Source: Actinomucor elegans (Eukaryota > Mucoromycota > Mucoromycetes > Mucorales > Mucoraceae). Taken from it: DNA of 64,000 nucleotides. Positions 1-64,000 of the stretch are shown one piece after another (position 1 is the first letter of the stretch; each line of letters opens with the position of its first letter). The translations under genes and the position numbers were made by a program. A model generated the notes under the pieces. The model did no database searches. It had not been told where the DNA came from and saw only the letters and a list, made by a program, of their open reading frames with translations. The DNA lies in the NCBI GenBank assembly GCA_026027325.1, contig JAMSLZ010000011.1, forward strand, positions 62,001-126,000, in the 5' to 3' direction.

Positions 1-254
1 AAAATTGTCGCACAACAGGGTTTCGATCTGGTGTGAAATATTATGAAAAAAAAAAGTTTAATTGTATTGAAAAGTAATATAAAAGTTTAATCTTTATAAG
101 TTTTGCATAATTATTGCAATTTCTTATTTTTACGTTAATTACCAAACTTTCAAAAATTACAATAAAAAAGTGTTAAACAAAAAAAAATATAATTACAAAA
201 AACACTATTTAATTTAAAAACTAATTTTTATTTTTTTTATTTTTAACGTTGCTC
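1..254. repeat. TDR-1 copy a left terminal direct repeat (partial)
   Basis: Matches the last 254 bp of the repeat at 1889-2288 and of both repeats of copy b. It ends GTTGCTC, directly against the stop codon of the transposase gene (complement of TTA at 255-257). The first part lies before the window. Confidence 0.85.
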
Positions 255-1705
255 TTAGACATTGATAGAATCCCAATAATTCTTTAGAATATCTTTTGTT
301 TGAAAGTCACTTTCTTTAATCCAACTGTTTACTTGTTTTTTATAATTTCTCCATTTTACCTCATATTCATATTCATTATTTATTTTTCTATGTTGTATTA
401 TATATTGTATCTCATATACATTTTTATCAGTACTAGTATTATTATCATCATTATCAATTTGCATTTTATTTTTAGTTAAGCTGATTTTAAAATTATTATC
501 AGATAAAAGTTTATTTAGAAGATCATCCTGTAAACTTTTCATATTCATTATATTTTCTTTTTATATACCGCCTTTATTGATTTAGTTTCGATATTAAAAT
601 CCTTAATAGTATCAAAAAAATCAAAATCTTTTTCCATCCATAGTTTATAATAAGATTTTTCTTCTATATTATTATTTTCTACAAAGTTTTTGATATTAAA
701 TAAAACTAATGCTAATTTAATCTGAATGTTATATGTTTTTTCTTTTGTAATTCTTGCATTGGCTTTGTAGCTAAATCTTTTGAATATATTTGAAAATTTT
801 GCAAAAAAAGTTTCAATGGTACTTCTATATGATCCTAATTGTTTATTAAAATTTAATTCATCAACATCTAAATCAATATTTTTTTCTTTTTTTATTGGAA
901 AACAAAAGTTATTTTCTGTAATATGTAATCCTACATTATTATATTTTTTTAAAATTTCATCTAATACATTTTCATACAATCCATCATAGCATAAACAATC
1001 TGTTAGTTTAAAAAATTTCATTAAATTTATATTATTAATAAACATATTATCGTCATTATTAAATTTACACGGTAATGATTCTGAAACATAGATGATATAT
1101 CCTGCTGAATCTATAATAAATTGGGTGTTTAATGCATTTTTCTTTAATTTATAAGAATATAAATCTTTTTTATTTAAATCAATATCTTCAATTACTATTC
1201 TATTATGTCTTCCATCTAAAAGTAATGTACAATGTTCAAAATTTTTAGGATTGTATAATTTACTATATAATAATCTAGTAATGCTGTTGCTAAAACAATA
1301 AAACATCGTATTATTAACCCAATTTTCTAAAAAATCTATATTATCAATAAAAACAGATTTATAAATTCTATAAAAAGAATCATTCTCATCATAAATTTTC
1401 ATATCATTAATGGAACAACCATCTACTAATAATTTTAAAATCAAAATTCCTTTTTCTACATTATATACTGGTGATGGCATTTTAATTTTACTACAAATTT
1501 CTGTTAAAAATACAAATATAGGAATTGCACCTAATAGTTCATATAATTCTTTTTTTATATTTTGAATGTTAATAAAATTTCCTATTTTACTTCTATGATA
1601 TTGTTTTTCAATATTAGATTTATATGTATTATCTAAAAATTTCCAATAATTTGTTTTAATCTCTTCATATTCATTTTCTAATAGTTCCTCTATTTCAATT
1701 GTCAT
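255..1705 (-). pseudogene. DDE transposase with C-terminal chromodomain, frameshifted
   Basis: Same protein as the intact gene at 41572-43023. The start ATG is at 1703-1705. The DDE part is complete: the first Asp is in LLLDGRHNR, the second in CLCYDGLYE, and the Glu in YRSTIETFF. Near 556-562 one T is missing from a T-run compared with copy b. The frame is therefore lost after about residue 384, and the chromodomain tail (255-548) falls in another frame. The chromodomain is recognised from YEIQYIIQHRK...YEVKW and NSWI. The transposase core might still be made without the chromodomain. The coding strand is very AT-rich, unlike the LINE and DIRS neighbours. Confidence 0.8.
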
Positions 1706-1736
1706 AAGATGTTCTTATTTTTATTTATATAATAAT

Positions 1737-1744
1737 TCAATTTT
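1737..1744 (-). promoter_or_regulatory. AAAATTGA motif upstream of TDR-1a transposase
   Basis: On the minus strand AAAATTGA lies about 31 nt before the ATG, followed by ATTATTATATAA. The same octamer occurs at similar spacing before the TDR-1b, TDR-2 and Merlin genes. It equals the early promoter element described for Mimivirus. Promoter function in this organism is inferred only. Confidence 0.4.
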
Positions 1745-1888
1745 TTAGAAAAAAGTAATTGAGTTTGAATTAATGTTACAGAAATGATTATAATTATAAT
1801 TATTTTAATATTAAACATTCAAACATTTGGCAAAAAAAAAATAAAAATTGATACTATGAATCAAAAACAAAGAGCAATTTTTATATAA

Positions 1889-2288
1889 GAGCTACATTAC
1901 ATATCATTAATAATTAATATATATTATAATTATTTTCATATTATTAAATTAAAATTATATAGCTTTCTTTATTTATCAAGTTGTAAGTTGCTAAAAAACT
2001 TACGGCGTGCTTTTTAATCAATTTTAAAAGAAAAAAATTGTCGCACAACAGGGTTTCGATCTGGTGTGAAATATTATGAAAAAAAAAAGTTTAATTGTAT
2101 TGAAAAGTAATATAAAAGTTTAATCTTTATAAGTTTTGCATAATTATTGCAATTTCTTATTTTTACGTTAATTACCAAACTTTCAAAAATTACAATAAAA
2201 AAGTGTTAAACAAAAAAAAATATAATTACAAAAAACACTATTTAATTTAAAAACTAATTTTTATTTTTTTTTATTTTTAACGTTGCTC
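1889..2288. repeat. TDR-1 copy a right terminal direct repeat
   Basis: A 400-bp repeat beginning GAGCTACATT and ending AACGTTGCTC. The two ends are imperfect inverted copies (8 of 10). It lies in the same orientation as the left repeat. The following ATTA (2289-2292) fits one side of a 4-bp target duplication. Confidence 0.85.
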
Positions 2289-5200
2289 ATTACACTTCGA
2301 GCTTAGTGATCTTTGTTGTGTATCCAGAGTAATGACTTTAGTGAAGTCAGTGGCCGTCGTAACCGAGATACGGTAGAATTGTTCAAAGAGATCTTTCGAA
2401 GACCAGTTTCCTTGTACCACAATATCATCCACAGAGATACCAGCTTGAGCAGCCAAGGTAGAGCCTAAAGCCCGTGCTTTGGGAGGAGGTGTGCCGGCAG
2501 GGCGAGTGACAAATTGCATAATAGATTGAATATGCTTGGAGATACGTTCGTGACCGAGAGCAACAGATCGATTTTTGACGTGACGGAACAAAGCATTAAT
2601 GGTAATTTCTGGGAAGATAGGGTGTGGCGTAAGAGCTGCGATATTAGCGATACGAGCCCGATATGCAGTATATGTGAGTACTGGACATAAAAGTTGATTT
2701 GAATGTGGATGAATAGTAATGGCTTTGGTGATACGTGAACCAGATCGTTTTTCTTTTGGAGCAACTATCACTAACCGTAGAATGTTAGTGCCAGAGACCG
2801 AACATTGATTCAAATCGATTCTTTCAGCATCAGAAGGGCGGAGAAAACCCACCATTGAAAGGAGCCATGCGGTTTTTGCGGTAAGTATTTCAAGTGGAAG
2901 AAGGTCGTTAGAACCCAAAGAAACAAGGTGATTTAATGCTGGAGTAATATCATAGTCCCAAGACTTCAGAGGCAAAACTGTCTTCGATTTTAACCCTTTG
3001 CTGAACTGAATGTATTCTGTTGACTTTCGGATGGCTTGCTGTTCACTGTTAGAATAAAGCTGCAGAATTACTGAGGCATAGTTAAGTGTAGTAGAGGTTT
3101 TCCATTTTTTACAAGACCGATTGTCGGCGAGAAAGTTAAGCATAGTAGGCACGGAAGGTGTGAGAGGGTCAATATCACGAAGCTGGCACCAATTGATAAA
3201 GGCAGTTTGTTTGTATCGGTTGTGCTTGGAGACCAAGCGGGAAGAGTTTATAATGGCAGTGGCTGATTCAGATAGTCGAAGGCGTTTTAATGCAGGTTCC
3301 ATGCTAACAGAGTCCACTTCTTGTTCTTCTTGAAAAGAGAAGGATCTTGATCGTTTTCCGCTGTTGTTGGTATTTCCAAGGTCAATGGAGAGCGGGAGGC
3401 TAGTTGGAGAGCCAATGGATACCACGGCGCTGTTGGCCAGTTTGGTGTTATCAGGGTAGCTGGTAGACGATGACGAAGTAGCGTTTGTAGTGTCTGCAGT
3501 ATTAAGTTCCATGGTGGGGCTAAGTAAAGGCGACCTGGCATTAGATTCCACGGTCTGCTGAATGCATTGGTCCAAATTGCTTCCGGGTGGTAATTCCAGG
3601 ACACAAAGTGTTGGAGAAGGTGATTCTTGTGAGATGCAAAAAGGTCGATGTGATGTGGACCCCAGAGCTTGTCCAGCCATTGGAAAGTGTGTTGAGGGAG
3701 CGACCATTCGATCTGATTCTGAATGGCACGAGATGGTGCGTCTGCTGGGTTGAGCTTGGATGGGACGTATAGTGTCGAGAGTTGAATGCAATTCCGAAAG
3801 CAAAACTTCCAGATATCGAGAGCTATCTGGTTCAGCGAGGAGGATTTTGTTCCGCCAAAGTGTTTGATGTATGCGATCGCTGAAGTGTTGTCGATACACA
3901 ACTGTATGTGATGGTTTGGAGGAATAGGAATATATTGGAACACTTTTTGGATTACCAAAAGCTCCTTTTGGTTGATGTGTAATTGTCGTTCTATGGGTGA
4001 CCAAGTGCCTTGAAAGGAATTGTTGCCCCAAACAAAGCCGTAACCCATGTCGGAGGCGTCCGTAAATATTTGTGTGATTGGTAGCGTCGATATCAGATGT
4101 CGACCATTCCATTTCTTCAGCTCGGTGATCCACCATAAAAGCTCTTTCTGCATTTGAGCAGTAATAGCCGAGGTCGATCGATGTCGAGACTGGTTTAATT
4201 GTGTCAAAAGATGACGAGTCCGAAATCGCGCTTGAGCATTCCCCATTTGTGTGGCCATGGTGGTGCCAATAAACCTGGCTAGGTGTGTCCAGCTGACTGT
4301 CGTTTGCTTTAAAAGGGAATAGGCCATGCGACGTATTGACCGTATTTTCTTGCCTGGTACCGAAATAACCATTGTTTGAGAATTGATATTCATTCCTAGG
4401 TGAGTGATGGACTGAGAGGGAGTTAGAGACGATTTGGAAAAATTGAGAAGCCATCCTAATTCGGTCATTTTCTTGCATACCTGCTGGGTATAGACCTGTG
4501 TCTGTTGGAATGTTTTCCCCATAATCAGTATATCGTCTAAATAGGCAGTAATACGGATGCCTTTGCGGCGAGCCCACTTGAGAACCGGTTTGAGTACTTT
4601 CGTAAAGATTAAAGGCGAAAGGCTCAGGCCAAACGGTAGGACTCGATATTGATATGTTTGTTGTTTCCATTGGAATCGCAGCAGGTGACGAAATTGTTTG
4701 TGTATGAGAATATGATGGAAGGCGTCTTTTAAGTCGATCGAGGTCAAATAGTCGCCTGGTTGTAGTAAATTGGTGATGGTTGTCATAGTTTCCATTTTGA
4801 AGTGTTGGATTGGTAAATATCGATTGAGAGGTTTCAGGTTGAGTACTGGTCTGAGCCCACCATCCTTCTTGGGAATGACGAAAAGATTGGAATGGAAGCC
4901 GGTTGGCTGATGGGGGTTTTGAACTAGTTCGATTGCCTGTTTGGAGAGAAGCTTCTGAATCTCTTGATCTATCGTTTGGGTGGTGAGCGAGTTGTCGGTA
5001 TCGAATGGACTTGGATTGCAGAAACGAAGCGGTGGCGGAGAGGTGAGTGGGATGCTGTAACCTTGATGGAGAAGACGGAGGAGCCATGGATGTACGGAAA
5101 AACCGAGTAAGGAAGACCAAGATGAAGAAAAAGAGGCTAGCCTTCCACCCACCTGATCTAAAACCTTTTTTGTTGGTTCCGTCCTGACTGAAAACCCTTC

Positions 5201-5948
5201 TGTTGGTTAGAATGATTACCAGAATAAGTGGATGATTGACCATAGTTGTTTGTGGGTTGGTTGTTAGAGGAGTTACCAAAACCTGAATTAGATCTAGTAC
5301 TACTAAAATGTGTTTCATCACTATTATTATTGAAGAACGTTTGGATCGTGGTCCATTGTTTCGTTTATTACGTTGCTTTTGCGTAGCGTTTTGAACTGAC
5401 TGTTGGAGTTTAATATGGTCCAACATATCCTGAGTGTCAATGAGAAATTTTTCAGTGGAAGGAGCTGGTGGTTCCAAACCATTTGGTAAACCACGAAACA
5501 TGTTGTCAGTACGCAAAGTGGTAATATGAGAGGCCAAATCAGATATAAGTTCGTGTACAGCATATGTAAAGTCGCGTGCTTGCTGTTTGAGTGTAGCAGG
5601 ATCCCAGTTTGCATGAAGAAGTTGATAGGCAAACCAATCCATAGGGCGAGTAATACCAGAAAGTCGGTATTGAATAGTTGAAAGGCTAGCATCAAACTGC
5701 TTGTGAGGGGAATTGAGCTGAACTTTATTGAGTTTGGGAGGATCGTAATTACGCAAAGTATTCTTCGGGCAGTCGAAAAGGAAACGTCGACGGTCATTCT
5801 CTTCGAGAGGACGTTTAAAGAAATCATCTTGAATATATGGGAATTCCTCCAACATATTAGATGAAGGAGTGAAGTCAGCTCCAGGTGCACGAAGAACAAT
5901 GTTAGGGTCAATGTTGACCAGAGGAGAATTATTAATCTGTTGTTCCAT
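2277..5948 (-). CDS. DIRS gag-like and tyrosine recombinase in one continuous frame
   Basis: A single 1223-codon frame. Residues 1 to about 205 look like DIRS gag: a hydrophilic region ending in a basic stretch, with no zinc knuckle. From about residue 880 the protein is a phage-type tyrosine recombinase. It has an N-terminal SAM-like part (KHNRYKQTAFINWC), a core with FLRPSDAERID, and a C-terminal part with AGTPPPKARALGST, GNWSS and FEQFYR. The middle, about residues 270-880, runs antiphase over the RT gene. It is rich in Ser, Thr, Pro and His and is probably not a functional domain. The last three residues and the stop come from the TDR-1 insertion. Whether gag and recombinase are really joined, for example by splicing out RT, cannot be told from sequence. 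Confidence 0.7.
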   Translation of the reverse strand: MEQQINNSPLVNIDPNIVLRAPGADFTPSSNMLEEFPYIQDDFFKRPLEENDRRRFLFDCPKNTLRNYDPPKLNKVQLNSPHKQFDASLSTIQYRLSGITRPMDWFAYQLLHANWDPATLKQQARDFTYAVHELISDLASHITTLRTDNMFRGLPNGLEPPAPSTEKFLIDTQDMLDHIKLQQSVQNATQKQRNKRNNGPRSKRSSIIIVMKHILVVLDLIQVLVTPLTTNPQTTMVNHPLILVIILTNRRVFSQDGTNKKGFRSGGWKASLFFFILVFLTRFFRTSMAPPSSPSRLQHPTHLSATASFLQSKSIRYRQLAHHPNDRSRDSEASLQTGNRTSSKPPSANRLPFQSFRHSQEGWWAQTSTQPETSQSIFTNPTLQNGNYDNHHQFTTTRRLFDLDRLKRRLPSYSHTQTISSPAAIPMETTNISISSPTVWPEPFAFNLYESTQTGSQVGSPQRHPYYCLFRRYTDYGENIPTDTGLYPAGMQENDRIRMASQFFQIVSNSLSVHHSPRNEYQFSNNGYFGTRQENTVNTSHGLFPFKANDSQLDTPSQVYWHHHGHTNGECSSAISDSSSFDTIKPVSTSIDLGYYCSNAERAFMVDHRAEEMEWSTSDIDATNHTNIYGRLRHGLRLCLGQQFLSRHLVTHRTTITHQPKGAFGNPKSVPIYSYSSKPSHTVVYRQHFSDRIHQTLWRNKILLAEPDSSRYLEVLLSELHSTLDTIRPIQAQPSRRTISCHSESDRMVAPSTHFPMAGQALGSTSHRPFCISQESPSPTLCVLELPPGSNLDQCIQQTVESNARSPLLSPTMELNTADTTNATSSSSTSYPDNTKLANSAVVSIGSPTSLPLSIDLGNTNNSGKRSRSFSFQEEQEVDSVSMEPALKRLRLSESATAIINSSRLVSKHNRYKQTAFINWCQLRDIDPLTPSVPTMLNFLADNRSCKKWKTSTTLNYASVILQLYSNSEQQAIRKSTEYIQFSKGLKSKTVLPLKSWDYDITPALNHLVSLGSNDLLPLEILTAKTAWLLSMVGFLRPSDAERIDLNQCSVSGTNILRLVIVAPKEKRSGSRITKAITIHPHSNQLLCPVLTYTAYRARIANIAALTPHPIFPEITINALFRHVKNRSVALGHERISKHIQSIMQFVTRPAGTPPPKARALGSTLAAQAGISVDDIVVQGNWSSKDLFEQFYRISVTTATDFTKVITLDTQQRSLSSKCNEQR
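3287..5152 (-). CDS. DIRS reverse transcriptase and RNase H
   Basis: A 621-codon frame with a DIRS-type RT: NLFVIPKKDGGLRPVLNLK, SIDLKDAFHH, LPFGLSLSP and the catalytic AYLDDILIMG. An RNase H domain follows: IFTDASDMGYG, the Glu in NQKELLVI, and CIDNTSAIAY. The C-terminal part (HIDLFASHKN to PPWNL) matches the tail usually found after RNase H in DIRS polyproteins. It overlaps the gag-recombinase frame over its whole length. No internal stops are present, so the enzyme looks intact. It would copy the element RNA, and the recombinase frame would integrate the product without a target duplication. Confidence 0.85.
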   Translation of the reverse strand: MGGRLASFSSSWSSLLGFSVHPWLLRLLHQGYSIPLTSPPPLRFCNPSPFDTDNSLTTQTIDQEIQKLLSKQAIELVQNPHQPTGFHSNLFVIPKKDGGLRPVLNLKPLNRYLPIQHFKMETMTTITNLLQPGDYLTSIDLKDAFHHILIHKQFRHLLRFQWKQQTYQYRVLPFGLSLSPLIFTKVLKPVLKWARRKGIRITAYLDDILIMGKTFQQTQVYTQQVCKKMTELGWLLNFSKSSLTPSQSITHLGMNINSQTMVISVPGKKIRSIRRMAYSLLKQTTVSWTHLARFIGTTMATQMGNAQARFRTRHLLTQLNQSRHRSTSAITAQMQKELLWWITELKKWNGRHLISTLPITQIFTDASDMGYGFVWGNNSFQGTWSPIERQLHINQKELLVIQKVFQYIPIPPNHHIQLCIDNTSAIAYIKHFGGTKSSSLNQIALDIWKFCFRNCIQLSTLYVPSKLNPADAPSRAIQNQIEWSLPQHTFQWLDKLWGPHHIDLFASHKNHLLQHFVSWNYHPEAIWTNAFSRPWNLMPGRLYLAPPWNLILQTLQTLLRHRLPATLITPNWPTAPWYPLALQLASRSPLTLEIPTTAENDQDPSLFKKNKKWTLLAWNLH

Positions 5949-5967
5949 GGGCTGAAGTGCAAACTAG

Positions 5968-6375
5968 GTCCAGGGAATGATGGGTAGTACATAGGAATTT
6001 GAAATTTGAAACACAGCATTTCTTAATTTTTTAAATCCGATATACAAATTTTCGGAGCTCTAGCTCCAAAACTCAGCCCTCCAATAAAAATACAAAATAC
6101 AAAAAACGTCCAGGGAATGATGGGTAGTACATAGGAATTTGAAATTTGGAACACAGTATTTCTTGATCTTTTGAATCCGATGTACGAAATTTTGGAGCTG
6201 TAGCTCTAAAACTCAGCTCTCCAATAAAAATACAAGATACAAAAATCGTCCAGGGAATGATGGATAGTATGTAGGAGTTTGAAATTTGGACCATTATTAA
6301 TTAGCTTTGTAAGTTTGACTTACAAAAATTCGGAGCTGTAACTGGAAAACTCAGCTCTCCAATAAAGATTACGAT
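5968..6375. repeat. Three tandem ~140-bp repeats in DIRS leader
   Basis: Units start at 5968, 6108 and 6248 with GTCCAGGGAATGATG and end in a CTCCAATAAA-type sequence. The first two are 140 bp each and the third is more diverged. Related units lie in opposite orientation at about 15370-15650 in the DIRS derivative. They sit just upstream of the gag start and may form the promoter or leader. Confidence 0.75.
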
Positions 6376-6620
6376 TCAAATATTGCAGTCAAAAGCCTGC
6401 AATTTCGATCAAATATATTGTAATCAAGATTTATTCGCTGTCTGTCACCAATTAAGTTAATGTTAAACAGAGTTTATACTCAGCTTGTGCTTTGACAATT
6501 TTTATCGTCGCTATGGAAATCAATATTTAGCGTAACTAACTTTCATAAACTATCTATCACCGAATGGAAGTCATACTAGAGGAACAGATTATCATAAGCC
6601 CTTGTTAAATCCAGGCGAGC
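6376..6620. other. DIRS 5' noncoding terminal region
   Basis: No coding sequence seen. The segment is shared with 22210-22440 and, inverted, with 15090-15300. Common words are CTCAGCTTGTGCTTTGACA and CATAAACTATCTATCACCGA. I take it as the DIRS terminal segment. Confidence 0.6.
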
Positions 6621-6670
6621 AGTCTTTGACTAACTCTTTTTTTTTTTTTGTATGAAGTCTTTGACTAACT
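6621..6670. mobile_element. Extremely 5'-truncated LINE tail flanked by a 15-bp duplication
   Basis: AGTCTTTGACTAACT occurs at 6621-6635 and again at 6656-6670. Between them are only a T-run (6637-6649) and GTATGA. GTATGA directly after a T-run is the 3' end of the LINE type at 56008 (GTATGAAGTG), read from its poly(A) tail. The insertion therefore kept only its tail. Confidence 0.6.
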
Positions 6671-6741
6671 TTTTTTTTTTTTTTGTATTAAATGTAATTT
6701 ATTAATCTTAAAGTGGTTTTACAAAGCTAAATTACAATGGA

Positions 6742-9700
6742 CTAATCTAATGTTGTGCTAGTAGACTCATCAGGAGTTCTACTATCTAAGAAAGTGGTGA
6801 TAACAAGGCTGTTATCTGTCTTGAAGGAATTGAGGACCCAAGCTGAGGACCAAGTATCGTCATGAATAACACATCGCCAATGTGCAGCCCATAGGGTATA
6901 GAAGATCGAACCCAAAATGGAAAGCACATCCACATCAAGCGGTTTACAATCGAGGCCACTTAGTGAGACAAGAGCAGCCCAGATGTTCGCATCAGACGGA
7001 AAGTCTTCACCCAAAGAGAGAAAGGCAAGAGCTTGACGCCAGTAGTCGGACTTTTGCGGGCAACCGACAGCAAAATGGTACAAGTCTTCATTAGCACCGC
7101 AAAGAACACAGAAAGGAGAAGGAAACTGCTGAGGAGACCAGCGATTCACCCGAGAGCGATAGCCAATCTTGTCGTGAAGCAGGCGCCACCAGGGAGTGAA
7201 AGCCTTGGCCACCATGGGGAGGGACCAAAACAAACGCCAAAAGAAAGGACGCAAAAGCAAGTGAGAAGCCACAGCCAAAGGAGGACCAGGACGAGCAGAA
7301 ACAACAGAGTGATCAGCGTGCCAGAAGCGACGCAAGACACCAAGGGGGAGTTTGGCAACAGATACCACCGAAGAGGGACCAGAAGGAACAGTCCAATGGC
7401 GGGTCGATGGCATCCAGGAAGAAGCACCAGAACGAGAAACAGGAAGAGCACGCTGTTCATCGTAAGTGAAAGCCACTTTTGACCTGATCACCGGAGGGAG
7501 AGCCAGAGAAACAGGACCAAAAGGAGGACTTAAACCATAATAGACCGACTTGACATGGCTGGAACTTGGCAGAGCCTTATTGGAGAACAGGGTACCAGAG
7601 TGAATATTCCAGTGGAATATGTCAGACATGAGATACTTGGGAGCAACAGACGAAGGAACAAAACCAGGAGACAGATCATGATCAACACCAGGAACAGAAG
7701 ACACCACACAGCACAAAGGAAGATCCAGGAACCACCGAGAAGACCAAGAAGAATGCACCACCAGAGGAGGCAGCCGAACCAGAAGCTTGGTTAGATGATC
7801 CAGGGTTGGAATGCTATTCAACCGAGGCTTGAATCGTGATGGATACATCAACCAAGGGAGAACCGAAGAATGACCAGAATAGGCTTGAAAGCAGAACACC
7901 AACCAGGGAGACACAAAATCCGAAGACACCAGAGGACGAAGCAGACGTTGAACATACACAAGATGCAAAGCAAAGCTCTGATCTTGGATGTCCACCAGAC
8001 CAACACCACCATACTTGCGAGGAAGACACAAAGAAGACCAAGACGGCGCGGGCCAAAACGATGCCACATACTTGCGCACTACTGCCTTGATATCCAGAAG
8101 CCACTTGCCAGGCACAGGAACCACACGAAGAAGATGATACACCTTGGAGAGCAACAGAGAATTCGCCACCAGACCAGTACCACGAATAGACAGGTGTCGT
8201 TCACGAAGCATGTTTGCATGCCTCTCCAACTTGACTTTGACACCATCCAGGAAATGCAGCAACTGAGCATCGGTATGATACAGCGGATAACCAAGGTAAC
8301 GCACCGAGCCAACAGACGACGAATCATGCCACTCTACACCAGCAGCAGAAGCTATATCAACCCAAGGCTGATGAGCCACACCAGAAAGAGACACCAGAAC
8401 AGTCTTGCTGAGATTCACCTTGGCGTTGGAGGCACGACCATAGACCTCAAGAAGAGACAGAAGCACCAACCATTCACCAGGCGAAGACAAGAACACCTCA
8501 AGATCATCGGCATAACTGAGAAGCTTGATAGGAGCCGGAGGAGAAGAACCACTGACAAAATCAAGCGGGTAGTTACCCGTATCATCACCCAAATCAAGAT
8601 GGACCTTTTGAGGGTTAGGGAGCCAAGTCCGAGGAACCACCACAGGAGCCAGAGAAACACCAGACAGAGAAGAACAAGCCAAGACAGACCGCAACAGGGG
8701 TTCAAAAGCCAAGTTGAACAACAGAGGTGACAGTGGATCACCCTGCCTAAGGCCACGCAACTGAGGAACAGCTGCTCCTAACCACCCGTTAATGGACACG
8801 GAGATCTTGGTACCAAAGAACAAAGAAGAGAGACAACCAACCAGACCAGAAGGAAAACCAAAACGAAGCAACACACGGCGAAGATACTCAGGGTGGACCC
8901 GATCATAAGCCTTCTCTTGATCAAGTAACACCGCAACTTGAGGAAGGTTTGGAGCCACCGACCGAAGATTAGCCATCAACGTTTGATTCAACCACCCATT
9001 ATCCGAGATCAATCGATGAGGAAGGAACCCAGTTTGATAGGGATTGATCAGCTTGGGAAGAACACGGTTGAACCTATTGGCCAACAACTTGGTAAACAAC
9101 TTGGCATCAGAGTTGATCAGAGACAGAGGACGCCAGTTAGCCAAGAGCAGAGGATCACCTTTCTTGAACAAAAGCACCATTCGAGTTTGTTGCCACGAAG
9201 GAGGAAACACACCAGAGAAAGCACCACCAAGGACTGCCACCAGCAAGTCCAGAAAAGGTCGCGAACGACCAGCCAAGTAATGATATACCTCGAAAGGAAT
9301 ACCATCTATGCCAGGGGACCGAGACCTAGGGGCGTGAGCCAGTAGATCCAGCACCGTAACGGCATTAGGCAGAGCCATCAGATACTTGGCATCATCCGAA
9401 GACAACACCACTTCTTCAGGAATACCATTCAAAAGAGAATCCACGGCTTCGGCATCGATGTCGTCCGGGGTGTATAGCTTTTGGTAAAAACCGCGAGCCT
9501 CCCGAAGTATATCAGCCCCTTCCACCAAGACCTCACCAGTAGTAGAGCACTTCAAGGACTGGATTGTCTGTTGAGACTGGCGATCCTTGATGACACGATA
9601 GAAATACTTGTTGTTACGTTCACCCAGTTCATGCCAACGAGTGGCAGAGCGAAGCATATTCTGGCGTGTTTCTTTCTGAATCTGACCATCAATCAATTTC

Positions 9701-10794
9701 TCTAGCTCATGCACCACCTGAAGAGGAAGTGAATCATCACTAGGTTGAATTGACGGTGTAGCATCACTAGCCATAATACCTGAGACAGAAGAGGAAGCAG
9801 CCTTCATACGTTCCTGTTGTAAAGCAGCAACCTTGTTCTTGAATCGAGCCTTAGCACCCCAAGCGTACTTTTGCGCACAGCACTTGAGCAACAACTTGAA
9901 AGATTCCCATTGAGATTGGACCCTCAAAGGTTCACCCTTACCACCAGAGCTAGCATTGTCACCATCACCACCAGAAGATTCGAAAAAGAGAGACACCGTC
10001 TTGTCCAGCAATAGGAGAAACTCTGAATCCTCCAGCAGAGTGGGATTAAAGCGCCAACAGCCAGGACCAATACGAGCACAAGCAGGCTGCAGATCGATTG
10101 TCAAAAGACAGTGATCGGTCCACACACCAGGAACATAATGGACTTGACCATTCACCAACCGAGTCACCAGCGAAGTATGACCAAAGATATAATCAATAGT
10201 AGTACCAGCCCTAGGAAAAGTAATAGGACCGTCCGGGAAACAGTTGTTAAAGTGGAGACGAAGCCAATTATACAGCGGAGCCACAGAGGAAAGACTTGTC
10301 TCGGCAGAAGAGTGCAGATGAATGTTGAAGTCACCTACCAACATCCAAGGCGTGTTGGACACCTCAGACCACAAAGCAAGAGAGAGAAAAGATTGTATAA
10401 ACAGTGGACGGTCCGAAGACTGTGCCGGTGCATAGATATTGGCCACACGACACAAGACATTATGCTGGGCATCCTTGACAGTAGCCACAACACAACGCTC
10501 ATCCAGGAGAACTTGAGTAGCATCCAAAGAAAGACCAGGCTTGAGACAGACAATGGCACAATGTTTGGATACCACAAAGGGACAGCGAGGAAAGAAGAAA
10601 GAGAAAGAGCGGATTTGATGATCAGTGAGAGAAGATTGAGAATAGAAGTGAGATACCTCTTGCAAGCAAAGGATATCCACACCGAGAGAACGAGCGCGTA
10701 GGTAAGAAGCGAACTCCTTTTGTGTTGTTTTTTGGGACTCCATAAAAATGCTACGCACATTTAAGGAACCCAATCGAATGTTTTGACCTAGCAT
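6742..10794 (-). CDS. LINE-A ORF2: AP endonuclease-reverse transcriptase
   Basis: 1350 residues, intact. An N-terminal exonuclease/endonuclease/phosphatase domain has LGSLNVRS, ILCLQEVS, GDFNIH near residue 155, IDYIFG and WTDHCLL. The RT domain spans about residues 480-790: LLFKKGDPLLLANWRPLSL, LLDQEKAYDRV, LRGLRQGDPLSPLLFN and the catalytic SYADDLEVF near 760. The C-terminal zf-RVT type region has FTPWWRLLHDKIGYRSR and a CxxC...H...C finger near residue 1230 (CVLCGANEDLYHFAVGC). It nicks target DNA and primes reverse transcription of the element RNA. Its ATG overlaps the ORF1 stop as TAATG. Confidence 0.93.
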   Translation of the reverse strand: MLGQNIRLGSLNVRSIFMESQKTTQKEFASYLRARSLGVDILCLQEVSHFYSQSSLTDHQIRSFSFFFPRCPFVVSKHCAIVCLKPGLSLDATQVLLDERCVVATVKDAQHNVLCRVANIYAPAQSSDRPLFIQSFLSLALWSEVSNTPWMLVGDFNIHLHSSAETSLSSVAPLYNWLRLHFNNCFPDGPITFPRAGTTIDYIFGHTSLVTRLVNGQVHYVPGVWTDHCLLTIDLQPACARIGPGCWRFNPTLLEDSEFLLLLDKTVSLFFESSGGDGDNASSGGKGEPLRVQSQWESFKLLLKCCAQKYAWGAKARFKNKVAALQQERMKAASSSVSGIMASDATPSIQPSDDSLPLQVVHELEKLIDGQIQKETRQNMLRSATRWHELGERNNKYFYRVIKDRQSQQTIQSLKCSTTGEVLVEGADILREARGFYQKLYTPDDIDAEAVDSLLNGIPEEVVLSSDDAKYLMALPNAVTVLDLLAHAPRSRSPGIDGIPFEVYHYLAGRSRPFLDLLVAVLGGAFSGVFPPSWQQTRMVLLFKKGDPLLLANWRPLSLINSDAKLFTKLLANRFNRVLPKLINPYQTGFLPHRLISDNGWLNQTLMANLRSVAPNLPQVAVLLDQEKAYDRVHPEYLRRVLLRFGFPSGLVGCLSSLFFGTKISVSINGWLGAAVPQLRGLRQGDPLSPLLFNLAFEPLLRSVLACSSLSGVSLAPVVVPRTWLPNPQKVHLDLGDDTGNYPLDFVSGSSPPAPIKLLSYADDLEVFLSSPGEWLVLLSLLEVYGRASNAKVNLSKTVLVSLSGVAHQPWVDIASAAGVEWHDSSSVGSVRYLGYPLYHTDAQLLHFLDGVKVKLERHANMLRERHLSIRGTGLVANSLLLSKVYHLLRVVPVPGKWLLDIKAVVRKYVASFWPAPSWSSLCLPRKYGGVGLVDIQDQSFALHLVYVQRLLRPLVSSDFVSPWLVFCFQAYSGHSSVLPWLMYPSRFKPRLNSIPTLDHLTKLLVRLPPLVVHSSWSSRWFLDLPLCCVVSSVPGVDHDLSPGFVPSSVAPKYLMSDIFHWNIHSGTLFSNKALPSSSHVKSVYYGLSPPFGPVSLALPPVIRSKVAFTYDEQRALPVSRSGASSWMPSTRHWTVPSGPSSVVSVAKLPLGVLRRFWHADHSVVSARPGPPLAVASHLLLRPFFWRLFWSLPMVAKAFTPWWRLLHDKIGYRSRVNRWSPQQFPSPFCVLCGANEDLYHFAVGCPQKSDYWRQALAFLSLGEDFPSDANIWAALVSLSGLDCKPLDVDVLSILGSIFYTLWAAHWRCVIHDDTWSSAWVLNSFKTDNSLVITTFLDSRTPDESTSTTLD

Positions 10795-10796
10795 TA
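10792..10796 (-). promoter_or_regulatory. TAATG stop-start overlap between LINE-A ORF1 and ORF2
   Basis: The ORF1 stop TAA and the ORF2 start ATG share one A. The same overlap is kept in copy 2 at 54462. In other LINEs such as SART1, a UAAUG overlap is used for termination-reinitiation. The same mechanism here is inference. Confidence 0.65.
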
Positions 10797-12281
10797 TACC
10801 CTATGGGCAGAAGAAGAAGACTTGGAAGACTTGGACGTCTTGATAGCAGAAGCAGAAGCCTTGGTCTTCGCCACATTCACAATGTTCTTTTTAAGAAAGT
10901 CAATCTTGTTTTGTGTTTTAGCCTTGACTTTGCTCAAATCCATCATCTCTTGCACCGTATCAACCTTCATAGTTGAAGCAACCTCGTAGTCAGCAAACTT
11001 GGAAGCTCGAGCACCAGTAGGACTGTTGGGATCGTACTCTACTCTCTCGCCAGAGAGCAGAGGATCACCCTCACCATCGAGCTCCATGACTTCAATGATT
11101 GAGTCATCACCAGGAACACCACCAGAGACACCACCAGCAACACCAGAGGCAACACCAGAGACACCAGAGACACCACCAGCAACACCAGAGACACCACCAG
11201 CAACACCAGAGACACCACCAGCAACACCAGAGACACCAGCAACACCATCACAAACACCAACCAAGGGCTCAGAAGCCACATCCTGCTCAACCAGCACAAT
11301 AGGTTCTTCAACAACGATATCAACATCGTTTGACGTAGTGTCAGGACCAGATTTCTTTGCACCAGACAAAGCCACATAATCATCGAGCTCTGCCTCGAAA
11401 GACTTCACCTGTTGTTTCTTGTCCTTACAAAACCTTGCGGTATGGCCTTTCTCACGACAAGAGAAACACGTACGCTTAGCCAACTCAGGGCAGTCCTTAC
11501 GGACATGACCCGACAAGCGACAAAAGTGGCAAACTGGAGGAGCATTCTTGAATTGAGCAGGGGCAAACATGTCCCAGGCACTCAAGTACAGCATTCTTGT
11601 TAAAGGCTGAGGAGGAACCACCTCACCATCCTCACCTTCCATGCCCACCGAGGTATCAATCAACACCGACATCTTGCCCTCAAAATAGCCCTTGCGTGTG
11701 TACTTCTTCAACTGGTACACCTTACCATAGAAAGCCAACGAATCCAGCATGTCAACCAAAAAGGTAGCTCTGTTGGGAGTACAACACACCAAATTAAACT
11801 GAACATGGGTCAGATTACCACCAACAGAAGAGCCAGAGCCAGAGCTAGTAGAAACGGCCTTGTACACAACACCATTCACAGTAACACCATCATTGACAGC
11901 TTTGGTAGCGTCCGCCTTGCTATCGAAATTAGCTTCGACCAGAAGATCACCACCAGCACTTGCACGCATAGAACTAATGTGTCGGAAGTCCACATTAGCA
12001 CCAACTTGTTCTTCAATGACCTTATATGCGTCAGTACGGTCACCAAACAGCTTCCCAGGGAAGGAGAACAGAACAGAACTTGAACAAAGCGCCTGCTCCA
12101 CCAGAGCAGCGGCTTTGCGCACCAACAGTTCGGACTTGAGGTCATCATCTTCAAAGATGACCTCACCCACAAGAGGAACAGCAGAATTGTCGACATTACG
12201 TCGACCAGGAGTCAATGGAACCTTCTTGGAGGCACCACGGGCAACAACAGTCGTCCAGGACACGGCAGAATTTTCAGTCAT
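10794..12281 (-). CDS. LINE-A ORF1: gag-like RNA-binding protein with two zinc knuckles
   Basis: I take the ATG at 12279-12281 (MTENSAVSW, 495 aa) because copy 2 starts there. The longer frame upstream is leader. A central region looks RRM-like (DLLVEANFDSKADATKAV). Two CCHC knuckles follow: CHFCRLSGHVRKDC and CFSCREKGHTARFC. Then comes a low-complexity (GVSGVAG)n tract encoded by a 24-bp tandem repeat at about 11120-11250, much longer than in copy 2. The C-terminus is Lys/Ser-rich. The protein probably coats the LINE RNA. The middle part differs strongly from copy 2 although the rest is nearly identical. Confidence 0.88.
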   Translation of the reverse strand: MTENSAVSWTTVVARGASKKVPLTPGRRNVDNSAVPLVGEVIFEDDDLKSELLVRKAAALVEQALCSSSVLFSFPGKLFGDRTDAYKVIEEQVGANVDFRHISSMRASAGGDLLVEANFDSKADATKAVNDGVTVNGVVYKAVSTSSGSGSSVGGNLTHVQFNLVCCTPNRATFLVDMLDSLAFYGKVYQLKKYTRKGYFEGKMSVLIDTSVGMEGEDGEVVPPQPLTRMLYLSAWDMFAPAQFKNAPPVCHFCRLSGHVRKDCPELAKRTCFSCREKGHTARFCKDKKQQVKSFEAELDDYVALSGAKKSGPDTTSNDVDIVVEEPIVLVEQDVASEPLVGVCDGVAGVSGVAGGVSGVAGGVSGVAGGVSGVSGVASGVAGGVSGGVPGDDSIIEVMELDGEGDPLLSGERVEYDPNSPTGARASKFADYEVASTMKVDTVQEMMDLSKVKAKTQNKIDFLKKNIVNVAKTKASASAIKTSKSSKSSSSAHRV

Positions 12282-12640
12282 GTGCCAGATTTCTTGAAAT
12301 TGGCGAGATTGTGAGAAAAAGTTTTTAAGATGTCGAAATTGGCGAATTGAGATGTCAAGATCGAGCGAAATGTGCAAAAAGTTGGAGATTTGCAAAAATA
12401 ATTATACCACCAGAAGCGCAGCGACGAGTAGAATACGAATACGAAACAAGCGGAGATGGATGGATTAAATTGAGCGAGATATTGACAAAAAACCAGACGG
12501 ATGCAAAATTTTTTGTAAAAAGTGATCTTTAAGCGAAAGAGGAGTGTCTTTGACTAACTTATCCACTATGATGTGAAGTAAAATCCAATATTCAATTTTT
12601 TATAAGTGGCCTATGTTAAATAATAGAGACTATTATATGA

Positions 12641-13800
12641 ATAATAACTTATTCATTATTAATCTTATCTTTAGATGAATATATTAATTTATATATTTAT
12701 AACTATTTTATATGCTTATATTTAATTTAAAAATAATAAATTATATATAAATTGATAAATTACTCAAGAAAGCAGTTTTATGTTTATGCATAAAGAGGCA
12801 GCATTATATTTATGCTTGTCACTATTGACTATTTTTTATATTTTTCAGCTATAAATATGCGCCTCACGGAAGTACTTATGCGTTTATATGTTTAATATTC
12901 ATGTCTCAGATGGATATATATATCTGGAATATACGCCTATAACATAACACCTTCTTAAATATTCTCTTCACCGCACTTAGATAGGCATAGTTATAAAATC
13001 TTCATCTTTGCATATATATCCTGGGTATTAAATCACAGTTTCTTTTTTTTTTGTATTATTAAAAAAGAACAGTTTCAAAAAGTATTCTTTTTAGTCTTCT
13101 TTAGTATATCATTGGGCAAACAAAAGTTCCATTGCTAAATTAAAACAGAAAAAAAGGAATATTATAAAATGTTTGCATTGTTTCTCTTTATTTTGTAACA
13201 ATGAGTCTCGGTTATGATAAATGATTTTATTTAAAATATAAAATAGCAACGACTTTTATATTAAGAAAGTTATACTGTTTCTTTTTCAATGCTCCAATTT
13301 TTCAAACAAGCTTACAATCTTTCATTAACTTCCAATAAATTATAATGAGTATATTTTATATTGTTCCATATATTTAACAATTTCTTTTTTCTATCTAACA
13401 AGTTGTATTTTGAGTAATTTATTAAAAATAAAATCGTTTATATATTCACATTTCTTGAAGCGTTAAGGGTAAAACAAAATTTCTCCTCTAAAATAACGTG
13501 ACTTGCTTCGAAAAAAACCTTTTCAGGGGGGCTGTGAGAATGAAACCTCCCTTTTCCCCTTTGCAAACTTTTTTAATGTAAGTAGATTTCGTTTAGAATA
13601 AAAACAAAAATGCTACTTAGCTTTGCCTTTTTATTTTTTTCTATTGATTACGATTGCTCTGTTTACGTTGTTATATTTATGAAATATACATCATTTATGT
13701 GTGCTTTTGTTTCACGATTTTATTTTACGACAAATTTGGATTCATTTCGCTTCGTTTGACACACATGCAACAATGAAACTATTTATGTTTCCTTGTGATC
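12641..13800. other. AT-rich DNA without recognisable genes
   Basis: No frame with protein-like composition and no repeat shared with the rest of the window was seen. A T-run with GTATTATT at about 13044-13060 resembles a LINE tail but has no further LINE sequence. Confidence 0.5.
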
Positions 13801-14240
13801 TCAACAATTTTGAAAAATTGCAACATAATCTTGACAATCTGTTCACAATTTCAACGCAATCTCGACATCTGCACACATTTGCAATATAATCTCGACATTT
13901 ATTCTCAATTTTAACGCAATCTTGACATTTGTACACATTTGCAATATAATCTTGACATTTGCTCACATTTGCAATATAATCTCGACATTTATTTTCAATT
14001 TTAACGCAATCTTGACAATTGCACACACTTGCAATATAATCTTGACATTTATTCACAATTTTAACGCAATCTTGACATTTGCACACATTTGCAATATAAT
14101 CTCGACATTTATTTTCAATTTTAACGCAATCTTGACATTTATTCTCAATTTCAACATAATCTTGACATTTATTACCAATTGTAACGCAATCTCGACATTT
14201 TTATGCAATTGAACCGCAATCTCGACATTTGGTTTTCATT
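13801..14240. repeat. Minisatellite of ~30-bp units (60-bp higher order)
   Basis: Units alternate between the types AATCTTGACATTTGCACACA and AATCTCGACATTTATTCTCA, with spacers such as TTTTAACGC and TTGCAATAT. About 14 units run up to the promoter region of the gene at 14299. It is open on both strands, but the peptides are repeat artefacts. Confidence 0.8.
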
Positions 14241-14298
14241 TCAATAACTTTTCTTAATTGCGCTTTCTCAATCGTTATAGTTTGCTTTGGGATTTAAC

Positions 14299-14687
14299 AT
14301 GAGCCAATATACCGCTAGAATTGAGCCTCAGCGCCGCAGTAATCGTATTCAAGCTACCGTAGCAAGCTCTCGCATTCAAGCTACTCCCCTTTCCACTCAA
14401 AATGGTCGTGCACCCTTCCGTTCCCGTCGTCCTGCTTACGGTGATATAATCGAAAATTCTCGACTCATCGCAAATGCTGATGCCTCATTGAGGTAATATT
14501 TCTTATATGATATTTTAATACAATAATTAACCAAGTACAACTTTTAGCCACTTGCTCTCCAATGGCGCATTTGACCGTAGTGACTTGATTTGTGGTTACA
14601 ATGGTTGCTCTTTAGAACTTCAAGAACATACACGTGCCAACAGAAACCAACCATATTATTATAGATGCGTAGGCAGTCTTACTGGTA
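14299..14687 (+). pseudogene. Unrecognised two-exon gene start, cut by a TDR-3-type repeat
   Basis: Exon 1 is 14299-14492 (ATG, MSQYTARIEPQRRSNRIQ...). The donor is GTAATA at 14493 and the acceptor ...CTTTTAG at 14547. Exon 2 runs from 14548 and is in phase. The protein is basic and low complexity at first, then has a Cys-containing stretch (LICGYNGCSLELQEH ... YYYRC) that may bind metal. The frame runs into the 282-bp repeat at 14688 and no continuation is found after it. I do not recognise the family. It could be a transposon accessory gene like the one at 36402-41154, but no sequence match supports that. Confidence 0.45.
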
Positions 14688-14969
14688 GGAGGTCATACAG
14701 ATACTCGCAATTGTTGTACAATTACTCGTACAGGTTCTGGGTTAGTGGATGACCGGGTGTAATAGAATGTGGTTATACAATATGTCTCCGGCATTCCAAA
14801 TATTTCTAGCCGTTTTAAAAATTGGAAATAGCCATTTAAATGGGTACACATATCCAGAGAACATCACAGCAGCCAAAAATATGCCCATGAGTAAATACCT
14901 GAGGTCATCCACTAACCCAGAACCTGTACGAGTAATTGTACAACAATTGCGAGTATCTGTATGACCTCC
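14688..14969. repeat. Solo TDR-3 terminal repeat (MITE-like, 282 bp)
   Basis: It begins GGAGGTCATACAG and ends CTGTATGACCTCC, with 67-bp inverted ends. Its inner part is inverted relative to the two copies at 36770 and 40651. Flanks are GTA and CGA, so no target duplication is visible. A 71-codon frame inside is probably meaningless because it consists largely of the inverted ends. Confidence 0.85.
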
Positions 14970-15082
14970 CGAGTATAATAAAGGCCATAAAATGACCAAG
15001 CTGATAAACGAATAGATGTATTAAGCTAGTAAAAGAATTGCTGTCATTTATTCAAATTTAAGCTTAAATTTAACTGGGTGTT

Positions 15083-15893
15083 ATAAATGATGAGTTAGTC
15101 AAAAACTCTGTTCATAAAGTTAACAACGATTGTAGTAATCCATTCCAGTATGACTTACATTCTATGAGAGATAGAAATAGTTTATGAAGATTAGTTGTAT
15201 TGCGTATTGATTTCCATATATACCTTTTGACCGATGAAGAGTTGCCGAAGCACAAGCTGAGTACAATTATTGCCAAATAGCAGCCTGATTGGTAGCGGAA
15301 ACTGAATAAAATCATGTTTGAAATTCACTCGATTGAAACTAGTGATTCGTTGTAGTTCCAATACTAGGCACATAATCTTTACTGGTGAGCTGAGTATTTT
15401 AGTTACAGCTCCGAAAGTTAGCATATCGAATCCACACAATTTAAAAATGCTGTGGTCTAAATTTCAAGCTCCTATGTACTACAGATCATCCCCTGTGCGT
15501 ATTTTACACCTTGTATCCTTATTGGAGAGCTGAGTTTTCCAGTTACAGCTCCGAAAATTTGTAGATCGGATTTAAAAAATTAAGAAATCCTGTGCTCCAA
15601 ATTGTAAACTCCTATGTACTACCAATCATTCCCTGGACCTATTTTGTACCGTGTCCGTTCCATGATTGTAATACGCTGGAGTAATGTAGTAGCCCAAGCG
15701 GGTGGTTGCTGATCATCATTCATAATATATGCTACGGCGGTATAGAGTCCAAGAGCGTAGTAAAGTTCGAACAAAAAGAAGATGAAGAGCAATTAGTTTA
15801 TTTTATTTTATTTTTTATATATATTTTAGTAGTACAAGTTCGAATTTAACAATAAAAGACAGATAACAACAAAGATCACTAAGCTCGAAGTGT
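15083..15893 (+). mobile_element. DIRS deletion derivative, opposite orientation
   Basis: The left part is the inverse of the DIRS terminal region and leader repeats (6250-6630). The right end (AACAAAGATCACTAAGCTCG near 15866-15885) is the inverse of the end of the DIRS recombinase gene at about 2290-2320. The gag-RT-recombinase body is missing. Between about 15650 and 15860 is sequence not found in the full copy. It could be a non-autonomous DIRS. Confidence 0.65.
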
Positions 15894-16299
15894 AATTTTC
15901 TCTTTCGAATGATATTAATTATATGGTATGTTTGCGGTAAAAATTGAATAAAAAAGCGAGTGAATCAGTTAGAACCGTTTTATGGGGTTTTATTGATTCA
16001 AAGTGAGTTAAGTTTTTTCTATCTAGCTTGTATCTCTTGTATTTATACTTCAAAGGAAATGGTCTCTTAGTAACAATCAAAGGTCTTTTTAATCTATGTT
16101 CATTCTTCATTAATTGTATTTTCAGCGGTGATTCAAAACTCCCTCTTTTGATGGATAGTTATTAAATGAATCCCGTCTTTTTAATATAATGCAGAATGTT
16201 ATATGTGGATTTCACCACAATGTTGATAATGAAGAACTTCAGGTTTGAACCCGATATTTAAAAAAGTATCAAACATTTGAACAGTTTTGCGAGTCACTG
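15894..16299. other. No gene seen
   Basis: A 63-codon minus-strand frame (15919-16110) is rich in Lys and Arg and has no recognisable motif. I see no repeat or RNA gene here. Confidence 0.4.
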
Positions 16300-16666
16300 T
16301 GTACATTTCATCAGAGCTTAATAGTGTAGCATTCAATCTATCAGCACTCATGGCCGTACAACGTGAGTCTAATCCCAGCAGCCACTAATAAGCCTTTCAA
16401 CCACGCATTGTTGTAATTGTATAACCCACGCGTTATTCGATATTCAGGTCTTATCTTGAAAGGTACACTCGATACTACTCGATAGTATGATGCCGCGTGT
16501 TTCTCGTAATGATTATTGGCTAATAGTTCTAAGGATGACACATCGCTTGTATTTATGCAGGCCTCATTAATCTGATTGGGTTATCAGATAGAGTCCGTGT
16601 ATGACATAAGTGAACAGTTGATTCCTTACTATTATGTCGATGCAAGATAGTAGGTAGAATACAACA
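16300..16666 (-). repeat. Solo LTR, same family as 27971-28336
   Basis: Read on the minus strand it starts TGTTGTATTCTACC and ends GAAATGTACA, giving TG...CA ends. About 365 bp align with the LTR beside the pol fragment at 28337. Five-base flanks (CACTG, GTTTA) do not match, so the target duplication is lost or the boundaries are off by a few bases. Confidence 0.7.
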
Positions 16667-16851
16667 GTTTAATCAAGAGATAAAAGATTATCTTTATTCA
16701 TTTAGCGTTCTATTCCATTAAAAGGTTACGCACAAATCTGTGTTTACCTGACACACTTCATATAAAAAAAATAAAAAAATTTATACCAATTTAAAGGGTT
16801 ACACATAAAGACGGCTAATGCATGATTCTATTTTAAAATAAAAACAGTGAA
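16667..16851. other. Intergenic, tRNA-Gly downstream side
   Basis: No gene seen. It contains the Pol III stop of the tRNA-Gly gene (A5 on the plus strand at 16840-16844). Confidence 0.5.
16840..16844 (-). terminator. Pol III T-run terminator of tRNA-Gly
   Basis: TTTTT on the minus strand, 8 nt after the mature 3' end of the tRNA. Confidence 0.6.
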
Positions 16852-16922
16852 TGCGCGGTCGGGGAATCGAACCCCGGCCCTTCGCGTGGCAGGCGAAGAT
16901 TATACCACTTAACCAACCGCGC
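16852..16922 (-). tRNA. tRNA-Gly (anticodon GCC)
   Basis: The minus strand folds as a cloverleaf. The 7-bp acceptor is GCGCGGT with ACCGCGC, followed by A as discriminator. The anticodon loop sits in TTCGCCTGCCACGCGAA with anticodon GCC. The T arm is CGGGG-TTCGATT-CCCCG. The internal A and B box regions are intact. No intron. The gypsy LTR begins 10 bp upstream of its 5' end. Confidence 0.96.
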
Positions 16923-16932
16923 TTCATATTTT

Positions 16933-17222
16933 TGTCAGTTCTGTATCTTGTAATGGATGTCTGTAGAATCAGTTCTCTGTGACTATTCTACACGTGATCA
17001 AGAAGTATATTAAAGAAGTATTATAAAAGATACAATATGATTTTCTAACAACCATCTTGGCAGCGGGCTTGAGTTCATATAAGGTAAGTCAAGTGTACCT
17101 TAGTCTTCTTGCGAGTTGTATTGGTATTGGGCTTGAACTTCCTTTTTCGTTTTGCTTCCTTCTTTAATCTCAGCTCGACTTCTATTGGTACTTCTTCCAT
17201 TGTGGAGTCTATGGGCTCGACA
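16933..17222 (-). repeat. 3' LTR of gypsy element
   Basis: 290 bp, TG...CA. The last 49 or so codons of pol and its stop (17075) lie inside this LTR. Confidence 0.9.
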
Positions 17223-20200
17223 TTACCCCCTTCCAAGCTTTGTGTTCGACCCGGAACACTAATGGAGCTGACTTTTGAAATACTAGGTGAATCCGGTCCG
17301 GAAAGCCTATCGGCGAAAACTCTGTTATCGCTGCTTGTTAGTTGACTTGGTGATTGTTGAGCTTTTTCAGGTAGATAAGTGTCAGATGTAATTGGCTGGG
17401 ATAAAACGGATTTCACTGGATCATTTCTTGACATATTTGAAACTCCAGATGCTGAGTTAGATGGATGGCTTGCGATACTAGGGCTAACTGAGTTAGTACT
17501 GTGTTCTTGCATTTTATTTTTTAACGCGTCTTGTTCCATTTCCACCTCATTACTCGTAACATTCTTTGCAATGGGATCTACAAAGTCTTCGGGTACTTGA
17601 ATTTGTTCTAATTCCATCTCATTAGTTTTGACTGCATTGCTATTACTATGTGCAACTCCAAGCGTAGCCGTAGGTAGGTCTTTCATGATGTTGTTGTAAT
17701 CGCGACGTGCCTTAACAGGATCATACCAAGGTTCAGTAGGTTTGTCACCGAGTGCAGGCTTGAGACGATCAACATGAACCAGCGATTTTAGCGGTTCACC
17801 AGCTAATGTTTGCAACTTGTATGTACCATAGTTGTGAAAAGCTTCTACTACAATAAAAGGTCCTTTGAACCTTGGCTCAAGTCCAAAACGACCTTCATGC
17901 GTTAGCATTACCATGTCACCTGTTTCAAAACTGAGCTTCTTGACAGTCGCATCCCATTTCTGTTTGTCTTTTTCCGCCATAGCTTTTAACTTGAATTCAG
18001 CTGCTGCTCTATGTTGTCCAAGTTGAGAAAGTTCTCTTGCAGTGAAATCGGCTACTGTTCGAGGGTCTTTAAACGTATTAGCATCGATATACGGTTGTAA
18101 AGTATCACCTGGAATGCGCGGTTCTCGACCATATGTTAAGTAGAACGGGCTGAATCCCGTAGTAGAATGGATTCGTACTCGACAAGCAAAAAGAGCAGCC
18201 TTGACAAAGTCATCCCAACGATGTAGAGCACCATTCGTGTATTTTCGTAGCATTTGCTTGATCACACCGTTAAAACGCTCAGCTTTTGCATCAGTACGTG
18301 GATGGTATGCAGAGGTTAGCTTATGGTTAGTGCCTACACGTTTTAAATACTCCTTCACCAGTTCACTCGTAAAGTTGGCACCACGATCCGTTACAATTTC
18401 CGAAGGAACACCAAAATTCATCACAATCTCTTCATATATAAAATCAGCAACTGCTTCTTTAGATGCAACAGGAACAGCACGCGCTACTGGCCAGTTAGTA
18501 GCATAATCCACTCCCACCAGTAACCATCGATTGTTTTTTATCGTTGTAGGAAGATCCAGAAAATCAAGATGCCAACGATCAAACGCAGTAGGGACTTTAA
18601 GTGGATGCATTTCATCTTGATGGGCTCTAGTACGACGACTATTGACTTGGCACGAAGGGCACATGTACTAAGCCATTGTTTTATGTCTAACCTAAGCGAA
18701 GGCCACCATGCTCTTGGTATCAGTAATTTCAACATAGTCTTGTATCCAGCATGTCCATATGCTTCGTGATATTTTGCTACCGTGTCGGCTCTTTCGGCAA
18801 AAGGAACAAATGGTACGTTCTTGATTTGTTGTTTATTGGCTTCATCCACTATTACTTTTCGCCATACTCGATTAGCAGTAACATTGAAATTTTTCTCTTC
18901 TCTGTCCAGTATGCTTTTTACTTCAGTCGATTTTACCTTTGTTCGGTTGTTTGGAATTAATAATAAGGGCCAATCACTTCGAAGTGTAGGTGGTAGTTTG
19001 TTCCATGCAGCATACAAATATTCAGGTTCCATGGATTCACTAGCAGGTTGTTCCGATGGAGAATCAAAGTTCATTCTTGATAATATATCAGGTATTTCGT
19101 TTTCCTTGCCCGGCTTGTATATTATTTCAGGTGAATATAGTTCTAATTCAGATATCCAGCGTACCAAACGACTAGGGGGTTTGTCCTTGGTCCTAAAATA
19201 CTGTAATGGAAGATGATCTGAATATACCTTATAACCTTTTGGGCATCCATCTATAAAGCATCGCCAAGTTCTTAAAGAATGCAATATACCAAGTAATTCC
19301 CTTTCTTGTGCAGGGTATTTCCTTTCAGCCTCAGAAAACTTCTTGGATTCGAAACAAATAGGATGCCATTGGGCATTATAGTCTTCACCAGGTTGTAATA
19401 ATACAGCACCACACCCTCTATCAGAAGCATCCACCTCTATCCTGAATGGTTTATCCATATCTACGACTTGCAGTACTGGACTCGATGAGAGCAACTGTTT
19501 CAAGGTATCAAAGCTACGTTGACATTCATCTGTCCATACTATAGGGCGTTTCTTGATACCCGTTCCTCTTGTCAAATCGGTAAGTGGAGCAGCAATTGAT
19601 GCAAAGTTCTTGATGAATCGTTTATAGAATTGAGCAAAACCCACGAACTGACGTACTTCTTGAACATTTTTCATACGAGGCCATTCCTTGAGTACTTTCA
19701 CCTTTTCAGGACTGGGTGCAATACCTGCACTAGATATATGAAAACCAACAAAGGTTAGTTCTTTCTTGCCAAATTCACATTTCTTTAGGTTCGCGACTAG
19801 TTTCTCTTTCTGTAGTAATTTCAACACATGTCGTACATGTTGTTTATGTTCTTCCATTGTTTTACTATAGATTAGGATGTCGTCCAGGTATACTAAAGCA
19901 GTTTTATCGATACAGTCAGCAAGCACCTTGTTCATTAAAGATTGGAATACTGGAGGGCCGTTGCACAGACCCATCGGTAGGACTAACCAGCTATATTGTC
20001 CATATCTTGTGTTAAATGCAGTTTTTTCAACGTCTTCTGGAGCAATACGGATTTGATGATAACCACTTCGCAAATCTAAACTTGTAAAATACCTAGCACC
20101 ACTTAAACGTTCTAAACATTCATCGATCCTTGGTAAACTGGAGCTGTTTTTGATTGTATGCTTATTTAGTATTCTATAGTCAATACACATTCGCAGAGCA

Positions 20201-21305
20201 CCTGGTTTGTTTGAACCTGGATCGGGTTTCTTTCTTACGAATAGAACAGGAGCACCCCATGGAGATGTACTAGGTCTAATTAATCCCAACTGTAACAGTT
20301 CTTTCAATTGTTTTTGCAGTTCATCCAATTCAATGGGGCTCATCTTATAAGGCGGTCTAGAAATGGGTTGTGCATCACCAACGTCAATGGCATGATGGAT
20401 TCCTCGGTCAGGAGGGAGGCCAGGTAGTTTATCCATGAATACATCACCAAATTCTTTAACCAATCCATCCCAGTAAGCCGTAGTCTGCAATTTTGGATTC
20501 TTGTGAAAATCTAGTTCATTGTCTTTTGACTTGATGTAGAAGAGAAAGCTGTCGGCACCTTTTTTCATGTATCTATCGGCTTGCTTATGTGAAATGAGAT
20601 AGTTTAAGTTAGGTGTTACCGATTGCCTTTTGTTTCTGCACGGTTTCAATTTGATACTGCCGTTCTTCAAGTACCAAGTATCAGTAGTCCAGTCAGGTAA
20701 GGGTTGTGTTTGCTTTAACCACGCGCGTCCTAATATAAGGTCAAATTTTGTGTCAAATACATACGCAGTAACTTTATCCTTGAAGCCATTCAGATTGATA
20801 TCCATTTCCACTTTGTATTTGATTTCAGAGATCTGACCTCCAGCTGTTTCTACTTGTCGGTTTTGTACTGGTATAAATCGTTCCTGATCCAAGTATTTTA
20901 CTATGTGTGATGATACATAGTTTTCGCTGGCTCCCGAGTCGATTAAGGTTTGTAATGCTTTATCCTTATAAGTTACTGAATATAGAGGTAGATTGGTTGA
21001 GATAGCGTTTAGTTCTTGCAGGTATAGTAAGTCTTCGGGTAATGATTTTGGATACACGATAGGTAGTATTTCTGTTACTACATCTTGGGGTCGGAAAGTA
21101 GTTTTTCTTGCATCTTGATCAACTTCTTGCACACAGTTGATAGGAGCTAACACAGGATGTATGGTTTTGTCTAGATGAACAGTAGAATAAGGATCGAAAT
21201 CAATTAGATTTTTATTATCAGGAATGTTTGAAATGATAGTGTTATCTTCACGTAGTTGAGCTTCCTGGTCATCAACTACGTTTATTGAAAATCCTGGCGT
21301 TTTCT
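17075..21305 (-). pseudogene. Gypsy pol: protease, RT, RNase H, integrase, with a frameshift
   Basis: The frame is open from about 21305, overlaps the gag end in the -1 frame, and so was probably made by -1 frameshifting. Protease has LIDSGASENYVS. RT has YRILNKHTIKN, SLDLRSGYHQIRI, LPMGLCNGP and LVYLDDILIYS. RNase H has IEVDASDRGCGAVL. Integrase has a HHCC finger (HEAYGH ... C..C), then DFLD, VTDRGANFTSE and AKAERFN as the D,D,E residues, and a GPF-type tail. At about 18655-18660 an extra TG pair splits the HHCC finger: one frame ends at 18538 and the rest reads in the frame 17075-18664. A long Ser/Thr/Pro-rich tail follows. Without a rescue event the element cannot make integrase. Confidence 0.88.
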
Positions 21306-22172
21306 CCTTTGTGAGTGCTGTTCATCTAATCTTCTTATATCCGCCAATCGAGTTTTGCAGTTTCTTTTCAAGTGGCCCGATTTATGACAGTAATAACATG
21401 TAGCTGAATTATATCCAGATCTTGATCCACCATTATTTGATCGTGTGTTGCTCATACCACCAAATCTTCGATTTCCCCCAGAATACCCATTTCCGCGACG
21501 TTGATCAATAGCATCTATCTCCATTGGATCATCAACTTGTTGTCCGTGATTTTGAACTGGAGAATAGTTTTCTTCTTGTTGAGCACTATCAAATGATAAT
21601 GCTGCACGTACTGCTGCTTTCAAGGTTTCTGCTTCATATTGTCGTACATGAGCACGCATCTGTTTCGTGGCTAAACCTCGAGTAAACTTGTCACATGCTT
21701 CTTCGTCAGTCATTGTTGGGATACCTAGCTTGATATCCATAAATTGGTTAATGTAATCAACCAAATTTCCTGTTTGTTTTAATACTGCCAATTTATCTCT
21801 CGCAATTCTTACTGAATTGTCAGGACGAAAGAAATCAATAAGCAATCGCTTCAGTTCAAGCCATGTAGTAGGTTGATCATCTGAATTTTCCAAAGTGCGA
21901 TACCAGGCATCAGCTCTATCTCTTAATAGAGTCGATCCCAAAAGACAAGTTCTTGTTTGATCCCAATTATGAAAAGTGGCGTACCTTTCCACCGAACGTA
22001 TCCATCCATCGATAAGTAGAGCATCTCTTGTACCATCATAAGTGTTAGGTTCCTTGATTCTTACTTGCTGCTTATCCGTTACTAAATTAGCCAAATGTTT
22101 GATCAATACGGCCATATCATTTGGTTGTTCGCTTGTTTTTTCAGTCATGCTCGGTTCTCCTTGACCAGCCAT
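21282..22172 (-). CDS. Gypsy gag (capsid-nucleocapsid)
   Basis: 296 residues. It has a retrotransposon gag/capsid region (YDGTRDALLIDGWIRSVERY, then WLELKRLLIDFFRP and YINQFMDIKLGIP) and a CCHC nucleocapsid knuckle CYYCHKSGHLKRNC near the end. It starts at the ATG at 22172. The stop overlaps the pol frame. It forms the particle that carries the element RNA. Confidence 0.88.
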   Translation of the reverse strand: MAGQGEPSMTEKTSEQPNDMAVLIKHLANLVTDKQQVRIKEPNTYDGTRDALLIDGWIRSVERYATFHNWDQTRTCLLGSTLLRDRADAWYRTLENSDDQPTTWLELKRLLIDFFRPDNSVRIARDKLAVLKQTGNLVDYINQFMDIKLGIPTMTDEEACDKFTRGLATKQMRAHVRQYEAETLKAAVRAALSFDSAQQEENYSPVQNHGQQVDDPMEIDAIDQRRGNGYSGGNRRFGGMSNTRSNNGGSRSGYNSATCYYCHKSGHLKRNCKTRLADIRRLDEQHSQRRKRQDFQ

Positions 22173-22576
22173 AATAATTCTTCTTGTTAGAATCTGATGC
22201 TACTGTTGTAAACATGACTTGTTCAGTGTCCGTCACCAATCAGGTCAATGTTCGACAATGCTTATACTCAGCTTGTGCTTTGACAGCTTTGTAACGTCGG
22301 TTAAGAGATATATATGGAAATCAATGCTTAGTGCAACTAACCTTCATAAACTATCTATCACCGAATATAAAGTCGTACTAGAATGGATTACTATAAATCC
22401 TTGTTAACTCCATGAGCGCAGTCTTTGACTAACTCAATCGTCTATAATATCAAGTTAAATCCGAACTTCAATTTTGTATAAATAGCTCATCATTTTAATG
22501 CTTTAATAAATCAATTCGTTTTATCAGTCTGGTTATTTTTACAGTCTTTATTATATTCGATATAACAGCTACCAAA
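22173..22576. other. Gypsy leader containing a DIRS-end-like segment
   Basis: No gene seen. 22210 to about 22510 matches the DIRS terminal sequence at 6420-6635 and its continuation at 12546-12640 (shared words CTCAGCTTGTGCTTTGACA, GTCTTTGACTAACT). Either a DIRS fragment inserted in the leader or the two elements exchanged sequence. Confidence 0.6.
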
Positions 22577-22866
22577 TGTCAGTTCTGTATCTTGCAATGG
22601 ATGTCTGTAGAATCAGTTCTCTGTGACTATTCTACACGTGATCAAGAAGTATATTAAAGAAGTATTATAAAAGATACAATATGATTTTCTAACAACCATC
22701 TTGGCAGCGGGCTTGAGTTCATATAAGGTAAGTCAAGTGTACCTTAGTCTTCTTGCAAGTTGTATTGGTATTGGGCTTGAACTTCCTTTTTCGTTTTGCT
22801 TCCTTCTTTAATCTCAGCTCGACTTCTATTGGTACTTCTTCCATTGTGGAGTCTATGGGCTCGACA
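22577..22866 (-). repeat. 5' LTR of gypsy element
   Basis: 290 bp, same ends and length as 16933-17222. The two differences seen are C for T near 22595 and A for G in TTCTTGCAAG. Confidence 0.9.
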
Positions 22867-23220
22867 TTTTTGTCAGTTCTGTATCTTGTAATGGATGTCT
22901 GTAGAATCAGTTCTCTACACTGCAGCTAATACCTACTTTTACGGCCGTAATATATTGGTATTATTATGTAATATTACCGTACTTTTACCAAAATATTCCG
23001 GCCGTAACAGTTCAACTATTACCGCGGTATGTGTTCGCCTGTTACCATCCTTTTACGGCCGGACAAGTTCAACTAGTACTGTTGGTAAAAGTATGGTAAA
23101 AGTTCGTCTGTTCCATTGGTAAAAGGCCGTAAAAGTTCAACTATTTCCATGAAAATGACCGTAAAACAGTCCTCCTTTTACCGTCTTTTTACATATATTA
23201 CGGTCCTTTTACATTAAATT

Positions 23221-24880
23221 GAACCAATAATAATTGATATTTTATAATTATACACATTTTACATCTTTTACTATAATTTTGGTTTATACACATTTTTATT
23301 GAATAAAAATATTGTATATTCATTGCTAAATAATAATCCACCAGAAAGAGTACCAGATATAATAGCCATAAATAACTAACTTCAGCAAACCAGTATTGTC
23401 GTAGTAAAACGCGCCATTTTTTAGAGAAGCAATCAGAGTAAAGAAAGCACAACCGAAAAGGCATTATATTAAGAAACGATCCAAAAGAAAAGCCACTTCA
23501 ACCAAGAGGATAATTTAATTAGCAAAATCTAAACATCAAAAAGAGAGGTGAATAACGTGTTTATAATTCCAGTCAGAAGTTAAACATACCAAGTATTGTT
23601 GCGTAGGGGCATTCAGCAGAATAGTACTAAAACAAATGAAAATGGATGGAAGTAAAACAAGCTTTTGAGCGGATAGAAGATTAAGTGCTTACCATATGTT
23701 CAAGTATCAAAACGGCCTAAAAATGAGTGGTAAATGAAAGAAATCAGCACAGGTTAATTAAACGTGAACGGAATTCATACATACCATAAAGATTATGACT
23801 AAAATAATTTGAGTTAGCATAGCAGTCTGATAATTCACAACGTAACAGCTGCAAATAGCAACTCAATCAAACCGATCTAACAGCTAAATAGAAGAATATA
23901 TAAGAACAAAGTTGAAGAAGAAAGTTTCGATACATACAAAATCTAGCAAGCATTAGAAGACGGAATCACCATATGGAATATATTGAGCATATTAATGCAA
24001 ATTAGATGATATATTAAGCCAAGATTGACGAAGAATCTAAAAAACCGATCAGTTTATGAAGTAATTACAACTTTTCTCTTACCATTAAAACTGAAAAAAA
24101 AGCACATGTAAAAAATGATGAAAGCTGTGTAAGTTTGCTAATAAGAGAAAAGAGAATTAAGTATGCTTCAAGCTATGATTTAATAGGAATTTTTACCTTG
24201 ATGGGAATGAGTAATTAATGTTATTTGTACATACTTCAATTAAAAAAAAGGGTGTGATATGATTATAACTCTCATATACTAAATATGGTAATTATTTTTG
24301 ATATTTATTTTGGGATAGGTCAAAATATAATGTACAGATTTAATAAATGTTGTTTTACAACTTTTATTTAAATCTCAAAAACATAAATATTAAAAAATTC
24401 AAATTAAAATCTGAGTGATTTTATTTTTTTCGTCTTTTTTATATTTACTTTTTAGAAATAATTAAAAATAAATGTAAAACATTTATATTTAATATTTCTG
24501 TACATTATTTTGATAATGATCCTTATTTTTTTATTCCATCCACCTCCAACAGTTTATTGTCATATAAAGGACATTATATAGAGAAATGTTTCAAACTAAA
24601 TAAATTTTATGTAGATTTTAAAATATTTATATAATTGAAAAGTAGTAATAAAAGTAATAAAAAGGTAACATTGTAATTAATAGAAAATTTTTAAATAATG
24701 TTAATTTTTGTAATATAAATAAGTTTGTAAAATATGGTATAAATGTATATTCTTTAAAAGTGTAATAAATAAGAAATAAAATATTAAAATAAATATGGTT
24801 AGAAAACAAATTATGTAATTATTAACAACCTTGTAAAATACGTATAACATATACAGTAAAACATTTCTCATATATATATG
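23221..24880. other. AT-rich interior without recognised genes
   Basis: Only short lysine-, isoleucine- and phenylalanine-rich frames occur. None has a motif I recognise. The left boundary of the Merlin island must lie in this stretch, probably after about 24250 where A+T rises. Confidence 0.4.
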
Positions 24881-24887
24881 TTTTAAT

Positions 24888-25147
24888 TTAATCATTATCT
24901 ATTATCATATCATTTTCATTAATTGTATTTTCTGTTATATTATTAGTCTTTAATATGTATGCATATTCATATTTTTTTCCATTAATTAATTTCATGGTGA
25001 TTAAAACAACATCATTTTTTTTAATTTAAAATTTATATCTATTATATCAAAATTATATTTTTTATTTTTAAAAATTTGTTGTGGTATAAATGAACATTTC
25101 AAATCTTTTATAAACTTTTTATTCAAAAACGGATTATTTTCGGACAT
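24888..25147 (-). pseudogene. Small gene downstream of Merlin transposase, frameshifted
   Basis: Starts MSENNPFLNKKFIKDL and continues after a one-base shift near 25020-25030 as LITMKLINGKKYEYAYIL, ending at 24888. About 86 residues in all. AAAATTGA lies about 43 nt upstream of the ATG (25190-25197), between it and the transposase stop. Function unknown. The second Merlin island also has a gene in this place. Confidence 0.45.
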
Positions 25148-25189
25148 GATAATATATATCAATTAATTTATTTATTTTTATGCCCAAAT

Positions 25190-25197
25190 TCAATTTT
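25190..25197 (-). promoter_or_regulatory. AAAATTGA motif before small Merlin-1 gene
   Basis: Minus-strand AAAATTGA about 43 nt upstream of the start codon. Promoter role inferred from its repeated position. Confidence 0.35.
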
Positions 25198-25215
25198 TTT
25201 TTATTTTAATAAATT

Positions 25216-26079
25216 TTAATCTTTTAAAAATTCCATCCAAATGTTTTTATTTTTATTATTTCTTCTCCATTGATATTCTTTTATATGTAACATTATGTTC
25301 TTTTTATTTCTATGTATAGGCATTAAATTTCTTTTAAATGCTCCCCAAGTAGCTTCAATTGATTGTGTATGAACTTTAGTTATAGGATCTACAAAATGCT
25401 TAGAATGGTTTACAGTTTTATGATTATATCCAATATTATTTAAATTATTATATCCTTTCCAGCAGTCAGTATATATTGTTGTTCCTTCATTTATATATTT
25501 ATTAACAATATAATCTATATTTATACTATTTCTATGTTTTATAGGTAGCATAAATAATTTTTTATCTTTATTATCATTACTTCTTTCAATACCTCCAATA
25601 ATCCAAGCACCATCAATTTTCCTACCTTTATGGTATTTTCTTTTAGCAATTTTACTTTCATCCATTTCTACTATTTTATCTTTTCCTCCTATTTTTTTAT
25701 CTGGTGTAATTAATTGTTTATTTTTTATATATTTTCTAAATATTTTTTTATATTTTACAACTGTATTTTTATCAATATTTAATGCTGATGAAATATAAGT
25801 TCCGGTGACTTTACCAAGAAACAAATGTAATAAATGTAATTGTATGTTTATTGGTAATTTCATTTTATTAAAAATTGTACCATTTAATGGTGATATAGTT
25901 TTTCTACATTTATAATTTCTACATACGTATAATTTTTTATTTAAATTTAAAGTCATATCTTTTCCACAATTACTACAATTTTTATATCCATTCACATAGT
26001 CATTATTTATTAAGTATAACAAAGCCTTTCTATCGTCATCAAATATTTCTTTTAATTTTTTATATGGCTCTACTAACAT
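25216..26079 (-). CDS. Merlin/IS1595-type (ISXO2-like) DDE transposase
   Basis: 287 residues from the ATG at 26077-26079. A longer frame upstream opens only with a TTG that lies inside the AAAATTGA motif. An N-terminal zinc ribbon has Cys 35, 38, 53 and 58 (CSNCG, CRNYKC). The catalytic residues are D140 in VEMDESKIAKRKYH, D205 in TIYTDCWKGY and E242 in QSIEATWGAFKR. These are the marks of IS1595/IS1016 proteins and eukaryotic Merlin transposons. Intact frame, very AT-rich. Confidence 0.88.
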   Translation of the reverse strand: MLVEPYKKLKEIFDDDRKALLYLINNDYVNGYKNCSNCGKDMTLNLNKKLYVCRNYKCRKTISPLNGTIFNKMKLPINIQLHLLHLFLGKVTGTYISSALNIDKNTVVKYKKIFRKYIKNKQLITPDKKIGGKDKIVEMDESKIAKRKYHKGRKIDGAWIIGGIERSNDNKDKKLFMLPIKHRNSINIDYIVNKYINEGTTIYTDCWKGYNNLNNIGYNHKTVNHSKHFVDPITKVHTQSIEATWGAFKRNLMPIHRNKKNIMLHIKEYQWRRNNKNKNIWMEFLKD

Positions 26080-26123
26080 TTTTATAATATATTTTGAACA
26101 TAATTTTATTACTATAAAAAAAT

Positions 26124-26131
26124 TCAATTTT
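26124..26131 (-). promoter_or_regulatory. AAAATTGA motif upstream of Merlin-1 transposase
   Basis: Minus-strand AAAATTGA 45-52 nt upstream of the ATG at 26079. Confidence 0.4.
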
Positions 26132-26940
26132 TTTTTTCTAACATTTTTTTTAATTGAGTTTGAAATTTTATGAGACTTATCTTCATATTTAAATAAAAAA
26201 AGTAAGGATTACAGTGAAAAGAAAACACGAGAAGAGCGAAAAAATTTTATTAAAATAAAAGCCTCAAAGATGACGTATCAAAAAAGTAGTAATTATTAAG
26301 TAGTAGCAAGGCGAGATAAAAAATAATATTATACTTTTATTGGCTATTGTTGCTTCAATAACTGGAAGAAAGAATCATTTTTTGGGGGTTTCAAAAATTC
26401 AACAAAAATTCGTTAAATGAAGTTATTTAAGCGATTTTTGCAAGTAAAATATTGCAAAGCCACAAATAATTGCTTAGCAAAAGTTATAGAGAATTTAATT
26501 GTGCATCTAAACATATATATATGGCACATACAGAACTTTAGTTGTTAGACGAAGTTATTCTTTTATAAGACGTTTTTTGTCATTTTTTTTTATTAATTCA
26601 ACCATACAATTCTCAAAAAACGCAAACAATTTTCATGTGTACATATTATTCTCATAATCATTCTTTAACCATAGAGTATTATCTTTAATGGGTAATAGCA
26701 GAGTGATACAAACTCATTTATTATAATTTAAAAGCAAAGTTAGACCTTACACGAACCCCATTTGTACAGTCCGCTTATAAGTCGATGTTTTAAGTTGGAC
26801 TTTAAAGAAACATAAATATGAAAATAGATATTTTCTTCAATATCTCCACAACCATTATAGATACAAACTTAAAAAAAAATGGTAACCGCAATAAAAAATT
26901 ATGCTTATTACGATTATATCATAAAAAGTGAAAAAATCCT
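26132..26940. other. CACTA right-end internal sequence
   Basis: No gene. From about 26310 it is nearly the same as 46870-47520, the 3' flank of the intact CACTA copy. Confidence 0.6.
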
Positions 26941-27427
26941 AGTATTGGCCTTTATGTGGTAATAGTTGGAGTGTTACAGCCGTAACAGTCGGACTATTAC
27001 CATGCTGTTACGGCCGTAAAAGGAGGTTTTATTTGCAGTGTCTGTGACTATTCTACACGTGATCAAGAAGTATATTAAAGAAGTATTATAAAAGATACAA
27101 TATAAGTATTTTTAAGATACAAACTGAAGATAAGCTTTATTCAATAAAATTATAATGGTATTTATATTATTCTAAGACGGATGGATAATTATATATGGAT
27201 ATGCGCTTTGGATATTTATAAAGGAATATTTCTATAGTAGTATGATTTTCTAACAATCATCTTGGCAGCGGGCTTGAGTTCATATAAGGCAAGTTAAGTG
27301 TACCTTAGTCTTCTTGCGCGTTGTACTGGTATTGGGCTTGAACTTCCTTTTTCGTCTTGCTTCCTTCTTTAATCTCAGCTCGACTTCTATTGGTAGCTCT
27401 TCCATTGTAGAGTCAATGGGTTCGACA

Positions 27428-27970
27428 TTTTTGTAAAAGCCAATATTAGTCAACTCTCAGTGGTTACTAATATATTTAATTTCCAAATATAGACAATTAT
27501 AACCAAAAGTAGAAACTGAGTTATAATTGATCCAATCAAAATAAGTATGAGTTTTAAGTGAAGAATTAATGATGTTTATTCAATGATGCTTTTGGGTATT
27601 TATATTCTTTTTCTATTGTATATACAAAGACATATGATCCAGTTAAATGGGTAATAATAATATATCATGACAATTATATACAAAGTGAGGTGACTTGCTT
27701 ATGTGATTATATCTGCTTCTTTCTTTTGATATTTCGTCTGGTGATTGAAGTATTCGGCGTAAATCGCCTCTTCTTGGATTGTTTCTTACGTAACTGTATT
27801 TCAAGCTCGACCGGAACATCTTTCATTAGTTCTGTTATATCCGGTGCTAAAGACGAAGGATATAATTTAAAATACAATAATAAAAGAATAGACAGTAAAT
27901 GGAATCAGCTATCCTGATAGTAAAAGTTATTCTAATGTTTTATTCACAATTCAAAATCAAGTCTTCTTTA
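27428..27970 (-). pseudogene. Relic of a third, diverged gypsy 3' end
   Basis: The minus-strand frame ending at 27707 reads VPVELEIQLRKKQSKKRRF and then PNTSITRRN. It aligns with the end of the gypsy pol tail (VPIEVELRLKKEAKRKRKF). The sequence before it starts TTTTTGTAAAAGCC next to the T-tract. Only the tail of pol is left. It probably is an older related insertion in the same place. Confidence 0.55.
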
Positions 27971-28336
27971 TATACATTTCATCAGAGCTTAATAGTGTAG
28001 CATTCAATATCTATCAGCACGCATGGCCGTACAACGGAGTCCAATCCCAGCAGCCACTAATAAGCCTTTCAACCACGCATTGTTGTAATTGTATAACCCA
28101 CGCGTTATTCGATATTCAGGTCTTATCTTGAGATACACTCGATACTACTCGATAGTATGATGCCGCGTGTTTCTTGTAAGGATTATTGGCTAATAGTTCT
28201 AAGGATGACACATCGCTTGTATTTATGCAGGCCTCGTTAATCTGATTGGGTTATCAGATAGAGTCCGTGTATGACATAAGTGAACAGTTGATTCCTTACT
28301 ATTATGTCGATGCAAGATAGTAGGTGGAATACAACA
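27971..28336 (-). repeat. LTR next to truncated gypsy pol
   Basis: About 366 bp. Minus-strand start TGTTGTATTCCACC, end GAAATGTATA. Copy of the solo LTR at 16300-16666. It abuts pol coding sequence directly. Confidence 0.75.
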
Positions 28337-29816
28337 AGTTCATCCATTGAAGATGCCCCCATAGTAAAGGTCTAAATCTGATCAATCCGAATACAATTGC
28401 AGCAGTTTCGCGTCTATTGGTGGACCAATTGCGCTCAGCCGAATTGAGAGACTTGCTAATGAAAGCAATGTGTACAGTTCTATTAAATTCATCTCTTTGA
28501 GTGAGTGCACAAGCTATCCCATATACAGATGCGTCTGTCTCCAGATAAAATTTCTTGGATAGATCAGGCTGGTGAAGCACGGCATTAGACACAAGAATCT
28601 GTTTAATCCGATTGAATCGATCAGTATGTAAAGACGTCCATTTGGTTTGTACATCCTTATCATTACGTAGTTGATCTAAAGGTGCAGCTACTTTACTAAG
28701 CATAGGACAGTAATCCCTTAAATGAGAAATCACACCCATAATACTTCGTACTTGTGCAGCGTTTTTAGGAATTGGCCATTTATCAATGTTTGAAAGTCGT
28801 CTGTGATCGATCTTTGTAATGCCAGGTCCAACAATAAAGCCCAATAAATATAAAGCCGTTCGAAACCATGTGCATTTGTCGGGATTGATCTTCAAATTTA
28901 CAGAAGTCAATCTTTCGAGCACTGTGTTTATCAATTTAATATGTTCTTCTATCGTTTCACTATAGAGTACACAATCATCTACATATGTTTCTACTCCTTC
29001 TAAGTCTCCCAAGAGGATGTTCATAACCCTGCAGTATTGGCTTGTAAGAAAGCTTAATCCGAAGGGCGCGTGGCACCATTTGTAGTTTATATGATTATAA
29101 GAGAATGATAATACTTCTCTACTAGCCTCATCAACAGCGAAAGAGTAATAAGCCTGTTTGAGATCAATTTTAGACATGATTTTTGCCTTTTTTGAGACTC
29201 TATCGAAGATCTCAGTAATTTTTGGTACAGCAAAATTTTCTTGTAAGTCTTCTGAAATAGATGCGTTGATTTTTCTCAAATCACAACAAATGCGTAGCTT
29301 TGTGAGTTTGTCATTTTCATCCTTTTTAGGTACAACTAATAATGGCGAATGAAATCTAGCGCTAGGCTTGGATTTTTCAACTATACCGTTGTCCAACCAC
29401 TCTTTGAGTTGTTTCTCTATTTCTGCTTTCGCATGAACAGGTAATGGGTATTGTCTTACATAGCAATTAGCGCCACTTTTCATCGGAATCTTCACAATTG
29501 ATTCAGGTATAGTGCATACCGCTTTAGGTTTTATAGTAGCATTTTTGTTAATTGAAGCCTGAATCATTTTCATATGCTCTTTTCTTTGTTCAGTGTTTCC
29601 GTATAGTGCATTGTCAGGGTCATAATGCTTGTCATTATCGAAGTTAACGTTTTCAAACTGTTTACTTTCTTTTGCAATGTCATTAGGCCAGTTAAAAGCA
29701 ACGCCTCCAAGATAGATATTCATCTTTGGTAATATATCAGTACCTAAGAGTACGTCAAATTCAGTTTCCATAACGTCACTAAATTCTACGACTTCAAAAG
29801 CATGTTTAAAGGATAT
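28337..29816 (-). pseudogene. Gypsy-type pol fragment: end of protease, RT, start of RNase H
   Basis: Begins in the protease end (FDVLLGTDILPKM). It has a full RT: VVPKKDENDKLTKLRICCDL, MSKIDLKQAYYSF, PFGLSFLTSQ and the catalytic ETYVDDCVLYS. The start of RNase H follows (YLETDASVYGIACAL, RRETAAIVFGL). The RNase H end and the whole integrase are missing: the LTR joins right after FRPLLWGHL. Its upstream end is cut by the Tc1 insertion at 29817. The few residues read before the protease come from the Tc1 inverted repeat. Confidence 0.8.
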
Positions 29817-30680
29817 ACAGTGGGTGAAAAAACTGTTCACGTGTTTAATGATTTCGGATAAATCATTCCAAAACTCAAGAACTACTCGACATATAATTAT
29901 GTAAAAATATCCATAAGAAACTTTGATTGAATATGCAACTATGATAAAAAATATGCATCGATTACTTTATTGGTTGTTGTGTAATGTACTAAACAAATAA
30001 GGTATTACACGTGAACAATTTTTTCCCTATTAAACTAATATCTAGTTGGTCCACCTTTCGCATCCAAAACAGCTTTAATTCGAGCTGGCATGCTTTCAAT
30101 GTACCTCCTACATTCCTCCTCAGTAAATGTATTCCATTCTTCGTCACACCGTTCCCATAGATCATGTACACCGGTTGGCTTCGTGTCGTATGCGCTTAGT
30201 TTAAGCTTAAGGTGATGCCACAGGTGTTCAATTGGATTCATATCAGGGCTTTGAGGTGGCCAATCGTCAATCCAGTTGACATTATGTTCAGAGAACCACT
30301 TTTTTGTGGAATTAGCCGTATGTTTTGGGTCATTATCTTGTTGAAAGTAGATATCCTCCCATTTCAAACCATAGTAATCGAGGCTCTCTCGAAGTGTTGT
30401 GCCCAATATACCTTGGTAATCTTCGGCATTCATTGCTCCATCGTAAATTTGGCAAGCATATCCGGGCCCCCAGTAGGTCATGCAGCCCCACATCATAAGG
30501 CTGCCATTCCCATGCTTAACTGTAACGTCGATATGATGGGGTTTTAATGAGTCGCCGGGCCTAGACCAGTAGTACTTGCATCCATCGGAACCCCAAACGT
30601 CTATTTTCGTTTCATCTGACCCAACTACACGTTTCCAATTGTCTACAGTCCAATGCGGATGTATGGTATTATAGCTGACA
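29817..30680 (-). mobile_element. Tc1/mariner copy B, 5' half missing
   Basis: The left end CAGTGGGTGAAAAAACTG follows TA (29815-29816). Sequence GAACAATTTTTTCCC at about 30013-30027 is an inverted variant of the same motif. The right part is replaced by the Merlin-2 island. Confidence 0.7.
30035..30675 (-). pseudogene. Tc1-like transposase, N-terminus lost
   Basis: All three catalytic residues are present: VVGSDETKIDVWG, YFQQDNDPKH and NPIEHLWHH. The last two are separated by 35 residues. The N-terminal helix-turn-helix domains are missing because the element is cut near 30675. Ends PTRY. A 5'-truncated relic. Confidence 0.8.
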
Positions 30681-30706
30681 GAAAAAAAGAAAGTACGAGA
30701 TGGATA

Positions 30707-30714
30707 AAATTGAA
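30707..30714 (+). promoter_or_regulatory. AAAATTGA motif upstream of Merlin-2 transposase
   Basis: Plus-strand AAAATTGA about 69 nt before the ATG at 30783. Confidence 0.38.
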
Positions 30715-30932
30715 TTTTTATTAAAAATAAAATATAAAGTTAAATTAATTTAATAAACCTGTAAAAATATAAAATATAAGACATGTTTATAGAGCCTTAT
30801 AGAAAATTAAAGCATGTCTTTGACAATGAAGAGAATTCAATCTTATATTTAATAGAAAACAACTATATAAATAAATATGATAAATGTAAAAAATGTAACT
30901 ATGATATGAAATTATATCTTAAAGAAAAATTA

Positions 30933-32564
30933 CAGTGACTTACAATACTGTCCGCATGTTTTGCAATTTTAACTTCACATTATCATTCCTCACTCGATAA
31001 TGGCTGCAAAAATGTAAAAATAATATTATTTGAAAGCCCAATAAAATCACTACAATAGGTTGAAATCTCAGATCATATGACTTTCCTAATATAGAGTATT
31101 AATCGTTTAAAAAAAGGAACATCATGCGGACAGTATTGTGAGCAGGGGTTCACAAAATTTGTTTATTGATAAATCTGCTTTAATAATCGGTCCAGCGGCC
31201 TTTCGCTTTGATGACAGCTTCACAGCGTAAAGGCATACTATCAATAACATTCAAACATTCTTCTTTGGTAATTTTGTGGTACCATACGTCTGTAACACGT
31301 TCAAAAAGCTCTTGCATGCCAGAAGGCGGAGTATCATAGTCATTTAGTCGTCTTTTGACTAAGGCCCACATATGCTCGATTGGATTAAGATCAGGAGATT
31401 GAGATGGCCAGTCCATTACTACGTATTTTTGTTTTTTGAGGTAGTCTTTGACCGTACCAGAAGTATGTTTAGGGTCGTTATCCTGTTGAAAGATGATCTG
31501 ATTGGTTCTTAATCCTGTTTCTTGGCAGACCAACTTTACCGTTTTCCTCAGTTCGTCACGCAGAATCGTCCCATAAAGCTCCTTGTCCATTATGGAATCG
31601 ATCTTACACATCCATCCAACTCCAATGCAAGATATGCAACTCCAAATCATGATGCTTCCTCCACCATGCTTTTTTGTTTGCTTTATGTGGCGGTCTTGTA
31701 GTGGCTCATTGTCTCGAATCCAAGCCCAAGTACGACCATCAGAGCAGAAGCGGTTTATCTTAGTCTCATCAGACCAAATAACCCTTCTCCAATCGGCTAT
31801 CGTATAGTCCTCATACTTTTTTGCCCAAGCTAATCGCTCACGTATGTTTTTGGCATTGAGGTTTGGCTTCGTTTCCTTTTCCATGGATCCTAAGCCTTCG
31901 GCCTTGAGTGCCCTACGCACGGTCTGCGGTGAAACAGATAAACCAAAGTCAAATGACAATTGTTTTTGAATACTTATTACGTTTCCCTGGCCTCCTCTTG
32001 TAATCTGTCGCACGCAATATCTTTTATCCGCTTCTTTAAGCTTTAAAGGTTTACCTCCTTTTGGCTTCTTTCGATTAGGTAAGTGTTCCGCGGCGACTTT
32101 ATTGACTGTCGTGCGCCCAACATTGGTGCGATAGGCAACCTGGCGAATGGAATAGCTTGCTTGGAGGCCACCAATGATATTTTGTCGTGTGGCTTCAGAT
32201 ATGGGTCTCATCACTTATGAAATAAATTAAGAATGTATAATAAGATTGTGATTTAATGAATTAATGAGAGTATGCGCGATGAAAGATAACTTTGTTTTTG
32301 AGTCAATTTCCATCATGTTCAACTTATGGGTTGAATTTCGCATCTAAAAATTGACTCACAATACTGTCCGCATGATGTTCCTTTTTTTAAACGATTAATA
32401 CTCTATATTAGGAAAGTCATATGATCTGAGGTTTCAATTAATTGTAATGATTTTGTTGGGCTTTCAAATGATATTATTTTTACATTTTTGCAGCCATTAT
32501 CGAGCGAGTAATGATAATGTGAAGCTAAAATTGCAAAACATGCGGACAGTATTGTAAGTCACTG
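30933..32564 (-). mobile_element. Tc1/mariner copy A, complete
   Basis: 1632 bp with inverted repeats of about 215 bp starting CAGTGACTTACAATACTG. TA target duplication at 30931-30932 and 32565-32566. Encodes one intact transposase. The repeats contain a second inner copy of the ACAATACTGTCCGCAT word, so there are two likely transposase sites per end. Confidence 0.92.
31180..32214 (-). CDS. Tc1-family transposase (DD34E), intact
   Basis: 344 residues. The N-terminal paired-type helix-turn-helix region (ISEATRQNIIGGLQ ... VGRTTVNKV) is followed by a GRPR-like basic linker (KKPKGGKPLK) and a second HTH. The catalytic residues are D149 in VIWSDETKIN, D245 in IFQQDNDPKH and E280 in NPIEHMW, with 34 residues between the last two. 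It cuts and pastes the element at TA sites. It is also the likely source of transposase for the MITE at 34815-35149. Confidence 0.93.
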   Translation of the reverse strand: MMRPISEATRQNIIGGLQASYSIRQVAYRTNVGRTTVNKVAAEHLPNRKKPKGGKPLKLKEADKRYCVRQITRGGQGNVISIQKQLSFDFGLSVSPQTVRRALKAEGLGSMEKETKPNLNAKNIRERLAWAKKYEDYTIADWRRVIWSDETKINRFCSDGRTWAWIRDNEPLQDRHIKQTKKHGGGSIMIWSCISCIGVGWMCKIDSIMDKELYGTILRDELRKTVKLVCQETGLRTNQIIFQQDNDPKHTSGTVKDYLKKQKYVVMDWPSQSPDLNPIEHMWALVKRRLNDYDTPPSGMQELFERVTDVWYHKITKEECLNVIDSMPLRCEAVIKAKGRWTDY

Positions 32565-33299
32565 TATATAAGTGTAAAAATTATAAATGTAGAAAAGCTA
32601 TTTCACCACTTAAAGGAACAATTTTTAGTAAGATGAAGCTACCAATAAACATACAGATACATTTACTGTATGAATTTTTAAAAAAGACCCCTCCAACTAT
32701 TTTATCATCAAGTTTAGAAATAGATAGAAAAACAATTACAAAATATAATAAATTATTTAGAAATTATTTAAAAGATAAACAAATATATAATAAAAATAGA
32801 AAAATTGGAGGAAGAAATGAAATTGTTGAAGTAGATGAGTCTAAAATAGCTAAAAGAAAATATAATAAAGGACATAAAGTAGAGGGTGTCTGGGTTATTG
32901 GAGGGATACAAAGAAGTAGATTAAAAAATAAAATTAAAAATGAAAATAAGAAAATGTTTTTAGTACCTATAGAAGAACGAAATATTGAAAATATAAATGA
33001 AATTATTAAAAAGTATGTTAAAAAAGGAACAACTATATATACAGATTGCTGGAAAGGTTATAATGATTTAAAAAATATTGGATACAAGCATAAAACTGTA
33101 AATCATAAGAAGCATTTTAAAGACCCTGAAACTAATGTTCATACGAATACCATTGAAGGTACTTGGAATAGCTTAAAGCAAAGTATGTCACCTAGAAACA
33201 GAAATAAAAAAAATATAATATTGCATCTCAAAGAATATCAATGGAGAAAAAAGAATAAAGAATACAATATATGGACACAATTTCTTAAAGATTAAATAT

Positions 33300-33307
33300 A
33301 AAATTGA
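33300..33307 (+). promoter_or_regulatory. AAAATTGA motif before Merlin-2 downstream gene
   Basis: Four bases after the transposase stop and about 46 nt before the ATG at 33353. Confidence 0.38.
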
Positions 33308-33352
33308 ATTTTAATATTATAAAAAAACATAGATTAATAACTATATAACAAA

Positions 33353-34267
33353 ATGGAAAACTTTGAGGAATTAATAGAGAAAGATTGTTTTTTTAAAAAA
33401 TATAAAGAGATGCTATATTATTAAAACAATAGAAAATTTTAATATAGAAAAGGTACATATAGTATATAATAATGACATAAAGTCATTTGAAATAAAATTT
33501 ATAAAAGATAATAATCCTTTCTTCTTTAAATATAAAGTTAAAAGAAGGAGAAATAAATCTGTATCAAGAAAAAATAAAAAATCAAAAAAATTAGAAATTA
33601 ATACTAACATAGATTCTGAAAAAATACAAATCGCTTTAATGAACTTTCCGATGAAAACGCTTCATTCAATAGTAATTGTTCAAAAAATAATGATGAAAGA
33701 AATTATAACATAAATCAAGGCAAAAATGAATCTCATATGGAAAATAATGTAAATATTGAAAAAGATAATGGTGAAAATGGTAATTTTGTTAAATGTAAAA
33801 ATAAAAATTGTACTTTTGAAATAGATAAAAAGGACACTTACTGTAATATATGTGTTAATTATGTTCGAAATTGTGTAAAATGTGATAAAGAATTTGCTAG
33901 TGAAATAACTATCTTAGATATATGCAATAATTGTGACTATACAGATAATGAATCAACTAATTTTGCATCTAATGATAATATATCTAAAAATAATGTAACA
34001 AACTACATTGATTCAACCAATACAAATATAAATAGAAAGGATATAATAAAAGAAGATATTGTTAATGAAATCTCAAAGCTATTAGAAATAGCAACATTTA
34101 CTATAAATACTCTTAAAGAAATATTTGATTTGGTGAATAAAGGAAATCCAAAAAAAGTTTTTAATAAATTAATAAAAATCACAAATAATGTAAGCGATTT
34201 AAATAAAATACCAGAAGATTTTAATAATATAATTACTAATATAATAAATATTTTGGATAAAATATAG
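33353..34267 (+). pseudogene. Second gene of Merlin-2 island, frameshifted; C-terminal part with CxxC motifs
   Basis: Starts MENFEELIEKDCFFKK. The frame breaks near 33410, continues in another frame to about 33640 (IKFIKDNNPFFFKYKVKRRR), then shifts again into the open frame ending at 34267. The last part (from a Met at 33737) has four Cys pairs (CKNKNC, CNIC, CVKC, CNNC), possibly two zinc ribbons, and a helical, Asn/Ile-rich tail. Not recognised. It lies where the small gene follows Merlin-1, but similarity between the two is not evident. Confidence 0.45.
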
Positions 34268-34331
34268 ATATATAATTATTTATGTTTAAGATGGATAATG
34301 TACTTTGAAATTTTGTAAATAAGAATTTATG

Positions 34332-34812
34332 TCAGTTATCTTCCTCATTAACCGTCCAATGCTGATGCTTTTTGGCCCAGTTATATCGCTTTAAACGATT
34401 TTTATGGCTGATGAATGACTTCTTTTTCTTTATTTCTGCATGGAATCCCATTGGTTTCAAAATATTTGTGGCTGTTTTGTATGACAAATAGTAACCAAAT
34501 AACAAAAGCTCTTTGTAGGCATCTTGGGCCGTCAAAAGCCTACCGTATAGTATCTTTCGTCTAACTAGGGCCTTGCTTGTTTCGTCCACAATAGCTGGTC
34601 TATCACCAGTAGCACGTTGACCATCGGGAAACCATTTCTTGTTGTACTTTTAGATACAACCCCAGCAGAGACACCAAACCTTTTTGCAATCACTGAATAG
34701 GGTATTCCTTTGATAAGAAGAGCTTTCATGTCCATTTGGGTGTCGATAGATAGAGAATGAGTCATATCTGATGTATAATGAAGAGTATAACTGTAAGGTC
34801 TGGAAAATGACA
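34332..34812 (-). pseudogene. Tc1-like transposase N-terminal part (copy D), frameshifted
   Basis: First HTH in MDMKALLIKGIPYSVIAKRF up to GVSAGVVSK, then a frameshift near 34640. The second HTH and linker follow (DETSKALVRRKILYGR ... RLKRYNWAKKHQHWT). It stops just before the catalytic domain would begin. The MITE at 34815 sits directly upstream. Confidence 0.65.
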
Positions 34813-34814
34813 TA

Positions 34815-35149
34815 CAGTGACTTACAATACTGTCCGCATGTTTTGCAATTTTAGCTTCACATTATCATTACTCGCTCGATAATGGCTGCAAAAATATAAA
34901 AATTCAGATTTATCAATAAACAAATTTTGTGAACCCCTGCTCACAATACTGTCCGCATGATGTTCCTTTTTTTAAACGATTAATACTCTATATTAGGAAA
35001 GTCATATGATCTGAGATTTCAACTTATTGTAGTGATTTTATTGGGCTTTCAAATGATATTATTTTTACATTTTTGCAGCCATTATCGAGTGAGTAATGAT
35101 AATGTGAAGTTAAAATTGCAAAACATGCGGACAGTATTGTAAGTCACTG
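34815..35149. mobile_element. Tc1-A-derived MITE (335 bp)
   Basis: Both ends are the long inverted repeats of the 30933-32564 element, with the transposase gene removed. TA on both sides (34813-34814, 35150-35151). Its ends match copy A closely, so it can probably be moved by the intact transposase. Confidence 0.9.
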
Positions 35150-35151
35150 TA

Positions 35152-35458
35152 TAACCAAACTAATACTGGTTCTTTTATACTTTACATTATCTTACGTCAT
35201 TGTTCGGTAAATTCGGATTATTTCGGATTATTTCGGATCAACGATAATGGATTTATAGCACCATTGTTATGTTATATTACGTTTGGCGCGGGTGAGGAAA
35301 AAACTGTTCACGTGCATACCCTATATTCAATCGGCTGTGTAACATACTGTAATGTCCTGATATATTAATGAATACATTGGTATAATAGGGCTTTACTTCA
35401 GCATTCTAATGATAGCTTTTTCATAACCGTACATCCATTTGGGGCCGAGAGGCCAATG
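35152..35458. other. Tc1 debris
   Basis: No gene. GGTGAGGAAAAAACTGTTCA at about 35289-35308 is an end-like motif of Tc1 copy B. A tandem TCGGATTATT occurs near 35215-35240. Confidence 0.45.
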
Positions 35459-35678
35459 ATAAACATTTACAACTACTTAATATTTTTAACTTTCCTAAAA
35501 AATCAAGGCATAAATATAATGTTGCCTTTTTATCCATAAATAAAATGTTGGTTACTTGTTCTATTTTAGAATAAAATTTATTTATATTATTATTTGTATT
35601 CAAAAAAATCTATTATTTCCTAATTTTTTTATATATTGTACTATTTTGAACATATTTCTGTAATACTAAATGTTCTTC
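35459..35678. repeat. Solo TDR-2 terminal repeat (220 bp)
   Basis: Same 220 bp as the two repeats of TDR-2 (49016-49235, 51299-51518), with no difference seen. Flanked by AATG on both sides (35455-35458, 35679-35682), a 4-bp target duplication. Arrangement like a solo LTR. It sits against a Tc1 relic. Confidence 0.9.
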
Positions 35679-35680
35679 AA

Positions 35681-36302
35681 TGATATGGAGCTGTATGACA
35701 TCACGGGGAGTAGGCTACGCTAGTCAAGTACTACAGAAAACTATGGATTCATACTGTTATATTGAATTCTTGGGTACATCGTTTAAGGATACTTTGGACT
35801 ACTACGGCTGCAATCCTGATGATGTGATTCTTCAGCAAGATGGCGACTCAAAACATACATCCAAAGTAACTAAAAAATGGCTTAAAGCAAACAACATACA
35901 GTATATGAACAAGTGGTCACCATATAGCCCAGACTTAAATCCGATAGAACATCTATGGCATCATGTTAAGTCAAAACTAGGCCAATATGACACCCCTCCA
36001 AAAACAAAGCAAGAACTATTCAAACGATTTGAGACGGAGTGGTACAAATTTACCAAAGCAGACATGGAGCCGTACTATAACAGTTTACCTAAAAGAATAG
36101 AGCAAGTCCTTAGAGCTAAAGGTGGCTATACTCGATATTAAAAGACAGCACCTTTAATTCTCTCAGCCAAAAAATTCCAAAATATAATTTTAGTAAAGTT
36201 TCCAAATGTAGTTACTATACAGTTCATGTTTAAATTTGGCATATATCATTTAAATATACCAACAAACATACATTTAAAGTTTGGGCTTACTCGAGTGACT
36301 GT
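35681..36302 (+). pseudogene. Tc1-like transposase C-terminal half (copy C)
   Basis: Coding to 36141. Starts MIWSCMTSRGVGY. It has the second Asp in ILQQDGDSKH and Glu in NPIEHLWHH (35 residues apart) and ends YTRY. The first Asp and the HTH domains are missing. The element end GAGTGACTG followed by TA is near 36292-36302. Confidence 0.75.
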
Positions 36303-36769
36303 ACGTTAAGAAACATTAAAAAAAGCAAATTTATATTTTTGTGCACCGGCCAGTGTAACTACTGTAGTAATGTTGAGGTTATTCATCTTTTGTTGGTATA
36401 GAAATTGGGCCATAGAGTAGATATGTACTCTCAGAACAAAGAGCATTTCGAAAAAGAATATGGTAAACAGTTCCCAGTCTTTTTGGTTGCTGGAATGATG
36501 TCTGAAGAGGAAAGCGATGTAGACATGGAAGGCCAACAAGTGCTGATTCGCAAACGACCTCAGTACAGAAGCGCAAAAGTAAGTATATGCGTGCTTTTCC
36601 TTATTTTCATTGACTCCTTAGTAACCGGTGATACCTCTTTTTCCATCGCATTCATTAGTTGAATAATGCTTTCGATAAGTTAGATGACCTCTGGATTAAT
36701 CCTCGCTGCAAAAAAACGAAGAGAAAGAGAGGTAATCATCTTCCTCGTATTACCATGGAGCAGGATATT

Positions 36770-37051
36770 GGAGGTCATACAGATACTCGCAATTGTTGTA
36801 CAATTACTCGTACAGGTTCTGGGTTAGTGGATGACCTTAGGTATTTACTCATGGGCATATTTTTGGCTGCTGTGATGTTCTCTGGATATGTGTACCCATT
36901 TAAATGGCTATTTCCAATTTTTAAAACGGCTAGAAATATTTGGAATGCCGGAGACATATTGTATAACCACATTCTATTGCACCCGGTCATCCACTAACCC
37001 AGAACCTGTACGAGTAATTGTACAACAATTGCGAGTATCTGTATGACCTCC
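36770..37051. repeat. TDR-3 left terminal direct repeat
   Basis: 282 bp with 67-bp inverted ends (GGAGGTCATAC ... GTATGACCTCC). Same orientation as 40651-40932. Confidence 0.92.
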
Positions 37052-37193
37052 TAGTGGGATATCTCACCACACACTGGTAGACATACGTTCCATAGCAAGG
37101 TAGTAGAGAGGGGGGGGGGCCAAAAGGGATGATCTTGTCCAGAGACCTGAATAGTTTCAGCCCCCCTGGGAATGGAAACTAAGGAGCCTAAGG
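37052..37193. repeat. TDR-3 left inner inverted repeat
   Basis: 142 bp beginning TAGTGGGATATCTCACC. It holds a run of nine or ten G near 37110 and is matched exactly, as far as I can see, by the inverse at 40509-40650. Confidence 0.9.
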
Positions 37194-37249
37194 TTGTAGT
37201 ACGAGTAACATGTGTTGACAGTTGGGCGAAGCTTTTAAAAAACAAGTAC

Positions 37250-38920
37250 TCATACGTTGGTGATCTCGCATTCTACATCACGAACACCACGTACTTTCTT
37301 TACTCGAATTAGACAAACATAGAACAAGGTATGCTTCTCTAGTTGCTTCTCTACAACTTGTTTTAAACCTGGACTGCAACGGACTGAGGTACCATTGGAC
37401 AGCCGTAAGTGGAGATAGTTCTTACTTCGGAATGTACCATAACCATATCCGGTTACTTGGTACTTCACACCTACTTTCATGAAAGAATAATCTGGTTTAG
37501 CTCCAGACACTGGGAAGGGATCTAGATGCTGTAATAGTTTATCATCATGTGTCTCCTTGGCCAACCTGATGGTCGCAAGTTTATCTCCTCTTTCAGGTCG
37601 CAGTCTACTTTTTGGCCATTCGAGGGTGATGTTGCGGAAAGAACAAATCCCTAAATCACCAAAAGAAGCTGCTTTGTTGGTTAAATCCTTTCTATAGGGT
37701 GTTAAGGAGTTAGATATCCCTGGAACCAACGTGATGGCAGAACATCCTTCTTCACGACGATATATGCTGTCTTCGAGTATCTTATATTCATGACTATTCT
37801 TCTCAAACTTAACTACCAGATAGTGGATGGGCCTATCGTTAAAGCTAAAGTTTGCAAGATGGAGCATTACGTACTCTTCTGGTACTTTTGTATGAATTAT
37901 GCCTTGCATTCGCTTGGTAAGGGAGTTCCACCAATGGCAGTAAGCGAAAGTCTTTGTTTTGGGAACATATATAGCTGCCATTTGCGTAAGGTTCTTAGCT
38001 AGTTGCTTCCATTGTCTGTCGAAGCTGACCTTGTATGTTGGACAATTATCAAGGAACTCAAGGACCCTAGACATAGTTTTGGTATAATAGCTTTCCTTCT
38101 TGAGTTGGGTGTTATAAAACGTAATTTCTATTCTGGTCATACCATTACCACGATACTTATTAAGGCGCTCTTGAAAATCTTTGTCAGGGTTAGAAACCAA
38201 GTGGTGCAATTGGGAGCCGATTAAAGACCTTAATTCACGGCTTTCAAGCATTTGGACAAACTTGTTATAGATCTTTATTCGTAAGGGTATCTTAGCACTA
38301 GAACTATCATGCTGCCTCCATGATAAGCAGTTATCACCGACTGAGTGACGATCGTTGACAATATCTTTATCTTCTACGCCATTAGAAGTAATGTACTCCT
38401 TAATAATATCGCGTGTTGATATGTAGGCGCAGTCGATGCTTATATCCAAGTCATGTAAAAGGATATAATTCTTTGCAACCTTACAGCATATCTTCTTAAG
38501 CTTTGGCCACAGTTCCCCATAGCTGATATTCTCAAACGAAACTCTCAGCGATATATAGCCTGGCTGGTATTTATCCCAGCTAATACCTGATTCTTTTGCC
38601 TCCCTTTGTTGGATGTCGTTGACAAGTTTATCTTCACCAGCATGCCATTTACCCCTACCAGTGTAAAAGAGCTTGAACTGCTCCACTTGTAGGTGACGGG
38701 ATAGAAGAAGCCGAAGAATGCTCATGTACATTCCTACAGCAGAACTTAGCTTCTCTTGTTCCCAATGTACAGCACACCAGAAGACAATGCTGTCGCAGAA
38801 TACTGCGCTAACATAATCCCAGCCCACACGTTCTCTCGTCGCGCTACCACAAGTGTAATCGACACCATAGATATTACTAAGGTATTGGTTGTAATCTATA
38901 AAGATTTTACTAAGGGGCAT
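37250..38920 (-). CDS. TDR-3 accessory protein, possible replication-initiator-like protein
   Basis: 556 residues, intact, ATG at 38918-38920. I do not recognise it with certainty. HDLDISID (156-163), KIYNKF (216-221) and TRIEITFY (262-269) follow the order of conserved blocks in Rep_trans-type initiators and relaxases (pT181 Rep, NicK): an R/H-x-DLxxxD strand, a xxYNK block, then R-x-E-x strand. The C-terminal third (about 440-556) looks like a separate beta-rich domain (KYQVTGYGYGTFRSKNYLHL). Together with the transposase it is bounded by the TDR-3 repeats; the two genes are about 100 bp apart on the same strand. Alternative: an unrelated DNA-binding accessory protein. A profile comparison would decide. 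Confidence 0.4.
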   Translation of the reverse strand: MPLSKIFIDYNQYLSNIYGVDYTCGSATRERVGWDYVSAVFCDSIVFWCAVHWEQEKLSSAVGMYMSILRLLLSRHLQVEQFKLFYTGRGKWHAGEDKLVNDIQQREAKESGISWDKYQPGYISLRVSFENISYGELWPKLKKICCKVAKNYILLHDLDISIDCAYISTRDIIKEYITSNGVEDKDIVNDRHSVGDNCLSWRQHDSSSAKIPLRIKIYNKFVQMLESRELRSLIGSQLHHLVSNPDKDFQERLNKYRGNGMTRIEITFYNTQLKKESYYTKTMSRVLEFLDNCPTYKVSFDRQWKQLAKNLTQMAAIYVPKTKTFAYCHWWNSLTKRMQGIIHTKVPEEYVMLHLANFSFNDRPIHYLVVKFEKNSHEYKILEDSIYRREEGCSAITLVPGISNSLTPYRKDLTNKAASFGDLGICSFRNITLEWPKSRLRPERGDKLATIRLAKETHDDKLLQHLDPFPVSGAKPDYSFMKVGVKYQVTGYGYGTFRSKNYLHLRLSNGTSVRCSPGLKQVVEKQLEKHTLFYVCLIRVKKVRGVRDVECEITNV

Positions 38921-38942
38921 TGTGTAGTATATGCTTAGAATA

Positions 38943-38960
38943 TGCTACCATGTGCTATTT
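38943..38960 (-). promoter_or_regulatory. Shared GGTAGCATA motif before the accessory gene
   Basis: The minus strand reads CACATGGTAGCATA about 25-40 nt before the ATG. The transposase gene of the same element has CATTTGGTAGCATA in the like place (about 40464-40480). A family-specific promoter element is inferred. Confidence 0.4.
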
Positions 38961-39019
38961 AAAAGGCTTAAATATTCCATATATTTTAACAAGTTTTAAA
39001 AAACATCCCCTTGTGGAAC

Positions 39020-40429
39020 CTACTTCTTCCGCCTTCTTCTAACGTCTTTCTCATACTCGATAATAATATCAGAGTCGTCGAAGTTGTTAGGAGAAAGCCA
39101 ACTATTGCTACTCTCATCATAGCCTACCCACCTAACCAAATACTCTCTACGATGCTTTGGTCCACGATGCCCAACAATGGCCTCAACCTCGTAGTGTCCT
39201 TGTGGTAAGTCCTCGTCGATGGGTTCGTCATCAGAGCCATTATCTTCGTTCACCCCCAAAGAGAGAAACTGCTGCTGTATTTCTTTTACCATCTCAGCAT
39301 CTTGGGACTTTTCCGCAATTGTAAGGGTACTTACTACGTCATAGACATTCTTACTGCTGCCATTTGGAAAGTCGAAGTTAGGCTGCATCCAAAAAGTATG
39401 TTGTTCAGAGCTAGAAACACACCCAATGTTAACAAACTTCTTGATGTTTGCAAGAAGACATGCAAGCTTGAACTGTACCGTGAATGTCTCCATCTCGGTA
39501 ACTCGAATAACGCCTTTACCGTTGAATCGTTGAAATAAGGTTCCAATCTCTCCAAACGTTGCTTCTATCGAGGAACGAAAGCTTCCAAGAATGGAGTTGT
39601 AATTAACTTCTTCTTGTTTCAGACCCACTCCTCGAGACTTACGGATAGGGAATACAAAATTATGGCGATCCAGGTGACGATTATTTGCTACAATACGATC
39701 TATAAAAGTAGTGTATCCACCATCAACGACAACACAATCGTACTTACTAATCTTCTTCTTCAACCGCATATCAGCAAGCATAGACCCATCGTTGTTATCT
39801 GAACATGGTGCCGCATCGGAGACAAACAACACCATCCCATTAACATCTGTACATACTTGTGTTCGGAAGCCAGACTTCTTAAGCTTATACGAATAGAACA
39901 TGGCATGATCTGCAGCGTTGATATATGTTGCTCTAGAATCATGTCCATCTATCATCAAGGTAACATGCTTAAAATCTTCAGGGTTTCGGTGAAGAGCACA
40001 CATAATTCGCAGCTTTGTTGAGGAGAACATCTTTCGTAGGCAATAGTCCAAACAGGTATTCAGCTCCTCTCCGTATTTTGTATAAAAGGCATTGTAAATA
40101 GCATGGTAGCTACTAGAAGGGATGAAACGTGCCATATGCGCAATAGAACAACCGGTAAGAAGCTGGTAGATTATCAACAATCCTTTGTCCACGTTGGAAT
40201 ATGGACCAGGATATTCTTGGTTTGCAAACAGCTCTACGAGAAAGAAAAAAACAGGTATGTAGCCAAGATGCTCCAACACATAAGTTTTTACATGCTGGAT
40301 ATCTTTTACAGGCTTAACCTCAGACCGGTGATACTTAGTCTTTTCCAACACTGGCCAATCTTTAGAAAGAAACTGCCAGTAAGTCGCCATAAGCAACGTA
40401 AACGCATCTACTATTTCTTTCGGAAACAT
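39020..40429 (-). CDS. TDR-3 DDE transposase with C-terminal chromodomain
   Basis: 469 residues, intact. Homologous along its length to the TDR-1 and TDR-2 proteins (YHRSEV, VDKGLLIIYQLLTGCSI). Catalytic residues: D161 in LMIDGHDSR, D236 in VVVDGGYTT and E289 in FRSSIEATFGEIGTLFQRF. The R-xx-IE-xxF...RF helix is typical of IS5/Harbinger-like (DDE_4) folds. The chromodomain is about 408-460 (YEVEAIVGHRG, EYLVRWVGYDESSNSW), followed by a basic tail. It would bind the element ends; the chromodomain may steer insertion to methylated histone H3, as in chromoviral integrases. The latter is inference. Confidence 0.85.
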   Translation of the reverse strand: MFPKEIVDAFTLLMATYWQFLSKDWPVLEKTKYHRSEVKPVKDIQHVKTYVLEHLGYIPVFFFLVELFANQEYPGPYSNVDKGLLIIYQLLTGCSIAHMARFIPSSSYHAIYNAFYTKYGEELNTCLDYCLRKMFSSTKLRIMCALHRNPEDFKHVTLMIDGHDSRATYINAADHAMFYSYKLKKSGFRTQVCTDVNGMVLFVSDAAPCSDNNDGSMLADMRLKKKISKYDCVVVDGGYTTFIDRIVANNRHLDRHNFVFPIRKSRGVGLKQEEVNYNSILGSFRSSIEATFGEIGTLFQRFNGKGVIRVTEMETFTVQFKLACLLANIKKFVNIGCVSSSEQHTFWMQPNFDFPNGSSKNVYDVVSTLTIAEKSQDAEMVKEIQQQFLSLGVNEDNGSDDEPIDEDLPQGHYEVEAIVGHRGPKHRREYLVRWVGYDESSNSWLSPNNFDDSDIIIEYEKDVRRRRKK

Positions 40430-40508
40430 GTTTATTTAAGAATGCTGTAGTATAATAGGAGTTGTATGCTACCAAATGCTGTTGTTCACTCCCAGTCCTA
40501 CAGTGTAG

Positions 40509-40650
40509 CCTTAGGCTCCTTAGTTTCCATTCCCAGGGGGGCTGAAACTATTCAGGTCTCTGGACAAGATCATCCCTTTTGGCCCCCCCCCCTCTCTACT
40601 ACCTTGCTATGGAACGTATGTCTACCAGTGTGTGGTGAGATATCCCACTA
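40509..40650. repeat. TDR-3 right inner inverted repeat
   Basis: Inverse of 37052-37193, ends CCCACTA against the right direct repeat. Confidence 0.9.
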
Positions 40651-40932
40651 GGAGGTCATACAGATACTCGCAATTGTTGTACAATTACTCGTACAGGTTC
40701 TGGGTTAGTGGATGACCTTAGGTATTTACTCATGGGCATATTTTTGGCTGCTGTGATGTTCTCTGGATATGTGTACCCATTTAAATGGCTATTTCCAATT
40801 TTTAAAACGGCTAGAAATATTTGGAATGCCGGAGACATATTGTATAACCACATTCTATTGCACCCGGTCATCCACTAACCCAGAACCTGTACGAGTAATT
40901 GTACAACAATTGCGAGTATCTGTATGACCTCC
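40651..40932. repeat. TDR-3 right terminal direct repeat
   Basis: 282 bp, same orientation and, as far as seen, same sequence as 36770-37051. Followed by ATT. Confidence 0.92.
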
Positions 40933-41169
40933 ATTCCATTCAACGATCAAGCGATGAAGTACGCCTCCTTTCCTGCTTGGGGATGGGATCCTGAGGCTCG
41001 TATGATTTTTGAGTCTTCTGTTTTTCGTAGCATATCTAGTGGCTCACCAACTGGTGCTTCTCGAGGTGGATCTCCTGGCCCATCAACTGCTGCTTCTCGT
41101 AACCAGTTTGATATTTCTTCTTTTCTTCCCTCTTTCACTGAATCACAACAGTAATAAAGATTAGCAATA

Positions 41170-41571
41170 GAGCTACATTACATACCATTAATAATTAATA
41201 TATATATTATAATTATTTTTATATTATTAAATTAAAATTATATAGTTTTCTTTATTTATCAAGTTGTAAGTTGCTAAAAAACTTACGACGTGCTTTTTAA
41301 TCAATTTTAAAAGAAAAAAATTGTCGCACAACAGGGTTTCGATCTGGTGTGAAATATTATGAAAAAAAAAAGTTTAATTGTATTGAAAAGTAATATAAAA
41401 GTTTAATCTTTATAAGTTTTGCATAATTATTGCAATTTCTTATTTTTACGTTAATTACCAAACTTTCAAAAATTACAATAAAAAAGTGTTAAACAAAAAA
41501 AAATATAATTACAAAAAACACTATTTAATTTAAAAACTAATTTTTATTTTTTTTTATTTTTAACGTTGCTC
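41170..41571. repeat. TDR-1b left terminal direct repeat
   Basis: 402 bp, GAGCTACATT...AACGTTGCTC. The transposase stop codon follows at once. Differs from the right repeat mainly in the length of A- and T-runs. Confidence 0.92.
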
Positions 41572-43023
41572 TTAGACATTGATAGAATCCCAATAATTCT
41601 TTAGAATATCTTTTGTTTGAAAGTCACTTTCTTTAATCCAACTGTTTACTTGTTTTTTATAATTTCTCCATTTTACCTCATATTCATATTCATTATTTAT
41701 TTTTCTATGTTGTATTATATATTGTATCTCATATACATTTTTATCAGTACTAGTATTATTATCATCATTATCAATTTGCATTTTATTTTTAGTTAAGCTG
41801 ATTTTAAAATTATTATCAGATAAAAGTTTATTTAGAAGATCATCCTGTAAACTTTTCATATTCATTATATTTTCTTTTTTATATACCGCCTTTATTGATT
41901 TAGTTTCGATATTAAAATCCTTAATAGTATCAAAAAAATCAAAATCTTTTTCCATCCATAGTTTATAATAAGATTTTTCTTCTATATTATTTTTTTCTAC
42001 AAAGTTTTTGATATTAAATAAAACTAATGCTAATTTAATCTGAATGTTATATGTTTTTTCTTTTGTAATTCTTGCATTGGCTTTGTAGCTAAATCTTTTG
42101 AATATATTTGAAAATTTTGCAAAAAAAGTTTCAATGGTACTTCTATATGATCCTAATTGTTTATTAAAATTTAATTCATCAACATCTAAATCAATATTTT
42201 TTTCTTTTTTTATTGGAAAACAAAAGTTATTTTCTGTAATATGTAATCCTACATTATTATATTTTTTTAAAATTTCATCTAATACATTTTCATATAATCC
42301 ATCATAGCATAAACAATCTGTCAGTTTAAAAAATTTCATTAAATTTATATTATTAATAAACATATTATCGTCATTATTAAATTTACATGGTAATGATTCT
42401 GAAACATAGATGATATATCCTGCTGAATCTATAATAAATTGGGTGTTTAATGCATTTTTCTTTAATTTATAAGAATATAAATCTTTTTTATTTAAATCAA
42501 TATCTTCAATTACTATTCTATTATGTCTTCCATCTAAAAGTAATGTACAATGTTCAAAATTTTTAGGATTGTATAATTTACTATATAATAATCTAGTAAT
42601 GCTGTTGCTAAAACAATAAAACATCGTATTATTAACCCAATTTTCTAAAAAATCTATATTATCAATAAAAACAGATTTATAAATTCTATAAAAAGAATCA
42701 TTCTCATCATAAATTTTCATATCATTAATGGAACAACCATCTACTAATAATTTTAAAATCAAAATTCCTTTTTCTACATTATATACTGGTGATGGCATTT
42801 TAATTTTACTACAAATTTCTGTTAAAAATACAAATATAGGAATTGCACCTAATAGTTCATATAATTCTTTTTTTATATTTTGAATGTTAATAAAATTTCC
42901 TATTTTACTTCTATGATATTGTTTTTCAATATTAGATTTATATGTATTATCTAAAAATTTCCAATAATTTGTTTTAATCTCTTCATATTCATTTTCTAAT
43001 AGTTCCTCTATTTCAATTGTCAT
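41572..43023 (-). CDS. TDR-1 DDE transposase with chromodomain, intact
   Basis: 483 residues, ATG at 43021-43023. Catalytic residues D164 (LLLDGRHNR), D241 (CYDGLYENV) and E298 (YRSTIETFFAKF, then NIFKRF). The chromodomain spans about 429-480: YEIQYIIQHRK, YEYEVKWRNYKK, NSWIKESDF. Extremely rich in Lys, Asn, Ile because of the A+T. This is the only intact copy of the family here; copy a differs by a one-base frameshift and few substitutions, so spread is recent. It would act on the element ends. Confidence 0.87.
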   Translation of the reverse strand: MTIEIEELLENEYEEIKTNYWKFLDNTYKSNIEKQYHRSKIGNFINIQNIKKELYELLGAIPIFVFLTEICSKIKMPSPVYNVEKGILILKLLVDGCSINDMKIYDENDSFYRIYKSVFIDNIDFLENWVNNTMFYCFSNSITRLLYSKLYNPKNFEHCTLLLDGRHNRIVIEDIDLNKKDLYSYKLKKNALNTQFIIDSAGYIIYVSESLPCKFNNDDNMFINNINLMKFFKLTDCLCYDGLYENVLDEILKKYNNVGLHITENNFCFPIKKEKNIDLDVDELNFNKQLGSYRSTIETFFAKFSNIFKRFSYKANARITKEKTYNIQIKLALVLFNIKNFVEKNNIEEKSYYKLWMEKDFDFFDTIKDFNIETKSIKAVYKKENIMNMKSLQDDLLNKLLSDNNFKISLTKNKMQIDNDDNNTSTDKNVYEIQYIIQHRKINNEYEYEVKWRNYKKQVNSWIKESDFQTKDILKNYWDSINV

Positions 43024-43054
43024 AAGATGTTCTTATTTTTATTTATATAATAAT

Positions 43055-43062
43055 TCAATTTT
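43055..43062 (-). promoter_or_regulatory. AAAATTGA motif upstream of TDR-1b transposase
   Basis: Minus-strand AAAATTGA about 32 nt before the ATG at 43023, identical context to copy a. Confidence 0.4.
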
Positions 43063-43207
43063 TTAGAAAAAAGTAATTGAGTTTGAATTAATGTTACAGA
43101 AATGATTATAATTATAATTATTTTAATATTAAACATTCAAACATTTGGCAAAAAATAAAATAAAAATTGATACTATGAATCAAAAACAAAGAGCAATTTT
43201 TATATAA

Positions 43208-43606
43208 GAGCTACATTACATACCATTAATAATTAATATATATATTATAATTATTTTTATATTATTAAATTAAAATTATATAGTTTTCTTTATTTATCAA
43301 GTTGTAAGTTGCTAAAAAACTTACGACGTGCTTTTTAATCAATTTTAAAAGAAAAAAATTGTCGCACAACAGGGTTTCGATCTGGTGTGAAATATTATGA
43401 AAAAAAAAGTTTAATTGTATTGAAAAGTAATATAAAAGTTTAATCTTTATAAGTTTTGCATAATTATTGCAATTTCTTATTTTTACGTTAATTACCAAAC
43501 TTTCAAAAATTACAATAAAAAAGTGTTAAACAAAAAAAATATAATTACAAAAAACACTATTTAATTTAAAAACTAATTTTTATTTTTTTTATTTTTAACG
43601 TTGCTC
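43208..43606. repeat. TDR-1b right terminal direct repeat
   Basis: 399 bp, same orientation as 41170-41571, followed by AATA. Confidence 0.92.
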
Positions 43607-43667
43607 AATATAGCATAAAAAAATAGGAAAAAGGATATAATAATATATATATAATTGATACAAAAGC

Positions 43668-46600
43668 CTAAAAGGTGTTCACAATCTTTCTTGGGAGAGA
43701 GACGGATATCATTGAGTTTTCTACGTAAGGCTCAGTAGCAACGCAGGTATGAATACGATGCACTGGCAAGATGGAATGCTTATCGATGGTTTCAAAAGCT
43801 GATTGCCAAACGAAAGCAGAGTGGGCGTTAAATGATTCGAAATAATAAGGCGATTTCTTGAACCATTCTACAAAAGCAAATACATGAGTCACGTCTTGAG
43901 TTTGTGATCTTTGATACACTGGCATTTCAACAACATGACTAAAGAAGTAGGCTACTCTTCCAACACGAAATTCACCATTGACTAAGGCTTCAATGTATAT
44001 TCCTCGTTTGGTTCTTGAAGAAACGGAGCGAATTTGCTGGCCTAGCAGATTAATTTCAGTGAACTTTTTGATTTTCATACTTGCTATAAGAGTTGATCTA
44101 ATTCGATGATGAGGAAGACGGTATTGAACGACATCGTAGTTTAATCGGTAATAGACGTCCTTGTAAAAGTCAAGAAGGCCCTGATGATGCATGCTGTTCA
44201 TCACTACACTTCGATCGAAATGCTTGTGAGAAAAGAAAGACGGAGGAAGAGGTTCAGAACCTGTGACAAGACGTGCGTCATCAGTTGAATGACTAATAAA
44301 AGTAGCCAAATCAAAGCGTTGAGTATTACTACTCAAATCAGTTCCAAGACTATCTTCATCATTATCCAAAGAATCAGCAATACCAGGCAAAAGAGAAGAG
44401 AGAACATTCATCATGATTGGGTTGTTAAATATTCGAGCAGAAAAGCCTTTGATATAATCTTGGGCATGAACATGCTGCAAGTATTTCTTCATGAAGGTCG
44501 CTTCTAATCCTTGCTTGAAATTGGTATTGACATCTTTGATATCACCATTAGCTCTTTCCATGCCATACAACCAGGTCGAATAGATAGGACCAAAGTCACG
44601 TATCGTTTCCTTTAGGTGCAGGTGTAAATGGAAATTAGGTGAGATAATGTTGGCACCGTAGATAACCGAACATTCCTGACCAAATTCTTTCAAAAACTTA
44701 TGAGCTTCGTCAATTTGTGCATTTGTGATGGAGGGCCCACCTAGAATTTGATTTGCTTTCACAAATTTCATCCAACTAGTCAATGCATCACCAGTGATCT
44801 TACCTTTTAAAAGTAAACCAGAATACACGAAAACCCAACTTCGCCATTCATCGCCTTTCATTCCAACGAACCCAGAAGCAATTTTGTGAGCAATCGGTGT
44901 AAACTGCGGGGGCACTGCAATATTCTTGGCTCTTGCTGCCATTACACGAAAGTCTGCGTCAGATAAGTAAACTTGACGAGTAACTGGATTGACAGTCTTT
45001 TTCCACCAATCCATCATCCGCTTTGCTGTGCCTAAGTACAGGTTATGCAAAGCATCCACTGTTGTGCATCTGATCAGATCAAAATACTCCAAACGATGGA
45101 GCTCGCTATACCGTGTACCGTACATTTGTTCTAAGCGCTTTCTATCACCAGTTGTTAATGCTTCCTTCCATTTCAATGCTTGCTGCCTGTTTGATTGCCC
45201 GTCTCTTCGATTCCAAGTAAGATCATCGAGGTTTGATAAATCGCGAGCTTGTGGACGACCAGACTGACCAAGATAACGATCCGAGCATTTATGACAAGGA
45301 ATGAACGAATTGAAGGCAGTAAAACCACAAACCTTCTTTACGGCCGGAAGGTCACAGTTTACCGACATCAATGCTGCACGAACAGACCTACCATCACTCA
45401 AAATCATACCTTCAAACAACACAAGTAATTCATCAACCATTGGTTTTAAAAAATGATTAATTGAATCCAACTCAGGTTCCTTTGGCCCAGGCATGATCCC
45501 AACAAGAATCAGATTCTCTCTGCGAAACCTTTCTGCTCGAGGGAGGTTATTTACAATAAGGTAAATGGCTCCAACAGAATAATTCATCGTCTTGGTGGGT
45601 GAAAACCAATCGACATTAAGTGAAAGCATGAGTGATCCAGGTTGAAGAACAAAAGGGAGACCATCCTTCTTGAAGTTGCTCCAGTAATTGCCGTCAAATA
45701 CATCAAACAAACTGTCTTTAATTGTTGTTCGACTTCTCCAGTTTTCAATTGCAGATGTAAAATGAGGACGAGAGAAAAAGCGCTCAAGAGTAAGTTTTAC
45801 CGAGTTGTAAATGTATTCTTTTTTGGTTGTAAATTGCCACCAGATGAAAGAACTGTCAACTGGTTATGGCATTTTGTTGGTTTGTACGCAGTGATGATCA
45901 TATTTTCGCAACGTTTAATAGTACGGTGAACGATAACAGCGTCATAATCGTAAATACAGTTGCATCTATCGCATACTACGTATGTCCTTACACCTATAAT
46001 ACAACATATTAAAAAAGCTTAGTACTTATATATAAATCAAGAGTATATTTTTCAAAAACAAATACCTTTGGTGACGAAATCAGCTTCAACAATATTTCTA
46101 GCGGTAGCAAGCTTGGAAGGGAAGCGGTAAGGCAAGCTTACAAGGATGAATACAGCGTTGAAAAGCTTGAGGAGCAATTCTGCTGTTGCAATTGATATGC
46201 CGTTGTTTTGAAACAATACGAGAAATACCATCAAGAAGTATGGTAAAACAAGTTCTTCAGTGATATCTACTACTGTTTCTTGTATTTCAACGTCTTCATT
46301 TTCTGTCAGATATAACACAACGTTGAATCAGTCAATTGATTTGTACAAAAATCATTTTTAAGAAACATACCATCAATCAGAGTCTCGCCCTGGCAGTAAT
46401 CAAAATTTTCAACATTGTCAACTTCAAAGTTGACGTCTTGAATTTCTTCAGTAATATCATCATCGTTATCACTAACAAGTTGTTCTTCATTTTCTAGTGA
46501 TTCCGTTTCATTGGTGGTAATTGCTTCTTCTTCTACAATGACTATAAAGACAATTTGTAAGTTCGAAACTATGAATAAGCAAGAAAAGAAATATATCTTA

Positions 46601-46725
46601 CTATTCGAAATTGATTGCATTCTATCTTTTCTTGAATGGCGTAATTTAGTTAAAGGAACAACCATTCCGAAACCACGCGTAGTTTTAGTACATTCAGTGC
46701 ATCTACACACAACTTTCTTTACCAT
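43668..46725 (-). pseudogene. CACTA tnp2-type transposase, four exons, one apparent frameshift
   Basis: Exons 46725-46602, 46541-46371, 46302-46066 and 45994-43668, all with GT..AG and matching phases. Exon 1 has a Cys-rich finger start (CRCTECTKTTRGF). Then come an acidic linker, a membrane-like or helical stretch and a second CDRCNCIYDYDAVIVH finger. The Transposase_21 core has LSLNVDWFSPTK, IVNNLPRAERFRRENLI, GIMPGPKEP, FLKPMVDELL, CDLPAVKKVCGF, CHKCSDRYLG and TVDALHNLYLGT. Near 45819-45824 the run AAAAAA should have one more or one fewer base: the upstream frame meets a stop soon after while the downstream frame carries YNSVKLTLERFF. Either a one-base deletion or a sequencing error. Related gene: 62071 onwards. 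Confidence 0.8.
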
Positions 46726-47628
46726 TGAAGTATATAAACGTTTGTAATATAGAGAAAAACGCTTTTTCGAAAATTGACCCGCCTTTTCTTGTAAATCACG
46801 GCAGGTAGTACGAACAATAATTAATACCAGTTACTTTCAATCAGTAATCAAGGAGCAGGGCGGGATAAAAATAATATTATGCTTTTATTGGCTATTGTTG
46901 TTTCAATAATTAGAAGAAAGAATCATTTTTTGGGGGTTTCAAAACTTCAACAAAAATTCAACAAAAATTCAACAAAAATTCGTTAAATGAAGTTATTTAA
47001 GCGATTTTTACAAGTAAAATATTGCAAAGACACAAATAATTGCTTAACAAAAGTTATAGAAAATTTAATTGTGCATCTAAACATATATATAGCATGCAGA
47101 ACTTTAGTTGTTAGACGAAGTTATTCTTTTATAAGACGTTTTTTGTCATTTTTTTTATTAATTCAACTACAATTCGCATATTTTATATAAGATACAATTC
47201 TCAAAAAATGCAACCAATTTTCATGTGTACATATTATCCTCATAACTACTCTTTAACCATAGAATATAGCTTTAATGGATAATAGCAGGGTGATACAAAC
47301 TCATTTATTATAATTTAAAATCAAGGTTAGACCTTACACGAACCCCATTTGTACAGTCCGCTTATAAGTCGATGTTTTAAGTTGGACTTTAAAGAAACAT
47401 AAATATGAAAATATATATATTCTTCAATATCTCCACAGCCATTATAGATACAAACTTAAAAAAAAAATGGTAACCACAATAAAAAATCATGCTCATTACG
47501 ATTATATCATAAAAAGTGAAAAAATCCTAGTATTGGCCTTTATGTGGTAATAGTTGGAGTGTTACAGCCGTAATAGTCGGACTATTACCATGCTGTTACG
47601 GCCGTAAAAGGAGGTTTTATTTGCAGTG
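46726..47628. other. CACTA right flank and end (…TTTGCAGTG)
   Basis: No gene. It holds the putative promoter of tnp2, TACGGCCGTAA-type subterminal motifs at 47560-47615 and the terminal GCAGTG at 47628. The same segment occurs at 26310-27040. Confidence 0.65.
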
Positions 47629-47685
47629 TATTGGTTAACCTCGAAGAGTTGAACCTACAAACATCCAAAACTTACAAGTATATTC

Positions 47686-47757
47686 TCCTCAATGGTCCAA
47701 CGGCTAGGATTTATCGCTTTCACCGATACGGCCGGGGTTCGACTCCCCGTTGGGGAA
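47686..47757 (+). tRNA. tRNA-Glu (anticodon TTC)
   Basis: Cloverleaf: acceptor TCCTCAA with TTGGGGA plus discriminator A. D arm GGTCCAACGGCTAGGAT region. Anticodon loop CTTTCAC with anticodon TTC. T arm CGGGG-TTCGACT-CCCCG. No intron. Confidence 0.95.
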
Positions 47758-47758
47758 C

Positions 47759-47767
47759 TTTTGTTTT
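47759..47767 (+). terminator. Pol III T-runs after tRNA-Glu
   Basis: TTTTGTTTT begins two bases after the mature 3' end. Confidence 0.55.
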
Positions 47768-47899
47768 ATTGTTTTGATATTTTCTATTTCGTGTGGATAT
47801 CAGATATCAGGTACACACGGTCTTTTTTTTTTTTTTTTTTTTGTATTAAATGTAATTTATTGATCTTAAAGTGGTTTTACAAAGCTAAATTACAAATTA

Positions 47900-49015
47900 T
47901 TAATCTAATGTTGTGCTAGTAGACTCATCAGGAGTTCTACTATCTAAGAACGTGGTGATAACAAGGCTGTTATCTGCCTTGAAGGAATTGAGGACCCAAG
48001 CTGAGGACCAAGTATCATCATGAATAACACATCGCCAATGTGCAGCCCATAGGGTATAGAAGATCGAACCCAAAATGGAAAGCACATCCGCGTCAAGCGG
48101 TTTACAATCAAGGCCACTTAGAGAGACAAGAGCAGCCCAGATGTTCGCATCTGACGGAAAGTCTTCACCCAAAGAGAGAAAGGCAAGAGCTTGGCGCCAG
48201 TAGTCGGACTTTTGCGGGCAACCGACAGCAAAATGGTACAAGTCTTCATTAGCACCGCAGAGAACACAGAAAGGAGAAGGAAACTGCTGAGGACACCAGC
48301 GATTCACCCGAGAGCGGTAACCAATCTTGTCGTGAAGCAGGCGCCACCAGGGAGTGAAAGCCTTGGCCACCATGGGAAGAGGCCAAAACAAACGCCAAAA
48401 GAAAGGACGCAAAAGCAAGTGAGAAGCCACAGCCAAAGGAGGACCAGGGCGAGCGGAAACAACAGAGTGATCAGCGTGCCAGAAGCGACGAAAGACACCA
48501 AGAGGGAGTTTGACCACAGATACCACCGAAGAGGGACCAGAAGGAACAGTCCAATGACGGGTCGATGGCATCCAGGATGAAGCACCAGAACGAGACACAG
48601 GAAGAGCACGCTGTTCATCGTAAGTGAAAGCCACTTTTGACCTCATCACCGGAGGGAGAGCCAGAGAAACAGGACCAAAAGGAGGACTTAAACCATAATA
48701 GACCGACTTGACTTGGCTGGAACTTGGCAGAGCCTTATTGGAGAACAGGGTGCCAGAGTGAATATTCCAGTGGAATATGTCAGACATGAGATACTTGGGA
48801 GCAACAGACGAAGGAACAAAACCAGGAGACAGATCATGATCAACATCAGGAACAGAAGACACCACACAGCACAAAGGAAGATCCAGGAACCACCGAGAAG
48901 ACCAAGAAGAATGCACCACCAAAGGAGGCAGCCGAACCAGAAGCTTGGTTAGATGATCCAGGGTTGGAATACTATTCAACCGAGGCTTGAATCGAGATGG
49001 ATACATCAACCAAGG
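47900..49015 (-). pseudogene. LINE-A copy 2 ORF2, C-terminal part
   Basis: About 370 residues from YPSRFKPRLNS to the end, including FTPWWRLLHDKIGYRSR and the CVLCG finger. Continues 51519-54462 after removal of TDR-2 (AAGG duplicated). Confidence 0.9.
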
Positions 49016-49235
49016 ATAAACATTTACAACTACTTAATATTTTTAACTTTCCTAAAAAATCAAGGCATAAATATAATGTTGCCTTTTTATCCATAAATAA
49101 AATGTTGGTTACTTGTTCTATTTTAGAATAAAATTTATTTATATTATTATTTGTATTCAAAAAAATCTATTATTTCCTAATTTTTTTATATATTGTACTA
49201 TTTTGAACATATTTCTGTAATACTAAATGTTCTTC
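49016..49235. repeat. TDR-2 left terminal direct repeat
   Basis: 220 bp, ATAAACATTTAC...AAATGTTCTTC. Confidence 0.93.
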
Positions 49236-49246
49236 TTATTAATTGA

Positions 49247-50683
49247 TTAATTATTTTCTATTGATTTCCAATAATTCAAAATAGTATCATGTGATGTAAA
49301 ATCTTTTTCTTTTACCCATGAATTATGTTCTTTACCATACTTTTTCCATTTTACAAAATATTCATATAAGTTCTTTACTTTTTTGTGTTTAATTATATAT
49401 TGTATTTCATATATATTTTGATCATTATTACTAGTGATATCTTCCTCCATTTGATCCATAATATCTATATTCACTTCATTTATATTTAAATTATTTAAAA
49501 ATTGATTTTGTAATGATTTTATATCAACGATATTTTCTATTTTATATTGTGTTTTTAATGTTACTTCTTTATTCATTTCAATATTATTTTTATAATAATA
49601 ATCAAAATTATCATTTAGCCATTTGTTGTAATGGGCATTTTCTTCAATTCCAAATAACTCTGTAAAATATTTTATGTTCAGTAATACTATTGCTAATTTT
49701 AGCTGTATATTATATGTCTTATTATCTGTTATTCTAATCTTATTTTGTCCACTAAATCTTTTAAAAATACTACCTAATTCTGCAAAATATTTTTCTATTT
49801 TTGACCTTAATCCACCTAATTCTTCATTGAATTTTTTTTCATCTATGGTTAATTCAACTCCTTTATCTTTTTTTATAGGATAGCAAAAATTTTTCAAGGA
49901 TATATTAAATCCAATATTACTAAATTTTTCTATAAATTCTTTTACTGTGTTTTCATATAATCCATCAAAACATATACAATCTATTTCATTATAAAACTTA
50001 TTGATATTTATGTCTAAAAGCATTTTATCATCAGTATTATTTCTACAAGGTAAGGAATCAGATATATAAACACATATTCTATTAATATCTATAATAAATT
50101 GTGTATTTAATCCATTTCTTTTTAATTTATACGAGAATAACTCTTTTTTATCTAGATTAATATCTTGATATGTTATACGATTATGGTGACCATCAATTAG
50201 TAATGTTACATTATCTAACATCATTGGATTAAATTTCTTAGCACAAAGTAATCTCAATGTATGTGTAGAAAAACATTTTTCTAATTTATTATTTATCCAT
50301 TTTTCCAATAAATCATAATTATTTATATATAATGATTGATATAATTTATAAAAACTAGTAGATGGAATATACATTTCCATTTCATTTATAGATTTTCCAT
50401 TTAATAAATGTTCTAATAATATCAATACTTTATCTGCTGTTATATATGGACCTGGTAGTTTTATATTGTTACATAAATCTGTCAAAAATACAAATGGAGC
50501 AATACTTCCTAATTTAATATATATATTTTTTTTAATTCTATCAATATTTGGTATACTCGTTATTTTAGATCTATGATATTTCAATTCAACTTTATATATA
50601 TATTCATTTTTCATAAATTTCCAATACCTATTGTAAATATTTCTGTATTCATTTTCAATTAATAAGTCTATATGAGTGTTCAT
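49247..50683 (-). CDS. TDR-2 DDE transposase with chromodomain
   Basis: 478 residues from the ATG at 50681-50683 (MNTHIDLLIENEY). The frame is open 14 codons further to a TTG that lies in the AAAATTGA motif, so the later ATG is preferred. D164 (LLIDGHHNR), D240 (CICFDGLYE), E297 (LRSKIEKYFAELGSIFKRF). The chromodomain is at the end: YEIQYIIKHKK, YEYFVKWKKYGK, NSWVKEKDF. About half identical to the TDR-1 protein by eye; less like TDR-3. Intact. Confidence 0.87.
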   Translation of the reverse strand: MNTHIDLLIENEYRNIYNRYWKFMKNEYIYKVELKYHRSKITSIPNIDRIKKNIYIKLGSIAPFVFLTDLCNNIKLPGPYITADKVLILLEHLLNGKSINEMEMYIPSTSFYKLYQSLYINNYDLLEKWINNKLEKCFSTHTLRLLCAKKFNPMMLDNVTLLIDGHHNRITYQDINLDKKELFSYKLKRNGLNTQFIIDINRICVYISDSLPCRNNTDDKMLLDININKFYNEIDCICFDGLYENTVKEFIEKFSNIGFNISLKNFCYPIKKDKGVELTIDEKKFNEELGGLRSKIEKYFAELGSIFKRFSGQNKIRITDNKTYNIQLKLAIVLLNIKYFTELFGIEENAHYNKWLNDNFDYYYKNNIEMNKEVTLKTQYKIENIVDIKSLQNQFLNNLNINEVNIDIMDQMEEDITSNNDQNIYEIQYIIKHKKVKNLYEYFVKWKKYGKEHNSWVKEKDFTSHDTILNYWKSIENN

Positions 50684-50721
50684 AAACAAATAAAATGATG
50701 TATTTTTATATAAAGAGAAAT

Positions 50722-50729
50722 TCAATTTT
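50722..50729 (-). promoter_or_regulatory. AAAATTGA motif upstream of TDR-2 transposase
   Basis: Minus-strand AAAATTGA 39-46 nt before the ATG. A second copy of the surrounding ~27 bp (ATAGAAAATATTAAAAATTG) lies about 47 bp further up, where its TGA serves as the stop codon of the small gene. Confidence 0.42.
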
Positions 50730-50773
50730 TAATATTTTCTATATTTAATAAACTTTTATTTATATATGAAAAT

Positions 50774-51142
50774 TCAATTTTTAATATTTTCTATATTTTC
50801 CAAGAACTTATGATTTCTTTTTGCATAATCTAACCATGATTTAAAATTATAAATTTCTTTAATACTAACATATCCTTTTCTTAAACACCAGGATTTGAAA
50901 TATTCATTTCTAACTTTTTCGTTATCATCTAAAATTGTTTTTATCACTAAATTGGCATGGATATTTGTATTGTTTTCACCAACATCATAGAAAGGACCAC
51001 TATATAAAATTTTATCAATATTTTTTATATTTCCAACCCATTGCAGTATTTTCTTGTTTAATATTTCGGATGATTTATTCTTGACATCTTTTTTTTCAGG
51101 ATTTAGAGTTAAAACCACAGCATAATAATAGATTTTTTCCAT
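50774..51142 (-). CDS. TDR-2 small accessory gene, possible HUH-like protein
   Basis: 122 residues from the ATG at 51140-51142 (MEKIYYYAVVLTLNPEKKD); the frame upstream opens only with TTG. YAVVLTLNP, NIHANLVIK and DYAKRNH stand in the order of motifs 1, 2 and 3 of small HUH Rep proteins (strand with TLN, H-x-x-hydrophobic, Y-x-K). The second His of motif 2 is Asn and the Tyr-Lys spacing is one residue short, so this is a weak case. Size fits a minimal endonuclease domain. It lies upstream of the transposase on the same strand with no AAAATTGA of its own. Otherwise unknown. Confidence 0.3.
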   Translation of the reverse strand: MEKIYYYAVVLTLNPEKKDVKNKSSEILNKKILQWVGNIKNIDKILYSGPFYDVGENNTNIHANLVIKTILDDNEKVRNEYFKSWCLRKGYVSIKEIYNFKSWLDYAKRNHKFLENIENIKN

Positions 51143-51298
51143 TAAATATAATATTGATGTTATTTTAAAAATAATTCTCAAATATTATAGATACTTTTAT
51201 ATTTTCCAAAATATCATGCCAAGAATTAGATGCCAAGGAAGTTGTTTTTAGATTTCTCAATGTGATTAAACGCAATGGAAGTCTAAAAATAGGACAAG

Positions 51299-51518
51299 AT
51301 AAACATTTACAACTACTTAATATTTTTAACTTTCCTAAAAAATCAAGGCATAAATATAATGTTGCCTTTTTATCCATAAATAAAATGTTGGTTACTTGTT
51401 CTATTTTAGAATAAAATTTATTTATATTATTATTTGTATTCAAAAAAATCTATTATTTCCTAATTTTTTTATATATTGTACTATTTTGAACATATTTCTG
51501 TAATACTAAATGTTCTTC
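51299..51518. repeat. TDR-2 right terminal direct repeat
   Basis: 220 bp, no difference seen from 49016-49235 or 35459-35678. Followed by AAGG. Confidence 0.93.
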
Positions 51519-54462
51519 AAGGGAGAACCGAAGAATGACCAGAATAGGCTTGAAAGCAGAACACCAACCAGGGAGACACAAAATCCAAAGACACCAGAGG
51601 ACGAAGCAGACGCTGAACATACACAAGATGCAAAGCAAAGCTCTGATCTTGGATGTCCACCAGACCAACACCACCATACTTGCGAGGAAGACACAAAGAA
51701 GACCAAGACGGCGCGGGCCAAAACGATGCCACATACTTGCGCACTACTGCCTTGATATCCAGAAGCCACTTGCCAGGCACAGGAACCACACGAAGAAGAT
51801 GATACACCTTGGAGAGCAACAGAGAATTCGCCACCAGACCAGTACCACGAATAGACAGGTGTCGTTCACGAAGCATGTTTGCATGCCTCTCCAACTTGAC
51901 TTTGACACCATCCAGGAAATGCAGCAACTGAGCATCGGTATGATACAGTGGATAACCAAGGTAACGCACCGAGCCAACAGACGACGAATCATGCCACTCT
52001 ACACCAGCAGCAGAAGCTATATCAACCCAAGGCTGATGAGCCACACCAGAAAGAGACACCAGAACAGTCTTGCTGAGATTCACCTTGGCGTTGGAGGCAC
52101 GACCATAGACCGCCTCAAGAAGAGACAGAAGCACCAACCATTCACCAGGCGAAGACAAGAACACCTCAAGATCATCGGCATAACTGAGAAGCTTGATAGG
52201 AGCCGGAGGAGAAGAACCACTGACAAAATCAAGCGGGTAGTTACCCGTATCATCACCCAAATCAAGATGGACCTTTTGAGGGTTAGGGAGCCAAGTCCGA
52301 GGAACCACCACAGGAGCCAGAGAAACACCAGACAGAGAAGAACAAGCCAAGACAGACCGCAACAGGGGTTCAAAGGCCAAGTTGAACAACAGAGGTGATA
52401 GTGGATCACCCTGCCTAAGGCCACGCAACTGAGGAACAGCTGCTCCTAACCACCCGTTAATGGACACGGAGATCTTGGTACCAAAGAACAAAGAAGAGAG
52501 ACAACCAACCAGACCAGAAGGAAAACCAAAACGAAGCAACACACGCCGAAGATACTCAGGATGGACCCGATCATAAGCCTTCTCTTGATCAAGTAACACC
52601 GCAACTTGAGGAAGGTTTGGAGCCACCGACCGAAGATTAGCCATCAACGTTTGATTCAACCACCCATTATCCGAGATCAATCGATGAGGAAGGAACCCAG
52701 TTTGATAGGGGTTGATCAGCTTGGGAAGAACACGGTTGAACCTATTGGCCAGCAACTTGGTAAACAACTTGGCATCCGAGTTGATCAGAGAGAGAGGACG
52801 CCAGTTAGCCAAGAGCAGAGGATCACCTTTCTTGAACAAAAGCACCATCCGAGTTTGTTGCCACGAAGGAGGGAACACACCAGAGAAAGCACCACCAAGG
52901 ACTGCCACCAGCAAGTCCAGAAATGGTCGCGAACGACCAGCCAAGTAATGATATACCTCGAAAGGAATACCATCCATGCCAGGAGACCGAGATCTAGGGG
53001 CGTGAGCCAGTAGATCCAGCACCGTAACGGCATTAGGCAGAGCCATCAGATACTTGGCATCATCCGAAGACAACACCAAATCTTCAGGAATACCATTCAA
53101 AAGAGAGTCCACGGCTTCGGCATCGATGTCGTCCGGGGTGTATAGCTTTTGGTAAAAACCGCGAGCCTCCCGAAGTATATCAGCCGCTTCCACCAAGACC
53201 TCACCAGTAGTAGAGCACTTCAAGGACTGGATTGTCTGTTGAGACTGGCGATCCTTGATGACACGATAGAAATACTTGTTGTTACGTTCACCCAGTTCAT
53301 GCCAACGAGTGGCAGAGCGAAGCATATTCTGGCGTGTTTCTTTCTGAATCTGACCATCAATCAATTTCTCTAGCTCATGCACCACCTGAAGAGGAAGTGA
53401 ATCATCACTAGGTTGAATTGACGGTGTAGCATCACTAGCCATAATACCTGAGACAGAAGAGGAAACAGCCTTCATACGTTCCTGTTGTAAAGCAGCAACC
53501 TTGTTCTTGAATCGAGCCTTAGCACCCCAAGCGTACTTTTGCGCACAGCACTTGAGCAACAACTTGAAGGATTCCCATTGAGATTGGACCCTCAAAGGTT
53601 CACCCTTACCACCAGGGCTAGCATTGTCACCATCACCACCAGAAGATTCGAAAAAGAGAGACACCGTCTTGTCCAGCAATAGGAGAAACTCTGAATCCTC
53701 CAGCAGAGTGGGATTAAAGCGCCAACAGCCAGGACCAATACGAGCACAAGCAGGCTGCAGATCGATTGTCAAAAGACAGTGATCGGTCCACACACCAGGA
53801 ACATAATGGACTTGACCATTCACCAACCGAGTCACCAGCGAAGTATGACCAAAGATATAATCAATAGTAGTACCAGCCCTAGGAAAAGTAATAGGACCGT
53901 CCGGGAAACAGTTGTTAAAGTGGAGACGAAGCCAATCATACAGCGGAGCCACAGAGGAAAGACTTGTCTCGGCAGAAGAGTGCAGATGAATGTTGAAGTC
54001 ACCTACCAACATCCAAGGCGTGTTGGACACCTCAGACCACAAAGCAAGAGAGAGAAAAGATTGTATAAACAGTGGACGGTCCGAAGACTGTGCCGGTGCA
54101 TAGATATTGGCCACACGACACAAGACATTATGCTGGGCATCCTTGACAGTAGCCACAACACAACGCTCATCCAGGAGAACTTGAGTAGCATCCAAAGAAA
54201 GACCAGGCTTGAGACAGACAATGGCACAATGTTTGGACACCACAAAGGGACAGCGAGGAAAGAAGAAAGAGAAAGAGCGGATTTGATGATCAGTGAGAGA
54301 AGATTGAGAATAGAAGTGAGATACCTCTTGCAAGCAAAGGATATCCACACCAAGAGAACGAGCGCGTAGGTAAGAAGCGAACTCCTTTTGTGTAGTTTTT
54401 TGGGACTCCATAAAAATGCTACGCACATTTAAGGAACCCAATCGAATGTTTTGACCTAGCAT
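51519..54462 (-). pseudogene. LINE-A copy 2 ORF2, N-terminal part (endonuclease and RT)
   Basis: About 979 residues with the same endonuclease and RT motifs as copy 1. It has one extra codon (LLEAVYG against LLEVYG). Stops in TDR-2 sequence. ATG overlaps the ORF1 stop. A truncated product with RT but without the zinc-finger tail could still be made. Confidence 0.9.
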
Positions 54463-55871
54463 TATACCCTATGGGCAGAAGAAGAAGACTTGGAAGACTT
54501 GGACGTCTTGATAGCAGAACCAGAAGCCTTGGTCTTCGCCACATTCACAATATTCTTCTTGAGAAAGTCAATCTTGTTTTGAGTTTTGACCTTGACTTTA
54601 CTCAAATCCATCATCTCTTGCACCGTATCAACCTTCATAGTTGAGGCAACCTCGTAGTCAGCAAACTTGGAAGCTCGAGCACCAGTAGGACTGTTGGGAT
54701 CGTACTCTACTCTCTCGCCAGAGAGCAGAGGATCACCCTCACCATCGAGCTCCATGACTTCAATGATTGAGTCATCACCAGGAACACCACCGGAGACACC
54801 ACCAGAGACACCAGAGACAACACCAGAGATACCACCAGAGACACCAACCAAGGGCTCAGAATCGCCATCCTGCTCAACCAGTTCAATGGGAGCCTCTTCA
54901 ACAACTACAACATCATCTTTTGGCGTAGGATCAAGGCCAGATTTCTTTGCACCAGACAAAGCCACATAATCGTCCAGTTCAGCCTCGAAAGACTTCACTG
55001 CTTGTTTCTTAACCTTGCAGAACCTAGCCGTATGGCCTTTCTCGCGACAAGAGAAACATGTACGCTTAGCCAACTCAGGACAGTCCTTACGAACATGTCC
55101 TGACAAACGACAAAAGTGACAAACAGGGGGCGCATTCTTGAACTGGGCTGGGGCAAACATGTCCCAAGCACTCAGGTACAGCATTCTTGTCAAAGGCTGA
55201 GGAGGAACCACCTCACCATCCTCACCTTCCATGCCTACCGACGTATCAATGAGCACCGACATCTTGCCCTCGAAATACCCTTTGCTGGTAAACTTTTTCA
55301 ATTGGTACACCTTACCATAGAAAGCCAAAGAGTCAAGCAAGTCCACCAGGAAGGTATCCTCATTGGGAATAGCATTGAGCAGCGTAAACTGCACATGGGT
55401 TAAACTATTTCCCACAGAAGCACCAGAACCAGAAGAAGTTGAAACAGCCTTGTAGACAATACCATTCACCATAATACCAGAACCAACAGCCTTGAGAGCA
55501 TCAGCCTTCAGCCTGAAAGTTGCTTCCACCAGAAGGTCACCACCAGCAGTTTTGCCCCAAGCACTAATAGGCCTAAACTGTACCTTACTATCGATTTGCT
55601 CTTGAATCGCCTTGTAAGCAGCAAAACGATCAGGAAACAACTTTCCAGGGAAAGAGAACAAAACAGAACCAGAAGAGAGAGCTTGCTCCACCAAAGCAGC
55701 AGCCTTGCGAACCAAGATTTCAGATTTAAGGTCATCATCTTCGAAAATGACCTCACCAACAAGAGGAATTGCAGAATTGTCGACATTACGTCGACCAGGA
55801 GTAACAAGTACCTTCTTAGAGGCACCACGAGCAACAATAGTTGTCCAGGACACGGCAGAATTTTCGGTCAT
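54462..55871 (-). CDS. LINE-A copy 2 ORF1, gag-like
   Basis: 469 residues starting MTENSAVSW. Two CCHC knuckles (CHFCRLSGHVRKDC, CFSCREKGHTARFC). The Gly/Val/Ser repeat is much shorter than in copy 1. Residues about 60-160 differ at many sites from copy 1 (for example VQFRPISAWGKTAGG against VDFRHISSMRASAGG), while the ends are almost the same. Complete and possibly functional; it could serve ORF2 from other copies. Confidence 0.88.
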   Translation of the reverse strand: MTENSAVSWTTIVARGASKKVLVTPGRRNVDNSAIPLVGEVIFEDDDLKSEILVRKAAALVEQALSSGSVLFSFPGKLFPDRFAAYKAIQEQIDSKVQFRPISAWGKTAGGDLLVEATFRLKADALKAVGSGIMVNGIVYKAVSTSSGSGASVGNSLTHVQFTLLNAIPNEDTFLVDLLDSLAFYGKVYQLKKFTSKGYFEGKMSVLIDTSVGMEGEDGEVVPPQPLTRMLYLSAWDMFAPAQFKNAPPVCHFCRLSGHVRKDCPELAKRTCFSCREKGHTARFCKVKKQAVKSFEAELDDYVALSGAKKSGLDPTPKDDVVVVEEAPIELVEQDGDSEPLVGVSGGISGVVSGVSGGVSGGVPGDDSIIEVMELDGEGDPLLSGERVEYDPNSPTGARASKFADYEVASTMKVDTVQEMMDLSKVKVKTQNKIDFLKKNIVNVAKTKASGSAIKTSKSSKSSSSAHRV

Positions 55872-56007
55872 GTACCAGAATTCTCAAAATTGAGGAGATT
55901 GAGCAAAAAAGTTTTTGAAATGTCGAAATTGGCGAATTGAGATGTCAAGATCGAGCGAAATGTAGAAGATGTTGGAGATTTGCAAAAATAATTATACCAC
56001 CAGAAGC

Positions 56008-59000
56008 TTTTTTTTTTTTTTTTTTTTTTTTTTGTATGAAGTGTAACTTTATTAACATTTAGTATTCTAATTTAATTCTAACAAACTAGGAGATTCAGTG
56101 GCAGTGGATGTACTAGCCATGAATTCCGAAATTATAAGTGAATGGTCATGCTCGAATGCATTAATAGCATGAGCAGAGGACCAGGATTCATCATGAATTA
56201 CGCATTTCCAATGCAAACGCCAAACTGTAGCTAAGCCGGCACCAAGGAGCACCAAAAGGTCATTCGAAAGAGGTACTGACTTGAGATCACACAAGGTGAC
56301 CAAGCCGGACCAAACAGAAGCAAGATCGCAGAGAGGTTCTTGGAGACAGAGCAACTGGATCATATCCATCCAAAAGATAGCCTTCATCGGACAGTATACG
56401 AGCATATGGCCAAGTGTTTCCACTTCACCACAGAGGCCACAGAGAGGAGACAGGTACACATTTGGATCCCACCGATACAAGCGAGCACGATAACCAATGC
56501 GGTCATGCAAGAGACGCCACCAAGGAGTGAATGCTTTTGCAGGCATAGGCAAAGACCAAAAGAGACGCCAAAAGAAGGGCCGAAGCAGAGCATGAGCACC
56601 CATAGTAGCAGGAGGTTGAGGACGGTGCATCACAAGTGATGCATACTCCGGATGCCAAGAGCGACGCAGAACACCAAGAGGAACCTTTCGAATCGAGACT
56701 ACCGTTTTACTGGTAACCTGGATAGTCCAGTGGGCAGTAGAAGGCAGCCAAGAAGAAGCAGCAGGAGAACAGGGCAGAGCAGACAGTTCCGAAGAAGAGA
56801 AGCCAATCTTGGAACGGATTACCTCAGGCAAAGTCAGAGTCGGAGGACCATTAAATGGTTGGAAACCAGACCAGACTAGACGAACTTGCCTTTTCATGTT
56901 GTTCTTGAGACCAGCAGAGACCACACCGAGATGAGGAATCCAGAAACACAAGTCCGAGAGCAAATACCTTGGAGCCAGGGCAGCAGGATCCAGAGGAGGA
57001 GGCTTACCCAGAGGATTCTCGCAAGGCGATACCACAGAACAAAGAGGAAGATCCAAAAACCAGCGAGGAGACCAACTTTCCGACACGACCAGAGGAGGCA
57101 ACCGAGAAAGCAACTCCACCAAGTGAGAAACCACAGGCACACCCTTGAAAAGCGACTTGTACATGGCTGGATACATGAACCAGGGTAGGACCGAAGAGTG
57201 ACCAGTATACACCTGAATACAATGCACCAACCAAGGAGAAACAAAGTCCACAGCAGAACGAGAAGGAAACAGCAATCGTTGGATGTACACCATATGGAGA
57301 GCCAGGCTTTGATCTTTGACATCAACAAGAGAGGCACCACCGAACTTCTTTGGTAGACACAAGGAAGACCAAGACACAGACGGATTGAAAGGAACCATGA
57401 ATTCACGAATGACCCTTTTGAGCTGGTCCAGCCAGGAAGTAGGAGCAGGTATCACCCGAAGAATATGGTACACCTTAGAGAGCAGCAGAGAGTTAGCCAC
57501 AAGACTTTTACCACGGATTGACAGCTGTCGTTCCTTAAGCAGGTTGCTATGCCTTGTAACCTTGACCAAGATAGCATCCAGGTAGTCCAACAGTTGAGCT
57601 TGTGTACTGTACAGAGGATAGCCCAAGTACCGCACCGCACCAGAAGAAGAAGCATCATGCCATTCGATACCAGAAGAATCTGCCAGAGACACCCATGAAG
57701 CATGAGAGACACCAGAGAGAGACACCAAGACCGTCTTGCTAAGATTGACTTTTGCATTGGAAGCGCGACCATAAAGATCCAAGAGAGAGAGTAGTAGAGA
57801 CCATTCATCCGGAGAGGAGAGAAACACTTCAAGATCATCAGCATAACTTAGGAGCTTCACCGCTGGAGGAGGGGTTGAGCCACTGACAAAGTCAAGAGGC
57901 CAATTGCCCGTACCATCCTTTGGATCCACATGCACCGAGAGAGGAGAAGGCTTGAACCGAGGAGACATCATCACCGAACCAAGAGAGACACCAGCCAAAG
58001 AAGACACCAGAAGAGAACGCAGCAGTGGCTCGAAAGCCAAGTTGAAGAGCAAAGGCGAGAGAGGATCACCTTGCCGTAAGCCTCGCTGTTGAGGTATTGG
58101 AGCCCCTAACCAACCATTGATGGACACCGAGATTTGGGTACCAAAAAAGAGAGAAGAGAGGGAACTCACCAACGAAGCGGGGAAGCCAAAACGAAGTAAG
58201 ACCAGCCGAAGGTATTCAGGATGAACCCTATCATAGGCCTTTTCTTGATCCAAGAGCACAGCCACCTGCGGTAACTCTGGAGAGACCGAGCGCAAATGAG
58301 ACATCAGGAGCTGGTTGAGCCAGCCATTATCAGAGATCAACCGACGGGGCATAAAGCCAGTTTGGTACGGATTGATCAGACCAGGAAGCACCTCATTGAA
58401 CCGATTGGCCAACAGTTTTGTGAACAGCTTGGCATCCGAATTGATCAAAGAAAGGGGTCGCCAGTTAGAGAGAAGCTGAGGATCACCCTTCTTGTACAGC
58501 AGAACCATTCGAGTTTGTTGCCAAGATTGCGGAAACACACCTGAGAAAGCATCACCAAGAACCGATACTAAGAGATCAAGGAAAGGACGGGAGTTTGTAG
58601 CCAAGTATTGATACACCTCAAATGGAAGACCATCCAGACCAGGACTACGAGACTTGGGAGCATGAGCAAGCACAGAAAGCACCAGAAGAGCATTGGGCAA
58701 AGCCGTCAGCTTTTCCGCATCCGAAGATGAAAGCACCACCTCAGGAGGTATAGCCGCCAAAAGAGAATCTATAGCTTCCGCATCGATATCATCAGGAGTG
58801 TACAGCTTTTGGTAGAAACCTCGAGCTTCCTTCAGAATATCAGCCGCTTCCACCAAGACCTCACCAGTAGTAGAGCACTTTAAGGATTGGATAGTCATAG
58901 AAGACTGCCGCTCCTTGATGACCCGGTAGAAATACTTGTTGTTGCGTTCCCCAAGTTCATGCCAACGAGTGGCCGAGCGAAGCATATGTTGGCGAGTTTC

Positions 59001-59279
59001 TTTTTGAATCTGACCATCGATCAATTTCTCTAGTTCATGCACCACCTGAAGAGGAAGTGAATCACCACTAGGTTGAATCGACGGTGTAGCATCACTAGTC
59101 CTAACACCTGACTCAACAGAGGAAACAGCCTTCATACGTTCCTTTTGCAACGCAGCAACTTTGTTCTTGAACCGAGTCTTCATGCTTCGAGAGTACGTCT
59201 GTGCACAGCACTTCAGTAACATCTTGAAGGATTCCCAACGTTCCTGCACCGAAAGCGAAGGGTCTCCACCACTACCATG
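56008..59279 (-). mobile_element. LINE-B, 5' part missing
   Basis: Poly(A) tail as T26 at 56008-56033, then GTATGAAGTGTAAC. Related to LINE-A but a separate subfamily. Its upstream end joins CACTATGG, the start of a CACTA element, so it may have been cut by that insertion rather than truncated during reverse transcription. Confidence 0.85.
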
Positions 59280-59282
59280 CAC
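56067..59282 (-). pseudogene. LINE-B ORF2, N-terminus missing
   Basis: 1071 residues open. It corresponds to about residue 280 to the end of LINE-A ORF2. The RT is whole: LLYKKGDPQLLSNWRPLSL, LLDQEKAYDRV, QRGLRQGDPLSPLLFN, SYADDLEVF. The C-terminal region is whole too (FTPWWRLLHDRIGYRAR, CGLCGEVETLGHMLVYC). The AP endonuclease is absent, so self-mobilisation is unlikely. The apparent Met start at the edge comes from the junction and has no meaning. Confidence 0.88.
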
Positions 59283-59530
59283 TATGGCGAAAATATTGTC
59301 GGTTTTTTGCCCAAAAGTTGATAATATTAGGGGTAAAATCGACTATAGTTCTGCTAATAATTATTGTCAATTTCTAGGCAGTGTTTTTTCGGCGGTTGAT
59401 AATATTAGTGACTCTTATTCGATAATATTATGGGTAAATACTATAATATTAAGGGTTTTCCTTCAATATTATTATGGGTAAATTGTATAATAGTAGTGGT
59501 TTCCAGTCAATAATAGTATGGATTAATCCC

Positions 59531-60582
59531 TCCATATTGATGATTTATAATCAATATTATTATTAGTTTTCTATCATATATTCACAATACACTACTAATA
59601 ATATTATAGTCATTTTGGTTATTCAGATAATAATTTAATTGCTATTTTTTTTATTTATATAATATATAACTTCAACAGATATTACTCTAATACACACTAG
59701 CCTTCAATAGCTGAATATACAATAACCAGCTTTCTATCACACACGAACAGTATTTAACTTACCTTATTGTCATACAAGTATAAAAGAATTTATGTCCCAC
59801 TGGCAAGTAACAGGTAAATGAATTAAGCAAATAACTGTATAAATAATGTCAGTTATCGTTGATGAAACAATATTTTAAGAGTATATTTGAACTAACCTTT
59901 AGAAGAATGGCCCACGCTTGTATAATAGCATATTTTAATCATCTTTTCCTAAAGTAAGTAATGATTAGATTCTTGAATGAAACTCGCTATTGCTACAGAC
60001 TTACCAACACTATATCAGACACAATCAATTATAATTCACTGGGCTACAGTTTTAATAGTCTTCGTCTTGTATATATACACAACTAAATCTATTATAACAG
60101 TATTAGATTAATATACAAAGAAATTAATGGATTAGTAATCATTGCACTTACTTAATGGTTATTAGCTTTAAAACTAATAGTAAAGGTTCAAAAGCTATAT
60201 GGCATTACTGGCTATAAGTATTACTGAAGTGGTATAAGTATTTAAGAATACAAGTCAGTATAAGAATATAAGCAGTATGAATGACGACGTATTTATAGAT
60301 AATTACGACATTAAGAACGAGGGAAATATTCGAAAGCTTGGAAAAAAAAACACAATTACAAGCTGACATTGAGGTTAATTCCTATTATACAGAAGCTTCA
60401 GTTAAAGTGTTGTGCGCAATAAGAGTGACAAATGTCAAGAAACCTTACGTTTAATGTGCCAATTTAGCAAACGAAAAAAAAGAAAGAAACTCAAGATTGG
60501 TGTAAAAAAGTTTTTCTTAATACTGAAAAGCCGCAGAAAAATGCTACGTCAGCTACTTAAACCAATAAAAAAACGTCTATAT
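59531..60582. other. CACTA-2 noncoding left arm
   Basis: AT-rich with no gene-like frame. A 102-codon plus-strand frame at 60412-60720 is antisense to the accessory gene and Lys/Arg-rich; I do not accept it. Confidence 0.5.
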
Positions 60583-61665
60583 TTATTTCGTTTTTTTTGT
60601 ATTTTTCTTAGAGCGTGGTTTACGCTTATTGGAATCCGCTTCTTTGGAACGATTGTCAGATCCAGCCTCCTCATCTTCACCAACGTCAGGTTGAACCGTA
60701 ATGGCTTTTCTTTTCGTTGATGAGCGAGCAGAATGTAGATCCAACAAGCTAGCAATTGGAGATGCAAGACCAACTGGAGCAACAGAAGTAGCTAGACGAT
60801 CAACAAGGATATGCTGATTATCCACACTATTTGCATAACAAGCATATTAATAAAGATATAAAAACAGAAATAAAAAAGCATCTAACCTGAAGAACGATTC
60901 AATCTCATTGTCTTCAACAGATTCTTGATTTTGTTGACTTTCACCTTCTTCAGCAGAATTACTTCTGGTACGTACAGTCTTCTTGTTTTTGAGTGCTTCA
61001 GATAAAAGTAACTTGGCAGCCCACATCTCTACACAGAGATGCAGATGCAAGCCCACATCTAAAGCACGTTTCTCCAAAAGCAAAGCATAACGTTCTTGAA
61101 TGCTGGTATCCTCTTCGCCAATTTCACTCCAAGTTTTACCAACAATATTTATATTTGCCCTTTCCATGTCTTTCAAGACATCTCTTGCCAAGTATTTCAA
61201 CGTATTGTATTGCGGTTGAACATCATCATCGGTCAGTTCATTTTGTTGGCCTTTTATATACTTGAGGTGTTTCAAGAGGGCATATAACCTTAATGGTGCA
61301 GAAGGGGTGACATTTGTCTTGGTTGCCTTTTGTTGATAACGCACTTTTGCTTCTTCTAGCACTTTTGGGATTGACCGTTTACTACGTAAATTAGGATTCA
61401 AAGCATTTGCAATTGCTTCTCGTTCAGCTATATATGACAAGCTAAGAGGTTAATAAAACTGAATGTAGTAACATGCTTCAGATATGATTGTACCATCGTC
61501 AAGTGCTTGTTCAATTTCTTCGTTAGATGAAACCCTCGAAGCTTCTCGAGGAAATAGAGGTGCTAATATTTGGATCAAATCTTGAATTAAACGACGGTTG
61601 ATTAAGATTTCTTGTTCAATCTTCTCAAAGTAGACGCTCCAATTATTGTTGTTGTTGTTTGACAT
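60583..61665 (-). CDS. CACTA-2 accessory protein (TNPA-like position), three exons
   Basis: Exons 61665-61473, 61427-60887 and 60826-60583. Donors are GTTACT and GTTAGA, acceptors ATATATAG and CAAATAG, and the phases agree, giving 325 residues. N-terminal Asn run (MSNNNNNNWSVYF), then helical segments (EKIEQEILINRRLIQDLI; RYALLLEKRALDVGLHL). The acidic/basic C-terminus (KRKAITVQPDVGEDEE ... RKPRSKKNTKKTK) looks like a nuclear localisation signal. No known domain recognised. By position it resembles the second gene of plant CACTA elements, which binds subterminal repeats; that role is inference. Confidence 0.6.
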
Positions 61666-62070
61666 AGCTATAAAGTAAATATATTATAAAGAAAAGTGAT
61701 TGAATGATTTGAGCTATTTAACTGTTTTATAAGCGTACTTTACCATTTATCCATTAGTAATCCTTACTAATGTCCAAAGAGCTTTCTGGAAAGTAAGCTT
61801 ACTGACAGGTATGACTGACTTGGAAAGGAATTAGCTTGATTAGAAATCATAAGGATCCATTAAAATGTATTCGATATCTGAATAATCTGGAAGGCTGAGT
61901 AATATGAAAAGCTGATTAGTTCAAAGGATTCAACAGCCTAAAACAATGAATTACCATTGAGAACTCTGTCAATTGTAGACCAAGCAAACGTATTTAAGAC
62001 CTGCTTTTTCTAAACAACAAAACCGCTATTCATTAATTCGATATATTTACTTGTTTTTACTTATCTTTAA
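61666..62070. other. Divergent promoter region between the two CACTA-2 genes
   Basis: About 405 bp with no frame of its own. Both genes start from it in opposite directions, so it presumably holds both promoters. Confidence 0.5.
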
Positions 62071-63977
62071 ATGGGCAAAGTTTCCTCTTCTGCTACACCA
62101 TATAAATATACTTGCGCTACTTGTTTGAGGCCATTCAAAACTGTTAAAGCTAGGAGTAATCACTATAGCCATAATCGTGATCATAGAAAACAAAGGGTCG
62201 TCCAAACGCAAGAAGCTAGCATTCCTGTCCAAGGTGAGTTAACAGATATATTACTAAAGCTTTTAATTTAACAATATACCTTGTTTGAAATAGAGCCTAC
62301 TCCAATTGCTTACAACGTCAAATCCTCGGATCAAAACCTTTTCACCAATACGGAATTAAATAGCATCCAATTGAGAGATATTTGCGACACGTATGGTATT
62401 CCTCGAGAGGCTCAAAGAGAACTTGTCTATCTAATGCGTACCATAATCAAAAACAATGAAGAGAGCCGTAAAACCGATGGATTGGGTATGTATCTATTCA
62501 AATAGAGTTAAAAAAAAAGTACTTATCAGCTTTTATTCCCATTATATATAGGTTACCTACCATCCACTCTCATGTTCCCTGATACCTTGGATCGTACTCT
62601 TAAAGCAAAAACCAATATTCAATGTCATTTTCATGATGTCTGCGTCAATGGTTGCATGCTGTTTGAAAAGGAAGATATAGAGACTATTCAATGTAAAAAC
62701 CCTGCTTGTAAAGAAAATCGCTTTGATGATCATGGTAAACCTCGTCGCTCTATGAAGATGCTTCCTATTGGTGAACAAGTCGCTCAAATGCTTGCGAATG
62801 CAAAGACAAGAGACTTGATGAAATACCGCTACAACTATAAATCAACTGACGGTGAATATAAAGATTACTTTGATGGTGCAGCATACAAGTACTTTAAGGA
62901 TAATAGCATTCTGTTTTCCGGTGAAGATGATGTCGCAATGGTTCTTTTTGTCGATGGTTTCTGTACTAGCAAGAATCATAAAGGGGACAAGTTAACAATC
63001 ATCCATCTCTTGAATATGAACATTCCCCCAGAATACCGCTACCAAGACGAATACATGCTTCAATTGGCGATCTTGCCAGGTCCAAACTACCCAAAGTACA
63101 TGCATACCTTTTTAAAGCCTATTATTGATGAGTTTCATGCTCTGTCTACCAAAGGCATGCTTGTACAAAAGGATGGTGTAATTGTTTGTCAAGCTAAAGT
63201 CAACTTGGTGATGGCTACTGGTGATCTTCCTGCTGCAGCTGAGCTTGCAAATCATATTGGTCATATGGCTACGTTTGGTTGCCGTATTTGTCGTGTCCAA
63301 GCTGAACGTCATGATTATCATAATTGTTTTTTAACGATCGACAATGAGATCAGAAGCAGAAACGATTTCATTTCCCCAGATGCAGCGAATGTAAGTACTA
63401 TAATCAGCATTAATCTTTACAAGTTTTTAACATTTCTTTTTCTTTTTACCTCATAGAGCTACAGTATCAAGTCTGCAACACCATTTGCAATACTTCCCAG
63501 TTTTACTGGCGCTACTTTTTTTGGTTTAGACGAAATGCATCTTCTCGGACAAGGTATCGCTCAACACGTATTCAATATGCTGACAGTCGACATGGGTAAA
63601 GAGTACAATGCAGCAAGAAAAACTCGATATAAGCCCAATGAAGATGAATTGAGTGATGCCCGATTGAAGTCTGCTGATGAATGGCCGTATACTTTCTATA
63701 TTCCAAAATTATCGCTCATCAAAATTGGTAAACTTGTTGAAGCTTCTAGAGCCACTGTACCGACATCCTTTTCATCCAAATGGGAAGATCCAATTATCAA
63801 GAGTGGTGGCAAACGTGCTGTTGACTGGATTGATATTTTCTTATATATGATTCCCACCTTGTTCGTTCCTGAATTGATTCAAGAATCCGCTAAGAAACCA
63901 TTGATTCATCTGACAAAAGCTGTCGCATTGGCTCTTAAATGGGAACTTTCTATTGAAGACCTTATTCTGATGGAAAG
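62071..63977 (+). CDS. CACTA-2 tnp2-type transposase (3' end outside window)
   Basis: Exons 62071-62233, 62294-62485, 62552-63390 and 63457-63977, then a further donor GTAAAT; continues beyond the window. GT..AG borders and phases all fit. The N-terminal zinc finger is CATCLRPF...HYSHNRDH. A second Cys-rich block (CHFHDVCVNGC, CKNPACKENRF) follows. The Transposase_21 core has MVLFVDGFCTSKNH, AILPGPNYPKYMHTFLKPIIDEF, TGDLPAAAELANH, FGCRICRV and GLDEMHLLGQG. 571 residues in view with no stop, so possibly functional. It pairs with the head-to-head accessory gene. Confidence 0.85.
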
Positions 63978-64000
63978 GTAAATATATTTTTTTTGTACTC

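What the first reader, a model, noticed from the sequence alone, without database searches (positions are those of the whole stretch)
49016..51518. TDR-2: a DNA transposon with long terminal direct repeats, plus a solo repeat elsewhere
Seen: identical 220-bp direct repeats flank a DDE-chromodomain transposase gene and a small gene. AAGG is duplicated and the empty site is preserved in the sister LINE (near 7850). A solo repeat at 35459-35678 has its own 4-bp duplication (AATG). There is no reverse transcriptase. This is the arrangement of LTR elements and solo LTRs, but with a DDE transposase. I know of no named transposon superfamily built this way.
Basis: partly seen in the sequence, partly recalled or inferred. 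Interest (0 to 1): 0.88.

Follow-up and report, generated by a model that had tools for sequence, protein, structure and literature searches.

The report
DNA transposon with LTR-like direct repeats
A fungal jumping gene that appears to move as DNA, with a cut-and-join enzyme and no reverse transcriptase of its own, is built like a retrovirus-type element with two identical end repeats, and relatives in the same genome suggest that the two repeats are kept identical by some route other than reverse transcription.

Summary
The genome (36.5 Mb, probably a Mucoromycota fungus) holds 96 such repeats with both ends. All 41 internal-region starts and all 41 ends abut a repeat; 15 repeats are solo; one locus is a tandem dimer. 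A 3-bp TSD flanks 34 of 38 pair loci and 13 of 15 solos. The transposase is DDE_Tnp_4 (PIF/Harbinger/IS5-like) plus a C-terminal chromodomain. Six other families of this transposase here also carry long terminal direct repeats; an eighth has inverted-repeat modules instead. Left and right repeats differ by 0 substitutions in 7 of 7 families (one copy each), yet hardly align between families. In family D, 11 of 11 elements carry one 4-site haplotype on both repeats: concerted evolution. Family E pairs occur direct (5) and inverted (5), which argues against reverse transcription. The architecture has a named precedent, KolobokP (Kojima & Bao 2022): another transposase superfamily, with a homing endonuclease, in animals. 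This is a second, apparently independent lineage of that architecture.

The parts
49012..49014 (.). target site duplication AAG, left copy
   Evidence: the G that follows belongs to the element
49015..49235 (+). left long terminal direct repeat (LTDR), 221 bp, own imperfect terminal inverted repeats GATAAACATTTAC / GAAGAACATTTAG
   Evidence: 11 of 16 terminal bases match; 0.6% of random placements inside the repeat do as well
49236..51297 (.). internal region (INT), 2062 bp
   Evidence: 41 starts and 41 ends in the genome, all beside an LTDR
49247..50683 (-). transposase gene, 478 aa, DDE_Tnp_4 (D164, D240, E297 invariant in the alignment; read as the catalytic triad by motif) plus C-terminal chromodomain
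   Evidence: both Pfam domains at E<=0.1 in 18 of 18 family members scanned
50774..51142 (-). small gene, 122 aa, conserved (12 homologues, 46-99% identity), no Pfam family; predicted ferredoxin-like alpha/beta fold
   Evidence: pLDDT 82.6; no significant fold match
51298..51518 (+). right LTDR, identical to the left
51519..51521 (.). target site duplication AAG, right copy
7854..7856 (.). uninterrupted target AAG in the sister LINE (empty site)
   Evidence: joined flanks match 59/60 bases from 7827
35458..35678 (+). solo LTDR, TSD AAT at 35455-35457 and 35679-35681
36770..37051 (+). related family E: left LTDR, 282 bp, with perfect 67-bp terminal inverted repeats
   Evidence: outer TSD ATT
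37250..38920 (-). family E second gene, 556 aa, 107 homologues, the species-named ones from Mucorales and Mortierella kin; weak fold resemblance to rolling-circle Rep proteins
39020..40429 (-). family E transposase, DDE_Tnp_4 plus chromodomain
40651..40932 (+). family E right LTDR, identical to the left
41572..43023 (-). family D transposase, DDE_Tnp_4 plus chromodomain
43208..43606 (+). family D right LTDR; outer duplication of this copy is 4 bp, AATA
   Evidence: no substitutions against the left, three gap columns

Best explanation
A composite-like DNA transposon. Its chromodomain-tailed DDE_Tnp_4 transposase (PIF/Harbinger/IS5-like) joins the outermost ends of an LTDR-INT-LTDR unit to a new site with a 3-bp staggered cut (shown: outer 3-bp TSDs, a palindromic C-ANT-G target preference, an empty site; the enzyme's part is inferred). 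Each LTDR carries both kinds of end, so either repeat can supply the outer end and its orientation does not matter (supported in family E by direct and inverted pairs; inferred for the others). Homologous recombination between the two repeats of one insertion gives solo repeats and, by the reciprocal unequal exchange, tandem dimers (inferred from structures). The same recombination or gene conversion, perhaps through a one-repeat circle, keeps the two repeats identical (concerted evolution shown in family D; route inferred). The chromodomain probably steers insertion to heterochromatin (inferred from clustering near contig ends).
For: (1) 41/41 INT starts and 41/41 INT ends abut an LTDR. (2) 3-bp TSD outside the pair at 34 of 38 pair loci, against a shuffle mean of 3.0 and maximum 11; 13 of 15 solos. 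Two of the four misses (L032, L046) have a 4-bp duplication instead. (3) Target C|ANT|G at the 47 sites with a TSD: C at -4 in 36, A first in 32, T third in 28, G at +4 in 24. (4) Six further families have the same build; outer 3-bp TSDs in the further copies whose ends I fetched: A 1/1, B 3/3, C 2/2, G 2/2, D 6/7, E 7/9. (5) Left/right LTDR: 0 substitutions in 7/7 families, one copy each; between families blastn finds only one 61-bp 75% stretch. (6) Family D: the LTDR haplotypes CTTA and TCCG (4 sites) are the same on both repeats in 11/11 elements; 118 of 20000 re-pairings as good. (7) Family E pairs around a transposase hit: 5 direct, 5 inverted. (8) Solos carry private substitutions more often, 4/15 against 2/81, p=0.005, as expected if solos build up with age. 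(9) Dimer L056 with outer TSD ACT/ACT. (10) 30 of 58 loci lie within 100 kb of a contig end, expected fraction 0.148.
Against: Copies are so young (84 of 96 repeats identical) that identity within TDR-2 alone says little; the concerted-evolution test rests on four linked sites in one family, 3 elements against 8, and the 7 indel-only columns (mostly runs) do differ between the two repeats of several of those elements. No transposition, excision footprint or circle was observed. The 38 pair loci are not all independent (L027 minus strand/L036 and L060/L061 share flanks; L045 is chimeric with L044 and L046). T-run indels may be assembly errors. Two of the five inverted family E pairs come from one dimer, which has no TSD. 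Family F has the same transposase type but no direct repeats. Contig ends may partly be assembly breaks at repeats. LTDR terminal inverted repeats are weak in A and C (10/16; 3-5% of random placements match as well). Inner regions of A, B, C and G were not scanned for further genes.
Confidence: 0.78

Rival explanations
1. The solo repeats are not recombination products but single LTDRs that transposed on their own, like MITEs, moved in trans by the transposase.
For: Each LTDR has both ends; solos have 3-bp TSDs (13/15; family E 4 of 6 true solos among 9 of 15 unpaired repeats fetched). KolobokP shows LTDR excision (PMC9587614).
Against: TSDs are expected under both models. No LTDR-INT or INT-LTDR remnant from loss of one repeat was found among 41 INT starts and 41 INT ends; solos look older than attached repeats; the solo number (15) is modest.
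Confidence: 0.3
2. A copy-out route: a circle with one LTDR and one INT (or a Rep-initiated intermediate) is made and reinserted, regenerating two repeats from one, as IS26-like translocatable units or as proposed for KolobokP.
For: Would explain repeat homogenisation and the dimer (L056). Family E encodes a 556-aa protein whose model resembles rolling-circle initiator structures (6 of the 11 best PDB hits, chains of 3 entries, best E 1.2e-3, TM at most 0.30).
Against: The fold match is weak, the three hits with lower E-values are type IV secretion parts, the viral library gives no clear Rep (best hit unnamed; an inovirus 'GST REP' at E 5e-3), and no sequence-profile match was found. In A, B and D the LTDR-to-transposase gaps leave little room for a second gene. 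Ordinary gene conversion explains the same data.
Confidence: 0.15
3. A degenerate or parasitised LTR retrotransposon whose repeats are regenerated by reverse transcription in trans.
For: Identical direct repeats, solos, concerted evolution; an element that looks like a true LTR retrotransposon (506-bp end repeats) is present in the genome.
Against: 5 of 10 family E pairs are inverted, which reverse transcription does not give; termini are GA..TC or GG..CC, not TG..CA; the gene is a DDE_Tnp_4 transposase, with no RT domain; no TGG start of a primer-binding site after the 5' repeat (by eye).
Confidence: 0.03
4. Chance bracketing of the genes by two independent MITE insertions.
For: Each repeat looks like a MITE (TIRs at both ends).
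Against: Fixed junctions: 41 repeats are followed by TTATTA and 41 preceded by GGACAA, with no TSD at the inner junctions (the one chance TTA match, L028, is to its outer flank); same build in 7 of 8 families.
Confidence: 0.02

Closest known systems
KolobokP (Kojima & Bao 2022, PMC9587614; parts 1-4 of 6 read)
   Same: LTDR-INT-LTDR build; LTDRs with their own short TIRs; solo LTDRs and (LTDR-INT)n-LTDR multimers with outer TSDs; DDD/E transposase; 5'-RR..YY-3' ends.
   Different: Kolobok transposase with zinc fingers and a His-Me homing endonuclease, in 7 animal phyla, LTDR about 450 or 660 bp. Here: DDE_Tnp_4 plus chromodomain, fungus, LTDR 220-402 bp, no endonuclease recognised in the ORFs scanned, no loss of a single LTDR seen in TDR-2, one family with repeats in either orientation.
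PIF/Harbinger DNA transposons (passages of PMC2213677 and PMC9179366 seen)
   Same: IS5-like DDE transposase, 3-bp TSD, TIRs beginning with G.
   Different: Described ones end in short TIRs (14-25 or 25-50 bp), with TTA/TAA TSD in plants and typically a Myb/SANT-like second protein; that they lack long direct repeats and solos is recalled; a chromodomain fusion did not show in the listing.
LTR retrotransposons and solo LTRs
   Same: Paired identical direct repeats, solos, concerted evolution of the two repeats.
   Different: No reverse transcriptase; repeats may be inverted in family E; ends not TG..CA.
Bacterial composite transposons / IS26-type pseudo-composites (as described in PMC9587614)
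   Same: Two end modules able to supply transposon ends, in direct or inverted orientation, around an inner region.
   Different: The end modules here are short and carry no transposase; it lies in the inner region.

Membership tests
PIF/Harbinger superfamily | DDE transposase of the IS5-like DDE_Tnp_4 family | tested here: met
   PF13359 above gathering score (34.5 against 24.8 bits) in the window protein, and at E<=0.1 in 18 of 18 family members; link of PF13359 to PIF/Harbinger is recalled
PIF/Harbinger superfamily | 3-bp target site duplication | tested here: met
   34 of 38 pair loci, 13 of 15 solos; other families
PIF/Harbinger superfamily | TTA/TAA target and G(N)5GTT TIR start (plant members) | tested here: not met
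   TTA or TAA in 4 of the 47 sites with a TSD; ends read GANNNAC in 10 of 10 ends of TDR-2, A, B, C, D, giving G(N)6GTT at both ends of A and one end each of C and D
PIF/Harbinger superfamily | second ORF with Myb/SANT-like domain | tested here: not met
   122-aa and 556-aa ORFs have no Myb/SANT match in the window copies; of 41 members of the 556-aa alignment one gives a SANT hit at E 0.11
PIF/Harbinger superfamily | place in a transposase tree with known Harbingers | not tested
   no named reference transposases were fetched; tree holds only own-genome families and homologues without names
KolobokP | long terminal direct repeats with own TIRs around the genes | tested here: met
KolobokP | solo LTDRs and multimers with outer TSDs | tested here: met
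   15 solos (13 with TSD), 1 dimer
KolobokP | Kolobok-superfamily transposase | tested here: not met
   Pfam places the domain in DDE_Tnp_4
KolobokP | His-Me finger homing endonuclease | tested here: not met
   no such Pfam match in the 122-aa or 556-aa ORFs; inner regions of A, B, C, G were not scanned
LTR retrotransposon | reverse transcriptase | tested here: not met
LTR retrotransposon | repeats always direct | tested here: not met
   family E: 5 direct and 5 inverted pairs around a transposase hit
LTR retrotransposon | tRNA primer-binding site next to the 5' repeat | tested here: inconclusive
   no TGG start, compared by eye with two window tRNAs only

The most novel reading that the evidence does not exclude
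Long terminal direct repeats are a life style that DDE transposons have evolved more than once: a DNA-only counterpart of the LTR cycle, in which one repeat is turned into two through a one-repeat circular (in family E perhaps Rep-initiated) intermediate, so that the two repeats evolve as one.
Probability: 0.17. Interest if true: 0.9.

Novelty: new variant of a known kind. Interest (0 to 1): 0.7.

Why it matters
KolobokP was described as unlike any other DNA transposon, and its authors proposed that a homing endonuclease may offset the break-up of its build. A second superfamily with the same build, in a fungus, with no such endonuclease in the ORFs scanned, with 7 families and unrelated repeats, suggests that paired repeats are a stable, recurrent solution and that no endonuclease of that kind is needed. 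The two family D haplotypes give a direct handle on how a DNA transposon keeps two repeats identical, and family E gives natural direct and inverted versions. Practically, annotation pipelines may call such elements LTR retrotransposons and their solos solo LTRs (inference).

Tried and rejected
Rejected: a 4-bp TSD (the G is in the element; a few 4-bp cases remain: L032, L046, the window's family D copy); chance bracketing by MITEs; a retroelement origin (see rivals). Asked whether LTDR variants in TDR-2 could show asymmetric inheritance: only T- and A-run indels and two private substitutions exist in attached repeats, so not informative. Asked whether the 122-aa protein is an HUH (Rep/Y1) nuclease: a conserved H-x-N on a strand and a conserved Tyr on the last helix suggested it by eye, but profile searches and Foldseek (0 hits at E<=0.001; IS200/IS605 transposases among weak hits) do not establish it. 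The 122-aa and 556-aa proteins show no relation by profile comparison. First read family F as a plain element with 207-bp terminal inverted repeats; at those edges 0 of 10 copies had a 3-bp TSD, and searches showed that it extends further, so I withdrew that. Relatives of the transposase and of the 556-aa protein were sought in viral contigs: none confirmed. Rows left out: family D, 10 of the 12 listed pairs went into besides the window pair (C26 and the 4.25-kb C2 pair left out), from a list of 40 of 108 candidates; family E list 40 of 65 candidates.
Full report
WHAT IS THERE. The finding at 49016-51518 is a complete element of 2504 bp (49015-51518). Two identical 221-bp direct repeats flank a 2062-bp inner region with two genes on the minus strand: a 478-aa transposase (49247-50683) and a 122-aa protein (50774-51142). 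The G is therefore part of the element, and the duplication is AAG here and AAT at the solo (35458-35678). The sister LINE holds the empty site: the two flanks joined over one AAG match it at 59 of 60 bases. Markov sequences of the same make-up give exact repeats of at most 19 bases in 200 trials.

WHERE IT LIES. The window is part of an unnamed 36.5-Mb genome in 27 contigs. The two transposase homologues with a species name are Mucor flavus, and species-named homologues of the 556-aa protein of family E come from Apophysomyces, Rhizomucor, Mortierella and Gryganskiella, so the host is most likely a Mucoromycota fungus; this is inference.

GENOME CENSUS. Pattern searches with up to 3 mismatches give 96 repeat starts and 98 repeat ends; 96 units have both ends, and 84 are identical. 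The inner region's start and end occur 41 times each, 41 repeats are followed by the inner start and 41 preceded by the inner end, so no inner end found lacks its repeat. The arithmetic (96 - 82 + 1 shared) leaves 15 solos, which one search lists. Among the 58 stretches fetched are 38 pair loci (one of them a dimer, L056; two carrying a 6.2-kb insert with 506-bp end repeats and a 1671-aa open frame, which looks like an LTR retrotransposon but was not scanned for domains, L045 and L055), two with an inner region on one side only in the stretch fetched (L023, L059), and one element split by a long insert (L051/L052, inferred from spacing). A 3-bp TSD lies outside the pair in 34 of 38, against a shuffled mean of 3.0 and maximum of 11 in 10,000; L032 and L046 have 4-bp duplications, L045 is a chimera of its neighbours, and L018 has none. 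Solos: 13 of 15. Some loci share flanks (L027 minus strand and L036; L060 and L061), so pair loci are not all independent. The target reads C|ANT|G.

THE ENZYME. Pfam finds DDE_Tnp_4 (34.5 bits, cut-off 24.8) and a C-terminal chromodomain (32.4 bits, cut-off 25.1), and the same two domains at E<=0.1 in 18 of 18 family members scanned. D164, D240 and E297, which I read as the catalytic triad, are invariant in the alignment. The best Protein Data Bank hits by sequence are chromodomain proteins, matched over the chromodomain. DDE_Tnp_4 is, from general knowledge, the domain of PIF/Harbinger and IS5-type transposases; 3-bp TSDs agree. The plant TIR motif, the TTA/TAA target (4 of 47 sites) and the Myb-like second protein of Harbingers (seen as passages) are not met. 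I therefore call it PIF/Harbinger-like and do not file it as a Harbinger.

SEVEN FAMILIES WITH THE SAME BUILD. A search with a 40%-identical homologue finds, by my grouping of scores, at least seven further families of this transposase in the same genome. One copy of each was examined in full: A (LTDR 220 bp), B (223), C (239), D (402; in this window), E (282; in this window), G (292), all with direct repeats in that copy; the seventh is F, below. Left and right repeats show no substitutions in 7 of 7 families, TDR-2 included; family D has three gap columns. Between families blastn finds only one 61-bp stretch at 75%. The repeats begin and end with imperfect inverted repeats (10 to 16 of 16 bases match; weak in A and C, where 3 and 5% of random placements do as well); GANNNAC stands at 10 of 10 ends of TDR-2, A, B, C and D, not in E or G. 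Outer 3-bp TSDs in further copies: A 1/1, B 3/3, C 2/2, G 2/2, D 6/7, E 7/9; the window's D copy has 4 bp, AATA. In the tree TDR-2, A, B, C and D fall in one clade with 55 homologues; G, E and F lie outside on long branches, and the join of E with F is flagged as possibly false. Family C entered the tree as a shortened ORF.

TWO FAMILIES THAT TEST THE MECHANISM. Family E repeats have perfect 67-bp inverted ends. Among 10 pairs around a transposase hit, 5 are direct and 5 inverted; two of the inverted pairs form a dimer, C21:2358212-2366250, that shares its middle repeat (the list held 40 of 65 candidates, so it is a lower bound; three more pairs without a transposase hit are 2 direct, 1 inverted). 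The dimer has no outer TSD. Reverse transcription makes direct repeats, so inverted pairs argue for DNA-level handling; orientation seems not to matter because each repeat offers an end on either side. Of 15 unpaired E repeats in the list 9 were fetched; 3 border inner sequence, and of the 6 true solos 4 have a 3-bp TSD. Family D has two subfamilies that differ at four sites of the repeat. In 11 of 11 elements both repeats carry the same four letters (8 of one kind, 3 of the other); 118 of 20,000 random re-pairings do as well. Seven further columns vary by indels only, and there the two repeats of several elements differ. Four changes each present in both repeats of one lineage mean that one repeat has been copied onto the other. 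This is the strongest evidence here for concerted evolution, and it rests on four linked sites.

FAMILY F. Its 207-bp repeats are inverted; all 28 copies found form 14 pairs and none is solo. The outer edges of these repeats have no 3-bp TSD in 10 of 10 copies, because the element goes on past one of them into a second module with 203-bp inverted repeats and a 201-aa open frame. The true outer ends of two copies have 3-bp TSDs, TCT and TAT (read by eye). So the direct-repeat build is not shared by every family of this transposase.

HOW IT PROBABLY WORKS. Shown: the unit LTDR-INT-LTDR inserts as a whole with a 3-bp duplication. Inferred: the transposase pairs the two outermost ends. Inferred: solos and the dimer are the two products of unequal exchange between repeats; solos carry private substitutions more often than attached repeats (4 of 15 against 2 of 81, p=0.005). 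Shown in one family, inferred for the rest: the repeats are homogenised. Unknown: whether by gene conversion, or through a circle with one repeat. The chromodomain may direct insertion to silent chromatin: 30 of 58 loci lie within 100 kb of a contig end (expected fraction 0.148) and 34 have a neighbour within 30 kb (random mean 5.2, maximum 17); contig ends may be assembly breaks. Flanks of 4 of 58 stretches match the window's LINEs and 7 of 58 match families D, E or F.

ACCESSORY PROTEINS. The 122-aa protein has 12 homologues and a predicted ferredoxin-like fold; no significant fold match. The 556-aa protein of family E has 107 homologues, one of them in a 970-aa protein with a DDE_Tnp_4 domain in Rhizomucor pusillus (P0169; may be a gene-model fusion). 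Its model is good (pLDDT 91.8). Its PDB hits at E<=0.001 are three type IV secretion chains at TM about 0.1 and probability 0.44; rolling-circle initiators (RepDE, Geobacillus Rep; 6 chains of 3 entries) stand at 6 of ranks 4-11 with E from 1.2e-3 and TM up to 0.30. In the viral library the best hit is unnamed (E 1.5e-4 over 90 columns), and an inovirus 'GST REP' stands at rank 14. This is a lead, not a result.

COMPARISON WITH KNOWN KINDS. KolobokP (PMC9587614; parts 1-4 of 6 read) has the same build, solos and multimers, in animals, with a Kolobok transposase and a homing endonuclease that the authors suggest may counterbalance disruption of the build. The present families share the build and lack the Kolobok transposase; no endonuclease was recognised in the ORFs scanned. 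In TDR-2 no inner end found has lost its repeat, unlike KolobokP-4N1. Other paper searches (listings only) showed no DDE_Tnp_4 or fungal case; subscription papers and Repbase Reports were not searchable.

VERDICT.

Noticed in passing
36770-40932: Family E: 282-bp repeats with perfect 67-bp TIRs, further 142-bp inverted repeats just inside, a transposase and a 556-aa protein with weak fold resemblance to rolling-circle Rep; short versions (repeat spacing about 2.12 kb instead of 3.88 kb) also occur.
   Followed up: yes
41170-43606 and 1-2292: Family D, with two subfamilies that differ at four repeat sites mirrored on both repeats.
   Followed up: yes
L072, L154, L155: Family F: about 3.07-kb element of two adjacent inverted-repeat modules (207-bp IR with transposase; 203-bp IR with a 201-aa open frame), outer 3-bp TSD in two copies.
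   Followed up: partly
L045 and L055 (inside TDR-2 copies): A 6.2-kb insert with 506-bp end repeats and a 1671-aa open frame, probably an LTR retrotransposon (domains not scanned), nested in TDR-2 at two different positions.
   Followed up: partly
L042: A 162-bp insertion at position 1099-1103 of the TDR-2 inner region; unidentified.
   Followed up: no
14686-14969: Repeat of family E on the minus strand (99% identical), apparently solo but without a matching 3-bp duplication (GTA/CGA).
   Followed up: partly
43668-45710: ORF of 680 aa with a Transposase_21 (tnp2) match, E 5.9e-14.
   Followed up: no
2277-5948: ORF of 1223 aa without a Pfam match at 0.01; its C-terminus looks to me like a tyrosine recombinase (by eye only).
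   Followed up: no
13777-14291: Tandem array with a 30-bp period.
   Followed up: no
50703-50798: A 44-bp sequence repeated in tandem (86%; 93% over 42 bp) between the two genes of TDR-2.
   Followed up: no
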